This document shows, piece by piece, positions 1 through 64,000 of a DNA stretch of 64,000 nucleotides; within the stretch, counting starts at the first letter, position 1; every line of letters starts with the position of its first letter. The notes beneath the pieces were generated by a model. It was not told the DNA's origin and did no database searches. It saw only the letters and a program-made list of their open reading frames with translations. The stretch spans positions 28,005,345-28,069,344 of the forward strand of contig OX467089.1 in assembly GCA_950106755.1 (NCBI GenBank), read 5' to 3'. Position numbers and translations under genes: made by a program. This DNA comes from Climacium dendroides (taxonomy: Eukaryota; Streptophyta; Bryopsida; Hypnales; Climaciaceae).

Positions 1-231
1 TGCTTAATCACTTAATAAGGCTAGATACTTCACAAGATCTCGCGGATTCGATCTTTAGAGTCACTTAATTATACTCTTGAGTGGTTTGAGGGAGTATAAC
101 GGGGAATTTACTTACCTTGTACTGCAACAGCCATAGTAGCGAAGTTAGCCGATACTATGTCCTCTAGTAAGTCGAGCCCCATCAATCCCTATCTATACCA
201 TCTCTACCATTTCAATGAAGTACTAAGTGAT

Positions 232-1215
232 CCGGAATTGGTAGAGTATCGAACCGGACTCTAAATCATGAAGTACGAGCTAACTAAGGAGTTTGAATCT
301 GAACACTTGTAGTCTGATCTGGAGAAAGTCTTGGAAGCTAGAGAGGAACCGACCAAGCACAGAAGGAAATCGACGGATCCGGACAAATGAGAGAAGCAGC
401 TAGTAGTGGAAGGGGATGAGCCTATTCAAGTTCCAGCATCACGCGGTGAGACAAATCTGTACGAAATAATCATTGAATGGTTGCAAATCACCAAGATTGC
501 ATTTGACCAGATGGCATCCACCCTTGTCATAATCTGTGAAGCACTTGGGGGAGTGGAATTAGGACGGATTGTCGAAGAGATCGAACGGCGGCCCAGACCG
601 AAAGTTCTGCTAGAGAAGGATGAGCGCATCCGAAGTCTAAAAAGGGAACGTGACAACTTGAAAGTACAATTGATTGCAATGGAGAAGGAGCTAAATGTGG
701 CACGACAACGTAGAATAGATGCTCTCCAGATCGTCTAGAATCTCAAGGATACAATTCCACTTGTGACCGATGTAACACTGAAGGTGGAGCTTTTTAACTA
801 TAGACTACTCGTAGATGAACACGTCACCAGATCAAAGGTATTAAAGATCCTGGTGGACTTCGAGGCATGGATGGAGACGATATTAAGGAAGCTACGAACG
901 CTATCTCAAAACATCGAGCACGAACAGGCACTCGACTTGTCTTTATATGGAAGTGCCGACTACTATGTTTCCAGGTCTATTGGAACCAGCCACTACACCA
1001 CCAAGATCAACTCATCATGCTAACGCATCTATACCATCACCCCACAAGGGACAACCAAGGAATCCATCTGGAATCGATACGCCCATTCTAGAAAGTAAGC
1101 ACCAGACTCTGCCTAGAACAGTTAAAACCTCAACTCCAAAGCCCAGTCCAACTAAAATGAAGCTGTTCGATTTGTTGGGGATTTCGATTTGTTGGGGATG
1201 TCAATTTTCATAATG
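232..1215 (+). pseudogene. decayed copy of the two-ORF element found at 12,453-16,011
   Basis: Stop-interrupted plus-strand frames match the two proteins of the 3.56-kb insertion. Near 350-390 the frame reads RKSTDP, as in the tail of ORF1 (14,778-15,581). From about 600 to 945 the frame has the coiled-coil order of ORF2 (13,734-14,759): a basic E/R/L-rich helix, then a block with KILVDF that matches TILVDF in ORF2, then ALDLS against AMDFS. A stop at 736 and later frame changes break it. A 17-bp direct duplication (TTCGATTTGTTGGGGAT, starting 1166 and 1183) lies near its end. There is no intact ATG frame and the function is unknown. Homology is judged by eye from shared residues and order. 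Confidence 0.6.
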
Positions 1216-1379
1216 CTATTCCTTCCGATTTGTCTTAGTTTGAGTACTCATAAAGGAGCTATAGTGAATTTAACACGGGAGTTTCCGGAAAGCTTTACGC
1301 ACATGATAGAGACAGTAGTTGTGAGCGTTTATTTACCCACCCTTGGTAAATCAGCAAACACAACCAAGTTCTTTTAGTT

Positions 1380-3350
1380 GGTTTTATTCTATAGGTGTTC
1401 TAACATCGGTTCATTGTGCCTTTCAAGCAATGGATCTTTTCTAATTCCTAAGTAGGCTTTAAGTATACAAAAACCCAATCAAAACAAGATCTAAACTCTT
1501 ACTTGTCAAGTGATTGTAGATTCTAATGAGCCGCTATGGTTATTTTGCAAAAGGTGGTTCAGACACAAACTAAGTATTCCATCTTGTAAATGATTAATTC
1601 CCCTTTTCAAAACTATAAAATTCATCCTAATCGAACACTCTTAGCAAAAGATATGAGTGGATGAAGTTTGACCGCTAATTGGTTCATCAAAACTTCATTC
1701 ATGGTTTTAGGTTGGTTCCAGGTTGGTTCCCTAATTCAAAAGACTTTGAAATTTACAAGATATACTTAAAATATTTTTTTCTTTCTAACTCCTAAGTTTG
1801 GTCTGAATTTGACGAGTCTATCTAAGTTTCATCCAAACTTAGCCCTAAACTTCATCTTTCCATATCTTATTGAATTTTTAGTCTTTTCTAGAGTTTAAAG
1901 TTTTTATGGTTTCTAATTAATTTTCTCTACAAGCATGTGATTCTAAGCTATCATTCTAATCTAACTTCAAAGTTCTAGATTAGTCTTCCTTGTTCTTCTA
2001 GTTTCGGTCTAACTTCTGTCAATTTACTATTTTTTAAAATTTTACATCTTTTCCTTGTAGTTCTTCATTCTAAGATTCTAGATTGGATTTGCACTTGCTA
2101 ATTGGCTTCTTCTACTATAAGTTATCGATGGATGAAGTTTGACCACTTAAATGGTTATTCAAACTTCATCCATTAGTATCACCTAATCTACAACTTGAAA
2201 TTAAGTTTTCCTTTTTGTTATGGTTTCTAAATAATATTCTCTGTTTGACTAAATTGACTTGTTCCAAAAGTTTTGGTCCTAGCTAAATTTCATCCAATTT
2301 TGGCTCTAAACTTCATCCGCTTCTATCTTTCTCATTTTAAATCGGATTTCAAAGTGTGAGATGTTTTTGAAAACCTCTAAGCAAGATCTACCGTCTAGTT
2401 TTACTAACTCTGACTAAAACCTTAATCTTTATGCTCTGAATCCTATTGGTAATTCGGCCATATGATATTTTAGTCCGTTTTCAATAATTCAAAAGGAAGG
2501 GAAGAACTCAATATTTTACCTCGGATTCGGTTTCCTCGTTGAGGTAGTTGTACGCATTCTGGAATACTCCATCGTCCGCCATCTTCCTACCTTGATTTGT
2601 AATTTTTGCCCATGGCTTAAGTTGGTATTTGGATACACTTCTAAGTCCTATTTTTCTCTAACTTCTTTCCTCCTCTTTATTTCTCTTTCTCTTTTCTTTT
2701 CTATATTCTATTCTATTCAATTATTTCTTCTTCTTTCCTTTCCTTCACTTATTTCACATATTTAAAAAAAAAATACATAAATTGACCCAATACACTTGAT
2801 CAATCTTCTCCTAAGTTCCCTTATCTCAATTCTAATTGGTTGTTCTAAATATTTTAGATTTCTCCTTCTTCTCCAACTTCAATTATAATATTCTAATACC
2901 TTTATAATCAACTCACAACTATCATTCCTATTGAGTTTTTGAACTCAACCTTAGTCTAAGCTAGAAGAGTTGAAAGAGTGGTGAAATAGGAATTGCTAAT
3001 TTCTCTTTCTAGTGGCTAATTCCCATCTCTAATCTCTAGTTTTTTTCTCCCTAATTCTTCTTCATGGTATTCTAGCTCTCGGTCTGACTTTTGACAGATT
3101 ACTATTTTTAGACTTTTTATATTTTTTCCTTATAGAGTCTAAATTCAACTTTCTAGATTGATAAGGCACTTGCAAATCGGACCTTCCTAGTAGAAGTTAT
3201 ACATGGATGAAGTTTAACTACTAATCGATGTTTAAAAACTTCATCCGCTCATATCTCACTCATTTCAACTCGGATTGTCTCGTATTTTATGTTTTTGGAA
3301 ACCTCTCAACCTCTAATTTATGATTTTGAATTCAATTTTCTATTGCCACT
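1380..3350. repeat. AT-rich dispersed repeat with GGATGAAGTTT/AAACTTCATCC hairpins
   Basis: No coding frame is supported. The segment repeats itself: about 1995-2170 and 3070-3252 are diverged direct copies. Both run from a CGGTCT(A/G)ACTT block through ATGGATGAAGTTT to AAACTTCATCC. Short inverted pairs GGATGAAGTTT...AAACTTCATCC recur near 1660, 2130 and 3200. Related TTTCATCC...AAACTTCATC pairs occur near 1830 and 2295. A pyrimidine-rich tract spans 2640-2760. Reverse-complement relatives lie at 26.7-28.4 kb. It is probably the non-coding part of an old multicopy element; class unknown. Confidence 0.55.
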
Positions 3351-5440
3351 TCTTCTCTTCACTCTTGGCTTTGGCTCTAAATATTCATTTAATACTAAGA
3401 AATGACCAACTTTGCCAAACTTCTACTAACAAAGCCAATAACATAAAACGGGTACAAGAGGAGGTTCAAAGCTTCGCCGTTGCCTGGGATTATACAAGAT
3501 TTCTAAAATACTCAAACCATCTAAGGTGTGATTTAAGGTCAAAGCTCCGCCGTAGTTGTAGACAACCTCTAAATTCTACCAATTTCTATAACCTTTAAAT
3601 TCAAAGTTCCACTGTGTTTTGGATTTTCTTCTAAAATTCTAATAATTTCACAACATGCAAAGTCAAAGCTTCGCCATCCCGAATAGAAAAAAATACAAGA
3701 AAATACTCCCACTCCCACTACAAGTTAATACAAACTTTCATACACATGTTAGTACAAATTCTAACCACACATTGTTAGTACAACCATAAATTAAAACAAA
3801 ACAAGAATTTTTAACACACAATTTGTTAGTACAACCATAAAAGCTCTAGAGACCCCCACAAAGCGGCATCGCCAAGGTACGGAGTGGGGTTTCTCTTTAA
3901 GGTTAGTACAAAAACACAAGAAACTTAAAAAAATACACAACCAACTTCAAGAATTAGTTAAAACACTACAAGTTATCAAAAATATATCAAAATATAAACA
4001 ACAAAGTGTTAATAAAGTTTGAAAGGACCTCTAAGTCCTTCAAAACTTGCACAAAAGTTAACAATGGAGCTTGAAATGCTCTAAAAACACCACGTTTACA
4101 ACTTTGGCTCAAAAATGGCCAAAAAATCCAAACTAATGGACCAATGTGTACAGGGCCAAAACTTGGCAAAAAAGAGTTTTTTTGAGAGGAGAAGGGGTTC
4201 CCTTATATACTCTTCCAAGGGCACCTCCTCTCATTTTCATAAGGTAAACTTATCACTTAGGATTTTCATCCTAATTTTTTAAATTTTAACTTTTACGCTG
4301 GTTCAAAACTCTAACTTTTGGAGAAAAACTCCAAATTACAAACGGATTGCGCCATTGGCTTCAAAAGGCCATTTTTATTCTAAAGAAATCCTCCATCCCT
4401 TTTTTCTACGTCAAAATCACAAAAATTCCTAGTGTCAAATGAATGACCTAAAATGGATAAAAATCCAACTTTTGGAGATCAATTTTTCTATGAAAAGTAA
4501 CTAGCCTAGGCTCCTTAGTTGGTGTAAGAGAATAAGAAAAGACCCCGCTTTGACTTCAATCTGATGCCGTATACTCTCAATACATTGGTCAACTCTACGT
4601 TTAATCTTCAATTTTGCCAATTTTTGAAGAATCTTGTTAGTTTTGAGTCTTCTATCTATTAGAATGCTACAAAACTTGTTGGAGCTCATTACTAATATAA
4701 AAGAATCTATTCTAATTTTTATTGAGATTTTATCGCAACCTAAATAATTTCTAAGAATTTCCCATCATGGCCTTAAGCGATTGATTGCTTGGAAAAAGAT
4801 CCTTTGGAGATCAGAAAAAAACAAAATTTTTTATAGAACCTTTCATGGAGTTCCACGAGAGATGTGCAAACTTATATTCTCACTTTTCACATCTACAAAA
4901 GGAGAATCAAATCCCGCTATCTCCTTTAATTTTTAGTAACTAGGGAGTCTTTCAAATGGAAGGGAATCTTGGCAAACCGATTGCTCCGTTAAATTCCTGG
5001 CACAATTCCCACTTCAAATCACCATACTTAGATTGTAGATGCCCTCCTCTGATCTGTCTTGAGTTTTCTTCACCTGTAGACTAACAATTAGGGGTTTCTA
5101 CTATTTCACCGATGGGATGGGGAAACTGAAACCTTTCTTTGGGAATCTAAACTAAGGTTCTTTCATAGTTCTCTCAAACCAATTAAATTAGGATTTGTCA
5201 CTCAAAGGCAGGTTTAGACAAATTGGGCAATTTTTACCACATACGTTTACTTTGTACAATTTCTAGGTTTCTACCCTATCTACATGCAAGATTTGGTCAC
5301 AATTAAAGGAAAATGTTCCATTTAGGACCAATTGCTATTTTGGTATGTGACATTTCCATTTTTGTTATTCACTCTTTTGGAGGCTTTTGGTATATAAAAC
5401 TACATTAAAAGCTAATCAAATCAAAAAAAAAAATTTGGAG
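3351..5440. other. non-coding AT-rich stretch with no gene recognised
   Basis: Only short frames without domain features are present. Words of the type CAAAGCTTCGCC recur (about 3467, 3540, 3665), and a related CAAAGCTTTG block occurs near 22,975 in the opposite sense, so this is dispersed repeat DNA. Nothing else is supported. Confidence 0.4.
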
Positions 5441-5454
5441 TTATGGGTGACTAA

Positions 5455-5720
5455 ATGGACACTTATAGCAGTCGGCATGACTCCAAAGAAGGACGATACA
5501 GTGGTGAACCTGGCCGAGTACTCACCCATGGATGATGACGTGGAGATCTAGGAGATCGAAGAATCCAAAGAGGAGATCGTCGCAAGTGATGAAATGGAAA
5601 CGGACGAAGAGGAAGAGGAATCCAGATCGGCCAAGACTATACAATCCGTCCCTACGGTTAAAGACCCAAGCAGCAGCAAAGGCAACCCCCACCAAGTATT
5701 CCACCTAAAGACACTTGACA
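5455..5720 (+). pseudogene. fragment of an acidic ORF, possibly the tail of the two-ORF element
   Basis: A frame starting near 5479 encodes MTPKKDDTVVNLAEYSP and then an Asp/Glu-rich run, broken by a TAG at about 5550. The acidic composition and the EDSEEE-like character resemble the end of ORF2 at 13,734-14,759. It could be the far end of the decayed copy at 0.2-1.2 kb, separated from it by 4.2 kb of repeats. The relation is weak and based on composition. Confidence 0.3.
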
Positions 5721-6780
5721 CAAGGCGCGAGTAGTTCTAAGAAGACACATAAAGGTAAATAAGAAGTTAGTTTTGTGGAGCAGGTTCCCAAGCATGGGTC
5801 CAAATTCCAATTTTTAAAAGACGGTTGACCAACGGTTTTTCGCTTTGTCTAGAATGGTCTGTTAGGCTGTTGCCCTGTTTTTCTAGTGACTGTTAGGTCC
5901 TTTTTCTTGTGTTTTAAAATGGTTGGGCAAGCTTATTATCTAAGAATTCCACTTTAGCTTGTTCTACTTCAATTCTTGATCTCTGAATTGATTCCTTTGT
6001 ATTTGCATTCCAGAAGTAATTTGAGTAACCAGGCTTTTTGCCCTGAATACCTTGTCTCATATGGTGTTCTCCTGTTTATTCATCTGACTATTGGGGTGTG
6101 AGGAAGGATGAGTGAGGGCGGAATTTAGATCTATAGCAAACTGGATTCTAGCTAAGAAAGGTGACGGATTGAAGGATTTAGACTTGTGAGTGAGGACCTG
6201 AGCGCGGTGCCTTTAAATTGCTAGAACGGTGATCTAGTGGTCGCCCGGGACGGGTGTGGAATGGTCTTTAGAAGCCCTTCATAGCTTAATGGACTCCCCA
6301 TACTTCATTTCAAGTGTCACTTGAATCACAACTCACTAACACTACACATGCTATATATATACAATATTAATTCCCATTTGCAACTTATGTTGTTAAGTCT
6401 CCATCCTTGGGACTATTAACATACATTATACATGTTAAAAAGCATTGGTGTTCAAATGAGGTCCCAAAGATGACATTGGAGAAAATACAAATGGTTGCTA
6501 CTTGCCACACAACATCATTTCATAAGATTAAGTTTTTGCAATGGTGGAACTTATCCATGCCATCATGCAAAACCAAGAAATTTCTTGCACAACCTATTTT
6601 CGAAACACATCTTGGACCATTTTTAAACAAGTGTGTTTGACATATGGGGGTAAGTGCCTCTTTTTTAATCTTTGTAGAATTTTGTCATATCATGTTTACT
6701 ATTGAATTCTATATTTTGAAAGTATAGGATAAGCTCAAGTCTTCATTACATATGGAAGTTAACAATTTTATTTTTTTTTC
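5721..6780. other. non-coding stretch with no gene recognised
   Basis: Moderate GC up to about 6290, then AT-rich with a TATATATATA run near 6350. No domain-bearing frame or RNA gene was recognised. The first half may be untranslated sequence of the element whose tail lies at 5455-5720. Confidence 0.3.
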
Positions 6781-9230
6781 AAATTGAAGATGTAGTAGTC
6801 AAATACTTTAATGCAGTACTTTGGTAGGACAACATCAACATCAACTACAAAGTCCCACAACAGTCTAAGTACTTAGCAGAGTACATTGAAACTAGAGGAG
6901 GAAGATCTAGGATCAAGGGTTTGGACCTTATTTCATAGCTGCAACTAATTATTTCAAGATGGGGGCTTGTTCATTACCTACAAGGGGTCAAATTTGGCCG
7001 TTCCTAGAATTCTTCTCTGGTATGCTTACATGTTTGAGGAGTATTTAATACTAATGCACATGAATTTTTGTTCTTTGTATGAGTTATATAATGCTATTGA
7101 ATGTAGCCATTCTTGAACTTGAATTTTTACATGAAATGAATTCAAAGATCGCAACTTGGGGTACTTCTACCTAACTTTAAAACCTCAATCAAATGCAACT
7201 GAGATTTTAGATGTACTTAGATGCACTTAAATATGACAAATAATGAGTATGTGTTCTTGTACTATAGGTACTTCAAGCATGAGCTCGAGGCAAAAGGTAC
7301 AATTGCTCAAAATGACCTACCTCCATTCTTGTCCATATAGTTGGATAGTAGTTCAATAAATTGCAGGTACACTTCAAGCTAGTTGCACACCTTCACCACA
7401 GCTCACTTTAGTAGTGGAGCATGGTACTAGCTTGGACTGCCCCCTCACCTTCATTCATGCGTTGGAGATATAACTACAGGCATCTTTGGAGGACAAAGGT
7501 GTCGTTGACTTGGAGGTTGATGAGTTTGTAAGGTTGTCGGATAGCCAAAGGAGGAGGGATATTCAGTGGAGGAAGGCAAATGATAAGAAGAAAGAAAATC
7601 AATTCAATGACATTCTTATTGCAAAGCAAAAAAAGACAAAGCAGTTGGTAAAGTTGGTAGCAAAGGAGAAGGAGGTGAAGGGAAAGGAGAAAAACAAAAA
7701 GAAGATCGACGAAGGTGGCCAAGTCCTTGTATCTTTGACTATGGAACAAAACTCTCAGATGTAAGGCGGATCTCAAAGTGTTGTGAAGAAGAAGGCACCA
7801 ATATTGAAACTAACAGAAGACGTAATCACTCATAGCACACAAGCCATTGTTGTTGTTGTTGAAGATGAGGCATACAATATTGAGAATTTAATCCTCAACA
7901 TTTTCATTGACAATCTAGTGGACAACATGCAAACCAATCCATCCAATTGGTACACAGAGGTGATGAAAATCTTGACAAAGATAAAACTCTTTTCAATTTA
8001 AAATTAGATTTCATATCTGGGGTAAATGAGATGAACATGGTTTGAATCTATAATGAATTTTTTAACGTATTATATATTTGCAACTATTGATAAAGAAGCC
8101 ACATATGTATAATGGTAAAATAAATCAGTGGTTGGGAATAGACCTTGTGATTTTCAATTGCCTAGATAATTTGCTTGTGCCAAGAGTGACTTCTCCAAAA
8201 GGTGTGGTGCCTATATGGAACTCGGACAAAGAACTAGAGGCTCTTAATTCAGCATTTGTTTTTTTAGAAAAGCATCTACAAGATGGTGATTGTATGATAG
8301 TGTTTCATTTGTGGTCCACCGATTGAAAGGGCAATATTGCAGGATTGTATAAGACTTATTCATTAGTGAAGATCAAGGAGTTCATGGGTGCCAACTGCCT
8401 CCTTTTGACCTCCATTGTAGATAAGATTACCATAATAACTCTTCTACATTTATTTAAGATTTCTATGCCATTTGGTAATGCATATTGTTAAATCTTTTTA
8501 TGATACATATATTGGTCTTGGCAGCTTGTAGACACAAAAATTTGGTATTAACATCATGGTGAAGGACCTTTGTGATATAGGCAAATCAAACTTCTCTTTT
8601 AAACACACAATAATGTTGAAGAAGGCAAGTATTGACCTTATACCAAATGACATGCTATTGAACTACACTTTTAGATATAACATGGCGATGAATGGCAATA
8701 AACCATGGCAGGTGGATTGCAAAAAAGGACACATTGTTTATACAAATCCTTCTTAAAGGCACAACTATTGAAGGAAATCTAGTTCAATGCTACAATGTGG
8801 TTTTTGACGTCCTCCTCCTATTCATGAGGACAACTACTATAACCTTGGGAAAGACACAAGCACCACCAACAGTTGTGGCATCCCAAGACCTTAACATTAC
8901 ACTTATTGTGCCAAAGAAATTTACTATAAAGATAAAATTTAGTAAGTGATTTTGCAAATTTTTTGGTTCTTTCTTTGTATGGTCATTTTTATATTACATA
9001 ATTCTAACATTATGTCATATGTGTCTATAGTCATTGATGATTGATGTTAGGAGATGTGATGACAAAAATTCAAAATCTTTTGTTTAGTCTAGATAAGTCT
9101 TTCCATCTTCCACCCTATGCCGAGCAGATGGCATCGACGTTTGTAAATTCTGGTTGTTCTAAACCAAAGCCCCAATTACCCAAATACACTGCAAATGTTG
9201 TACATTTCATAGATGTTTCATAATCCAAGG
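6780..9230 (+). pseudogene. broken copy of an unrecognised gene family also present at 59-64 kb (methyltransferase-like)
   Basis: Several disconnected plus-strand frames read like exons of one protein. Near 6850-7030 they give YKVPQQSKYLAEYIETRGG, RIKGLDL, then NYFKMGACSLPTRGQIW. At 7486-7764 there is a Lys/Glu-rich coiled coil. At 8078-8400 they give GIDLVIFNCLDNLLVP, then LEALNSAFVFLEKHL and DGDCMIVFHLW, then a TGA at 8324 after which the frame continues GNIAGLYKTY. The first block matches YRLP...GG...RGLD in the minus-strand gene at 63.8-64.0 kb. The LVIFNCLDN segment looks like an amino-methyltransferase motif IV (DPPY type) that has lost its key residues. Stops and missing links show decay. 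The family is not identified and the methyltransferase reading is inference. Confidence 0.4.
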
Positions 9231-9241
9231 ATAAAGAGACT

Positions 9242-9691
9242 TGTTGTGTAAACAAAGATCGTTCTACACAATAGATCGAGTGCCACAATCAACATCTAAA
9301 ATACCATAGCAAAACAAAGCTAGAATGTGCAACAAACACACCCTCAAAGAGAAACAAACTAATCTACTCACACAAGTGAAGCGGCTCTCACTCCACAAAG
9401 GGAGAATCCAAGAGTGCAAGCGTGAGAGAAGAAGTAGGAATCTTTACTAAGTGATAAATACCACCTCCAAGCAAGCTTCCAAAACACAACAATCCTCTCA
9501 AAACCACTCACAAAACTTGACTTGACAAGAATGCCAAGTCAAGGAACTCTTTCCACCTTAAGCTTCAAACCCTAAGGTGGATAAATTATAACAAGTGGAT
9601 GAAATCCATCCCAACTAAGGTAAACTCTCCAAAAAGTCCACCTAACACTACATCTAGATGCCATGTGGCTACAATGTCACCTTATGTGACA
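9242..9691 (-). repeat. 3' terminal repeat of the retrotransposon
   Basis: On the minus strand it starts TGTCACATAAGGTGACA and ends TTTACACAACA, that is TG...CA. The outer 340 bp (9352-9691) match 22,120-22,462 with about seven differences, all transitions; in each the base here is T or A where the other copy has C or G. The inner 110 bp (9242-9351) are not found at the right end but recur at 9695-9800. Confidence 0.7.
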
Positions 9692-9694
9692 GCT

Positions 9695-9800
9695 GTCGTG
9701 TAAACAAAGATCGTTCTACACAATAGATCGAGTGCCACAATCAACATCTAAAATACCATAGCAAAACAAAGCTAGAATGTGCAACAAACACACCCTCAAA
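9695..9800 (-). repeat. second copy of the terminal 105-bp segment, next to a purine tract
   Basis: TGTCGTGTAAACAAAGATCG through ACACACCCTCAAA repeats 9242-9351 almost exactly. Together they give the arrangement U-A-U at this end but only A at the other. On the minus strand it follows TAGGGGGGGCA, a good polypurine-tract candidate. Confidence 0.6.
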
Positions 9801-10130
9801 TGCCCCCCCTAGCGGATAAAGAGCCCCTCCATCCAGCTAGGAACAAACACACACGTAGTTGGAGAAGACCTTCAGTGATGTAGCTACTACAACTATACAC
9901 CTTCAAGTCAATGTAGAGGTACAAAGATAGGCCAATCAAGTCGGTATGGAAGTGACTAAAGGATTGTAGGCTGGGTGCAATGTGAGCCCCATCCTTAATC
10001 GCCTTCGACAGTTTTTGAGTCGAATCCAATGGTTAATCTCACATAAATTGATGTCGTGAACCCATAAATAATACCCATTAATTGAATGGTAGCATGATCA
10101 CTAAAATGAATGTCAACTCCAGAAAAGTCT

Positions 10131-10682
10131 TCAAACGTTGGTAGAAGACTGTCTACAATGAGGACAAATCCAATTTCCAATAGGAAGTGTGGAAAGAAGA
10201 GGAGTCAAGCATGCCATATGCCATCCTCGTTGGCATTGGTCGCACAATAACATAGTAGTTGCCCCTTTCTTCTCACCACACACATAATATGGAAGACCAA
10301 CTGGTACAACAACTAGTTCTGGGTGTACAGACCCTTCAATAGGAAGATGACATGGAGCACAATTTTTAGAATGCTCTCGACATTCCCGTCCATCTTTGCC
10401 TTCAAGTAACAAAATACCACTAGGCAATATCGCCTTTACACGAAGAATGGTGTGTCCAGCTTTCACATCAAGGGTAGTAGGTGCCTCACGTTGGAGATAA
10501 ACATAATCTCTCCTTGAAAATCTCCTCAATTGAGGCCGATAAGCTCCACTACGAATACGAGCATACCGTAAGGTATCACGATGTTGAGCAATGGATAAGT
10601 TCTCCATAGCCATAGGCATGGCCTTTTTGAAAAACTCTGCTTGATCATTTAGACATTGTGCCCACATATCAGGGTCATCCAA
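10131..10682 (-). pseudogene. integrase C-terminal part with a PHD-like zinc finger
   Basis: In frame with the integrase ORF to its right, separated by one TAA (about 10,707) that fits a former CAA. The first 70 residues are the usual basic tail after the integrase core (LRYARIRSG, RRFSRRDYVYLQ). Residues about 140-178 form a PHD-type finger: VCGE, MLLCDQC, GWHMACL, NWICPHC. PHD fingers have C4HC3 ligands and read histone H3 tails; in chromatin-targeting elements such a module could steer integration. The first cysteine of the expected CxxC pair appears as tyrosine (YYVC), a one-base G-to-A type change. So the finger is recognisable but damaged here. Confidence 0.7.
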
Positions 10683-10706
10683 ATTGACAACTGGAGCTAA
10701 CTTCTC

Positions 10707-11960
10707 TTAAACTGAGTTGGGTAAAACTGGCTTCCGTCCATATAATAATTGGTAAGGGCTATAAGATGCCAATAATGCTTGCCTGCTAAAACGATAGCCC
10801 ATAGCAATCCATGGCAACATCAAGTCCCAATCACGATGATTGCCATGAAGCAATCCACACTTCCGTAAACCACACTTAACTGTCTGAACAACCCGCTCAG
10901 CTAAGCCATCCGCCTCTGGATGATCCCTAGAGGAAGTACGGTGATCTATTAGAGCCTTAGTACATAATTCCTCAAATGAACCAAGGAATTCTCGCCCTTG
11001 ATCGATCAACACCTCAGCGGGAGCTCCCAAATGTGATAAAACACGATCAAGAAAAGCCATAGTCGCTAACTCTGAAGAGTTTTGTGGTAGAGCAACAAGT
11101 TCAATCCACTTGCTAAAATGTTCTACCATTACCAACACATATTTAGCTCCACGTGAGGTAACAACCAACGGCCCAGCAAAATCCAATGACCAACGATAGC
11201 CCAAGCCCATAATAGATAAAGGCCTCAACTGTGGTGATAAGGTGTTAAAACTTGATTTAACTCGATCACACACCTCACACTGAGAAACATAATTGGCAAC
11301 TTGTTGATGCATACCAGTCCACCAATATTGGCTGCGTAACATAGAATGTGTTCTACGCACCCCAAAATGTCCAAGGTCTTCATGTACGTGACGTATCAAA
11401 GATGCCCTTTGATTTGGTCTTGGAACTATACGCCTAGATCCATCCGACCACACACGAAACAACAAACCGTTCTCCCAACGGAACCCTGTTGCACGATGAC
11501 CAACTCTATCCCGCTTTAAGGCAGAGATAGGTATAGAAAATGTCCCTTGTTGAAGTTTGTGCAAGACTGCTTGGTCTTCCCACACATCACTAACAACTTG
11601 GGCTCTATCAGATTCTTCATCTGACCCTGGTCCGGGCATCATAGATGCAAAACCTAATAACATAGTAAGGTATACCGCGGCATGCCATCCAAGAACTACC
11701 TCTCTGTTACATTCTCCATGCCATCTAGTTCCCGTCAAGTCCTCTTCTGAAAGGCTTGGATTACGAGAAAGTCCATCAACATCCAAATTGGTAATGTCGG
11801 CGCGATGGACAACGTCAAAATCATATTCTTGAAGCAACAACGCCCATCTAGCAAGTTTGCCAGTAAGTTTATCTGATTCCATGAGCCACTTCAAAGGTTG
11901 GTGATCTGTCACCAAAGTAAAACGTTGACCATATAAGGACGAAAATGAGCGATGGCCCAA
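10707..11960 (-). pseudogene. RNase H end plus integrase
   Basis: The frame opens inside the RNase H/connection region (GQRFTLVTDHQPLKWL, then WALLLQEYDFDVVHRA). Next comes the HHCC zinc-binding domain (HEDLGHFGV ... YWWTGM ... CEVC). The catalytic core follows: WSLDFAGPL gives the first Asp, VLIDQGREFLG the second, and EADGLAERVVQT the Glu, that is the D,D-35-E triad, all present. The last part, YSPYQLLYGRKPVLP, is the typical GPY-side end of a Ty3 integrase. Integrase inserts the cDNA into host DNA. The start is an artefact of a frameshift at about 11,945; it is not a separate gene. It continues after a stop into the PHD-bearing tail. Confidence 0.85.
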
Positions 11961-12230
11961 ACTGCAGCCAAAGCTTCTCCTTCATAAGATGAATAGTTGG
12001 ACTCTGCGCTATTATTGCTTCTAGAAGCAAATGCAATGACATATTCTCGTCTTTTATCACCCTTTTGTATTAAAACCGCTCCTAATCCCACTACACTCCA
12101 ATCAGTGTGTAATTGAAAGGATCTGGTAGCATCTGGCCTTTGCAACACTAGAATTGAGTTCAACTTTTGCTTCAATGTATCAAAAACTTGCTGCTGCTCA
12201 CGACCCCAAGTCCATGGTTGGTTTTTCCCG
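11909..12230 (-). pseudogene. RNase H domain, frameshifted
   Basis: The reading LQRPDATRSFQLHTDWSVVG, then GAVLIQKGD, REYVIAFASRS and YSSYEGEALAAVWAIAHFRP is the N-terminal half of a Ty3 RNase H. The first catalytic Asp (HTDWS) and the Glu (YEGEALA) are visible. Two frame breaks are seen. One lies in the A-run near 12,228, where one missing base changes the expected GKNQPWTWG frame. The other is near 11,945 at FRP(Y/L)YGQRF. RNase H removes the RNA template during reverse transcription. This copy is dead at this step. Confidence 0.75.
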
Positions 12231-12234
12231 TAAG

Positions 12235-12447
12235 TATCGTCAATGGCTTAGCAATCAAGCTAAAGTTCTTGACAAACCGGCAATAGTAATTCGCCAAGCC
12301 AAGAAATGCTCGAAGCCGTGGCACATCAATAGGTGCAGGGATCTTTTGCAATGCATCTACCTTTGCTTGTTGCACTCTAAGACCTCTTGGTACAATCATA
12401 TGGCCTAAATATGGCAACCGATCATGGAAGAATCTACACTTGCCATG
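12235..12447 (-). pseudogene. reverse transcriptase, C-terminal part (after the nested insertion)
   Basis: Reads HGKCRFFHDRLPYLGHMI, AKVDALQKIPAP, LRAFLGLANYYCRFVKNFS. This is the thumb/connection part of a Ty3 reverse transcriptase. Without the insertion at 12,453-16,011 and one copy of the 5-bp target repeat, it joins the other RT half as RLHHGKC in frame, which fixes the insertion point. Confidence 0.85.
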
Positions 12448-13733
12448 ATGCATGTCGTACGTTCAGTTAGCCGTAAGTATCCTTACAACGACAAATGGTT
12501 GCAAAATGACATGAATTATCGTTCCAGGGAACTTCTAGTAAGATATCGATTGAGTTAGAAGTATCCGGATCGTGACTACTCACTTAATCCTCTTTCTTTC
12601 ACTTACCCTATCTCGTTCCGGAAACTTAGTACATTCCGGATTCCGTTCCGGATCCGAACACACCCGGAACTTAGTTCCGTCTCCCTTCCGTCACTGGTTT
12701 TTGTTGCCTCTGTTTTACCCTCAAAGGGTCCGCCCTTGATCTAGAAAGGGGTGGGGACTCACCACTTGTGCAATATCCTCTCTATACTCTAAATCTACTA
12801 AACAATACACCCAAGACAACACAGCTGTAGGAAGAGGGAGGGAGTATCCTCTCACAGTTTTCGGATTGGTCGATCCGGAATCAGGTCACCTAGAGCAATT
12901 CTCACACCTCTCTTTACTACAACGACGGATCCGAACTCATAGATCCCAAAGAATAGAGTTTCAAGGGGAAGATAATGTACCCAGGGGGAGGTTGGTAGAC
13001 TTTCCGGAGTAGCGGGAGTTCCTTTCCTTTGGTGGTTGCTTATCTCCGCACAGAACCCTCCTGGTTCTGGATTCGCAGGGCCCTCTACCCTCTTACCCGG
13101 ATTGCCGTTCCGGCAATTTAAAAGCACGTCACACTTACACTCCCTTACTTAGTTCACATTCCTCCTACTCAGCTCAACACCAAGAGATCCGTGGCTCAAG
13201 ATCCGGATTCCTTCTCTCCCTCCCTTCTCTTTCTCCAGTACCAGACCACACACCCATGCATACACTCAGCCAAAAAGACCCTGTCTAAGCAAAAGTACAG
13301 CTAAAGGTATCCTGGCTGACTTAGATTAAAAAAAGAAAATTGTAATACATATGTGAAAGCACTAAAATCGAGTGGAGTAGGATGGAATGGCAGACAACTA
13401 ATTTGCCTGCCCTTAAAATACTAACACAAAAACCCAAAGTCAACTCCTAAAAGCCTGAAAAGGAAACTCGAAAATCTAGGCCACCAATCCCTGAACCTCC
13501 CGGAATATCCGGAAAGATTGCTAACTGTCGTCCGAGATTACCGGATTTCCTGACTATCCGCCTAAGATTCCGAAAACCGGGTCCATGCTCGGAACCCCAT
13601 TCCGGATTCTATACTTCTTCTCCTACCAACCCTAATGTTTTGGCTTCCGTCCTTTCTTTAAACAGCTCCCCGCTTGGCTGGTAGGCGTCCCCTTCGTATT
13701 CTTCGCTGGCGTAGTTTTTGCTGTGGCCCGAGT

Positions 13734-14759
13734 CTAGATATGGCGTGTTGCGGGAGACGGATCGCTGTCGCCTTCGGTTCCGGAAGTGGAGTGGGCACTC
13801 TCCTCCTCAGAATCTTCAATGACTTGAACTTCCTTCTCCTTCTCTGGTGTTGTATCCTCCAATGTTGCGGGTTCGCTTCCTTTTTCCGGCGTGGTCTCTT
13901 GCATGTGCACAAATCCTTTCGGATTAGTCCGAGCCGGATTGGTCATCCCACCGATCCGGCTAATGAGATCTCCCCTAACTTGTTGTCCCGGAACCTTGAA
14001 TGATTTGGTCATCAAATTCGGCATTGTTTGTGCCTTGGGAACTTCCGAGGTTGAGAACTTAGATGGCACTGGAACCGTTTTCGCGCTAGACACAGGTTCC
14101 GGTTCTGCGGCTGGCCTCAAATTCAACTCCGTCATCCGTATTTTATTGGCGAAAGGCTCGGCTGGTGTGAGTATCCCCCTCAAACCCTCCATCCGGGTTG
14201 CATGATCCGCCACTGGTTTCCCTGGGGTACCTGCGACAAAAGGAAGTTCCGGAAAGGTGGAGAAATCCATCGCATGGTTTGGGGCGATGGCCGCCAGTAA
14301 TTTCTGGATCTCCTTCAAAACTCGCTCTATCCTCGCGGTGAAGTCTACGAGGATGGTAACTACCTTGGTTCCGGTAATGTGGCCTTCCGATATCATCTTC
14401 GAGTCAAACAAGGCAGCTTTTGTGATGATGTCGACTTTGATGTTGATTGCTCCGGTTAGATTCTTGACCAGAGCGAGAGCCTCTTTCTCTTTCTCTTTTG
14501 CAGCTACCATTTCCCCTTCCGCCCAATTCACTCGGGTCTGGAGTAGGTTCCGTTCCGCCTCCAACTCCTGGATCCGCTCCTCCCTCTTCTTCAGATCCTC
14601 CGGTTTGGGTAGTCGCTTGACAACTTCCACGATCTGATCCGGATCCACCTTCAACACTTCCGCGGTATCTATCACCAAATCTAACAACCCATCATGGAGT
14701 ACCTTGGCTTCACGTATCCACTCGAGTCTCGCATTGAAAAATGCGGATTCTGTTTCCAT
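13734..14759 (-). CDS. ORF2 of nested element: coiled-coil protein, unknown function
   Basis: 341 codons from an ATG. No enzyme motif is seen. Residues about 55-125 form a long charged coiled coil (EERIQELEAERNLL, EKEKEALALV). Residues 125-175 form a helical block with TILVDFTARIERVL. The rest is low-complexity Pro/Ser/Glu/Thr-rich with an acidic end (EVQVIEDSEEES). Coiled coil plus disordered tail resembles structural Gag-like or ORF1p-like proteins of transposons; that role is inference. It lies 18 bp downstream of ORF1 on the same strand, so one transcript could carry both. The frame is uninterrupted, so the copy may be young. Confidence 0.6.
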   Translation of the reverse strand: METESAFFNARLEWIREAKVLHDGLLDLVIDTAEVLKVDPDQIVEVVKRLPKPEDLKKREERIQELEAERNLLQTRVNWAEGEMVAAKEKEKEALALVKNLTGAINIKVDIITKAALFDSKMISEGHITGTKVVTILVDFTARIERVLKEIQKLLAAIAPNHAMDFSTFPELPFVAGTPGKPVADHATRMEGLRGILTPAEPFANKIRMTELNLRPAAEPEPVSSAKTVPVPSKFSTSEVPKAQTMPNLMTKSFKVPGQQVRGDLISRIGGMTNPARTNPKGFVHMQETTPEKGSEPATLEDTTPEKEKEVQVIEDSEEESAHSTSGTEGDSDPSPATRHI

Positions 14760-14777
14760 TTCAAGTCCTTTGCTGGA

Positions 14778-15581
14778 TTACCCCCTCTCCATCGTCTGTG
14801 GCTTGATTCTCGACCCCGGATCGGTTGACTTCCTCTTCTTGGTCCTCAGATCGGTCAGACGTTCCTCGGGAAGTTCCTCCGGATCAGACTCGACTGAATC
14901 TTCCGCTTCCTCCCCGGAAAGTCCGTATGATAGGAGCGTCTTTCCGGTGTCATACTGGATTACTTCCACCGCACTCAAAAGTTCCTGTTGATGGTACAGA
15001 TGAAACAAGTAGGTGCTAACTGGACTCGCCTTTGCTCGGGTCACGTGATCCGCTAATTTAGCCACTATCCTGGCTATGACCCTACCCCAGTGCACTGCCC
15101 GGTTCTCCATAGCTCCAAAGATAGTATTGGCCACCGTAATAGTAACCCGCATTGGCTTTTCCGGATACAAGATCGGAATCAGAAACTCTAGTATCCGCCT
15201 ATGTCTCTCGTCCTTATACTCGTTGATAGCGAATCCGTCCTTAGGGTTTGCAAACCCAATGAACTTCCCAGCTACAAAACGGTCCGTCCTCGATGCTAAA
15301 CCGTTCCCACTCTTCCGGAACTGATAGACATCTGCCCAGATGTCCTCGGTCCACGTGACTGGCCGCCCTCTCAAAGTGAGCTCATACTGATTCGGAACAC
15401 CGTGAAGTAGCTCTTGAATCATCTCCTCACTCTTGAGGTTCCATGGTCGATGTAGTAGACCGACACATCCTAACTTAGTTAAGTCCTCCTCTAACTGCTT
15501 GTGTAGTTCCGGGCTATCCGGAATGGCCGGAGAGATAACCCGAGCAGATACCGCTACCTTCCGTACTAGTCCGGATGCCAT
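14778..15581 (-). CDS. ORF1 of nested element: unknown protein
   Basis: 267 codons from an ATG (MASGLVRKVAVSARV). Residues 20-210 look globular, with conserved-looking Trp/Tyr/Pro positions (LHRPWNLKSEEMIQELL, RPVTWTEDIWADVYQF, ILEFLIPILYPEKPMRVT). The end is acidic then basic (SDPEELPEERL, RTKKRKSTDPGS), a likely nuclear signal. I do not recognise the family. The globular part with a W/Y/P pattern is like a plant retroelement Gag capsid region, which is only a suggestion. The frame is open and ends just before ORF2. The RKSTDP tail is shared with the remnant near position 370. Confidence 0.6.
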   Translation of the reverse strand: MASGLVRKVAVSARVISPAIPDSPELHKQLEEDLTKLGCVGLLHRPWNLKSEEMIQELLHGVPNQYELTLRGRPVTWTEDIWADVYQFRKSGNGLASRTDRFVAGKFIGFANPKDGFAINEYKDERHRRILEFLIPILYPEKPMRVTITVANTIFGAMENRAVHWGRVIARIVAKLADHVTRAKASPVSTYLFHLYHQQELLSAVEVIQYDTGKTLLSYGLSGEEAEDSVESDPEELPEERLTDLRTKKRKSTDPGSRIKPQTMERG

Positions 15582-16016
15582 AAGATCTAAGTGAGAACGA
15601 GGGAAAAGTAGTTCTACTTCAGTCGCTAACTCACCACTCTTTTTTTCAACTACTCACACAAACAGTCTCAGGAACACAGAACAGGAAAGTGAAGAGGAAA
15701 CCCTAGGAAGACAGCTTAAGTACTAAACCGTCTTTTTACGGGCTTAAGGACAACGGCTACAGGTCCGTTGTATTAACGGTATCCTACTTCCGTAGCTACG
15801 AGACCTATACGGTAGGTTCCTGTGTTCCGAATGAGTCCGGATTCCGGATCCGGACAAGTTCCGGTTTAGGGTTGTGCCGGAACGCTTATTTTCTAATTCA
15901 AGCTATCTGGTCCAAAAATCACGCTCTAACTATTATTTTTTTTTATTTTTTTTTATTTTTCGTACCTACTTCTTGTATTATTGATCTATTTCCGAATTCC
16001 GGATTCCCACAATGCA

Positions 16017-16803
16017 AGCGTAATCCCCATTGTTGTAATCGTTCAAATATTGCTTGTAAATGTTTGACATGCTCCTGAGGATTGCTACTAAAGATGATGA
16101 CATCATCAATGTAGCATCTAGCAAATGGTAGTCCAGCCAAAACTCGGTCCATTACTCTTTGAAACTCAGATGGTGCATTCTTTAGACCAAATGGAAGAAA
16201 CTTCCAATGATAAAGTTGATCTTTTCCATCTTGATCAACTCCCCAGAATGCTGTCTTAACTCGATCTCCCACAAGCAATGGCAATTGGTGATAACCAGAT
16301 CGCAAGTCCAAAGTACTAAAAACCCGTGAGAATCCCACTGCATCAAATATCTCTTTTGGCATGGGCATTGGATACCGGTCTGACTTGGTCTTACGATTCA
16401 CTAGGCGGTAATCTCCACACATTTGTTTTTCCGTCCAATTACCAAATATATCCTTCTTAGAAGGCATAACCATAGCACAAGCGTACTCGCCATTAGAAAG
16501 TTTAATCAAGCCCGCAGCCAATAACTCTCGACAATGAGTTTGAACACCTTTTCTTTCTGATACACTCAATCTGTAAGGGCGCCTAAAGATTGGATGATCA
16601 TCCTCCAATTGAATATGAATAGGCTTGCCTTTATAGCCCTCAAGCTCTTCCAATTTAAATGCAAAACAACTACGATACGAGCGAATAAAAGCTCGCACCT
16701 TCCGTGCTTTGGCACCAGTAAGATTTGGCCCCAATTCCAATGGCCAATCATCAAACTCAGTGGTCACCTTTTCAATTGATGGAATACCATTGTATGCTGG
16801 CAC
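16017..16803 (-). pseudogene. reverse transcriptase, N-terminal and catalytic part
   Basis: Contains the Ty3 RT blocks in order: PYRLSVSERKGV, LLAAGLIKLSNGEYACAMV, MCGDYRLVNRKT, YPMPMPKEIFDAVG, FSTLDLRSGYHQL, FLPFGLKNAPSEFQRVMDRVL, and the catalytic YIDDVIIFS with both aspartates. It copies element RNA into DNA. The frame to its right (methyltransferase end) is linked by two neighbouring stops, TAG TAA at about 16,810, which fit CAG CAA after C-to-T change. The frame ends at the nested insertion; the last residues before it are GLRLH. Confidence 0.9.
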
Positions 16804-16815
16804 GGCCCTTGATTA

Positions 16816-17740
16816 CTAATCTGTAAGAGGCGCAATTTTTGTGCCCCCAACTTCTTCGCTTGAAATTAAATGAAGAGCTTCAACTTGACAATTTGTATGA
16901 GACTTGGTAGTATCCAGAGGAAGTAGAGTATCATGCATAAACACCCGTGAAAACATCTCTTGGGCATTTACTTTTCCAAACTCTTGAGCCAAAGCAGCAA
17001 AAACACGTTGAGCACGAAGTTCTTTTGCTGCTTGTTGCTTCAAATGAAAAAATAGTTTAGACTCCTCAATCTCAATGGGTTTTGGCTCTACTGCCCCCTG
17101 ACCATTGCTTTCTTGCCTCTGAGTAAGCAAATGGCCATCATAATGACGCTGAATAGCCAGACATGTGCCAATAACCCATACAAGGGTATTGAGATCCATA
17201 GCTTGGCCTAAAAGAAAACGTTGTTGACCTTCTGTAAGGTCGATAGCAGCAGTGGTACCAGTCAAAAAATCCATAGCACGTTCACGCTCATCTGCATTAG
17301 GTTCTTCATGGATGTGGGAGATGCCACTCCAAATCATACCAGGACCACGTGCTCGAAATGCGAAAGAACTTGGATAAGTTACAAAGGTAGGGAAGGCAAC
17401 TCGTGGTGCTCCCAGCTTGTTCACACAAGCCAAAGGAGACTCATCGTCTTTAGAAACATCCAAAGGAACACGATGATCATCCAAAATATCAACCACTTTG
17501 CATCCAATAGGCCTCTTAATTCTTGAAAGAGATGCTGTAAGCACATTAGATGCAGCTAGATTGGTCCAAATCCAACGTGAACGATGAGCATAAGAACCTA
17601 AAACTGCAGCATCTACAAAAGTTGGAGGGCCTAAAATTTGGTGAATATAATGCCCATTCTTGAGAACCTGTGACCTTATATCACCCAATGGAGGCACATT
17701 TTCGAAAATATATGCCGGTGGGGAAGATTGGTGGGTGTAC
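16816..17740 (-). pseudogene. C5 cytosine DNA methyltransferase, C-terminal half
   Basis: Starts with PPAYIFENVPPLGD, the ENV motif VI of C5-methyltransferases. Then come VDAAVLGSYAHRSRWIWTNL (motif VIII region, Arg-x-Arg) and a target-recognition stretch (IKRPIGCKVVDIL). EEPNADERERAMDFLTG and QQRFLLGQAMDLNTLVWVIG complete motifs IX/X, the AdoMet-side helix. Such enzymes transfer a methyl group from S-adenosylmethionine to cytosine C5. It is joined in frame to the middle part through one TGA at about 17,740 (former CGA likely). After the methyltransferase, about 100 further residues of unknown type (FFHLKQQAAKELRAQRVFAA) lead to the RT. Lying between protease and RT, it is part of the polyprotein. 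Confidence 0.85.
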
Positions 17741-17742
17741 CA

Positions 17743-17973
17743 TCACTTTGTGAGCCGAAGCAAATCTACGAAAAGCCTAGATCGTGGATCGTTAAGACCT
17801 CTACTCGCTCCAGCTCGTGAATGACCTTGGCAAGGCCACCCAGCAATAAGTAAATCAATATGGCTCAACCTCCTCAAATTTTCATCACTAATGAGAGTGA
17901 CATCTTGAAGAAGTTTGTTAAAACAACCATGAATAGTAGAAGGTGGAAGTTGCTCTGGATATAGAGCCAACAA
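17743..17973 (-). pseudogene. C5 cytosine DNA methyltransferase, catalytic middle part
   Basis: Contains DLLIAGWPCQGHSRAG, the motif IV Pro-Cys-Gln loop with the catalytic cysteine, followed by GLNDPRSRLFVDLLRL, the usual partner of that loop. A TGA at about 17,999 separates it from the motif I part and a TGA at about 17,740 from the ENV part. Both fit CGA to TGA. The spacing of motifs I, IV, VI and VIII is normal for the family, so the ancestral element had a full-length enzyme. Confidence 0.88.
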
Positions 17974-17997
17974 TCGCTGGATATAATAACGAGTAGC

Positions 17998-18930
17998 TCA
18001 ATTGGGTGTTATCCCATTATCCACATGAATGTAGCATTTAACTTTAAGTCCAGCTGCTAAAACAGCTGCCAAACCAGTTTCGATGCCCGCAAATAGCTCC
18101 ACGAGGATAATGCCTTCTAATGATGGTTGCCAATGAATAGGTTGGGCAAAAAGAGATGTAAAAGAACTAGAAGGCTCCTCTATAGCATCCAATGAAGTTA
18201 TAATGTCTCGACATTGTTGAGACAAGTGAGTACTTGTACCCCATGGAGGAGTAAGATCCTTGCAATGTTTGCTAGGAATTTCAAAAGTAGGTGGATCAGA
18301 TAATGCCATGGAACTAGACATAAATGCCATAGTCTCTTTTAAAAGCACTGAACCACATGGTAAATTTGATGCCAACGCACTGCAACCAAATAAGACCTTT
18401 GCTGACATTGTCATTGCAGCTGCTGCAAAAGCTACGGGAATAAATTCCTTTCTCCCGTCATCAGTAGACCATCCCGGTCTAATCCATGTCTCTTCAGTCC
18501 AATTATCAAGACCAAATCCAAGAGGATATAATGCTTGCTGACCAACCAATATGTCATAGTTGATAGCATTGGTGACAGCACATTGTAGTGATAAATGAGA
18601 ATAAAGTGGTCTAGATCCAATGCAAAAAATCAATTGCAATGGTAGTTTAGTATAACCAATGACACGCTCTATACCATCAACAGAAGTAACAATGGTAAAT
18701 GGACATGGCTCAAGGTCTACAGCAGTGAGACCTAAATCATCAGCAAGTCGCTTGCCAATCATGACTGGTTGAGCACCAGAGTCTATCATCACTCGTAATG
18801 GTGTAGCACGAGTGATATTGCCATCCATACGGCTAACGACAAGAACATCATTGTCATTAGCAAGTCGCACCACACTTGGTCGTAAACTGCAACGTTCTTG
18901 AGCTAACCTAGCAGCAACATCAGCCAGGTA
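17998..18930 (-). pseudogene. aspartic protease plus methyltransferase N-terminus
   Basis: Near residue 27 the frame reads RVMIDSGAQPVMIG, the Asp-Ser-Gly active site of a retropepsin, followed by IVTSVDG and INYDILVGQQALYPLGF, the second half of the fold. This enzyme cuts the polyprotein. After about 100 variable residues the frame ends with LVELFAGIETGLAAVLAAGL and YIHVDN, the motif I/II AdoMet-binding part of the methyltransferase (about 18,114 down to 17,998). Protease and methyltransferase are therefore in one frame, which argues for true fusion, not chance insertion beside the element. Confidence 0.85.
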
Positions 18931-19536
18931 CTAAGCCACTCCCGTAATTGAAGATGCATCAACAGGAAAAGTTGGTTGTACTTCACTCAAAGTTCTCTCT
19001 TCAAATCCCACAATAGCTTCAGTTGCAAGCTTGGCTCGCAACTTAATCAAGTCGTCATTGGTAGAAGGCGCGGTAATAGCTTGAGCCACATCTAGAGATA
19101 GCAAAGATACCTTACCCTCCAACATCGTGCCCACTAAGTGAAATACTTGAGCTGGTACAAAATCTGTAGCTAACATCTCTATAGAAGAAAAGACTGGCGT
19201 TTGTAATACTTTATAAGCTAAAGTATGTGCCAAGTCTTTTGAAGTAGTTGCTTCTTGGAATTTTGCCAACGGAATGTAAGGATGGGTTGCAGAAGTAACA
19301 TCTGCAAGGCCGAATGATAATGGCAAACGTGCTTGACCAATATAATCTAGTAAACCACCATGGCGCATACGCTCATCATCTTTAGAAACATTTAAAGATA
19401 GTGCAAGTGATTCGGCTGCCGTTTGAGCACGTGTAGCAGCAACTGACACCATCATTTCTCCAGCGACGCCAAATACGTATAAGTCAGAACTAGAACCACT
19501 AGCTCTAGTTTGAGAAGTGAGTTTAACATCTGTAAC
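18931..19536 (-). pseudogene. Gag-protease linker region of the polyprotein, unknown
   Basis: The 174-codon frame (19,455-18,931) with AATRAQTAAESLALSL, DYIGQARLPLSFGLADV and EAIVGFEERTLSEVQP is in frame with the protease part after one TAG (about 18,928). No domain is recognised. Position between zinc knuckles and protease suggests linker. Confidence 0.5.
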
Positions 19537-20811
19537 TTAACCAAGTGAGGCCACTATATTGAACCGCTTTTCAAGCTCAGCAATTTTGGCTTCTAGAGCC
19601 TTTTCTTTGTCTGAAGTAAGTCTCTTTTCCGGATGTAGAATAAAACAGTGATCTACATTATGATTGAGTCTACCACAATGGGTATACTTCAAATCCTTCT
19701 TCTTGGATTTTTCCCTTGCCTTGGCCACTTCTGTTTTTTGTTTGGGCTTCTCAAAAGACTGAGCCTTTTTCTTCTTTGGGCAATTGGGATCATTTTTGGC
19801 ATGGCCAAATTCTCTACATCCCCAACAATGTAGAGTCTTTGGGGTCTTTTCAGGCTGATTTTCTGCCAAACTACTTATAGCAATAGCAGCCTTCTTAGGT
19901 TTACTACTATCTGTCATTCAAGAAACTATGTCGGTAGCATCATGCTGATATAGAACTCTATCACACCTCTCAACTTTAGCAAACGTTTGTGCTAGCGTTG
20001 CTCGACCTTCATAGTTGATAATAATCCTTGGTGTGGCTAAATCAAGAAGTCTTTTGTCAATTTTAGACAAAAAAATCTTCACCAGCTGGCTCTTAGCAAA
20101 TACACCTCCAGATTCCACTGCAAATCGTGCCAATCTCGTATACATCGTGCGTGGAGTATCCTCCTTTTTACGACGAAAATCTTGAATGCGTTGCATTTGG
20201 TCACGTCGAAAACCTCCATACTCAACTTCAAGATGAGCAATGAAGAGGTGTAGTGGTTCAAATACTGGTGGCTCGCCAACTGCTACTAACGCCGCTTGCG
20301 TGGCTTGTGCCATCCGAGATAAGGTAACAGAAATTTGGACTGGTGTCAAAGTCTTCCTTTTAGTGTCCTCGAGAGATGAACCACCTTCTGGTATTGCCAC
20401 ACCTGTGTTTTGTGGAGAAATCAAACTAGCAGCTGCACCCTCTTTAAGTGCAGAAACAAGTTCCATACGAGCATCCCAATAGTGCTCTACCCGACGTAAA
20501 TCATTAGTATGCTCTATGGTCCATTGCTCGTATGATTGAAGTGCTTCATACTCCAAATGTTGCGGTAACAACTCAAAGGCGTACCAATCATTGAAATTTG
20601 GAGACCGTTGACGCTTCTCCTTCATCCAAGTCCGGAATCGAAGCTTCCAGTTGGGTAGGGAAATACCTCCAGCCCTTCCGGAGAATCGATCTTTCACCAT
20701 GTTGCGAGGATCGTCGTCCATATCGTAAACCGTACTTACACTCCAAACCCGAAGCCTACTAGTGGTATCCAACGCTGAAATAGGCTCAAAAGCCTCGTTG
20801 GTATACACCAC
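19537..20811 (-). pseudogene. gag: Gag with two zinc knuckles
   Basis: Starts at an ATG (MVYTNEAFEPISALD) and is open for 297 codons. A TGA (19,918-19,920) follows, then the same frame continues to 19,537. The first part has the helical capsid of Ty3 Gag: LHLFIAHLEVEYGGF, then RRKKEDTPRTMYTRLARFA and LVKIFLSKIDKRLLDL. The second part is nucleocapsid: CWGCREFGHAKNDPNC, and YTHCGRLNHNVDHC where the first Cys of the usual CxxC is Tyr. Lys-rich linkers surround them. Gag packages the element RNA in particles. The stop fits CGA to TGA and the Cys-to-Tyr fits G-to-A, so both are decay. Confidence 0.8.
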
Positions 20812-22119
20812 TAGCTCAAAGTTATCGGTGTGAGTATCCTCTAAGTAGTCAGGTGACGGAGATCGATAATATCAACTCCGAGTCTGCACCATACAATAAC
20901 TACTTAGGTACCTGCAACTATCTAATGGTTTAGGGCAACCTACACCTACAAAAGCACCAAACTATATAGTGCACCGGTCATCACCTCTGGTCGGATTACT
21001 ACAGGTCCAACAGCCCACAACAAAAGAGTCACATCGGTCATTAATCCGACCTCACTCCTACAGTTTGTCTATCACAAACTAATTACAACACAAAATGGGA
21101 CAAAACCGGAAACCGCCGGCAACAATGTCCGCCACGAGGGAAGGTACCAAAACAAAATCCAAAAAATCCAAATTGGATCTTCTTCCCCAAACAACGAATT
21201 GCAAAAACACAAGAAAATGTGAATCAGAGCCACCGACACACGCCTACGGTGGATGATCACGAGTTGCCAATCCTGTGTCAATGAAAACAATACAAGACAC
21301 TAGCAAGTGTCTCTTTTAGGTTCCAAAACCTAATATCCCCGGAAATCTTGAAAATTAGTGTTTAAAAACACCATTCAGCCCATGATAATTGCTCCTACAG
21401 GCTGAAAATCAAGTCCAAATGCCAATCCAACTACACCATTGGAATCCTTGGCAAATGTCACATAAAATAGGCACAAATTTCACTCAAATCCGAGCTAAAA
21501 TGCCTCCCAAATTGAATTTCAAAGTTTGCACCTCACACTTTTGTTGAAAATTTGAAACTACAAAATTACTAGATTCTGGATTTCCCAAATCAGCGCCAGA
21601 GGTACATTTCAGAAATCTTCCCAAAATGTAGATTTTAAAATCTTTAGATTTCCCAAATTTCAGAAATCTTTAAATTTCCTAGATTTCGACAGAAAATCTT
21701 CAAAAATCCTAGATTTGGGAAATCGGTGTGAAGTCCAGGGACTACTCCAAAACAACCTCAAAACTTCAAAACCCTCTAATTTTCTCAAAAATCACTCAAA
21801 TCCTACGATTTTTGAAGCGTTGGGTTCGTATACAACTCCTCTACAACTTCTACAAGTATGAGTGACAAACTAAAACTTTGAATTTTGCAATTTCACTCAC
21901 AATTGCCACTACAAGGAAGGAAATTGAAATTTGGAAAAGAAAACACTCACAACCTTTCAAGTTCTCTCCACCTCTTCCAATCACTCAATATACACCACAA
22001 ATTGCTTGCAAACACTAGAGAGTACCTCCATGTACGAGTCACACTTAAAGAATCCGTTTAATCTCCACTCCAATGCTTTGCTCCACCACAAATTTGAAGA
22101 AGAGACATTCTTGTCAAGT
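20812..22119 (-). other. 5' leader of the retrotransposon, no gene
   Basis: Between the Gag start and the shared terminal repeat. AT-rich, with repeated AAATTTCAGAAATCTT words near 21,600-21,720. No frame is supported. It should hold the primer-binding site and packaging signals, but I cannot identify a tRNA-complementary stretch with confidence. A 14-bp inverted repeat (CATTCTTGTCAAGT at about 22,107 and its complement near 22,290) joins leader and repeat. Confidence 0.5.
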
Positions 22120-22462
22120 GAGAAACAAACTAATCTACTCACACAAGTGAAGCGGCTCTCACTCCACAAAGGGAGAATCCAAGAGTGCAAGCGTGAGAGA
22201 AGAAGTAGGAATCTTTACTAAGTGATAAACACCACCTCCAAGCAAGCTTCCAAAACACAACAATCCTCTCAAAACCACTCACAAAACTTGACTTGACAAG
22301 AATGCCAAGTCAAGGAACTCTCTCCACCTTAAGCTTCAAACCCTAAGGTGGATAAACTATAACAAGTGGACGAAATCCATCCCAACTAAGGTAAACTCTC
22401 CAAAAAGTCCACCTAACACTACATCTAGATGCCATGTGGCTACGATGTCACCTCACGTGACA
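22120..22462 (-). repeat. 5' terminal repeat of the retrotransposon (340 bp shared part)
   Basis: Minus-strand start TGTCACGTGAGGTGACATCG, then GCCACATGGCATCTAGATG and so on, matching 9352-9691. The similarity stops at GAGAAACAAAC (22,130), so the downstream part of the left repeat (9242-9351) is missing here. Confidence 0.7.
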
Positions 22463-22469
22463 GACTTCA

Positions 22470-23480
22470 GTTTCAACTATCGATATGGATTCAGTGATCA
22501 AGTCCATTGCCACTTAGACTCATGAGATTAACATATCTCATGAGCCACATTATTATGTATTGTTTTTTTTCTAACTGAATTTGTGTGTCTTATAGCTAAA
22601 CTTTTGGCATATTTATTTTCCTTCACATTTCAACATTATGTGATTTGTATCGAAATTGACTACATTTGGTTATTGTTCTAAATATTTTCAAAAATAAATT
22701 TGAAGTGCCTTCAAATTCTAAAAAATGACCTCAAAAGTTTGGGACTTCATAATTCCCTAAATCTATGGTCATAGGTCCCCTCATCCATTTTTTCATCAAA
22801 AAAATCCTTGCTCACAAGCTCACAAGCTCCCGCTCACAAGTTCACATGCTAGCAACCCTTTGTTTTATACTAGCAAAAATAGTACCAACTTGTGTTGTAT
22901 ACATTCCCATTCGTGTGTGAATTAATTTTGTCTAAAATTATGTAGTCTTTTTTCTTGACTTTGTCTTAGATGGCAAAGCTTTGAACCTAGGGGTTTAGAA
23001 GTGTTGGTTTTGTTACAAAAATTCAATTGAACAACAAAGCTTTGATTTTGTATATGGTAAAAAAAACTCTCAAAATATTTACCAAATAGAAATCTAGAAA
23101 GCATTCCAAGGTAGTGTCAAGCTGTGGTTTTTAAGCTTAAAAAGCTTAGTATCCAAATATCCAAGTGTTGGGCCTTTAATTTATTTCCAAATATCCACAT
23201 TTTACGTTACAAAATTAGCTTTCTATGTTATTTTCATCCTTAAGGGAACCACCTCCAATTGTCAAAAACCACATCTAATTTGCAAGAATATCCTCTAGTC
23301 TTCCAAAAACCACACCCAATTGCAAATACACCCCTGAATTTTCAAAAACCACACCCCAATTACAAATGCTCTTCTAGTACTTAGCTACTAGAATCTCGAA
23401 GCTAATAATTGAGTACATATGGTTTGGGGCCAAACTAGGTGTTAAGGATTTATCCAAGCCAAGTGTTATACTAGAATTCT
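22470..23480. other. non-coding, no gene recognised
   Basis: AT-rich spacer with short shadow frames only. CAAAGCTTTG words at 22,975-23,045 resemble those at 3.4-3.7 kb in inverse sense. Confidence 0.35.
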
Positions 23481-25900
23481 AATGTCAAATAGTCAAGGCA
23501 TGTCAAATAGTCTTGGCTCTTGTTCTATCGACTTAATCAAACCCACAATTTATATATGTATATTGGTGTGGAAATACACCTTTGTAACTCCTTAATTATT
23601 TCCTTTATTTGTACGTGTCAAATAGTCCAATGGCTAACTTTACTAGCCTAATTACTTTAATTACAAAATTTCAAATACTGTTGCGTCAATTTGGCCAATA
23701 CCACAATGGTTAATATTAATTCATTTACTTAATTAATTATGCATTTGGTCAAATAGTCTTAGTAACTTTGTCTTCAAAGCTTCAGTAACAAGTCTATTGG
23801 TCCAAAACACAGGTTAGCTTATTACAATGATATAACCAAATCAATAGGTCGAATAGTCTTCTACTCTATTCCACTAACTATTTCTAACTACTTTGATCTC
23901 AATGTCAATTGGTCAACTTGTCCAGATATGCATACACCTTAGTTCACATTAATTTGTACAAAATTCTATCAATTACCACCAAAAGATTTTGCTCCCTAAC
24001 TCCCCTGCAAACAACCACTTGTTACACAATGTTACTTAAATTATCAATATCATTTCAAGCACAAGGCTATTTAACTGAGTTACAATTTCATAATTAAATT
24101 ATTTAATTCATTACTTTAATAAAACATACACCTCAATTTAATTCAATAATTTCAATATCTTTAACATAGACTAATTGACTGATTTAATATAATCAAAGAT
24201 ATCATATTTCACATTTTTCTTGTTTAAACTTTTTAATCTAATCTGACTACAATGACAACCAGAAAGATACTCAGTCAATTAGACAAGTAATTTTAGCACA
24301 CATTTATATTTATCGAAATAACTTCGCCAAGACAATTAGACTGAATCAATTCCCACAACATACATCATCTCGTATATGTATATAAATATAGTTATAATAG
24401 TTATGTATTTATATACTCTGCCTATAAAACTGGATCGATTGTATATAATATCAACAGGTTAATAGACTAATTGACTTCACATAGCAAGCATTCTTGATAT
24501 ACTACAATTCAAATGAACACTGTCTTACTATCCCCATTGTCTAATAGACTCAACCTTCCTAATTTCTCATTTGCGCATTTTTCAATGAGACTATTGGACT
24601 GATAATATACTAAGGCAATATTGCCAATCACTAACTGAATGGTTAATTGCGGGTGTAAATTTCCTTTATAAAACAGTCCTCCTTCAGACTATTAGACAAT
24701 GCTTTATCTTTAAGCATATTACTTCAAGTTAACGAACCAACCAGGCCAATCTCCAGCACAATCAAGTGTTTTTTCTCAGACTACTTGACTTAAAATACCA
24801 ATCACTGGTAATTAATTTCAATTTTTTTAATACAACCAATCCTTGGTTATTAACCTTCACACTTACCAGGCTACGTGTCTTTGCAACTTAAGTTGCTTGA
24901 TATAATTTTAAGAGAAAAGAACTTAACTATCACAGTTTTGTCTATTTGACTTCATTTACTTGTTTTGGCTATTAGTCAGCTTCACGCTCTAAGATTAATA
25001 GACTTATAATATGAATTAAAATATTGGCCAATCACTGGCTTAACAAATTCATCCCTTCAATCGATTTGATTCAAAATACCAATCACTGGTAATTACACAA
25101 ATAATTATAAATAAATTCGTTTTATAACAAATAACATTATTTTCTATTTCCTTAATATTTTGTCAGTTGGTGAAGTTCAAGAAATCCAATTACCCCACAG
25201 TGATAAGGATAAAGAAAAGCTTACAGTTTGATCGTCTCGCTGATCCGCTTGTCAGCAGCTTTTCTCGTCAGCTCCTGCTCCTCAGGTTCACTGATTGCAG
25301 ACTCAACCTCAGACAATTAGTCCTTGTGCTCGCACTTACAAACAACCACCAACCACTCACTGGCTAATAGTCGATCAATCACAGTAAACAATTACCAACT
25401 GATATGACATTCTTTCACAGACTGCCTTGGCTAATAGACTTAATCAAAAAGTTAGAACAGAACAAAATGACAACGCCACTCTCTGGCTAATTGTCTTGAC
25501 TCCAAAAACTGCCAATCCCTGGCTATTTGACTGCAACCAAAACCTGCCACTCCCTGGCAAAACCAAGAAAATACAACCACACACACAAACAGTCAATCAC
25601 TGGCTTACAAAATATTGCACAACGACAAGTAGATGAAATTGACAAATTGTATTGAAGGACTGCACAAGTACAACGAAGGCGGCAATCACTGCAAACGTCG
25701 GAAGAAAGAGAGAAAAACAAAGATGAATAGTCCTTATGTTCTTGGGCCTAACCAACTAACCGCAAGTCAATTAGTCTAACTACTCTAACTCCTTAATCGA
25801 TAGTCTACTTGTCCTTTTTACTTTTACATCATTATTATCTTTTAATCTCATTCGATATTCCTTTTAAGTAACTCTAAATGGTCTATTAGTCTTCTAACTT
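23480..25900. repeat. AT-rich block of recurring short words (AATAGTC / GACTATT; CCAATCACTGG)
   Basis: No coding frame. About 20-25 copies of words of type ATTAGTC, AATAGTC, GACTAATTG or their complements occur. From 24,627 about ten copies of (G)CCAATCACTGG(C) or variants occur (24,799, 25,028, 25,078, 25,350, 25,475, 25,510, 25,546, 25,591 and others). Spacing is irregular, 40-250 bp. The class of the DNA is unknown. Confidence 0.45.
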
Positions 25901-25936
25901 TAAAAACTTCAAAATTATCCAAAATATGATGTCCAC

Positions 25937-26662
25937 AGTTGTTGCAAGAAACACTTGTCCTATTTGGCTCAAAATGGCCTATTTCAATGACTACCATGAT
26001 TTTTGGAATAATTTTTTTTTAATGAAATAAAATATAGATAATTTGTAAAGCACTGAAAAAATATGTCTCCAAAAATTCAGACCTAAAAAAATTTATCTCT
26101 AAAAGTTATGCACAAAAAAGCACAATGGAAAATACTAAGAAAATGGACACTTTGGTGTTTGATTTTTAGAAAATAGTAAAAAATTCAAAACAAAAAAATA
26201 AAAAAGATATTTTCTCTAACTTGAAGATGCTCCTTCTCAACCATTTTCATCTTTGGAAAAATAAAATTGTATTCTCTACACTTGTGCAAAGGTCACTTTG
26301 AGCACATGTGGAAGGTGGATAGTTTATTATTTTAAAAAATATATTTTGCGGGATTGTGTAACTTTAGTAGAAGTCTTTGTATTCCAATTTTGAGTTTCAA
26401 ATTCGAATTCGAATTTCAAGGTCAAAAATAGTACTAACCCCCCTCCAAATGGCCAAGATAGACATCCAATTGAGGGCTGTTTAAAAATAGTAAAATAATT
26501 TTTTTTAAATCCAAAATAATTACTCAACATTTGCAACTACTACATGTACCTTCACTTCAAGTTTTATAGAAAACAGACAAATGATGCAAAAGTTATGAGT
26601 AAAAAACCACCTATCCAAGGTCAAGGGGACAAAAAATAGGACAAGTGTTTCTTGCAATCACT
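25937..26662. mobile_element. small inverted-repeat transposon, relative of 33,073-33,808
   Basis: The ends are inverted repeats of about 25 bp: TTGCAAGAAACACTTGTCCT at the left and its complement at the right. No ORF of note. The same end sequence bounds the better-defined element at 33,073-33,808 of almost equal length. No clean target duplication is visible here. Confidence 0.65.
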
Positions 26663-26679
26663 CTTGTTTCTTGTAGAAT

Positions 26680-28400
26680 TAACTTCTAAGCATTTTAGTC
26701 TCAAACATTTCTCACAAAAAAGGACTTTTGGGACTTGGACTTTTGCCAAAAATGAGCCATTCAACCATGCATCTACCCTTGGGTCCAAAGAGTTGGGAAG
26801 TTTGGGAGTCCAGGGAGTTGGAAATTAAAAATTCAATCCTAGAAAACAAATCAAAACTCTCTTTCAAGTCTAATTAGGAAGTGGAGGGAAAAAAACATAG
26901 ACTAGTATAACACTAAGCACTAGAAAGTCCTCCTAGAGAGACGTCAATCAAGGTGTTAGTTAGATGGAGGTAGAAAGCTTAGAAAGTTTGATGCAAAACT
27001 AGAAAGAGGAGTCAAGCAACAAGCATAGGAATGAGCAATTAAAATGAGGAGGTGCACCAATTAGAATTTGAAGGTTATCTAGCAACCAAGATTAGGTTGG
27101 GAGGAAATCTCAAAGATCCTAGTAGGCAATTAGAATGTGGGATTAGGTAGGTATTTGGTGGCTCAAGTAGGAGATAAAAAGGGCTTTATTAAAACTTGCC
27201 TTGGGAAGTATAGTAGTAGTGGTTGTGAATTCAGTTAGGACAATTAATGATGTAAGGGGCATAATATAGAAAGGAAAGAAGAGGTAGGAAGGTAAAGGTA
27301 GGGAGGTTAAGATGAAATAGGAGTTAGCTACGAGTCCAAGAACTTGTATTTAAAATTCCATATAAAATTAAGTGGCAAGCAACTATTTGCAAGGAACAGG
27401 ATGATGTATTTGAAGGGGTCTTTGAGCACCTCATGGAAGAGGCTACTACTGAAGTAAGCCCTTAAATCTTCCCCCCTTTCAATTAATTCTCCTAATTAGC
27501 AACTCTAAACTCTAGCCAAACTATAGAATAGATTTAGAACATTAAGATTAGATTTTCATTCAAGTTTAGTTGCAAAAACTTATAGAGTCAATCCATAGCT
27601 TTCCAAGGACATATTAAACTTCAAAAATCGATGAAATTGAAGGAGTTAGGCTTGGATGAAGTTTTGGGATAAAATGGATGAGGATTAGCCAAATTCATCC
27701 AATTAAGACAAAAACAAAGTGGTAAAAATCTGAAGTTCAAAAGTGAAATTAGGAGTGAATGTTGAATAAGAGGACAAGCAGGACTAGCGAATGAAATTTG
27801 ATGTATCATCTAATAGTCAAACTTCGTCCATAGATAACTTTTACTAAAAAAGCTCGAATTCAAAGTAATTTAATAAGATAGATGGCTAAAATTAAGCTTT
27901 TTAAGAAAAACATATTAGAAGTCTAAAAATAATACTTGATTAGAAGTAGTTATATGCCTTAAGTAGAACTAGAAGATGATTGAACTAAAAAACTTTGAAG
28001 ATAATCTAAGAACAAACTTAGATTCAGAACTTTGTAGAAGAAGCTTAGAAAAGACCAAAAATAGATTAAACTTTTAAAAAAATATAAAAACCTAGAGGAT
28101 ATGGAGGGATGAAGTTTGGAACACAAAATGGATGAAACCAAATGGAGCCTATCCATCCAAGATCAAATTTAAAATTTAAACATTAGGTGTTAATACGAAC
28201 TCTTAGCAAAAATCCCAAGTCAATTTAGACTTAGGAGTCGTTAAAAAAAGGATGGATGAAGTTTTCAAAGGTTGAATTTCATTTGCTAATAACTTTTTCT
28301 AGAAGTGTCCAACTTCAATGAACTTTATGTTTTTAGAAATGACATGAGTTGATCTCTCACTTGCAGTAAATAAATTAAGACTACATATTCCTATTTTTAG
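26680..28400. repeat. reverse-complement relative of the 1.4-3.3 kb repeat
   Basis: Contains the complementary features: purine-rich tract (27,250-27,330) opposite the pyrimidine tract of 2640-2760, and GGATATGGAGGGATGAAGTTT with ATGGATGAAA at about 28,100-28,145. The hairpin words GGATGAAGTTT and AAACTTCGTCC also occur (27,650, 27,825, 28,258). No coding frame. Confidence 0.45.
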
Positions 28401-30280
28401 AATCACCATAGCCTTGCTTGGCCTTGTAAACTAGTCAGGTTGTGTTACTTTCATCTTTTGATGGCCCTTTTGCAAGTTTAGGACATGTGAGGTAGTTAAA
28501 AAAGATTCATTGATTGGAAGGCACAATGGACAACACACAGACACCCATTTAGCATAGCATTCCACACTAACTTAGAATTTAGTTGTATCTATGGAGATTA
28601 CCAAGAGTGGGTAATTAAACGCCCACACACTTTCACTTTCAATGTACCAGTGTGTTGTTAGTTATCAAGTCACTTTACACTTTTAACCCCTAAATGTCCA
28701 AGCCTTCCCAAAAACATTTTGTTCATGATAAAAGAGCATGGACTTATAGTTAGCCCCAACAAAGCAAATTGCTTTCTTTTCAAAATCTAACCATATAGAT
28801 GTTTAAAGAGCTTGCTAATTAATATGTATACCAATTTTTAGCACAAAATTCCATAGGAGTTGTGAAATTATAACAAGAGAAGTTTGTGTTTTCTATTTTC
28901 AACATGCTACCCGTCCCCACAATGGAACTGAAATTTGCATATAAAAGTTTTTTGAGATGAGAGGTGACATGAACAACTATAAATGGTATTAGGACACTAA
29001 TATGCACTTCCAAAAAACTTAATTTCACATGAAAAGCTATCAAACTCATTTCACAATCCACCTTGCAAATGTAGAAATGCATTTTTTTTGTGTTTTACAC
29101 TTGATGTTTAAAAACTGCAAATAGCTCCAAATCAGCACTTGAATATTGAACTTTTCAACAGTGAAAGTAAAGAAAATGCTTTACTCTTTCCATTAGGACC
29201 ATTTTCAAAGAAAATGTATAAGTACAACTTCTTAGATCTCAAATCTAAGTAAAATTGCTCAAAATCGAGAACACCACCATGCTCTGTCTCCACCCTTTCT
29301 CTAAATAATGGGAACCATCCTACCAAGGCACAAGGTACCTTCTAAATGAAGAAGGTAGTTCCCAATAATGTCCCCAACGCTCCCGGCCCTCCCACTGAAA
29401 ATGCTGCCATCAAAACCAATATTAGTCAAACGGCCATAACTTCTACAATAATTAATATTTTAGCATGAAAGTTGTTGGGCCCATTAGATATTCTCATGAC
29501 ACATTTTCTCCAAGTAGATATTATTATTTTTTTTAATTCACTATTCCTAGGGACGCCTTGAAATGACAACACCTATCTTGTAAAATTTCAGAGTCTCTCA
29601 AAACTTTTAGATGAACTTGAAGGTTATATAACTTTTGCATATCAACTTAGTTTTGAGTGTTTTTTTTCCCCCTTATAGATACTAAAGTATAGGTTTCTTT
29701 TAAATAAAAATTCAAATAAAAAATTTCCAATAGATTTTCTTCAAATTACAACTTTGGGTATGAGGAGATGCTTTGGATGCAACTCTTCAGAATGCATCAA
29801 CCTCAAATTGTGTGCAAGTTTGAAAGGTACATGTTTTGAAATTAATCTTAGCAAATTTATGGCAAGAAACAAATTGGTATTAGATCTAATAGCAAATTCA
29901 ATTTGTAGAATTTCAAAATGATAAAGAGGTCCATTTGATAAAGTTTGATTTTTAGGATAATCTCATCTGGAATTAGTGTATTTCTATTCTATCTTAGGAT
30001 TGCAAGGAATTTAGTTTTTCTTTGAAAATCATCGGATGTAGATTGTTTATTATAACACTACTACCATTGAGATTAGCATTTTTCAATTCTATAACTAAAT
30101 TCCTAACAATTTAATATTGTGAATCATTTTGTTGTTCTTTCTACTTAGTATTTTTTTTCAAACATGAAGATGAAAAAATAAATTCATTAGATATTTACAT
30201 GGGTGTTATATGAAAATGCACCATCCTACCACCTTATTGTAAACAAAAATAGGCAAGATTTTGCCATACTCTTGAGTTGA
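28401..30280. other. non-coding, no gene recognised
   Basis: AT-rich DNA with only short shadow frames. No repeat structure, RNA gene or domain seen. Confidence 0.35.
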
Positions 30281-30282
30281 TA

Positions 30283-31576
30283 GTCATTAGAAGCGGTTTC
30301 GAATCTCCAAAAGGCCCTCTAAGGCTGACTCGAGCAGCACCCCTCGTTTGACTTTGGGTTGGGGGCATGTGGCCAGCTATAGTGTTTTTTGGGTGGGCAA
30401 CTGACAAACATCCCATCATGTCACTGATGCTGTCAACATGGATGCCATTTGTGGCAAGAAGTCTCCCAGAAATGGTTCCAACTTATGAGTTCTAGTCCTT
30501 CTCCAACTTCATTTTTTATTACCAATTTAATCAACACCTTGTATTTTTTATGCAAATTTAATGGGTTTGCATTGGTGCCAGTTTCACAAGGAAATTGATG
30601 TGGCGGGCAAAATGTGGCGGCAAAAACTATGTTGGCAGAATGCGTAGCCACTTCTCGTGTGTGCATTTTGGATCATGCATGAGGTCGTTCCCCATAGGAC
30701 TACTGCTTCAGCATGGCACTTACAAATGTCACAAACACTACGGGTGGATACATTCTTCAAATTCACATGGATGCAAGATACCTCCCTCTTGTTCGAAGAG
30801 GAAGTAGACTAGACATGCAGGCTAGTAGATCTAGCTTTACTGGGAGGAGGGCTAGAGGTGAAACTCACATTGACCTTTGGACGGATGGAGTACTATATCC
30901 AAAAGACCCTACAACAATATGTGTACCCTGCTTCAGCAACTTGAAACAATTTCTCCAATTTTTATGCCACGGGGAAGATGGACATTGTGCCACTAAGTGG
31001 TAGTGTTGACCGAATGCACACAACAACAAGTTTGGAAAATTGCATTATTTCACTAGAAGGGGATCTAGCTTAACAAGAGCAAGATTTAATTCGGTTACAT
31101 CATGATCAAGACCAGTTTCAAAATGCGGCTCGAGTAATGGCCAATGTATTAGCTCTTGAGGTGCAACAATGACAACATTTAGAAAATGCGGTTGTTAGAT
31201 TAGAAAGCATGTGTGTACAATTGAAGGTGACTCTGGAAGTGAGTTTCTTTGAAAATTGGTGAGTTTATTATATGCTAGAGAGTGTACATCTATGCCAATT
31301 TGTGGCTCTATTGGACACTCTTACATTTTCCTACAATTTTTTGAAGGTTTTGACTTTCAAGCCTTCAAACAAAAATGATTTGGCCTACCACGTGCAAGGT
31401 GGTTTGGGGTTGGCATCTCTTAGTGTCCATAGCAACGAGTTTGAGTGTCTCCGAACATTTTCAATGGCAAAAGGCACCCATGGTAATGACAATCCAAGCA
31501 GAGTCATGCTGTTCGGTAGTTTGACCATTGCTACCCTCCGAAGGCCTTTTGGAGACCCGAAACCACTTCTAATGCC
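30283..31576. repeat. inverted repeat pair, possible old element
   Basis: About 40 bp at 30,283-30,322 (CATTAGAAGCGGTTTCG, CTCCAAAAGGCC) recur inverted at 31,541-31,576 with about five mismatches. The 1.2 kb between holds a short plus-strand frame at 30,713-31,003 with RGETHIDLWTDGVLYPKD and LCHGEDGHCATKW, which looks coding-like but is not recognised. It could be a decayed transposon. Confidence 0.35.
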
Positions 31577-31659
31577 TTTGGATTTTTGTGTGATTTTGTA
31601 TTGCATATGTGGATCCTATCTTTTTATAACCTTATACGTTTATTCCACTAATATTTGAA

Positions 31660-32515
31660 TTTTCATTTTTTCTATGCTTTTATGCATCCATAAAGTTAAG
31701 TTGTTTATTTTTTTTGCTACATTGAGATCTCTTGACCATGGGTCCCCTAGTCATATTCATGGTACCATTAGAAAGTTCTTTGTGATGAGGATTGCTTAGG
31801 TTTTGTTACATGGAATTTAGAACTACGATGTGAAAGTTATAAATTTTTGAATTATTGGGCATATATTGATGAATGGCACCGAACTCTGAAGTATATACAA
31901 AAGGTCGTGACTTAAATTTTTATCTCATATTTAGAGATTTTCATGATTTTTAGAAATTTTAATTTCTTGTGTTAGATTATGTATTTTTCATTGTGTTCAC
32001 CATTCGGATTTTTGATTGGAAGGGATTTGAAAGAGGAATTTATTCATGAAAAAAATGCTAGTGTTCATTAGTTTTGCCAAATCTATGTCTACAATGATGT
32101 TGTTTTCATTATGTTGTACAAGTTTAATCACTTTCAAATTTTTAGGGGATATTACTAACTTATTAAAGAACTCTAATCCAAGAGATACCATCAAAATGGA
32201 ATTGTATACATATCGAATTTAGCAATCTAAGTGCAGTTGCCCGAAACTTTTCTAGTGAAAAAAAAAGAAATTCACACTTTGAACCTTTGGATCTCACTCA
32301 ATTCAAAGAATTTATGGTTGAAAATTGGGAAGTAGCTAAATAGTGAAGATAAGTTCAAGATCTTACGATTGAAAACTAATTTTTCTTTATCATTCATTGC
32401 CTGCTTCTCACATTTCACAAACATCCCATTTTTGACTACTTTCTTCAAAACCCCTTCCAATACCTTTAGGGGTTAAAAGTAGAAAATATGGCAATAGAAA
32501 ATGGTAGAAAAATAC
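31660..32515. other. non-coding; probably the 3' side of the piggyBac gene
   Basis: AT-rich, no coding frame. I looked for the TTAA-flanked piggyBac end and found GGGGTTAAAAG near 32,470 only, in the wrong sense, so the border is not placed. Confidence 0.3.
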
Positions 32516-32517
32516 AT

Positions 32518-33068
32518 TTAATCTAAAATCAGAAGGTGCAGCACCTTCCAACAATCTCCAATATGTACGTGGTGTCCAATACAAGCTGGACAATATGTTT
32601 GGCACCATATGTGGCATTCAACACAAACTTTGCGAAGGTCACTCCACATTGGCATGTGAAAAAGTGCCTCATGTTGGTTGTAACGTGAGGTATATCTACG
32701 AGATCGAAGATGGTGTGATGCTAAAACCTTAGTAAGATGAAGTTGAAAAGATTTGTGGGACAACCTTTTCATTCCCAAAATCAAAGATTGTTGAGAATGG
32801 AGTTTCCACATGTTCACCACAGTGGTGTCCAAGAGGAAGAAAAAAAGCCTATGCCACCACTTGTGAGTGCGAACTTGGGAAGAATATTCACCTCTCAATT
32901 GGTCAACGACATCCACTCCCCGCATGAATGTAGTGTATTAAAAATGCATTGGAGATGTTTCTATCGGCTTTCGCAAATGTCCCACCCATCGTTGAACCAC
33001 CGGACACTCTTCGCCAACTTCATGGATAGGTGGTGCAACCGTAGACATAACAAGAACCAATTTCTTGT
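32518..33068 (-). pseudogene. piggyBac transposase, C-terminal part
   Basis: Reads DKKLVLVMST, then after a TAA YTTFMRGVDVVDQLRGEY, WWHRLFFFLLDTTVVNMW, and a Cys-rich end with CVECHIWCQTYCPAC and GDCW. MRGVDVVDQ carries the third catalytic aspartate. The Cys/His tail is the zinc-binding domain used for end recognition. The part joins the core exactly when the small element at 33,073-33,808 and one CAAC are removed (reading VWVDKK). One stop just before MRGVD shows this copy is dead. Confidence 0.85.
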
Positions 33069-33072
33069 CAAC

Positions 33073-33808
33073 GGGTGATTGCAAGAAACACTTGTACTAT
33101 TTTCTATCACACATTGCGGGCTGAGTTGTTTTTTGGCCATAACTTTTGTGTTTTAACTTCGAATGACTTAAGATTTACAAAGAAGGTACTCGTGACTATC
33201 CTACAACTTCCTTGATTTTTTTGGTAATTTTCAAAAATAATTTACTATCCAAAAATAGGCCCGAAATAAATGTCACACTTGCCAATTTGGAGGTTTTTAG
33301 TACTTTTGAGTACCTTTTTCATATACCCTACATCAAGAGAATTATATGGAGTTCTTCCTTACATATAAATACAACTTTTCACCAAAGGGTTTTTAAAAAT
33401 AATTAATTTTGTGTGGTGTGGAAGTCTATGAAGAGAGCTTCCTTCTGCTTGCATTTTGAAACATATAAAATATTATTTTTGTAAGTTTTTTGGTGAATGA
33501 CCATCTTCATAAAGTTCTTAAAAATGGCCACTTTTTATTTTTTGTATTTACTTGTTTTTACTATTTTTAACTAATTTTCACATCAAAAGTCCTATTTTCT
33601 TGAGATTTGGTACTTTTCAAGTTCTCCTAGTTAGAGAATTTTCCTACACATTTCCTTCCCTGCAAACCTTCATTTTAGAAGTATATACATAATTCATATT
33701 TTTTTAATTTAAAAAAAATTAGTTTTCTATTTTTAAAGTACTACAGAAGAAAAACCATGAATACTGTGAAAACGCAACAAAATCGACAGGTGTTTCTTGC
33801 AATCACCC
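33073..33808. mobile_element. 736-bp inverted-repeat element with 4-bp target duplication, in the piggyBac gene
   Basis: Ends are GGGTGATTGCAAGAAACAC and its complement. The flanks are CAAC at 33,069-33,072 and 33,809-33,812. Excision with one CAAC restores the piggyBac frame, so the 4-bp duplication is well supported. No ORF. Four-base duplications other than TTAA are rare among plant DNA transposons (Sola, Ginger and some Academ elements make them), so the superfamily is open. The element at 47,297-48,775 also starts GGGTGA and has a 4-bp duplication. Confidence 0.85.
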
Positions 33809-33812
33809 CAAC

Positions 33813-34885
33813 CCACACTATGGCACTAAGTTGCTTGGATTGATGCATCCTCCATTCCAAATGACCTTGAGTGCATTTCTTATAAAGGGATTTAGTAGCC
33901 AAAGCCTTGGGAAGGCCAATGCGATTTGTCCTAACCGTGCCCGTTGCATATGTGCCTTTGTTCAAAAGGTCCATAAACAAAGGCACCAAGGAAAAAAAAT
34001 TATCCATGATCACTATATATCCTCTATTCTCTAACCCAAGCAATAATCCATGTACTACATTTGCCCCTTGTGTAGCCTCACCCTTCTTAGTACCGGTAAT
34101 CCCGGTAATGCCCTTGTTGGCTCTACAATAAACCTCAAATGTCCATACATACTTCACTTCCGAATCGGTGAAGCACCAAACTTTAATCCCCCATTTAGTT
34201 GGTTTCTTGGGCATATATTGACGAATAGCACAATACTTCCCCTTGTATTGTATCATCATCTCATCAATTGTCACCTTCTCCCCCAAATTCCACATATCTT
34301 TGCACCGATCTCTAATCTCATCTAAAAGCCACCTCAATTTCACCAATTTGTTAAATTCTACACTTGACCGGTCTATAGTTGCTTCATGATCATTATGCAC
34401 ATGTAAACACCGTATGATGTGTTCATAATGATTTTGTGATATAATAGATGATATGACTGGGCACCAAAGAAAGTCGCACGATTTCTTCTAATAACATCTA
34501 ACATTTGGCTCAATTTTAATCCCCATGTACAAAGAGATAGCACAAAATGCCCTCAACTCTGGCGGATGTAGCACAACCCATGACTCTCCACCCCGTAACT
34601 TCTTAGGTGTACATCTAGACCGTGGATTTATCTCAGAGACATACTTATTTGTCTCTACACATATTTTGCGTAAATTCTCTTCGGTCCAAAATTTATGGAA
34701 TAGACCATATAGAGTGGGCATTTTTGGTGAAGGGTTTGGCAATCCCAGGGTAGGACCACTAAATGCAATTGGAGATGGATCAAACATAGAAAATGTCTTC
34801 TTCCATGAATCCTCATTATAAAGCTTCTTCAACCGTGGTAATTTTTCTTTGCCCATTCTCTTTCCATCTCCAATAATGCCAATCT
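33813..34885 (-). pseudogene. piggyBac transposase, catalytic core exon
   Basis: DDE_Tnp_1_7-type domain. It includes PTLYGLFHKFWTEENLRKIC, LRAFCAISLYMGIKI, VTIDEMMIQYKGKY with the first catalytic Asp, MPKKPTKWGIKVWCF, and GYIVIMDNFFSLVPLFMDL with the second Asp. A TAG after VRCY (about 34,488) sits where piggyBac proteins usually have Trp (TGG to TAG). An acceptor site (GGGGCAG before AGATTGG) marks the exon start at 34,885. The enzyme would cut and paste the element at TTAA. Confidence 0.9.
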
Positions 34886-35101
34886 CTGCCCCAACCAAAA
34901 ACCATAAAAAAAAATTGTAAGTGACAAAAATACAAACTCTACATGAAAAAAATGATAAGGTGAAAAACAAAAACAAAGCAGTCTATGAAATAGACCTCAA
35001 AATAGACCCCTAAAGGACCTTGGCCAACAATGAAATTCCATTTCATTTGTTTTAGATTAGAAAAACAAAATCAAAAAACAAAAAACAAAACAAAGACTTA
35101 C

Positions 35102-36065
35102 CAAGAAGGCCATTGGAGGAGGGGGAGGGAGCTGTTGACGTTGGCCTGCCCTCCACTACGTTGACACCACTGCCCTCCAAGTCATGTGCAGGATGGGCAG
35201 CAGCTATGGGGCAGCTGCAAACTCCAGCTGCAAGGTTGCTGCCGCCTCCACCAACTACGGGGCAGCAGCAAACCTTAGCTACGGGGCAGCTGCAAGCGGG
35301 GGGCCTGCCACCCTTGCCAGCTACGGGGGGCTGGCTGCCGCCTCCGCCAACTGCGGGGCTCATTTCCTCGGGCTGCGGAGCACCCGTTGGCTGTAGGGGG
35401 CCGGCCCGCCTCCCCCTACTGTGAGACGCATGGCGGCCTCCGCCCGTTGCGGGGGGCCTGGCAGCCTCCGCCCCACATGGATGCCAGGCTGCTCTGCCTT
35501 CCTTCGCAGCCTGCCTTTGTCCGCTCCGCTCCTACCCACGTTCAAATTCGCTCCGCTCCCGCCTGCCTCTTCCCAAAATGTTTTGAATTTCTTTTGTTGC
35601 CTTTCTCCAAGCATGTTCTTGCCTTGTGATTTTCCTTCTTCTATAGTAGCGTTTGTTCGTTTTGCAAGTACCTTCACTACAACATCTTGCTTCTTGCTTC
35701 TCTCTGTAGAGTTCTCATTGTTTTGTTGTTTTCCTACTACTGTAGAAAGTTCTCTCACTGCTGTGCCTATGTTTTGTATAGATGTTTCCTTGGTTGTGAC
35801 AAGTCGACTTTGCTCCCAAGCTTCCCACTCTGCAGCTTGATATTGAAGGTCGTCGTCTTCATTTGCAGGCCAGCTATTGTTACCATCCCGAGTCCCTTCT
35901 TCATCTTTTGATTCATCATCACTTAAGGAGTTACACATAGGTTCATTGCTTAGTGTTGTTTCTATTGCATCTTGTTCAAACCTCAATATCTGCTCTGTAA
36001 ATCCACTTGGAATGCATTTTGTAACTCCATTGGCAAATAAAACTTGATACATTTTAACATTTAAC
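35102..36065 (-). pseudogene. piggyBac N-terminal extension, second part, with low-complexity GC-rich tail
   Basis: The frame runs from the CACTA border and reads VLFANGVTKCIPSGF, then acidic and Lys-rich linkers (NNSWPANEDDDLQ, KKFKTFWEEAGG). It ends in a Gly/Ala/Pro-rich GC-rich stretch (35,110-35,560) made of degenerate CTACGGGGCAGCTGCAA repeats. Stops occur there (TGA near 35,360). A donor (CTTG before GTAAGT) at about 35,101 links it to the core exon. Before the CACTA insertion it continued from 49,910: IDEK plus LNVKMYQVLFANG in frame. Confidence 0.65.
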
Positions 36066-36481
36066 CACTATAAGAATTCAGTGTTTTTTTTAACAACGGA
36101 AAAAACGTGCCGTGATGTTTAATTTAACAAGGACGGTGCCTGTAGTGACGTCTAAAAAAATCCGTTTAAAAAAACGGGCCAAAAACGGGCCATGTTATGT
36201 GCTAAAACGTGCTTAAATTTTTTGTGACATTGAAAACAACAGGGTCACCTAAGCGTTTCTGAGAGTGCCATGTGGAGGGGTTTTGGCATCCACGTAGGAT
36301 TTTTAACGATGGGCAGGGACACGTTGGACAACTTTTTCATCCAACGACGTTCTGACGTGTCCAATGACGTGGACCCTAAATATCCGACGTGGAAAATAAT
36401 TTCCGGTGCACGTAGCCTACGTGGCACTTGACGTGGCACTCTTCTGCGGTACATGCCGATGTTCTGTGTGGTGTTCTCTGG

Positions 36482-36537
36482 GATGTCACATTTGACAAGA
36501 GGATGTTTTAAATGACATCAGAGTCAACGAGAATGTG
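36482..36537. repeat. 12-bp-phased GAC/GAT motif array, left subterminal
   Basis: Units of type (G/A)A(C/T)(G/A)T start at 36,482, 36,494, 36,502, 36,514 and 36,526, that is steps of 12, 8, 12, 12. More TGACGT words lie at 36,340-36,440. Subterminal repeats are the binding sites of the small transposase protein in En/Spm elements. Confidence 0.6.
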
Positions 36538-37271
36538 CTTTAGGAAACGAGCTGAGTGGACAATATTGTGGAATTTATTCTTTGTTGAAATCGTAGACAT
36601 CGTCCACATACACGTCTATTGTGACATTAAGTAGAGCAACCCGTGTACTGGGGTATGCATTGCTTTGCGCTCAGTGTTCCGTTCGATACGCATAGTGACA
36701 TCTACAGTGTTTTCTTGAGCATTACAAAAGACATACAATGCGAGAGGAAGGATGTTTTCTCGAACGAAACGAACAACGTGAATCGTAAACCTCAACATCA
36801 AAGACGATGTACTCTACAGCCCATATACATGAGTGAATGGAAGATTGAGATATGCCATTAGAAGATGAATTATGTGTCTTTGTAAGAGATGTCCAAGCAT
36901 AGAAGCCTGTGTTTTCAATGGCATTGGGATTATAAGGCCACTTGCCAACTTTTGCACAAAATAGCTATGCACATGCCCATAGTCTAGTACTATGAAGAAA
37001 TCCACAACAACATTAACTACAACACTTTCGATGAAAACATGGTGCGTTCTACTCAATGTTCTGAATAACATGCTTGACCATGATATGCGATGTGAAGTTG
37101 GACACACTGTGGCAAACAGAGACTCACTTCTTCCGAGGTGCATCCGATTTCTTGACAACAGCAGCCTGCATCGTACCACACCAAGTCAAAACCAGCAGTA
37201 CCTACTCGTGCATGTTTATTTCTGGGACTCTTATATAGCCACAACAAATGTCAAGGAATGCTACACTTGCA

Positions 37272-37637
37272 TTACTCTTTTAAGTTGCATACAAAAACAA
37301 ATGAAAGTATGGGTGAATGGAATGCAACCTTCCTAACCTTTTTAGTCGGTTGGGTAGGTTTAGGAAGACCCACCGCTTTGGAAATTGTTGCCTTTGGTGT
37401 AGCCTTCGTGCCCTTCGCAGCTTGCGTGGTCCTTACAGCACGCCGAGGCTGGCTTGAGGACTCACCAAGGACTTCAATGTCTTCCTGCAACACCATCACA
37501 CAATTATTATTCACTTTTGACATCCTCTAATCACCTACACTTCCTAGCCTTACCTGAGCACCATTGAGGCACTTGTTTTCCTGTAAGATGCACATAGTTA
37601 TTGTAAAACATACCTGCGCATTCAATGGAATGGGGGA
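37272..37637 (-). CDS. TnpA-like gene, 3' exons including two micro-exons
   Basis: Three pieces fit together in phase 0 by splice sites. 37,614-37,637 (24 bp, SPIPLNAQ) and 37,554-37,580 (27 bp, ENKCLNGAQ) are followed by 37,484 to about 37,272 (EDIEVLGESSSQPRRAVRT, then a Lys/Ala/Thr-rich basic part). Each has AG before and GT after. The basic part looks like a nuclear-localising or DNA-binding tail. The link to the exon at 37,862-38,582 is not fixed because that frame ends in a stop. Confidence 0.45.
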
Positions 37638-37736
37638 CTGAAAGGAAACTTCTACTTCTACTTACATACTATTCTGATGTACTCGCTTTGAAAAGAACAG
37701 GCTGAGCCCTAGAGTGCATCAGCGTCTGCCACTAGT

Positions 37737-37772
37737 GACGTTCACTTCGATGTTCAATTTGACACGCACTTC
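37737..37772. repeat. 12-bp-phased motif array
   Basis: Three exact 12-bp steps: GACGTT (37,737), GATGTT (37,749), GACACG (37,761). It lies between exons of the TnpA-like gene. Confidence 0.6.
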
Positions 37773-37861
37773 TAAAAAAAAATTGAAGCATTGCAAACAA
37801 ACGCTACAACGCTACGACACCATCCTCATACAAGGCAATTCATGGAAATAACGTCACTAGC

Positions 37862-38582
37862 CTAACAAAGGGAGTGCTTCACGTCGGTCACTTGGCACTT
37901 AAAATGGGAAGAGAGACGTCGCATCACTTGTTGCTCCGTGGAGGTCTCCATCGTGCTTTCTCTCCTCTCAGATGTTGCTTGCACCCCGGAGTCTTTGACT
38001 ATGGCGTACACATCTTCCACTCCTTGCTGACCTTCAACAGTTTCAGGGATCGCAACTTCACCGACGACTTCTACCTGCTCCTCCTCAACGTTAGCTACAA
38101 CGTCGTGAACAACATCGTCTTCAACAGCCTGCTTGTCGGAATTAACGTCAACAAGAACATCGTTTTTGACATTGCTTTGGCTAACTATGGGGACTGGCTC
38201 AACGACATCTACAGAAGCTGTGGGCTGCAACACGGGCACAAGACAGTCCTTCTGTGCCATTTTCGACGCCTCTGCCGTAGGTGACGTGAGAAGTGGTGGA
38301 TTCCCTGCCCCGATTGGCGAGGATGGCTCTATGACATCCAGGGTCCCCCCACCACTTGCTTTACACTGACTTGTGAGGATCTTACGTAGCATTTCCTCCA
38401 TGCTTTTGTAGGACGTGCTCACAATCTCAGTAAGGCGACTTACACTGAGCTCAAGCTCATCCAGCCGACTGCGCATCTCTTGCAACTCTTTGCCATGGGG
38501 ACTTCGACCTCTGCGCTTCTCTTCTTCCAGACGCTACAACTCCTTGGCCACTTCTGCGTCCACCTCTACTTCAAACGGTGCT
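37862..38582 (-). CDS. TnpA/Ptta-like protein, coiled-coil exon with Asp-Val repeats
   Basis: An acceptor (GGAACAG) precedes AGCACCG at 38,582. The frame reads EVEVDAEVAKEL, a TAG (CAG likely), then RLEEEKRRGRSPHGKELQ and a coiled coil MRSRLDELELSVSRLTEIV, typical for the end of Ptta/En-Spm transposase-24 proteins. The second half has repeated DV/NV pairs every four residues (NDVLVDVNSD, EDDVVHDVVANVEEE). These are the coding face of the 12-bp motif array at 38,087-38,215. It ends in a TAG at 37,862. Role by family: the small DNA-binding partner of TNP2. Confidence 0.6.
38087..38215. repeat. 12-bp-phased motif array inside a coding exon
   Basis: On the plus strand AAC or GAC units start at 38,087, 38,099, 38,111, 38,123, 38,144, 38,156, 38,168, 38,192 and 38,204. 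The steps are 12, 12, 12, 21, 12, 12, 24, 12. Most continue as (G/A)T, giving AACGTT, AACGTC, AACATC, GACATT. Confidence 0.75.
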
Positions 38583-38600
38583 CTGTTCCGCAACAAAGTC

Positions 38601-38795
38601 TACAAGGGGAAGAAGAATATGCACTTAGAGTTCACATGCAAAGGTTACATGCTTCAATGGCACCGTACAAGGGGAAGAAGAATATGCACTTAGAGTCCAC
38701 ATGCAACGATTACATGCTTGAATGCCACCCGACAAGGGGAAGAAAAATATGCACTTAGAGTTCAGATGCAATGATTACATGCTTCAATGCCAACC
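38601..38795. repeat. 65-bp tandem repeat, three copies
   Basis: Units begin (T/G)ACAAGGGGAAGAA at 38,601, 38,666 and 38,731 and contain AATATGCACTTAGAGT and TACATGCTT. They lie in an intron of the TnpA-like gene; the plus-strand frames through them are shadows. Confidence 0.85.
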
Positions 38796-38945
38796 CACAA
38801 AGATCCTTCCACGTGCGAAGAAGAAGGCCCAATCCTCCACATCTACCACCAGAGCAAACATTTTTTGGAAAAACAAACGCAACATGTGTGATGAAAGTGG
38901 TGTCGACATGGGCAAGTAGGTGGACGTTAGTTACTACATACTTAC

Positions 38946-39226
38946 CAGCCTCGAGATGACTTCTCTCTCTACGGCCTTATGTTGGGCTGTGCTGAATGCC
39001 TTGCCCTTAGAAATGGCAGACATATGGGCTGACTTCTCTTGGGAAGCATTGGTAGCACGAGCCTCCTTCAATGCCTCCCACACATCGTCATCCATTCCGA
39101 TCGGCTTGGATTTTCTGCCATCAATCAATCGATTGAGCTTCCAACGAACATGAATGAGCGCTTTTGTGATGAACGGTTGCATCCACTTCTCCGACACTCG
39201 CTTGGACTCTCCCTCTATACGCCAAT
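38946..39226 (-). CDS. TnpA/Ptta-like protein, conserved domain exon
   Basis: Acceptor CTTGCAG at the start and donor GTAAGT at the end. It reads SEKWMQPFITKALIHVRWKL, DDDVWEALKEARATNASQEK, then HMSAISKGKAFSTAQHKAVE. This is the pattern of the plant transposase family Ptta/En/Spm (W..L, N/A.Q..S, GS.SF). The protein would bind subterminal repeats of the CACTA element. Confidence 0.65.
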
Positions 39227-39411
39227 CTGCAAGCCAGAGGACTTAGTATAGCTACCTCTGCATTATGTATGACATTGATGTGCCAAAGAATAACAAGAGA
39301 ATTTACATGGACACTCCTATGTCTCCAGAAAACACTAGGGGATACTCACTATACGTCCCTATGGTGCGGACAACCATAGGGACCACCCTTCACTGTAGAG
39401 GATCTTGCACT

Positions 39412-39471
39412 GACGTCATTCGTGACATTGTATTCGACGTCGATGTGGACATTACAGGTGACATCCACTGC
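39412..39471. repeat. 12-bp-phased motif array, five perfect steps
   Basis: GACGTC, GACATT, GACGTC, GACATT and GACATC start at 39,412, 39,424, 39,436, 39,448 and 39,460, exactly 12 bp apart. The bases between differ, so only the core is conserved. Intronic. Confidence 0.9.
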
Positions 39472-39590
39472 CCCGCCTTATGGCCAATGAACTACCTTCC
39501 ACAACATTTACAGTCTTCTGAACTACATGCAACAGTGAACTACAAGGTCTATAGTCCTCTTCATTTTACAAAGAAGGACTGAATACAAAC

Positions 39591-39865
39591 CTGTATATAG
39601 GCGCCTAAATAAGCGCCGTCTGTCTTTTTTGGGCTGACCCTCCCATCCAAACCTGGGGTCAAGGTCTCTCGCATATTTCTTGATGTTGTTGGAGAAAGGA
39701 ACCCTCATAGGTCTGAATGGTTCCCCCTGTCGGTCTATTTCCACAGGTTTCTTCATTACAGTGCTTAAGCCTTTTTCACGAGACTATTTGGGGATCAGCT
39801 GCTCAATCATCTCTTCAGTATCAGCATCCGAAGCTGGTTCATCAGACCCTATGTTGTAGCCCTTA
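39591..39865 (-). CDS. TnpA/Ptta-like protein, second exon
   Basis: From acceptor TTTTACAG at 39,866 it reads KGYNIGSDEPASDADTEEM, IEQLIPK, a TAG (CAG likely), SREKGLSTVMKKPVEIDR, then PMRVPFSNNIKKYARDLD and WEGQPKKDRRRLFRRLYT, to a donor at 39,590. The basic end is likely part of the DNA-binding region. Neighbour exons keep the same strand. Confidence 0.55.
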
Positions 39866-40438
39866 CTGTAAAAGGTCAAATGCACTATCAGCTTGGGAAG
39901 AAAATGGGGCTACGTCAGTACAAACAAATCAATCCCTCAACTGGACCCTCGCAAAAGAGATCCACATACACTATTTGCGGCTTCAAAGTTCTCTACATGT
40001 TCCTCTGTTGCTCACTACGTTGAATCTAACGTCAATGTAGACACGCCTGGACGTTGTTTTGAACATTACAGGAACTTCCTCTTGACAGAAACTGGGAAGA
40101 CATCGTGGTTTAGGGTCTGTCACCCTTGCAGGGGGCTGACTCCCGTACGTCTTGATTGATCACTCCTGAATTCAATATGATTGCTCTCTAAGGAATAAAC
40201 AATCAACTTTCTTTGTATAGAGTTCAACTCAAAGAACATGTCCTCCGTGACGAAGACATGAACGTCACACAATTTATGCGGACGTCATATTAAACGTCTA
40301 TGACATTTAACATGATAGAGTCGACGTCATAAGAAACAGGGTGTGCGTTGCACTTGACGTCCGAACCAACGCGCGCCTCTCCAAAAACCTTGAATACCAC
40401 TGGTTCTATACTCAAATTATTTCTTCTTCCAAACTTAC

Positions 40439-40734
40439 CTCCAAGACTGCTCTCTGAGTTCCTCCTCTTCCTCTGCGTCATGCCTTGCCTCCTCCGACAA
40501 CTCCAACAGCACTTGAGGGGTCCTCTTCCTCTTCAGTGGAGGATTGCTGTCCCGGTCTCGTCCCTTCCCCGCCGACGCAGCAGGCCAAGGGTCTCCTTTG
40601 GCCTTGGAGTGGCGCTCATGCTCCCCGCGCATGCGGATTGGCTCTAGCGGCGGCGTTATTTCATATTCGCTGGAGTCCTCTTCACGCCACTGACTCGCGT
40701 TCCTCTTCTGCGCAGGGGCCTGAGTGCGAGGCAT
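40439..40734 (-). CDS. TnpA/Ptta-like protein, first coding exon
   Basis: Starts at an ATG (MPRTQAPAQKRNASQW), continues with charged, disordered sequence (KRKRTPQVLLELSEEARHDA, EEEEELREQSWR) and ends at a good donor (GGAG before GTAAGT). The upstream part of the open frame (to 40,998) has no support as coding. About 1.6 kb separates this start from the TNP2 start on the other strand; that interval, GC-rich at 40.7-41.4 kb, is probably a two-way promoter. Confidence 0.5.
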
Positions 40735-42039
40735 TTTCTCACCTGCCCCTCTCCACTGCACGCAAAACTCACCGTTCTGCACCCTCCTCACACACAAACG
40801 CGCACATGAGCGTCCACAACAAAGGTCACACATTGGGGAGGCATCCTGGCAACCTGAAAACCTGCGTGCAATCGACTTGCTGCAAGGCGTGTTGTAGCCT
40901 CCGATGAAGCTGTGCCGCAAGATTGGAACCCTTGTTGCTCCCGCTCGGTGGAGAGCTGCGCCCCCTGCAACTGCATGTAAGAACGCCGCCCTTGCCAAAT
41001 TGACACAAAAATGAAATTTTCAAACTACAAAACCGATGCCGATTGGGGAGCACCTACCTCACCTCTCTCACATTAGCAAGGCTGGCTCCAAAGACGAACA
41101 CAATTGAAGGATTACACAAAAGAGAAACTTCAGGGTTGTGTAAGGGCCGCGCGTTCAAACCAACGCAGCGTGGCGGAAGACGCCACTGGAATTGAAGGCC
41201 CGCCCCCGCCCCTACAGTTGAGGTGGCCCCCCTATGAGCCCCTATTGCCGTCACGGAGAAGGCCTGACTCGCGCCCGTGCCACCGGCAGCCCGTGCTTGC
41301 AAACCCTAATTCCACGCAGTGCGACACCGGCAGCCCTGCCTGCAAACCCTAACGCACTTGCGAGGGTCCCGATTAGCCCCATGACACGATATTTCATTGT
41401 TTTGTTAGTGAAGTTGTGTACATTGGAAATTACCTACTGGACGGCACCTTCCTTTGCATTGCCCTCATGTCTTGGAGGCAATGTTTGAAGTGGGAGAGCA
41501 TCCTGGATGGTGTGGCGAGAGCTGCGTCAAAGGATTCCTCCAGCAGTACTTCTTCGTGGAGTCTTCACAGATTGACCTTCTAGATTGGTACATATATGCC
41601 CACAGACAAGACTAGTGAGCAACGAAGCCGCCTCAGAGTCTTCCGCCGGGACGACAGGCGCCTCCTGGCAAGGCTCCGCAAAGCGTACCACCCTACGACA
41701 TAGTGGCAATTCACAGTATACGGCCATATTGGTGAGCAACTTGTACACTCTATGGTATAAGGTGGTGCGCCCTCAACTGATGAGACACAGAAGATAGTAG
41801 TCATGGGCAATGTGGTCACCTCTGTCATTGTGGGACAGCCCTTAAATACGTGGGGAAAGTCCTAAGCTTGGACTCTGTTTGTACGGACTCCTATTGTCGA
41901 TGATGTCACAATGGACATCCAGCCTGTCATATTCGTGTTGAAGAATATGTCTTCTTGTGCACAATGCTATCACTTACAACATGCTCTACGACGACTTTGG
42001 ATGAGGCATCTAAAGTTTGTGTTTAAACAAACTCAGGTT

Positions 42040-42087
42040 GACGTCATTGTTGACGTCACTTTTGACATCCTCTTTGACAGTCAATAC
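42040..42087. repeat. 12-bp-phased motif array, upstream of TNP2
   Basis: GACGTC, GACGTC, GACATC and GACAGT start at 42,040, 42,052, 42,064 and 42,076, exact 12-bp steps. Partial units (GATGTC, GACATC) lie at 41,902 and 41,914, also 12 bp apart. This is the interval between the two divergent genes. Confidence 0.9.
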
Positions 42088-42381
42088 AGGGCTCTAAGTG
42101 CCATCAATTGAAATTTACATTTCGATCCTTAGATGACACAGTATGGGCCTAGAAGTAAAACAATGAACTCATTTCCAATAATGCTTTCATTGAGAAAGGC
42201 ACGCTAATTGTGAAGGAATCTTAACGCACGTCTGAAGTTGTGATTTGAAGATCGAGGTTGTTCTGCAATGACGGAACTTGGCCATGGAAGTAATGTGCGT
42301 TGTATGTCACACTCAGATTTGTATCATTCTGAACCTAAAAACTCTTTAATACTTGGTTGTGACCTTGTATTCACTTTGTAG

Positions 42382-44178
42382 ATGGCATGGCGTCTCAATT
42401 CCCAAACCCGCCGACAAGGTGCAACTATCCGTATTTCAGAAGACGGACGCACGTTACGCCACATTCCACTTGGTGACTTGATTTTGCACACTGAGTTGAG
42501 AGTCGCCACAGAGGAAAACATTCGATCATTCAGGTGTCCCTGCAGGGATTGCAAGGGCAGTTTACAAAAAACCATTCAGGTTATTCGCCGGCACCACGGA
42601 GAGGTTGGTCGGGATCCATTTCTCACAAAATCCTTACTGGGTGGAGACCCCCCCGAGGGCTATCCACGACGGGGAATGTGGGTAGAGGACATTGCTTATG
42701 ACGATGATGTCATTGACAATGCTCCCTCTAACATTGAGCCTGACATCAACAACAACGTCGCACAGCCTGAAAATGCAGGGCAAGCTGATGCGGAGCCCCA
42801 CATCCCTTTAGATGCATATCACGAAGTCCACCGGCAGGTCCTTGAGGCATTGGACAAAGGAGACGCACTACACGGAGAGGCTGAAGGTAGTGTGGAGTTT
42901 CCTGAAAACGATGACGTTGGTGGTGATAGTGTGGACGGATTGGAAGACCTTTACAGACAAGCTACTACCCCGTTGTACAATGGATCAGGGACAAGTGTTG
43001 TCTCAGCCACCATCATAATTATGAACATGTGTACGGTGTTTCGGGTGAGCAATAGGTTTAGTGATGAGTTGTTCCGGTATTTGTCTGTGGACTTACTACC
43101 AAGAGGTAATAAGCTGCCGGGATCCCATTACGAAGCACGAAAGACCATTAGAAAATTACGCTTGCATTACAACAACGTGCATGAGTGTCCAAATGGTTGT
43201 ATCCTTTTTGAAGATGAATATTCATCATTGGAGATTTGTCCCCATTGTAGTAGCTCCCGGTGGATGGATGGCTCAAATAACATTCCCTCCAAGGTCATTC
43301 GGCACTTTCCACTCATTCCTCGACTCAAACGAATGTGGCGCTCACCAGAGATAGCTCGGATGTTGACTGGCTACCTCAAGCATATTAGTGATGACGGGAT
43401 CATGCGTTCAGTTGTCGATAGTCCTACTTGGAAGCACATCGACACAGACGTCGCATTCGGCACCTTCAGCTTTGAGGTGCGAAACGTGCGGCTGGCTCTA
43501 GCTTTAGATGGTGTGAATCCATTCAAGTTGAACAACAGTAATTGGTCGACTTGGCCAGTGCTAATTCTAATATACAACTTTGAACCTTGGTTAGTGACCA
43601 AGAAATTTTTCATTTCACTATCCATACTAATTTCGGGAAAGCACTCACCTACATCTAAAGGCGTTGGTGTCTTCATCCGTCCATTGCTGAAGGAGCTCGA
43701 AGAATTATGGCAAGGTGTTCCAGCCCTTGATTTCTCCCAAGTAGAAGGGAGTCGCAGTTTCACCTTACGCACTGTATTGATGTGGACGATCTCAGATTTT
43801 CCGGCCTTGGGCCTCATATCCGGCTTGTGCTGTAAGGGATACAAGGGTTGTCCTTGTTGTGGAAAAGACACTGATGCAAGGATGGTTAAAATGGGAGACG
43901 TTCTTCCTAACAGGAGAACAAAGGGCTCAAAGATTGTGTATGGTGGTGTTCGTTGTTATTTACCTCGGCATCACCCTTACTGACACAATTTGAGGTTTAA
44001 TGGTCGAACGGAGCCTCGTGATAGGCCCCGGAAACAAACCACCGAGGAAACCATCGCATACGCAACGTGGCGGCAATCATACTTGGATCTAGGAGGGAGA
44101 GAAAACGAGCCTGATGACCCAGTTCATGTCACTGGGGTGAAGCACCTGTGTCCTCTGTCCCAGTTGCCGTATTGGAAG
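42382..44178 (+). pseudogene. TNP2-type CACTA transposase, exon 1
   Basis: The ATG at 42,382 follows an acceptor-like TTTGTAG. The N-terminus holds the transposase-associated zinc region (IRSFRCPCRDCKGSL, then HHGEVGRDPF). After an acidic linker comes the TNP2 domain: LFRYLSVDLLPRGNKLPGSH, NVHECPNGCILFEDEY, ICPHCSSSRW, WSTWPVLILIYNFEPW, LGLISGLCCKGYKGCPCCGK. A TGA at 43,981 interrupts YLPRHHPY / HNLRFNGRTEP; the usual residue is Arg, so CGA to TGA fits. The exon ends at a donor after SQLPYWK (44,178). TNP2 is the catalytic transposase that cuts at the CACTA ends. A short 12-bp-phased motif run lies inside it at 42,688-42,760. Confidence 0.85.
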
Positions 44179-44222
44179 GTCAGTGGGTTTCTAACCATCT
44201 GTATGTCACAGTTGTTATTCTT

Positions 44223-44282
44223 GACGTCTATTGGAACATTATGGTTGACGTTATATCAGACATTGGGAGTAACGTAGTTGTC
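44223..44282. repeat. 12-bp-phased motif array, five perfect steps
   Basis: GACGTC, AACATT, GACGTT, GACATT and AACGTA start at 44,223, 44,235, 44,247, 44,259 and 44,271. It lies in the first intron of TNP2. Confidence 0.9.
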
Positions 44283-44425
44283 ACTGCCTTAGATGAACAA
44301 CACTCTGTTTTGAGAAGTGAAGAGCACGTCAGCACTTGAAGAGTACATGCTTGACAATAGTGGTACACATGTTTCGGAACTCTGCTTTATTTTCTTTAAT
44401 TCCCAATTTTTTTCCCTTGTGGTAG

Positions 44426-44773
44426 CATTTGTTGGAGCGTCACATCTTGGATGCCATGCATTGCGAAAAAAATATGTGTGAAAACATAGTCAAAACTTTG
44501 TTGGGCATAAAGGACAGTGCTGGAAGTAGAGTAGATGCAGAGGAATTGGGCATTTGAGAAGAGATATGGCTACAACCTCCACGACGGCAAAATGATCAAT
44601 ACTACATGCCACGTGCACCTTTCATACTAACACCAAATGAGCGTAAGGAATTTGTAGCCATTGTCTCAAACATTCAGACCCCTACAAACTATGTGGGTAG
44701 CATTCACAAGCGCTTAGTGGATGGGAAGCTACAATATATGAAGACACATGATTATCATGTCCTCATGCAACAA
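44426..44773 (+). pseudogene. TNP2-type transposase, exon 2
   Basis: Acceptor GTGGTAG then HLLERHILDAMHCEKNMCEN and IVKTLLGI, the conserved HNLDVMH-like block of TNP2. A TGA follows at ELGI / EEIWLQP (CGA-type change). It continues with PNERKEFVAIVSNIQTP and MKTHDYHVLMQQ, matching the KSHDCH block, and ends at a donor at 44,773. Confidence 0.8.
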
Positions 44774-44873
44774 GTGAGGGAACCACTTGCACTTCTTTCT
44801 TGGTGTACACCTCAATGTCGACAATATCCAACAATGCAATAACTTTGTTTGTGTGCGTCCACATGTTTTGCAG

Positions 44874-45426
44874 ATTCTTCCCATTTCGGTTAAAAACATA
44901 TTAGATGAGAGGGTCCGCCTAGCTATTATTAAAATGAGCAGGGTTTTCCAAAGGCTATGTGCAAAGGAGGTGCGAGCTGATGACAAGGAAGACATGATGC
45001 ACGATGTTGTCATGGCGACATGCGAGATTGAGAAGGTGTTTCCAACAACGTTCTTGAACATCATGTCTCATTTGCTTGTGTACCTAGTGGAGCAACTTTT
45101 CACTTGCGATCCTGTGCATTGCCGGTGGATGTACCCAATTGAGCGATATATGAAAATACTCAAAGACTATGTGCGGACGTATGCACACCCTGAGGGTAGC
45201 ATTGCTAAAGGCTATCGAATGGAGGAGACGTTAGGATTTTGCACAGAGTACATGCAGCAGTATGGAGCAACAACGCAACGGGTGTGGGATGCTACCGAGG
45301 AACTCATCATGACTGATGAAATTATTTCAAGCAAGAAGATGTAAAAGCGGAAAATGTCCAATGAGTTTCGCAACTACGCTCATGCCTTCGTCCTGGACAA
45401 CGTAGCGTGCTTAGAACCATGGCGGG
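44874..45426 (+). pseudogene. TNP2-type transposase, DUF4218 exon
   Basis: Acceptor GTTTTGCAG then ILPISVKNILDERV, MSRVFQRLCAKEVRA, CEIEKVFPTTFLNIMSHLL, HCRWMYPIERYMKILKDYV, AHPEGSIAKGYRMEETLGF: the DUF4218 domain that follows TNP2 in CACTA proteins. A TAA after SSKKM (45,342) breaks the frame, which then continues KRKMSNEFRNYAHAFVLDN. Confidence 0.85.
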
Positions 45427-45559
45427 AGTGAGTGCTCTTTTCAACCTTCTTTACATTGTTTCCCTGGAGTTTACTATGAGATCATATTTGTACTTCTGTT
45501 GTCTAGGGACCTAGACGGTAATGTGCACAATGTCGGAGATTATGTCTTGATAAACATTT

Positions 45560-45612
45560 ATTGTAACGTTTCAGCTATACACGTGTTCGTGTCGACGTCA
45601 TTGTAAACATCT
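45560..45612. repeat. 12-bp-phased motif array (partial)
   Basis: AACATT and AACGTT 12 bp apart, then after 16-17 bp and a gap GACGTC and AACATC 12 bp apart. Intron between DUF4218 and DUF4216 exons of TNP2. Confidence 0.5.
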
Positions 45613-45814
45613 CTCTGAATGCATAAAACTTGCAGTCCACGTCGAATAGGACATAGGTACCTTCACAATGCTTCTTCACTGCGCCCTGGCACTGTAAGCG
45701 TCGTCTAACAATGCATGATCTGAATGCCTTGTAGGGAGTATGTGTTAGCGAGAGGCCAGATCTGGGAAGAAAGGGAGGCCTTTTGAAGACAATTTCGTCG
45801 TCAACATTCGTCAG

Positions 45815-46530
45815 TGCCAGTGCGGTATCCCAGCGAGCTCTCCGATTTGCCTCCGTTTGCATTGTGGCTGAGTGAAAGAGTTCAGAGCTTGCGACATGCT
45901 GGTGAACATGTTGACCCCAATGTTGTAGAGTACGGGCAACCTCCAAAGCGGTATGCAGTCTCACATCGCCAAATGTATGCGTTTGGCATGCACCTCCGTG
46001 TTCGTAGTGTAGAGAGGGGCCGTGTCACATGCGACTCCGCAATTGTGGCCTCATTCACTGAGCAACTGCGTTGGGGGCTTCGCAATGGGCGACCCATAGA
46101 GAGAACCAATGAGTGTGTGGGGTATATTTAGGAGATATTGGAGTTGGACTACCGGAATCATTGCACGACAGTGCTGGTGTGCGATTGGGTTCGATCAAAC
46201 GAAGATGCTCAATATGCAAACATCCGCAAAGACCAATATGGGTTTACAATAGCAAACTTCACTCGCATGGATGGTAGAGTCCACGCTGACTCTTTTGCTT
46301 TCCCATTGCATTGTCAACAAGTATTCTTCTTCGATGATCCGCACAGGCAAGGTTGGAAAATTGTGTGTCACACAGATGTCCGGGGCAGACGTGGGCAGCT
46401 ACAGGTGAACCAACCTATGCCTACCATAATTAATGTTGGCAGTGACACGGACTTCCCCGGTTTGCAACCTCAGTTGGTGGACGTGGAGCCTCAGAGGCAA
46501 CCGGCCGAAGATGGTGGCACATACATTTGA
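45815..46530 (+). pseudogene. TNP2-type transposase, DUF4216 exon
   Basis: Acceptor CGTCAG then ALWLSERVQSLRHAGEHVD, RYAVSHRQMYAFGMHLRVRS, CDSAIVASF. A TAG at 46,132 (CAG likely) comes before the DUF4216 domain EILELDYRNHCTTVLVCDWV, YGFTIANFTRMDG, FPLHCQQVFFFDDP. It ends DGGTYI at 46,530. DUF4216 is a usual C-terminal module of CACTA transposases; its function is unknown. Confidence 0.8.
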
Positions 46531-46633
46531 CCGTGGATGCGGTCTTGAAGTGAGTAGGAGAGAGATGGACGACAATAGGCAAATGGAGGCTGATCTGTTA
46601 TGAAACGGCTGCTACACACTCATTGTCAATGTT

Positions 46634-46735
46634 GACATTGCACATGATGTGCGAATGGATGTCAAAGAGGACGCCCACTCTAACACGCTTGTTGAAGAGG
46701 ACGTTCAATATAACATTCCAGTGGACACATTTAAA
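46634..46735. repeat. 12-bp-phased motif array, eight units
   Basis: Units start at 46,634, 46,646, 46,658, 46,670, 46,682, 46,700, 46,712 and 46,724; all steps are 12 except one of 18. Cores are GACATT, GATGTG, GATGTC, GACGCC, AACACG, GACGTT, AACATT and GACACA. It lies just after the TNP2 stop. Confidence 0.85.
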
Positions 46736-47296
46736 CCAAGGTTGCAGGCATGCTCGCTCGAATTAGGGCATCTTCCATTCTGAATGTTCTTTTCGCTACA
46801 GTAAAAAAGTTTTTTGTTTCCTTCCCATGGAGTTCTGAGGTGAAAGTTGCATGGAGAATGTCTCAAACACCATATTTGCTGTTGCCTTCACCCCAGAGCG
46901 AGCTCTAGGTACTTGCATGTGCTAGCACAAGACCTTCTCATAGATCTTAGCAAGATTGTTTAGTGGAGCATGGTAATGCAATGGAAGAAGTCGTCTATGC
47001 ATTGAATAGAAGGATTATCAATGTCTTGTATAGAATGGAATGTCACACCCCATGTTTCGTAGTAGTGAGAGGAGTTGTACTTGTAATTATTGTGTTCTAT
47101 TATATTCTAAGAGTGGAAAATAGTAATGAATCAGAATGGGCTGAGTACATAATGTGCTTTCTATTTTTTTGTGGGCAGAGATCTCCCCACCTAGAACCCA
47201 ATGGAATGAACTTGGCCGGAACACCCCCATGTTGTCCCCATTTAATTTTCCTCCCAACTCCCTAAATCTGAAAAGCAATGGAAGGAATGCACTATG

Positions 47297-48775
47297 GGGT
47301 GAAAGCACACTACACTAGATACACGTTCGTCAAAAATCAGGAGTACTTTCGAGTGGACATGAAGTACTTGAAGTACATAAAGTACCTTGGTGGAAGTACC
47401 ATTAGAACTTAAATAAACTTTAAATGGATGCTTGTAGATTCTTGCCATTACAAAGTAACATACTTATAGACAAGAGTTTCTTAATGAACATCTTCATTTG
47501 AACTTGAGTTTATTGGAAGTGCATTTTAGTGTGTTAGCACAATTTCTAGTTATTCATGTCACTTCCAACCTTAAGAAACTTATATGCAAATTCTACTTCC
47601 TACAATAATCTCACTATTGGGATTAGTGCAATTGAAAGCTATCCTAGAGGTATTAATAATGTAAATTTGCCTTGTATCTTGATCTTTCTTCTATTTAAGA
47701 ATTTTTTGAAAATGAGAATGAAGTGCCACGTGGGAATTTTTTCCCTTAGATTCTCAACTCGATTTTCCAACATAAAGATTTAAAGTTCATAACTTTGTAG
47801 TACCCAAATTTCAGATTAAGATTAATATTCAAAGTCAAATATTTTAACTCTACAATACATTAAAAGATAATCGAAGCCAAAAAAACCCCAGAAGTTCCTT
47901 GAAGTTCCTAGATTGTGGGAATTCGCCACATTAGCATTTTATGCAAACTATGCCACAGTACATAATATTAATTCATAATTATTTTTAAATAAAATTGTAA
48001 TTTAAAAAAAAAATTAAAATTTTCAATTATAAGAAAGTAATTAAAATTATTTGACAGCAGTGGCTAATTCGAAATTCTTAGGCAGCAAAGGGAAATTAAA
48101 CAACCTTGAAATGCCCCTCCCTTGCCTTCAGAAATCTTTAGTAGAGTTGAAGAACTTGTGTTTTGAAATTTGAAAACGAAGAGTGGAGATGAAGTTGAAA
48201 GTTTAAAACTACCCTAAACCATAAGTAATTCTTCACGAATAGAAGCAAGGGAAAAAGTCAAACAAATATTCAAAATTTTGGAGATTTAAGCAGTAGCCAT
48301 GCTACAGTATGTGAATGTAGTGCTTTACTCATCAAAAAATAAACGTAAATATTATTTTTTGTGTCTTTTTTCCTCCGCAAAAGATAATGCCCATCTGACT
48401 TCCACATTCCAATAGATATTGTAATTATAGTTCTACTATGACCAAGAAGCCTTTGCATAGTATATATATTCTATCTTTGTACAAACTATTGTGCTTTTTT
48501 TATCATTCATTTGTCCTGTACAAAGTCATTTGTAATTATTTTGCAAACCTAACACGCTTTTATTGTTGGTAAAGTACTTTGTAGAGGATGGATGAAACAC
48601 TAAATTGGATTAGAATGTGGTAGAATACCTTCTCTACATAAGTACCTACCAATTGGATCAATTGAAAAGTGAAAATAATGTTTATTTCATCTAAAAAAAA
48701 GTACGTTATATAAATACATCTTGAAAAAGTACTTTTTTGATGTACTTTGTAGAGGGGCGTAATGTGCTTTCACCC
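47297..48775. mobile_element. 1,479-bp inverted-repeat element with TATG target duplication
   Basis: Ends are GGGTGAAAGCACA(C/T)TAC in inverted orientation. TATG flanks both sides (47,293-47,296 and 48,776-48,779). Near the left end AAGTAC words repeat at about 9-bp steps (47,340-47,395) and GTACTTT words lie near the right end. No coding frame. Same GGGTGA start and 4-bp duplication as 33,073-33,808. Confidence 0.8.
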
Positions 48776-48844
48776 TATGGAGATTGCAAGTCACTCCCAA
48801 ATTGTTTGGGCCATCCCTAAACCCAAGTGGGAAAGCACTTCCTG

Positions 48845-49036
48845 CACTAGTAGAAAACGCAGGGAATTCAACAGAATTCTGTTGTTTTGGTCCCGTTGTT
48901 TCGGTCACTGAACAACAGAATTCTGTTGAAATTAACAGAAATCTGTTAATTTCAACAGAATTCTGTTGTTCAGTGACCGAAACAACGGGACCAAAACAAC
49001 AGAATTCTGTTGAATTCCCTGCGTTTTCTACTAGTG
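48845..49036. mobile_element. 192-bp near-perfect palindrome, CACTA-type foldback element
   Basis: Starts CACTAGTAGAAAACGCAGGG and ends with its complement. The two 95-bp arms are identical apart from the central pair. CTG flanks both ends (48,842-48,844, 49,037-49,039), the 3-bp duplication of CACTA elements. Each arm carries internal palindromes CAACAGAATTCTGTTG. No room for a gene; it depends on another element's transposase. Confidence 0.9.
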
Positions 49037-49753
49037 CTGGCACTCCCCACACTACCATTCACCCCCATATTGGGGGGACCCCCAAGCCCCATTCCAATGG
49101 AATGAATTTGAACTGGACACCCCTATATTCTCCCCATTTAATTTTATCCCAACTCCGTAAATCCAAAAAACATTGGAAGGAATTCACTATGGGGACTGCA
49201 AGTCACTCTCCATTTTATGGGGCCTAATTTGCAATTTCAAAGCCAATGGAATAATGTTACATTGATCCCACCACTCCCAAGTAATCCCCATTTTCTGTTC
49301 TCAAAACCCGTCTCCAAATAATATTGCGTAACTTCACCTCTATGATAAGGTTATCCCAATGAGTCTCCATTTTTATTTCCCATCTTTTATGTTTTAGGAC
49401 CTAAAATATTTAATTCTGTACATCCTTTTTATTTTGGCATACCCTAGACTTGTAACACCAAAACACATTTGTTGAGTCATTACATGTGTCTATGTCACTT
49501 TAATCCTACCTTGTACCCATGACTTCACATCCTCCTAGAAAGCCTGAATTTTACACCCTCAAGCTCTTTCCTATACTAATCAGGTGTTTTCCCTATAGGG
49601 CAGCACCCCCCTTGCCCTCTTAATGACAGCAGTGCACCTGCCCGCAGTGAAAGACGCACCAGTGGCTGACGTGGCCGATTCGTGTTTTTTTGGACGTCAT
49701 TTGAAATGTCCTTTATTTTTTTTGACATAGTGAAAAACACGTCCGTTCAAAGT

Positions 49754-49807
49754 GACATCCCTATATTTCCTGACGTCTATTATGACGTTTCAGATGACAT
49801 CACAAAA
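49754..49807. repeat. 12-bp-phased motif array, right subterminal
   Basis: GACATC at 49,754, then GACGTC, GACGTT and GACATC at 49,772, 49,784 and 49,796 (steps 18, 12, 12). More GACGTC words at 49,690 and 49,846. Confidence 0.85.
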
Positions 49808-49909
49808 AATTGTCCCTGATCTGCGCGTTCGTCCAAAAACGTAGTGACGTCAAAAATAACGGGTGATGTCACAACGTAACGCAGTAAAAAACATGGTTTT
49901 CTTATAGTG

Positions 49910-50791
49910 GACTTTTCATCTATGTAACTCTTTTGAACTACACCTAGTATCCAGTCAATGCTTTCTTGTTCCTCTCCTTTCTTTATTGATTGTTCTACTT
50001 CATTCACAATATATGAGGGAACTCTCACTACTACTTCATGTTCTTGCATTGTAACTTCTGTCAATCTAAGTTCACTAAAACCACTTAGGAAAGACACGTC
50101 CCTTTCCTCCTCTAGACTTGCTTGTGGCTTCAAATGTATTGCCTTCCTCTTTTATTTTTGAGCATTTGTTGCTGCAGCTGCCTCTCCCACTACTGCTGTA
50201 GCTGCTTCTCCCACTACTGCAGTGCCTCCTTTCTTCAAAGCAAGCTTTCATCTCTCCTTTACTTGCTTCTTTCCTTCTGCCCAACCTTTGGTGTAAGAAA
50301 CTTGTCTCCTCGTTTTTGATGTGCACCTCTTGATTGTCAACTTTGATATCTTGCTCTTCCAATCTGTTGTCCTTGGCCACTGCAAATCGTTCCATTGAAG
50401 TATCAATGTGGTTGCTCCCCTTCCCTCCAATGCCTTGAGGATTGTCTCCTTCCATACTTCTGTGTTCTCCTCCATGATCTGGCCACACCACTGTCCTCAA
50501 AGTGTCTCTTACAGATTCAGAGAACCCATCTACATGCCTCTCCTTCCACTTCAAAATGTGAGCTACTTGCTGATAGTATCTAGATCTAAAAACCTTATTC
50601 TTTAAAGTAGTGCCAATGTCTCTCCACTTCTTTGGCCTAGGCAACTTGGTAAGATAGTTTGAATCTAGAGCTGCTAGAATAAGTTTCTCTTGTTGTGCAT
50701 TTGCACCTTGCTGCCTTGTCCAAGTTCTAACTATGTCTACTGGTCCTCCAATGTAGCAAAGAGAAATAGAAGGGTTTGGAATTTTAGCCAT
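49910..50791 (-). pseudogene. piggyBac N-terminal extension, first part
   Basis: Starts at an ATG (MAKIPNPSISLCYIGGPVDI), then TKLPRPKKWRDIGTTLKNKV and a run to the CACTA border. The frame changes around 50,100, where the second part SFLSGFSELRLTEVTMQEHE, DWILGVVQKSYIDEK begins. It rejoins 36,065 in frame without the CACTA element. No known domain in the first part; the VVQKSYIDEK-LNVKMYQVLFANG joint resembles Tudor-like modules placed before plant piggyBac domains, which is inference. Confidence 0.55.
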
Positions 50792-50799
50792 TGTGACGA

Positions 50800-51545
50800 A
50801 TTTGTATGCAATTGGAGAGCTATGAATTCAAATTTGAATTACTACAACTTAAAAATGTTCTTTTTGTAATGTTTGAAGTTGCTATTTTTCTTTACAATGT
50901 TTGTATATCTTATTGCATCTTTCATTAAATTGTTAGTTGGGATGCTTTGTAACATTTTTTTGGTGTAAATGTTTTGAAGGTTTTGTTAGCTAAAACCGTT
51001 GTGGCTACCGTCGTTTTCATGCCACCATGCTGTAAAAGTTGTAAAAACGGTTGTAAGTTAGGAATTGGCTGTTATCACCTGCCACAATAACTACAGTGTA
51101 CTTTTTTGTCATTTAGAAGGTTGTACAAGTGGATTGTTCTCATTGGTTTGAGTTTCGTGTTTTCTGACACCAAAGTAGGAACCGTTTGCCCCAATGTTGG
51201 TCCCATTCTAGTAAAAGCCAGATCCATCGCCCCCACAAAAATTTTCCTCCATAATCGCTTCATACATGGCACTTTTTTATTGGTTCTTCCATGCTACCCT
51301 CCACTACAATGGGACATGTATGCCTTTGAAGGCCTCCCAAAAATCAAATATCTATCTTTTTAAGTGAAAAACAAAAATTTCCAATAATTAACCTTCAATA
51401 CTGCCTGCAAAAAAATTTAAAACGGTCAGACGAATTTAACTGCCCACAACAAAACAAGTTCAAAATTTTCGATCGACCATATATGGTCGATTGGGCAGTT
51501 AGGGGTTAACTACATTAGAATAAAAAGAAGTGCAATTGGAAAACC
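50800..51545. other. 5' flank of piggyBac gene; 20-bp palindrome
   Basis: AT-rich, no gene. A perfect 20-bp palindrome ATCGACCATATATGGTCGAT (51,472-51,491) sits inside a larger stem AACTGCCCA...TGGGCAGTT (51,438-51,500), next to GGGGTTAA. The piggyBac end could lie here but no matching partner is seen at 32 kb. Confidence 0.4.
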
Positions 51546-53826
51546 CACTAGATTCCAATTGAGAGGGGCCAGAAGGGATATGTCTTCTACCTTATCTATG
51601 TTCCCGTGAGAGAACGGACCCTGTTACATTAGAAGAAGTGGCCGAGTGCACCAGTACCTGTTTCGATTGATGTTCGGGGCCAGATAAGACGGGCAACGCC
51701 AAGGGTATCAGGCATAAGAACTACCGTTTCCGCAAAGGAGGGAGACCAGAGCAAACGTCGAGCAGGAATGGACATGGTGAGAGAGGTTGGGGGCTCCTTT
51801 GATCCCAAGCTCGCGAGCTTTTGCATGCTGCAGTCTGCTGCGGGTGCACGTATGCTGCTGTGGTGAATTGAGGGCTCAAGGAGGGAGATTTCTCGTACTG
51901 TTGTGTTAGGATGACTGAAGTAGTACTGCGTTGCTCGCTTGTCCAGGATTTGTAGTGGGATTCTGACTTGTTTCTTTGTTCGGGCAGTTGGTTTGGAGCA
52001 TTTTAATTTGAGCTCGTGGGAGTGTGATGGAAATTGCAGGACGGAGGTGAGATGCCAGCTGTTGTAGGAGAAACGTTGTATCGACCTTTCCTGCTCTTAC
52101 TACAGGAGAGTAGCGCTTGTTCCTTCGGAGCTTGTGGAGCGCGAGTAATTAATTTGCTGATTGATGATATCTTGCTGCGCAATTAGTGCAGAGCAATTCA
52201 AATAGCAGGTCCTCTAATTCATCCCTGGTTTTTTTGGCTTAGGAGCAGATATGGGAGTTTCACAGACTGAGCAAGAAGAAATGAGCCGTTTCGCGAACTA
52301 GGGTTTAGGATTTTCGCTTGAGGAAATGTATTCAACTTGGAATTGGGAACTCGTGATATATTGCGGTCCGTGGCAATCAGCATAGCTATAAGTTATTCAA
52401 TGCTGATGACTGCGTGATTCCCAGTCTTCGAACCTTGAAAGAAGCTTGGGCCTGCAAGAGAAGAACACCGATTCATGTCTTTCCGGATTAGTGCTTATTC
52501 CCGGCAAAGCTAGAAAGAACTGTTCAAATTGTGTACTATAGATGTGGTGTGAGCTACAACAGAGTTCAGTGGCAGCAGTCTGGATTTAGGGCCGGTAAGA
52601 TGTACCGAACCAATTGAGAACTCACGTTTGTGTTGCAGAGTCGAAAGCGACTTTGCTATCACCTTTGTTTTCTTCACATTTGAACGATGTGCTGGAAATG
52701 GCCAAATCGGTACCACATATGCAGATTCCTGTCATATTCACCCAATACGAGATATCGTCATATGTCAGAATAGGGGTGTGCACGTGTTCATCATGGGGCA
52801 GGAGATTGGGCAGCGCGAATACTAGGTAGGAAGTCAAAGTTGTGTCAGACTGGTAGGGAACGAGACAAGTCGAAAACACATTCCGGGAACTGGATTGAGC
52901 GATCTGGCTGGGTTGGGGATTGGGTTCTGATCCCTGTCGCGGTTCATGGATGGTTTATGACCAATTCTGATAGGTTTTCATGCATATTTCTATATATGTC
53001 ATTCAAACGATCTAATTAGTCTTGTCATTCATATCAAAGGAGAATTGTAATTTAGTTTGAACCTAAGTTTTTGATGACCCTCTTTGAAGCGATGGTAATT
53101 TTCAATAGTCAAGTCAGTTGACTGGGGTTGTATGCTAGTCAGTGGGTGTATGTTGGATTCTTGCCTCAGCAATTGATTGATCCCGTAGACGGAGCTGCTC
53201 CTCGTGAAGCTGCAGTGGAGGTTTGCCGTCCTTGGGCAGCTTGTCTTGCTTCATTTGGCCGCCGGAAGCGTCAGGTGTGCGGTTTTGTTTGTAGACTTTA
53301 TTTAATGTGTTCGGGTTTTCAGGATTGGAGGTAGTAGCAGATTTTTCGCACGTGTAGTTCTTCTCAATTTGATGTGTTTCTGTCCACAGGTTCAATTCTG
53401 AGGTCCATTCCGGCGTTGTTCTTTGTGATGTTCTTCTTAGTAACAGTTAGTGTGAATTGGTTTCTGTAATGCAGGCAGATAGTGATGGGACTGCCACCTC
53501 AATTGGTGTCGTGGGATTTAGATTGTAGACAACAATTGCAGTGCAGGAGAGAACAGAGAGGCTTTTTGTCGGTGCGTGGACTAGGTGGTGCACAGGTGAG
53601 TGAATTAAGCGGTTGGATGACTTGTGGTTGGACTACTGTGGTCATGCTGACAACAAATATGAGGTCTCCTTCACAGCAATGTTTGATAAAGAGGTTGTCA
53701 CATTTTTCCAAACGTAATTGGGTATGAGCATGGTTGACGGAACCCTAAACCCCGGTATCGATGGGAAGAGTGCTTTGAATGGTATGAAGTTGCTTATCAA
53801 CAGAGTGTTGACGTTTGTGTACCCAG
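51546..53826 (+). other. upstream part of the OSB-PPR locus, exons not resolved
   Basis: GC rises here and transposon features end. Several good splice signals are present (for example GTAATGCAG at 53,474 and CACAG before GTGAGT at 53,595; CGTCAG before GTGTGC at 53,275). Short open pieces such as LDDLWLDYCGHADNKYEVSF at about 53,613-53,690 look coding. They should encode the leader and OB-fold of the OSB part, but I cannot assemble one frame. Promoter not identified. Confidence 0.35.
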
Positions 53827-54628
53827 GATATCTGTGCAATCTCAGTCTTCAGGTCTCCATGGCCTATCTACCCTTCTTTATCCCTGCCCTTGTCCTCTCA
53901 CGTACGAGGCAATGGACCAATCCGGTGTTCACCATTTTCATCAGTTTGGAAGAGATCATCTTCGAATTCCAATGCTTCAGGTATGTATCATACGGCCATC
54001 GTCACAGAAAGAGTTTGCCTCTCCTGGTGAGAATGTGACTGACATGGGTAAAGCATGTTGCGGTGGATTCAGGTGAACTACAGTCGGTTGAAGAACTTTG
54101 GAAAGAGTACTTTGCGGATCCTACGCAGTGGTGGGACAACAGAGCTGACAAGGTATGACTAGATGAAAGAAAGCGGATACAATACTCGGCTCAACAAGTG
54201 ACGGGACTTTCTTGCTTGTACAAGGCTCAACAAGTGACGGGACTTTCTTGCTTGTACAAGGCCATGGGCACTTGTGGGCACTTCGTAAAGCAACAAGTAT
54301 GAAATTGCGTTGTTTGCTGTCATTGAGCGGAGTGAACATTGCTCAGATCATTGCAGTGTCATCAACAAATATTCCTGGAATATTGATTGTTAGATGCAAA
54401 CTGAATATGAGACAGGTTTTTAGGATCTGATCATGGGTTGTGGTGCCTACAGAGGAATCCTAGATCACCTGACTTTAGGCATAAGGTGGCAAGGAAAGCA
54501 CTTTGGATAGATGGCTGGTCAACTCCACAACGGGTAAAGGCAATGCTCAACTTGGCAACTGAAGGGAGAATGCAACCTCCTGTTGATTATCGCTCCAAAG
54601 ATTCTCAAGACACAACACAAGGAGACAG
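53827..54628 (+). CDS. OSB-like organellar ssDNA-binding protein, C-terminal exons (PDF motif)
   Basis: Three exons join in phase: 53,827-53,980 (ISVQSQSSGLHGLS to LRIPMLQ), 54,054-54,152 (HVAVDSGELQSVEELWKEYF, ADPTQWWDNRADK) and 54,453-54,628 (RNPRSPDFRHKVARKALWID). W..YF..P..WWDNR..K.NP..PDF+HK...ALW is the PDF motif of plant OSB proteins, which bind single-stranded DNA in mitochondria and plastids and control recombination. Donors are CAG/GTATGT and AAG/GTATGA; acceptors GTAAAG and CTACAG. The second intron has a 36-bp tandem duplication. The frame meets a TAA at 54,630, but CAG/GTAAAT at 54,628 is a donor that can lead in frame into the PPR exon. The upstream OB-fold is not resolved. Confidence 0.6.
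54190..54261. repeat. 36-bp tandem duplication in an intron
   Basis: Two identical copies, 54,190-54,225 and 54,226-54,261, each starting CTCAACAAGTGACGGGACTT. Confidence 0.95.
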
Positions 54629-55031
54629 GTAAATTAAGGAATTGAGTTGTTTACCTTGTCTAGTGACTAGAGTAGTTGCATCTAGAAATATGTGATTTTG
54701 GGTGATTTTAAGGACTTTTGTGTGTGCAATATGCTCTGTTCTTCCTTTTGGTTATTGGGTGCACTTAAAAGTGGAATGATTTGCTATGTATGTGAGAGAT
54801 ATTAAGAATTCAAATGGATGGATGCAAATTTGTGGATGTTGAAATATGTGAGTACTGGGCATTAGTGGTCTTGCACCCTTTCGCTGTGTATCAGTGTTCT
54901 TCTTTTGAAGGGATTTTTATTGAAGAATCTATTGATGAATCAGGCTATCTAAGGGCTACAATGGAAGAAGATGCATTGGGCCTAGTATTGCAAGAGAGTG
55001 GAGGCATATTGTACCGGGTGGTGGTGGTAGT

Positions 55032-57452
55032 ATGTCCTTGAAAACTGCAAGAAGCACGACTGAAGCAATTGGTAATTTGAAGAATGGACTAGAACAAGGC
55101 ATGGCCATCGACTCGTTTATGTATGTTGAAGTTTTGAGACGGTGCTTGAAGGAGGAAAACCTTAATGTTAATGTCGCGAAGCAGGTTCACGACTACATCA
55201 ACCAGAGTGGAATGGAGCAGAATACATATGTGGCAAACAACCTAGTGAGTGTGTATATCAGGTGTGAAGAATTAGAGGATGCACGTGGAGTGTTTGATAA
55301 ACTTGTGAACAAGAACGTGTTCAGTTGGAACATTATGATTGGAGGTTATGCAAAGCACAATCATGCTGAAAAAGCAATGGAACTTTTCAATCAAATGTGC
55401 CAAAAAGGGGTCCAGCCAGATGCATTTACTTTCTCGAGCATCCTGAAGGCATGTACCGATCCATCGGCTTTGCAGTGGGGCAAAGAAGTTCATGCGTATG
55501 TAAGACATGCAGGGCTTGAATCAGATGTGCGTGTGGGCAATGCGCTTGTTCGCATGTATGCAAATTGTGGCAGTATCGATGATGCCCGAGTAATTTTTTG
55601 GCGAATGGAGGAACACGACGTGATGTCATGGAACACAATGATCGGTGGACTTGCAGAGCATGGATTTGGGAGTGAAGCATATGAACTGCTTCTCCAAATG
55701 AAACAGGAAGGCCTGGAACCCAATGCGTTCACGTTTGTGAGCATTCTGAATCCATGTTCAAGCGCAGGGGTTTTGGAGTGGGTGAAGGAGGTTCACAGGC
55801 ATATCCTCAAAGCGGGACTTGAGTCGGATCTGCGTGTGGGCAATGCTCTTGTCCACATGTATGGAAAGTGTGGCAGTTTGGATGATGCTCGGCTAGTTTT
55901 TGACCGGATGGACGATCGTGATGTGATCACGTGGAACGTGATGATTGGTGGACTTGCCGACCACGGATGTGGGAGTGAAGCATATGAACTGCTTCTCCAA
56001 ATGAAACAGGAAGGCCTGGAACCCAATGCAATCACGTTTGGGAGCATTCTGAATCCATGTTCAAGCGCAGGGGCTTTGGAGTGGGTGAAGGAGGTTCATA
56101 GGCATATCCTCAAAGCGGGACTTGAGTCGGATTTGCGTGTGGGCACTGCGCTTGTCCACATGTACGCAAATTGTGGCAGTATTGATGATGCTCGGCTAGT
56201 TTTTGACCGGATGGACGATCGTGATGTGATCACGTGGAACGTGATGATTGGTGGACTTGCCGATCACGGATGTGGGAGTGAAGCATATGAACTGCTTCTC
56301 CAAATGAAACAGGAAGGGCTGGAACCCAATGCAATCACGTTTGGGAGCATTCTGAATCCATGTTCAAGCGCAGGGGCTTTGGAGTGGGTGAAGGAGGTTC
56401 ACAGGCATATCCTCAAAGCGGGACTTGAGTCGGATTTGCGTGTGGGCAATGCGCTTGTCCATATGTATGGAAAGTGCGGCAGTATTGATGATGCTCGGCT
56501 AGTTTTTGACCGGATGGAGGATCGTGACGTAATCACATGGAACGTGATGATTGGTGGACTTGCAGACCATGGATGTGGGCACGAAGCCCTGGAAGTGTTC
56601 AAAAATATGATTGCAGACGGTGTGAAGCCTAATGTTATCTCCTTCGCTGCAATGTTGTTGGCCTGTAGTCATGCTGGCCTTGTGGATGAGGGCCGTAGAC
56701 TTTTTCTGGCTATGATACAAGATTATGGCATCGAACCTACTGTGGTGCTTTGTACCTGCATGGTGGATGTTCTTGGCCGAGCAGGACACTTGGAGGAAGC
56801 AAAGCTCTTGATTGACAACATGCCGGTGGAACCAAATGGTGCAACTTGGGGAGCCTTGCTTGGTGCTTGTAGAACGTATGGTAATGTGGATTTGGGCAAG
56901 CTTGCCGCTAATGAGCGTCTCAAGTTGGAACCGATGGATGCTTCTGCGTACGTGCTTCTTTCCAATATCTATGCTGCAGCTGGCAAGTGGGAGGAGGTGT
57001 TGTGGGTGCGCACTATGATGCAGGAGAGAGGTATACGCAAGGAGCCAGGGCGTAGCTGGATTGAAGTTGATAACAAGGTCCATGACTTCGTCGTAGGGGA
57101 TACTTCTCACTCAGAAGCGAAGGAGATCTATGCTGAGCTAAGGAGATTGAGTGAGAAAATTAAGGCCGAAGGGTACATTCCTGATACCCGGCTAGTGTTG
57201 CGGAACATTGAGGAGGGGGAGAAAGAACTTGCTCTTTGCTCCCATAGTGAGAAGTTGGCTATCACTTATGGACTCATGCGGACACCCCCTGGAGAGCCAA
57301 TTCGGGTGTTCAAGAACCTTCGAGTGTGTTCAGACTGCCATACAGCAACCAAGCTTATCTCAAAGGCAACGAAACGAAAAATTGTTGTGAGGGATGCTAA
57401 TCGCTTTCACCATTTTCAAAATGGTGTGTGTTCTTGTGGTGATTATTGGTGA
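55032..57452 (+). CDS. PPR protein, PLS class, E and DYW domains (organellar RNA editing factor)
   Basis: 806 codons without intron. PLS-class repeats occupy residues about 30-590. Five P-L-S triplets repeat every 101 residues (303 bp), the last four almost identical (GGLADHGCGSEAYELL, LEWVKEVHRHILKAGLESD). The E region follows (GATWGALLGACRTYGNVDLG, YVLLSNIYAAAGKWEEV), then a DYW domain with the zinc/catalytic signature HSEKLA, CSDCHTATKLIS, HHF, CSCGDYW at the very end. DYW proteins bind organelle transcripts and deaminate a target cytidine. No clear transit peptide follows the ATG at 55,032. The frame stays open for 87 bp before it without another ATG, starting at an acceptor-like AATCAG (54,943), so an upstream exon may supply targeting. 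Intact, unlike all transposon genes here. Confidence 0.95.
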   Translation: MSLKTARSTTEAIGNLKNGLEQGMAIDSFMYVEVLRRCLKEENLNVNVAKQVHDYINQSGMEQNTYVANNLVSVYIRCEELEDARGVFDKLVNKNVFSWNIMIGGYAKHNHAEKAMELFNQMCQKGVQPDAFTFSSILKACTDPSALQWGKEVHAYVRHAGLESDVRVGNALVRMYANCGSIDDARVIFWRMEEHDVMSWNTMIGGLAEHGFGSEAYELLLQMKQEGLEPNAFTFVSILNPCSSAGVLEWVKEVHRHILKAGLESDLRVGNALVHMYGKCGSLDDARLVFDRMDDRDVITWNVMIGGLADHGCGSEAYELLLQMKQEGLEPNAITFGSILNPCSSAGALEWVKEVHRHILKAGLESDLRVGTALVHMYANCGSIDDARLVFDRMDDRDVITWNVMIGGLADHGCGSEAYELLLQMKQEGLEPNAITFGSILNPCSSAGALEWVKEVHRHILKAGLESDLRVGNALVHMYGKCGSIDDARLVFDRMEDRDVITWNVMIGGLADHGCGHEALEVFKNMIADGVKPNVISFAAMLLACSHAGLVDEGRRLFLAMIQDYGIEPTVVLCTCMVDVLGRAGHLEEAKLLIDNMPVEPNGATWGALLGACRTYGNVDLGKLAANERLKLEPMDASAYVLLSNIYAAAGKWEEVLWVRTMMQERGIRKEPGRSWIEVDNKVHDFVVGDTSHSEAKEIYAELRRLSEKIKAEGYIPDTRLVLRNIEEGEKELALCSHSEKLAITYGLMRTPPGEPIRVFKNLRVCSDCHTATKLISKATKRKIVVRDANRFHHFQNGVCSCGDYW

Positions 57453-59010
57453 CAGGTTGGCAATCTTGACCAATTGTAGCCTATGTTGTTGTTTGGAGCT
57501 CTTCATTGGAATTTGTCATCATTTGTGAATATGTTATGGTGTTGATCATTAATTGAAAACTATTACATTGGTTGGAAATGACTCTAGGAACATGTTCATA
57601 GAGTTGTCACTTCCTGCATTTTCTTCACCTATTGTTTTTGTGAAGAATACAAAATTGAAGGTTGGCAAATTTAGCTATAGAAATGATTGTAGCACTGCCA
57701 TTCACCTTACATCCTTTTGTTGGCAACATCAAAATCTAAGGATTCTTTCTTGAGAAGACTGTTCACATGGAAATATCAATTGATTATTGTGAAGTCCTTC
57801 CTTCAATAAGAAAACCATGTAAGCTTTTATTTTTATCTAATAGTATATTTACTCTAGTTGCTTGAGTTATTGTGCTTATAATTAGATAATTTATTTTTTG
57901 ATCCTTGCTTTGGTGTTAATTTTGGAAGTTAATCCCTACAGGACCGTGGATACATTTAACAAGTTGTCAAAAATTGTCATGTTCAAATGTATTGAGAGAA
58001 AATACAATAGAAAAAGTTTCTTTTTTAGAATTTACTTGTATGAAAGAATACTAAATGGATACTATGGGAATGTAAGGCAATATTCATTAAAATGAGACAA
58101 AATGGTTATATTGAGATCTCAAGATTCCACCTTTTAAAGATAAGTTGAGAATAAAAATAAATAAAGGCATTTCTGTCACCAATGAATCAAAAGATTACAA
58201 ATTAGAAATAGATACTATGATAAAAGTGGTACCATACATTTTGAGAAAATATAGAGTAATCTAAGTTCAAAACTATAAAAAGATGTAAACATTAGAAATG
58301 TAGTTGCACTTGAATGGTGAAAAAGAATGTGACATTTAAAGACATGAATTTACTTGAGAATCCATGTACATATGAAACAATTTATTTCACTTGTATATAT
58401 ACTTCACTTCTTACTAAATGAAATCTTGGTAATGGTTGAATGTATTAATGTAAAAAATGTAGGGGCTTTATGCACATGTAGCCTTAACCTTTGCTAAAAT
58501 TTGTATTATGTATGTGAATGACTTATCTATTAATAATAAATAAATCTTTCATAAAACAATGAGGTTTGAAGGCCTTATTCGTTAAATTGAGACAAAATGG
58601 TCATTTTGAGACATTGAAAACCAGAGTGCGAAGCTCAATTGATTGAATAGTTGTAAATGAACCCTCAACTCACAACAACAATAAAGATCTCTAAGGCTAC
58701 ATTCTAGAAAATAATTAGCAAAGAATAAATAGATGCATAGATAAGTGAGTTGAATTGCATTCAGTAAGCTCAAATTACTTGAGAGTTTAATTACACAAAG
58801 AACTTTCAAGCCTCTATCACGATGTCACTGGACGTAAATGGCTATTGAGCACTAGGTACTCTGAATTTGTGTAGAAACGGAGAGGCTAACTGTACACGTA
58901 AACCTCAACTTTTCTAAGTAATTTTTTTTCTGTATTCTATTTAGCATGCTATTTATAGGGTTTAGGCAATTTGACGCCCATGGCGTCCAAAATTGAATTG
59001 GCTTGACCAA
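57453..59010. other. 3' flank of the PPR gene, non-coding
   Basis: AT-rich with no supported frame. Two related words ATTCATTAAAATGAGACAAAATGG (in part) at 58,083 and 58,578 (ATTCGTTAAATTGAGACAAA) suggest a diverged direct repeat about 495 bp apart. No terminator element can be defined. Confidence 0.4.
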
Positions 59011-59013
59011 ACG

Positions 59014-59934
59014 TCATTTGTGGCCTGTACAATTGTTCTTGGCCGCCTCTAGCGCCTCCAACGCCTTCAGCCTTGCCATGCCTCTATAGATATCCTCACG
59101 TCGTGAGGAATAGTACGATGCACTTGGATATTGCGCGCCATTGTTGAGGTCCATACTTGGAGAGGTACTGTCCTTGCGCTTTGCTTGACGCTTGCGTGGA
59201 GGTAATTCGGAGGAAGACAGGGACCTCGATCCTCGAGGTGTTGGCCGTGGCATATTGACAATGTTTATGTATGGATGTGCATTTCCAATTGATTTAGAAC
59301 TCGTCGACCGTTGCTGTTCTCTCGCAATCGTCCGCTGAAACAGAATGTGCGAGGGAAGTAACGTTTGCCGTCCAACACTACGCAGGGACGGGGGCCCACT
59401 ATCCTCGAGTCGAGGCAAATGAAGTGCATTGTGAGCCCCCACCTGTGCCCCCCTTGCTTGATTCGGCAAGCCAACTAGCTCCTTAACGACCTCCGTCTCC
59501 GTAGCTGGAACTACAGAATCTGTCGGGACACCATCCTCAGGGCGAGGATGATTTGTACCGTCGCTGACAGGGAGAACAAGCTTCCGATTCGTGACGACAT
59601 CGGCCCGCGGCGGGGGCGAGAAGGGGCATCCTCGACTCGAGGCCGCTCGCTTGAGCGGAGACGGGGAGCAAACGGGGGTTTTGACGGGTCCTCGACTCGG
59701 GGGACTGTCCACCACGCCGTCTTCAACATCGGCCTTTGAGAAGTCAATGGCCGCAGATGCCGCGTCCTCCGCCGTGCGCATCATGTAGGGCCCTGAAAAC
59801 ATGGACGGTTTGGTACTACCTCCGGCAGAGCCTGACGCCTGGGAGAGCGACTTCTCCAACCCGGAAAGGAGGCTCCTAGCCACCCAGTGATGTTTGCCTG
59901 TTTCAATTCCATTTGGAGAACCAACCTACAAGAA
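59014..59934 (-). CDS. disordered C-terminal exon of the 59-64 kb gene, unknown
   Basis: An acceptor (CTTGTAG before GTTGGTTC) places the exon start at about 59,934, reading VGSPNGIETGKHHWVARSLL. The rest is Ser/Pro/Arg-rich, with basic clusters (PPRKRQAKRKDSTSP). It ends KALEALEAAKNNCTGHK. Four or more copies of the CTCGACTCGAG-type palindrome lie in it and encode RLED or RPED-like peptides. No domain recognised. It probably belongs to the gene to its right, but the joining exon is not clear. Confidence 0.45.
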
Positions 59935-60190
59935 GCCTAGATTACACAAGTTCTGCCCACATTATACCACTGATGAAATGGTCACAAGCAAAGGAAACGC
60001 ATATTCACTTGGATAGACAATTGGAACGCTCGATACAACAGCGGAACATCTGTGCCAAAATCTTCACTCTCAAAATTATATACAATTGAATAAATGTACA
60101 ATATTACAAAAATACAAAACGTGAGTTCCTATCCAATTCAAATCTACGAGGCCGCCCGAAGGAACCCTAAACAAACGACTGTAGGGATGA

Positions 60191-61159
60191 CTAGGGATTG
60201 CGTCTCTCCGGGCCTATCACTAGTTGGAGGCCAGGAAGCTCAAAACGATATCCCAGATTCCTAGCAGACATCCTCATCCCCTCCATGAGGAACTGCACTT
60301 GGTAGTCGTTCTTCGTGAGGGGTTCCAAGCCAATCCTGTTCGCCCCTACAAACTCACGCAGACGCCCCGGATCGCGCACCAACTCTAAGTGCGCAAGCCA
60401 AGGAAGGAGTTCTGACTTGAGGAAGTTGCTTGTCAAGTGCGCACGAGTCCAGGTATTGAAGAACACAGCATTCCACAACTCATTGCAGACGCTCTTTTCG
60501 GGAGAGTCATCAATGAGTAGAGTGTTGTTCATGTTGAAAGTCGTGCGCACGCCCTTGTGGTTGAACATGCGCTCAGACAGGACTTTCAAGAATACCGGCT
60601 TAGAATCGCGCGTGAGAAACTTTCCCTTCGAGGTCTCTATCCTCCTGCATTTCTCCTGACCTAGGACGTCATACAGGGCTTTTATTCCTTTAAACAAATG
60701 CTCGACGACCAACTCCGTAGTGGGCTGTACCATGGAGGACCATATGACAATCTTGTCCGCGATCTGGGACACCTCGTGTAGGAATTGTCGGACGTTTTGT
60801 CGCGCGAATACGGTCTTCGGCCCGACGATAGTCGGGTTCAGGTGGCACAACACATTGTCTTCCATCCAATACGGCTTGAAACTATTAGCGACTGACCTCG
60901 GCAAGCACTGACAGAGAATGCCGTTCAGATCGAAGACAATGTTGAGCCACTTGACCGGGGGTGAGGGCTCTACGATATTCGTCACGTTCTCTTCGCCTCT
61001 GTGTAATTCTACCTGATGAAAGCAAAACAACAAAGAAATGGAGTTACCTGTTTGAATGCAGAATCAGGTGAGCTAGACAACGGGACGGAACACAAAATTC
61101 CACTAATGGATTGCATGTTCCAGTCAGGAAGCAATTTCAGTGCCCTCGGATGGTGCAAG
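60191..61159 (-). CDS. FCP1-like (HAD/NIF family) phosphatase domain with altered active site
   Basis: Two exons join by good sites: about 61,159-61,048 (LHHPRALKLLPDWNMQSISG, ending FKQ before GTAACT) and 61,018-60,191. The domain shows IVFDLNGILC (motif I), VFARQNVRQFLHEVSQIADK then IVIWSSM (motif II) and TLLIDDSPEKS (DD motif), as in FCP1/NIF phosphatases that act on the RNA polymerase II tail. Motif I has DLN where active enzymes have DLD, so the second catalytic Asp is Asn and activity is doubtful. The same FDLNG form exists in other plant family members. About 280 residues, no stop inside. Confidence 0.65.
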
Positions 61160-61483
61160 CTTTTAAGAATTATAGGCTGAGCAAACAAAACATCGACAAA
61201 GATTGAAATTAGAAGCCTGTGAGAACAGGAATTTTATTTACATTTTCTTTACAAAGATTACATGTTACACTTCGCGTGAAACTAAATGAAGCACAGATTC
61301 ATGTGAACACTCTATGCTACACTATTCTACACGCAGGCAGGCCTAGAGGTCTGCATCAATGCCTAGCAATCATAAATGTGATTTCCTGCCAACGAAACTT
61401 CATTCAGTATAGGAAATCCACATCAAAAGAGCAGCCTCTTTCGCAAGCCAAGCAAGACACGAATCATTACACATCGCAGACAC

Positions 61484-63052
61484 TCAGATAATTGCATATG
61501 GATCAGCCAAGTGTACCTCCAATGCATTGCCTTGTGACCCCTCGCCCTCACCAACTGTGGTCGCCTCTGCCCGAACTTCCCCCTCCTTGAGAATGTTCTC
61601 GAGGATGTCTTCTTCGGCCTCCCCGTAATCAAGAAGCTCCTCCTCCAGATCATCGACACGAAGATCTTCTCCACCTGCTTCTTGGGAAGTTGTGCATAAA
61701 GCAGCCTCTGTTTTGTCGACCACTTTCAGGGGCCTTGAGGGTCCTGTGGACGAAGATGCAGGAACTCCAGCAATATCCTCGACTCGAGGATGTGCTGGAG
61801 GAATGACGCCCGCAGATTCGAGGATGAGCGCAGATTGCCCGTCGTGACGTGTGAGACTAGGCACGGGCAGTTGAGACGCTGGAGTCGCTACAACGTAGTC
61901 GTCTCCGAAGGGACGAACCTCGTCAGTCTTATCCTCGACTCGAGGATGAGAAGGATTGGCAGCATCGCGGGACGCGGATGCTACAGGCAAGGAGGAGTGG
62001 ACTGGAGGTGGCATTGGAATTTGGCTTGGGAGAGTCTGCGATAGAAATCTAGCAAAAAGTTCCACCACCATTTCCTCCAGCTTGGCGCACCTCAGGCTAG
62101 TCTCTTGACTCGAGGCCACAACTTCTCTGATCTGCTTGTCCTTGAGGTCAAGCTCGTCCTGTCGTGCCTTCTTCCTTGCCTCTCTCCTAGCCTTCTGCTC
62201 GTTTACCATGTCCCAATATCCGGGATCATCCTTCACTTTCGCGGAAGGCTTAGCCGCCGACTCAGAGACTGCCGGCGTCGACACGACAGCCTCTTTTTTG
62301 GGCTCACTCTCTTCGTCGTCGTCGTCAGAGGAGTGAGGGAAGTCCTTTGAATCAAAATCACTGAGATCCACAACCTCGTGAGTGATTACGGACTTCATTT
62401 TTTGGCGTTCCACAGGAAGGACGTCTTCACCGGCTCTACCTTCAACCTCATGTGCTTGGGAACCACCCATCGCGACATCCGGAACCTCATCCTCAGCGCG
62501 GTTCTGTATAGCTTCCAACTGCTGAGGAGGCGGCAGCTTAGGTGACCGCTGCACAGGTGATTGCTGACGAGGTGGTTGTCCCCGATCTCCCCGCTACTCT
62601 TGCGTCCACTTGGTCCTCAGTTCAGCTTGCCGTTGGTCCCACTCCGTATCTGTCTCAACGTCTTCGTTTGCTGAAGACCCTGCCTCGATAGTCCGCATAG
62701 GCTTCAAAGTGGGCACCATACTCCCATATTCGTCAATGCAAAGTAGGTCCTCATCAGGAATTGCTTTTGAGGGACGCGGTGTCACCTCGCGTCTGTTTCC
62801 AGAACCAGAGTCCTCATCTCATGACTCTCGCTCTGATGCTGACTGAGGTGATTCCAGATCGTCGCCATGCGGCGGAGACACGGACAATAGAAGCGGAGAC
62901 CCAACGTGCAACGGCCGCACGTACTTCGTAGAATACGGGGAATTGGAATGAAGAAAATCATTCATATCCAATGAGTCAGCCAACGTTGCCACCACTCGAT
63001 GTCTCGCCGTTAGATCTTTGTCTACGATGCCGTAGAAGTATGCTCCGAACAT
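61484..63052 (-). pseudogene. acidic, disordered exon of the 59-64 kb gene with two in-frame stops
   Basis: Starts after acceptor TTGTCTAG with MFGAYFYGIVDKDLTARHRV, the second half of a motif I-like fold, then SPYSTKYVRPLHVGS. It continues to a TGA (62,816-62,818, CGA likely), SGSGNRREVTPRPSKAIPDE, a TAG near 62,594 (CAG likely), then 350 residues of acidic/coiled-coil sequence (EARKKARQDELDLKDKQIRE, CAKLEEMVVELFARFL). HPRVED occurs twice, coded by the 19-bp palindrome. It ends LADPYAII, with a possible donor just before it (TTGGAG before GTACAC). Both stops look like C-to-T changes, so this copy may be inactive. Confidence 0.5.
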
Positions 63053-63289
63053 CTAGACAAGCCAACAATGGAGCCAAATCTTAGTCACTATGATTATAGA
63101 GTTTGTATCCTTGAGTTGAGGATAATTTCCTAAACACCATAGTCACTAATATATTATGCCATTATGAATAGAATCGACTATATCTTCGAGTCGAGGATAA
63201 TTCAAGGATCATAAAAACATCTAAAAACAAAGCCTATGCTAGAAAATTGAACAAAAGCAATAAACTATCCTCAAGTCGAGGATAAGCAT
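63053..63289 (-). repeat. intron with three 19-bp CTCGA palindromes
   Basis: Intron from GTATGC to TTGTCTAG. Copies of TATCCTCGACTCGAGGATA lie at 63,106-63,124, 63,181-63,199 and 63,266-63,284. Each has one to four changes, mostly CG to TG or CA. Confidence 0.85.
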
Positions 63290-63700
63290 ACCTTTGCAGC
63301 CAACACACACTTCGATCCTACGTAGATGCCCAAGACATTTTTGTCGGAAACCATGAAGCTTTGGAGGATCTCGAAATAGAACTCCATTTGAAGTTCCGTC
63401 GCGTACAACCTCCACTTCGCTTCATTGTTCTTGGAGGAATCCAAGTAGTACGGAATACCGGGGGTGCCGTATTCCGTTTTCAATCTCCGCCGCACCAGAG
63501 AAGCGTGCTCGTCACCCTTCTTGAACAGAAAGAGCAGCGGCACTGGAGGAGCCGATGACCGGTTCGTCACATTGTTCAGCTGCTCCGCTCGGCTGGGAAT
63601 GTATCTCGACTGAACGCAGTCAAACTCTGTGAGTTGAGTTTTGGCAAATTGTGCAGCAGTTTGCCGTTCAGCTAGGTCTCCTAGGATCCACAACCATACA
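63290..63700 (-). pseudogene. methyltransferase-like exon of the 59-64 kb gene
   Basis: Reads WLWILGDLAERQTAAQFAKT, then YYLDSSKNNEAKWRLYATEL, MEFYFEILQSFM, NVLGIYVGSKCVLAAK, and joins by a donor (GCAAAG before GTATGC) to MFGAYFYGIVDKD. The stretch VLGIYVGSKCVLAAKMFGAY then GIVDKD has the layout of AdoMet-binding motif I plus the acidic end of the second strand in amino-methyltransferases (VLDPFAGSGTT...A...GIE), but DPFAGSG is replaced. A frame change near 63,700 separates it from the piece to the right (VTIPGVPRHEVVANS). Family not identified. Confidence 0.4.
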
Positions 63701-63753
63701 CTCGCCTCCGTAGCTGTTGGCTACAACTTCGTGGCGAGGAACTCCAGGAATGG

Positions 63754-64000
63754 TTACAGAGATGGTGTTTTGTCCGTCTCCTTGGGCTTCCAGAGTTGAC
63801 GGACATCAAGAATGGCGAGGTTAAGAGGCTGGGGCTCGTAATTGTAACTCTCGTTGACAACGAGAACCCTTTCTTGAACGTCCAGTCCCCTCAACGCCAC
63901 TCCTCCAGAAATAGAAGGCAATCTATACTTCAACTTCATGAACCTTTGGGAAAGAGTTTGTTCGTCCTCGAACTTCTCTCCAAGATCTTTTGCCCTCCGA
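63754..64000 (-). pseudogene. upstream exon of the 59-64 kb gene, cut by the window edge
   Basis: Open from the edge: AKDLGEKFEDEQTLSQRFMK, LKYRLPSISGGVALRGLDVQ, ERVLVVNESYNYEPQPLNLA, ILDVRQLWKPKETDKT, then a TAA in this frame. The KYRLP...GG...RGLD order matches YKVP...GG...KGLD at 6.85-6.95 kb. The gene start lies outside the window. Confidence 0.45.

Follow-up and report, generated by a model that had tools for sequence, protein, structure and literature searches.

Retrotransposons that carry a cytosine DNA methyltransferase (DNMT) of their own have been described in the charophyte alga Klebsormidium nitens (KnitGypsy-Dnmt3) and in Symbiodinium (SymbioDIRS-Dnmt3 and SymbioLINE-Dnmt) (de Mendoza et al. 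2018, PMC5890265), in keeping with an earlier note on the DNA analyzed here, which had named such enzymes from charophytes and dinoflagellates. As that paper presents them, retrotransposon DNMTs are able to methylate CG sites de novo, the published activity being that of the SymbioDIRS enzymes and the SymbioLINE enzyme being inactive in the same yeast test; the role of the enzyme is called unclear there, and other roles are offered, slowing of transposition among them (PMC5890265). The K. nitens element combines domains typical of Gypsy with repeats structured like those of a DIRS element, for which the pattern is A-coding-B-A-B; its DNMT is under purifying selection across copies (Ka/Ks < 0.2), and the case is viewed as an acquisition in that lineage (PMC5890265).

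The window analyzed here, that is, the whole stretch of 64,000 nucleotides, contains a broken copy of an element (about 9242-22461, minus strand) whose layout matches the published one of KnitGypsy-Dnmt3. Common to both are a Dnmt3-class domain with canonical motif order and without the DRM-type rearrangement, a Gypsy-type Pol region, intronless structure, and split, DIRS-like repeats. The window element differs in its apparently land-plant host and in having the DNMT upstream of a leaky-type stop that it shares with a relative (L001); a PHD finger, a predicted self-priming site, and a G-rich tract, set here beside KnitGypsy-Dnmt3, are described for the window element, and no K. nitens sequence is named among the relatives found. 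Plant Ty3/Gypsy LTR retrotransposons encode gag, a CCHC knuckle, an aspartic protease, reverse transcriptase (RT), RNase H, and an H2C2-rve integrase, and they generate a short target duplication. The window element has these components in common with them, but it carries split direct repeats in place of LTRs, a DNMT domain, and a PHD finger at the integrase end. DIRS-type retrotransposons integrate by means of a tyrosine recombinase and are not known to produce a target duplication, whereas the window element has an rve integrase and an AGACT duplication. The Symbiodinium elements, too, are either LINEs or dependent on a tyrosine recombinase, in contrast to the DDE integrase found here, although SymbioDIRS, which occurs in two domain orders, has the same A-coding-B-A-B repeats (PMC5890265).

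Structure of the element and its methyltransferase

The element is bounded by identical AGACT target-site duplications (plus strand) at 9237..9241 on the left and 22462..22466 on the right, 4 or 5 bp long according to whether the element starts with TGTCAC or GTCAC, and its outer ends read TGT...ACA. Plain LTRs were sought first and ruled out, the repeats being found split (A...B-A-B) instead of forming two identical terminal LTRs with TG...CA ends. In self-comparison, A1 at the 5' end of the element (22120..22461, minus strand) aligns with A2 (9349..9692, minus strand) at 98.0% identity over 344 nt (22120-22463 against 9349-9692), and B1 (9694..9800, minus strand) is 99.1% identical to B2 at the 3' end (9242..9348, minus strand), giving the order A-coding-B-A-B. 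The B1-A2 junction is a palindrome, GACAGCTGTC, which looks like the two ends of the element joined and which is the same in L001, a 9285-bp environmental contig that holds the same kind of element, with a DNMT 63% identical to that of the window (residues 3-436).

A single minus-strand frame from 20892 down to 15943 takes in a gag-like region, a CCHC knuckle, a protease, the DNMT, and the first part of a Gypsy-type RT. The gag-like region (19918..20892; ATG at 20890-20892) is broken by in-frame stops and matched no Pfam family, and it has 63% amino acid identity to the gag of L001 over 315 codons. It is followed by a nucleocapsid-like region with the CCHC knuckle (19537..19917; PF15288, E = 0.0011, under the curated cut-off) and by an aspartic protease with a linker to the DNMT (18199..18930), which has a DSGAQ motif and a PF13650 match, also under the curated cut-off (E = 2.4e-4), at residues 43-74 of the 17998-18930 frame, immediately upstream of the DNMT. 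The 5' part of RT (16012..16809; PF00078 [RVT_1], 1.2e-23) lies in the frame of the DNMT, starts without an ATG, and is 82% identical to that of L001. Farther along the minus strand come the 3' end of RT with RNase H (11909..12447; PF17919, 5.7e-31), the end of RNase H with a DDE integrase comprising an H2C2 zinc domain and an rve core (10707..11981; PF17921, 1.8e-19, and PF00665, 4.5e-13), and a C-terminal integrase region ending in the PHD finger (10131..10706; PF00628, 2.2e-10), which is present in L001 too (4.3e-10). The order of RT, RNase H, and then DDE integrase is that of Gypsy elements, and the element frames that were scanned with Pfam showed no tyrosine recombinase. This part of the copy is interrupted by two frame shifts, one near 12217-12229 and one near 11930-11936, and by a stop at 10707-10709.

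RT is split by a nested 3.56-kb insertion foreign to the element (12453..16011), with 5-bp TGCAT flanks, TGT...ACA ends, and many short TTCCGGA-type repeats. No LTRs were found in it, and its minus-strand ORFs at 14778-15653 and 13734-14777 gave no significant Pfam family. By eye, an ORF at 391-738 (plus strand) resembles part of the 13734-14777 ORF (EWLQ...KDERIRSLKRERDNLK), which suggests a second member of the same family. Elsewhere in the window there are transposase ORFs of the DDE_Tnp_1_7 type (piggyBac-like, PF13843; 33741-34487, minus strand) and of the Transposase_21 type (CACTA-like, PF02992; 42382-43983, plus strand), as well as a MITE-like palindrome, a 200-bp stretch at 48841-49040 that is 98% its own reverse complement.

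The DNMT domain and its C-terminal tail occupy 16819..18198 (minus strand), and the METHYLTRANSFERASE of the window contains FAGIETG, WPCQG, ENVP, AHRSRW, and the ERERAMDF...GQAMDLNTLVW end, all in order and in one frame (16816-18198, minus strand). Two in-frame TGAs (17998-18000 and 17743-17745, minus strand) divide the domain in this copy, and each of the two open pieces alone gave no methylase match in Pfam or in NCBIfam. The PF00145 match (53.2 bits against a cut-off of 22 bits; E = 4e-14) was therefore gained only with the domain read through both TGAs, with X at each. In the PDB, the single sequence was led by DNMT3A/3B (8e-8), and a profile of 18 sequences ranked DNMT3A best (about 1e-20), followed by DRM (3e-13), HhaI (3e-8), and DNMT2 (4e-7). 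The predicted structure (mean pLDDT, 74.5) matched DNMT3 domains across about 320-360 columns; the first 50 Foldseek matches were all DNMT3-family entries (best E = 1e-15; TM-score by target length, 0.74-0.81, for target chains of <300 residues). Along the chain the motifs run from I to X, in contrast to the rearranged DRM enzymes. A search of 5.8 billion proteins returned 52 relatives, the best of them 74% identical across the whole 460 amino acids, so the domain stands far above chance. The region is thus confirmed as a cytosine-C5 methyltransferase of the Dnmt3 class, and the window element is supported as a Gypsy-type retroelement with its own enzyme of this kind. The earlier note had placed a C5-methyltransferase between the protease and RT of a Ty3/gypsy-like element, within one polyprotein frame. 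The placement holds and the DNMT does share the frame of RT, but a TAG at 16816-16818, the same and at the same place in L001, separates the two.

An intact relative, a leaky-type stop, and predicted priming sites

The two ends of L001 overlap by 127 nt, for which we do not claim a circular DNA, as a cycle in the assembly graph via the repeated A also gives an overlap of this length. Joined at the overlap, L001 has a gag-CCHC-protease-DNMT frame of 1355 codons without a stop, ending TAG CAA TCA, and, in phase with it, a second frame of 1047 codons that encodes RT-RNaseH-integrase-PHD and has no early ATG. In plant RNA viruses, type I readthrough is signaled by UAG followed by CARYYA (PMC5382211). 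The UAG CAA UCA of L001 fits this motif, and the TAG TAA TCA at the end of the gag-protease-DNMT frame of the window (16810..16818, minus strand) does not. Four related proteins (P0001, P0002, P0003, and P0019) end where the window DNMT frame ends. Given the leaky-type stop after gag-protease-DNMT in L001, the DNMT is predicted to be made together with Gag and in excess of RT, a readthrough prediction that rests on the sequence of one intact relative. Counting against this prediction, the DNMT runs into RT within one model in 7 of the 144 related proteins (P0059, P0094, P0098, P0099, P0102, P0114, and P0142); five of the seven are named gene models of Marchantia or Sphagnum and may be spliced, and P0059 and P0142 are unnamed. 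As a side observation, L001, P0002, and P0144 are filed in bacterial bins (Synechococcales, Obscuribacterales, and Spirochaetia), where they are probably misplaced eukaryotic repeats.

In Tf1-like self-priming, a primer site beside the 5' repeat is complementary to a stretch that lies farther upstream in the RNA itself. The window element differs in that the complementary piece lies inside repeat A: the predicted primer-binding site, abutting A1 (22106..22119, minus strand), is a perfect 14-nt complement of 22291-22304 inside A1. Complementarity of this length was reached in 0 of 2000 single-base shuffles of A, and at the same place in L001 13 nt are complementary, with two compensated differences. 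The minimum-energy RNA fold pairs the primer site with the A1 segment (z = -2.8 for the whole 231 nt); in the centroid structure, the A segment pairs in a local hairpin instead. We read the site as a self-priming site, the priming step being a prediction. Primer sites of the tRNA type as a rule begin with TGG, which this one does not, and that type was set aside, the perfect complement lying inside A1 instead. For the plus strand, CTAGGGGGGGCA (9801..9812, minus strand), directly before B1 and identical in L001, is predicted to be a polypurine tract.

Relatives, layouts, and selection

Three protein searches returned 52, 87, and 60 rows, amounting to 144 distinct proteins, most of them unnamed environmental sequences; all searches were seeded with the DNMT, so copies with RT directly after the protease, none of which appeared, lay beyond their reach. 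At least one further retroelement domain stands in the same predicted protein in 75 of the 144, the other 69 having the DNMT alone. Marchantia polymorpha accounts for 15 rows in one search, some of which are probably one locus in two assemblies, and its gene models include Mp_4g09160, Mp_6g11220, Mp_8g17980, Mp_2g26090, and Mp_8g15430 (by gene number, on chromosomes 2, 4, 6, and 8) besides older MARPO models. The matches in Calypogeia fissa and Sphagnum fallax lie on contigs of 8.8 and 18 Mb, respectively. All three species have the DNMT with protease and/or RT in one predicted protein, and by virtue of these related proteins we conclude from sequence that DNMT-bearing Gypsy-type elements occur in land plants. 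A search of mainly open-access literature found no report of such elements from land plants. This extension to land plants is what the earlier note had proposed, pointing to a neighboring land-plant DYW PPR gene; the gene is present, but about 32 kb away, and it is the one feature from which the window is taken to come from a land plant. It is open (54939-57452, plus strand), has DYW/E/E+ domains, and contains in-phase tandem copies of a 303-bp block (about 55420-56587; 72-88% identical), an array that, as its sequence indicates, is a recent expansion.

Among the relatives, the DNMT is found at two places. In the first layout it precedes RT (7 proteins with both, and 37 more with protease and DNMT only); in the second it follows RT and RNase H (17 proteins, 13 with integrase and PHD), and in P0116, P0123, and P0135, RT-RNaseH-DNMT-integrase-PHD is encoded in a single frame of up to about 2200 amino acids. 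In a DNMT tree of 81 rows, with part of human DNMT3A as the outgroup and 66 of the 146 domain spans omitted (<85% of the profile or at least 500 amino acids), one branch (SH-aLRT, 93) parted the 47 and 26 rows assigned to the two layouts, the layout of fragment rows being assigned by kinship or by an adjacent integrase. Eight rows belong to neither layout group (the outgroup, P0037, P0046, P0050, P0059, P0064, P0130, and P0142), and the split is not clean, since four of them lie on the side of the other layout: P0059 and P0142, with the DNMT before RT, and P0064 and P0130, with the protease before the DNMT. In an RT tree (3 of 26 RT matches omitted), the window, L001, and two Marchantia rows lie on one side of a branch (support, 100), and a wider set (100) unites these four bryophyte-type rows with P0059. 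Neither of the two trees has a certain root.

The DNMT of the window falls within a group of 14 rows of element type that has good support (SH-aLRT, 97). On the domain tree suggested earlier, this places it among element enzymes, while placement relative to host clades is judged by element context and the partial human DNMT3A outgroup. It bears directly on whether this one copy came by a host DNMT3 gene through chance, be it by capture or by insertion of the gene. Bryophytes possess Dnmt3 sequences of their own (PMC5890265), which would have offered a source, but L001, Marchantia models, and many unnamed relatives have the same domain in the same position, and with the window domain inside the 14-row group we regard chance capture as having almost no probability.

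Motif IV bears on a different alternative, namely, that the domain has lost the ability to methylate DNA and persists in the particle in a structural role or to bind DNA or RNA. The motif IV pattern was matched in 90 of 146 domain spans (144 proteins, the window, and L001), with the cysteine present in 89 of the 90, the 56 spans without a match being fragments or variants. Proline is replaced by glutamate in motif IV in part of the RT-RNaseH-DNMT-integrase lineage, and the DNMT-integrase-PHD protein of the chlorophyte Tetrabaena socialis (P0090) is without PCQ, as a noncatalytic role would allow. In the window DNMT and its near relatives, however, PCQ and ENV are retained, and the predicted fold matches DNMT3 domains; we consider this alternative quite improbable.

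A scan of genome contigs gave 14 loci, of which L001 alone was accepted as related to the element; the remaining 13 are bacterial records with 22-53% identity over shorter stretches. The 9 loci from a scan of viral contigs did not exceed 55% identity and were set aside. Identity and record title were the sole basis for judging the loci of both scans. Purifying selection on the domain, raised in the earlier note for the copies at large, can be gauged from one DNA pair: between the window and L001, the DNMT has pN 0.21 and pS 0.76 (348 codons; 68% amino acid identity), next to pN/pS values of 0.24/0.71 for gag, 0.15/0.68 for the protease, 0.10/0.60 for the 5' part of RT, and 0.09/0.70 for RNaseH-IN-PHD. 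With one DNA pair and synonymous sites near saturation, these values show constraint but give no reliable ratio.

Decay of the copy and the possible role of the enzyme

Besides the TAG shared with L001, the window copy has in-frame stops at 20872, 19918, 19537, 18931, 17998, 17743, 16813, and 10707. With these stops and the two frame shifts, it is incapable of making whole products today, and the nested insertion breaks it as well. The earlier note had explained the stops by CGA-to-TGA changes and held that the enzyme was whole until recently. The first TGA inside the DNMT fits such a change; the second does not, as close relatives have tryptophan there. For the timing, the alignment of A1 with A2 shows 7 differences in 344 positions, each of them a C:G/T:A transition, as is the one difference between B1 and B2. 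The A repeats give 2.3% change per C/G site per copy, and the two frames of L001 have 207 sites where such a transition creates a stop, so that 4.9 stops are predicted; seven are observed (Poisson probability of at least seven, 0.22), leaving aside the L001-shared TAG and 18931, a codon absent from L001. Decay after insertion would suffice for these numbers, and it is plausible that the copy was still whole at the time of insertion, although this falls short of proof and some stops could be older.

The same substitutions are relevant to the idea that the enzyme restrains its own element, with methylation of the element's copies inviting host silencing, lessening harm to the host, and thereby favoring persistence, a possibility raised in PMC5890265. 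Two features are those that a methylated copy should show: all differences between the repeats are C:G/T:A transitions, and the DNMT region is poor in CpG (observed/expected, 0.50). However, host methylation of any transposon leaves an identical signature, certain other regions of the window have a CpG ratio as low as this or lower (0.46 at 1-10000 and 0.31 at 23000-32000, against 0.68-0.89 in the rest), and the family has many diverged lineages. Restraint is, on this evidence, an unlikely explanation, if the least unlikely of the alternatives considered.

The reading we prefer, and which we consider probable though well short of secure, is that of a recently decayed integrase-type (Gypsy-like) retrotransposon with split repeats, in which a Dnmt3-class DNMT is a regular coding part and acts as follows. 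One RNA would be translated into Gag-protease-DNMT, and occasional readthrough of UAG CAA UCA would add RT-RNaseH-integrase-PHD; the DNMT would then be packaged at near Gag levels and outnumber RT. Reverse transcription would be self-primed, the A segment folding back onto the primer site beside A1, and the plus strand would be started at the G-rich tract that precedes B1. Once packaged, the DNMT would methylate CG sites of the new double-stranded DNA, either ahead of integration or while it takes place, and the PHD finger may steer integration to certain chromatin. Self-methylation of element DNA is suggested here by the published activity of other retrotransposon DNMTs, and its likely benefit would be that a new copy enters the nucleus resembling host DNA and not as an unmethylated foreign molecule. 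Production at Gag level, as predicted, could also serve an enzyme that acts on the host, altering its chromatin or methylation so that the genome becomes permissive. The place of the domain in the particle-forming frame would nevertheless favor cDNA as the substrate, and we give a host target slightly less credence than a noncatalytic role.

Taking the relatives and the preferred mechanism together, a tentative and broader proposal is that DNMT-bearing PHD-integrase elements are an old green-lineage family, in which an early uptake of Dnmt3, perhaps a single one, would have been kept at two places: protease-DNMT-stop-RT in bryophytes and RT-RNaseH-DNMT-integrase-PHD in other relatives; one of the DNMT-integrase-PHD proteins is that of the chlorophyte Tetrabaena. 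In bryophytes, the leaky stop would make the DNMT a major component of the particle, where it would methylate element DNA before integration. This possibility, which we put forward as less likely than the mechanism itself, bears on the published view of the K. nitens acquisition as lineage specific.

Retrotransposons that carry a DNMT run counter to the familiar view that transposons are methylated by their host, and the published cases found are from an alga and dinoflagellates (PMC5890265). The leaky-stop layout leads to a specific prediction of when and where the enzyme acts, and relatives at several Marchantia loci would move the question of its purpose into a model land plant.
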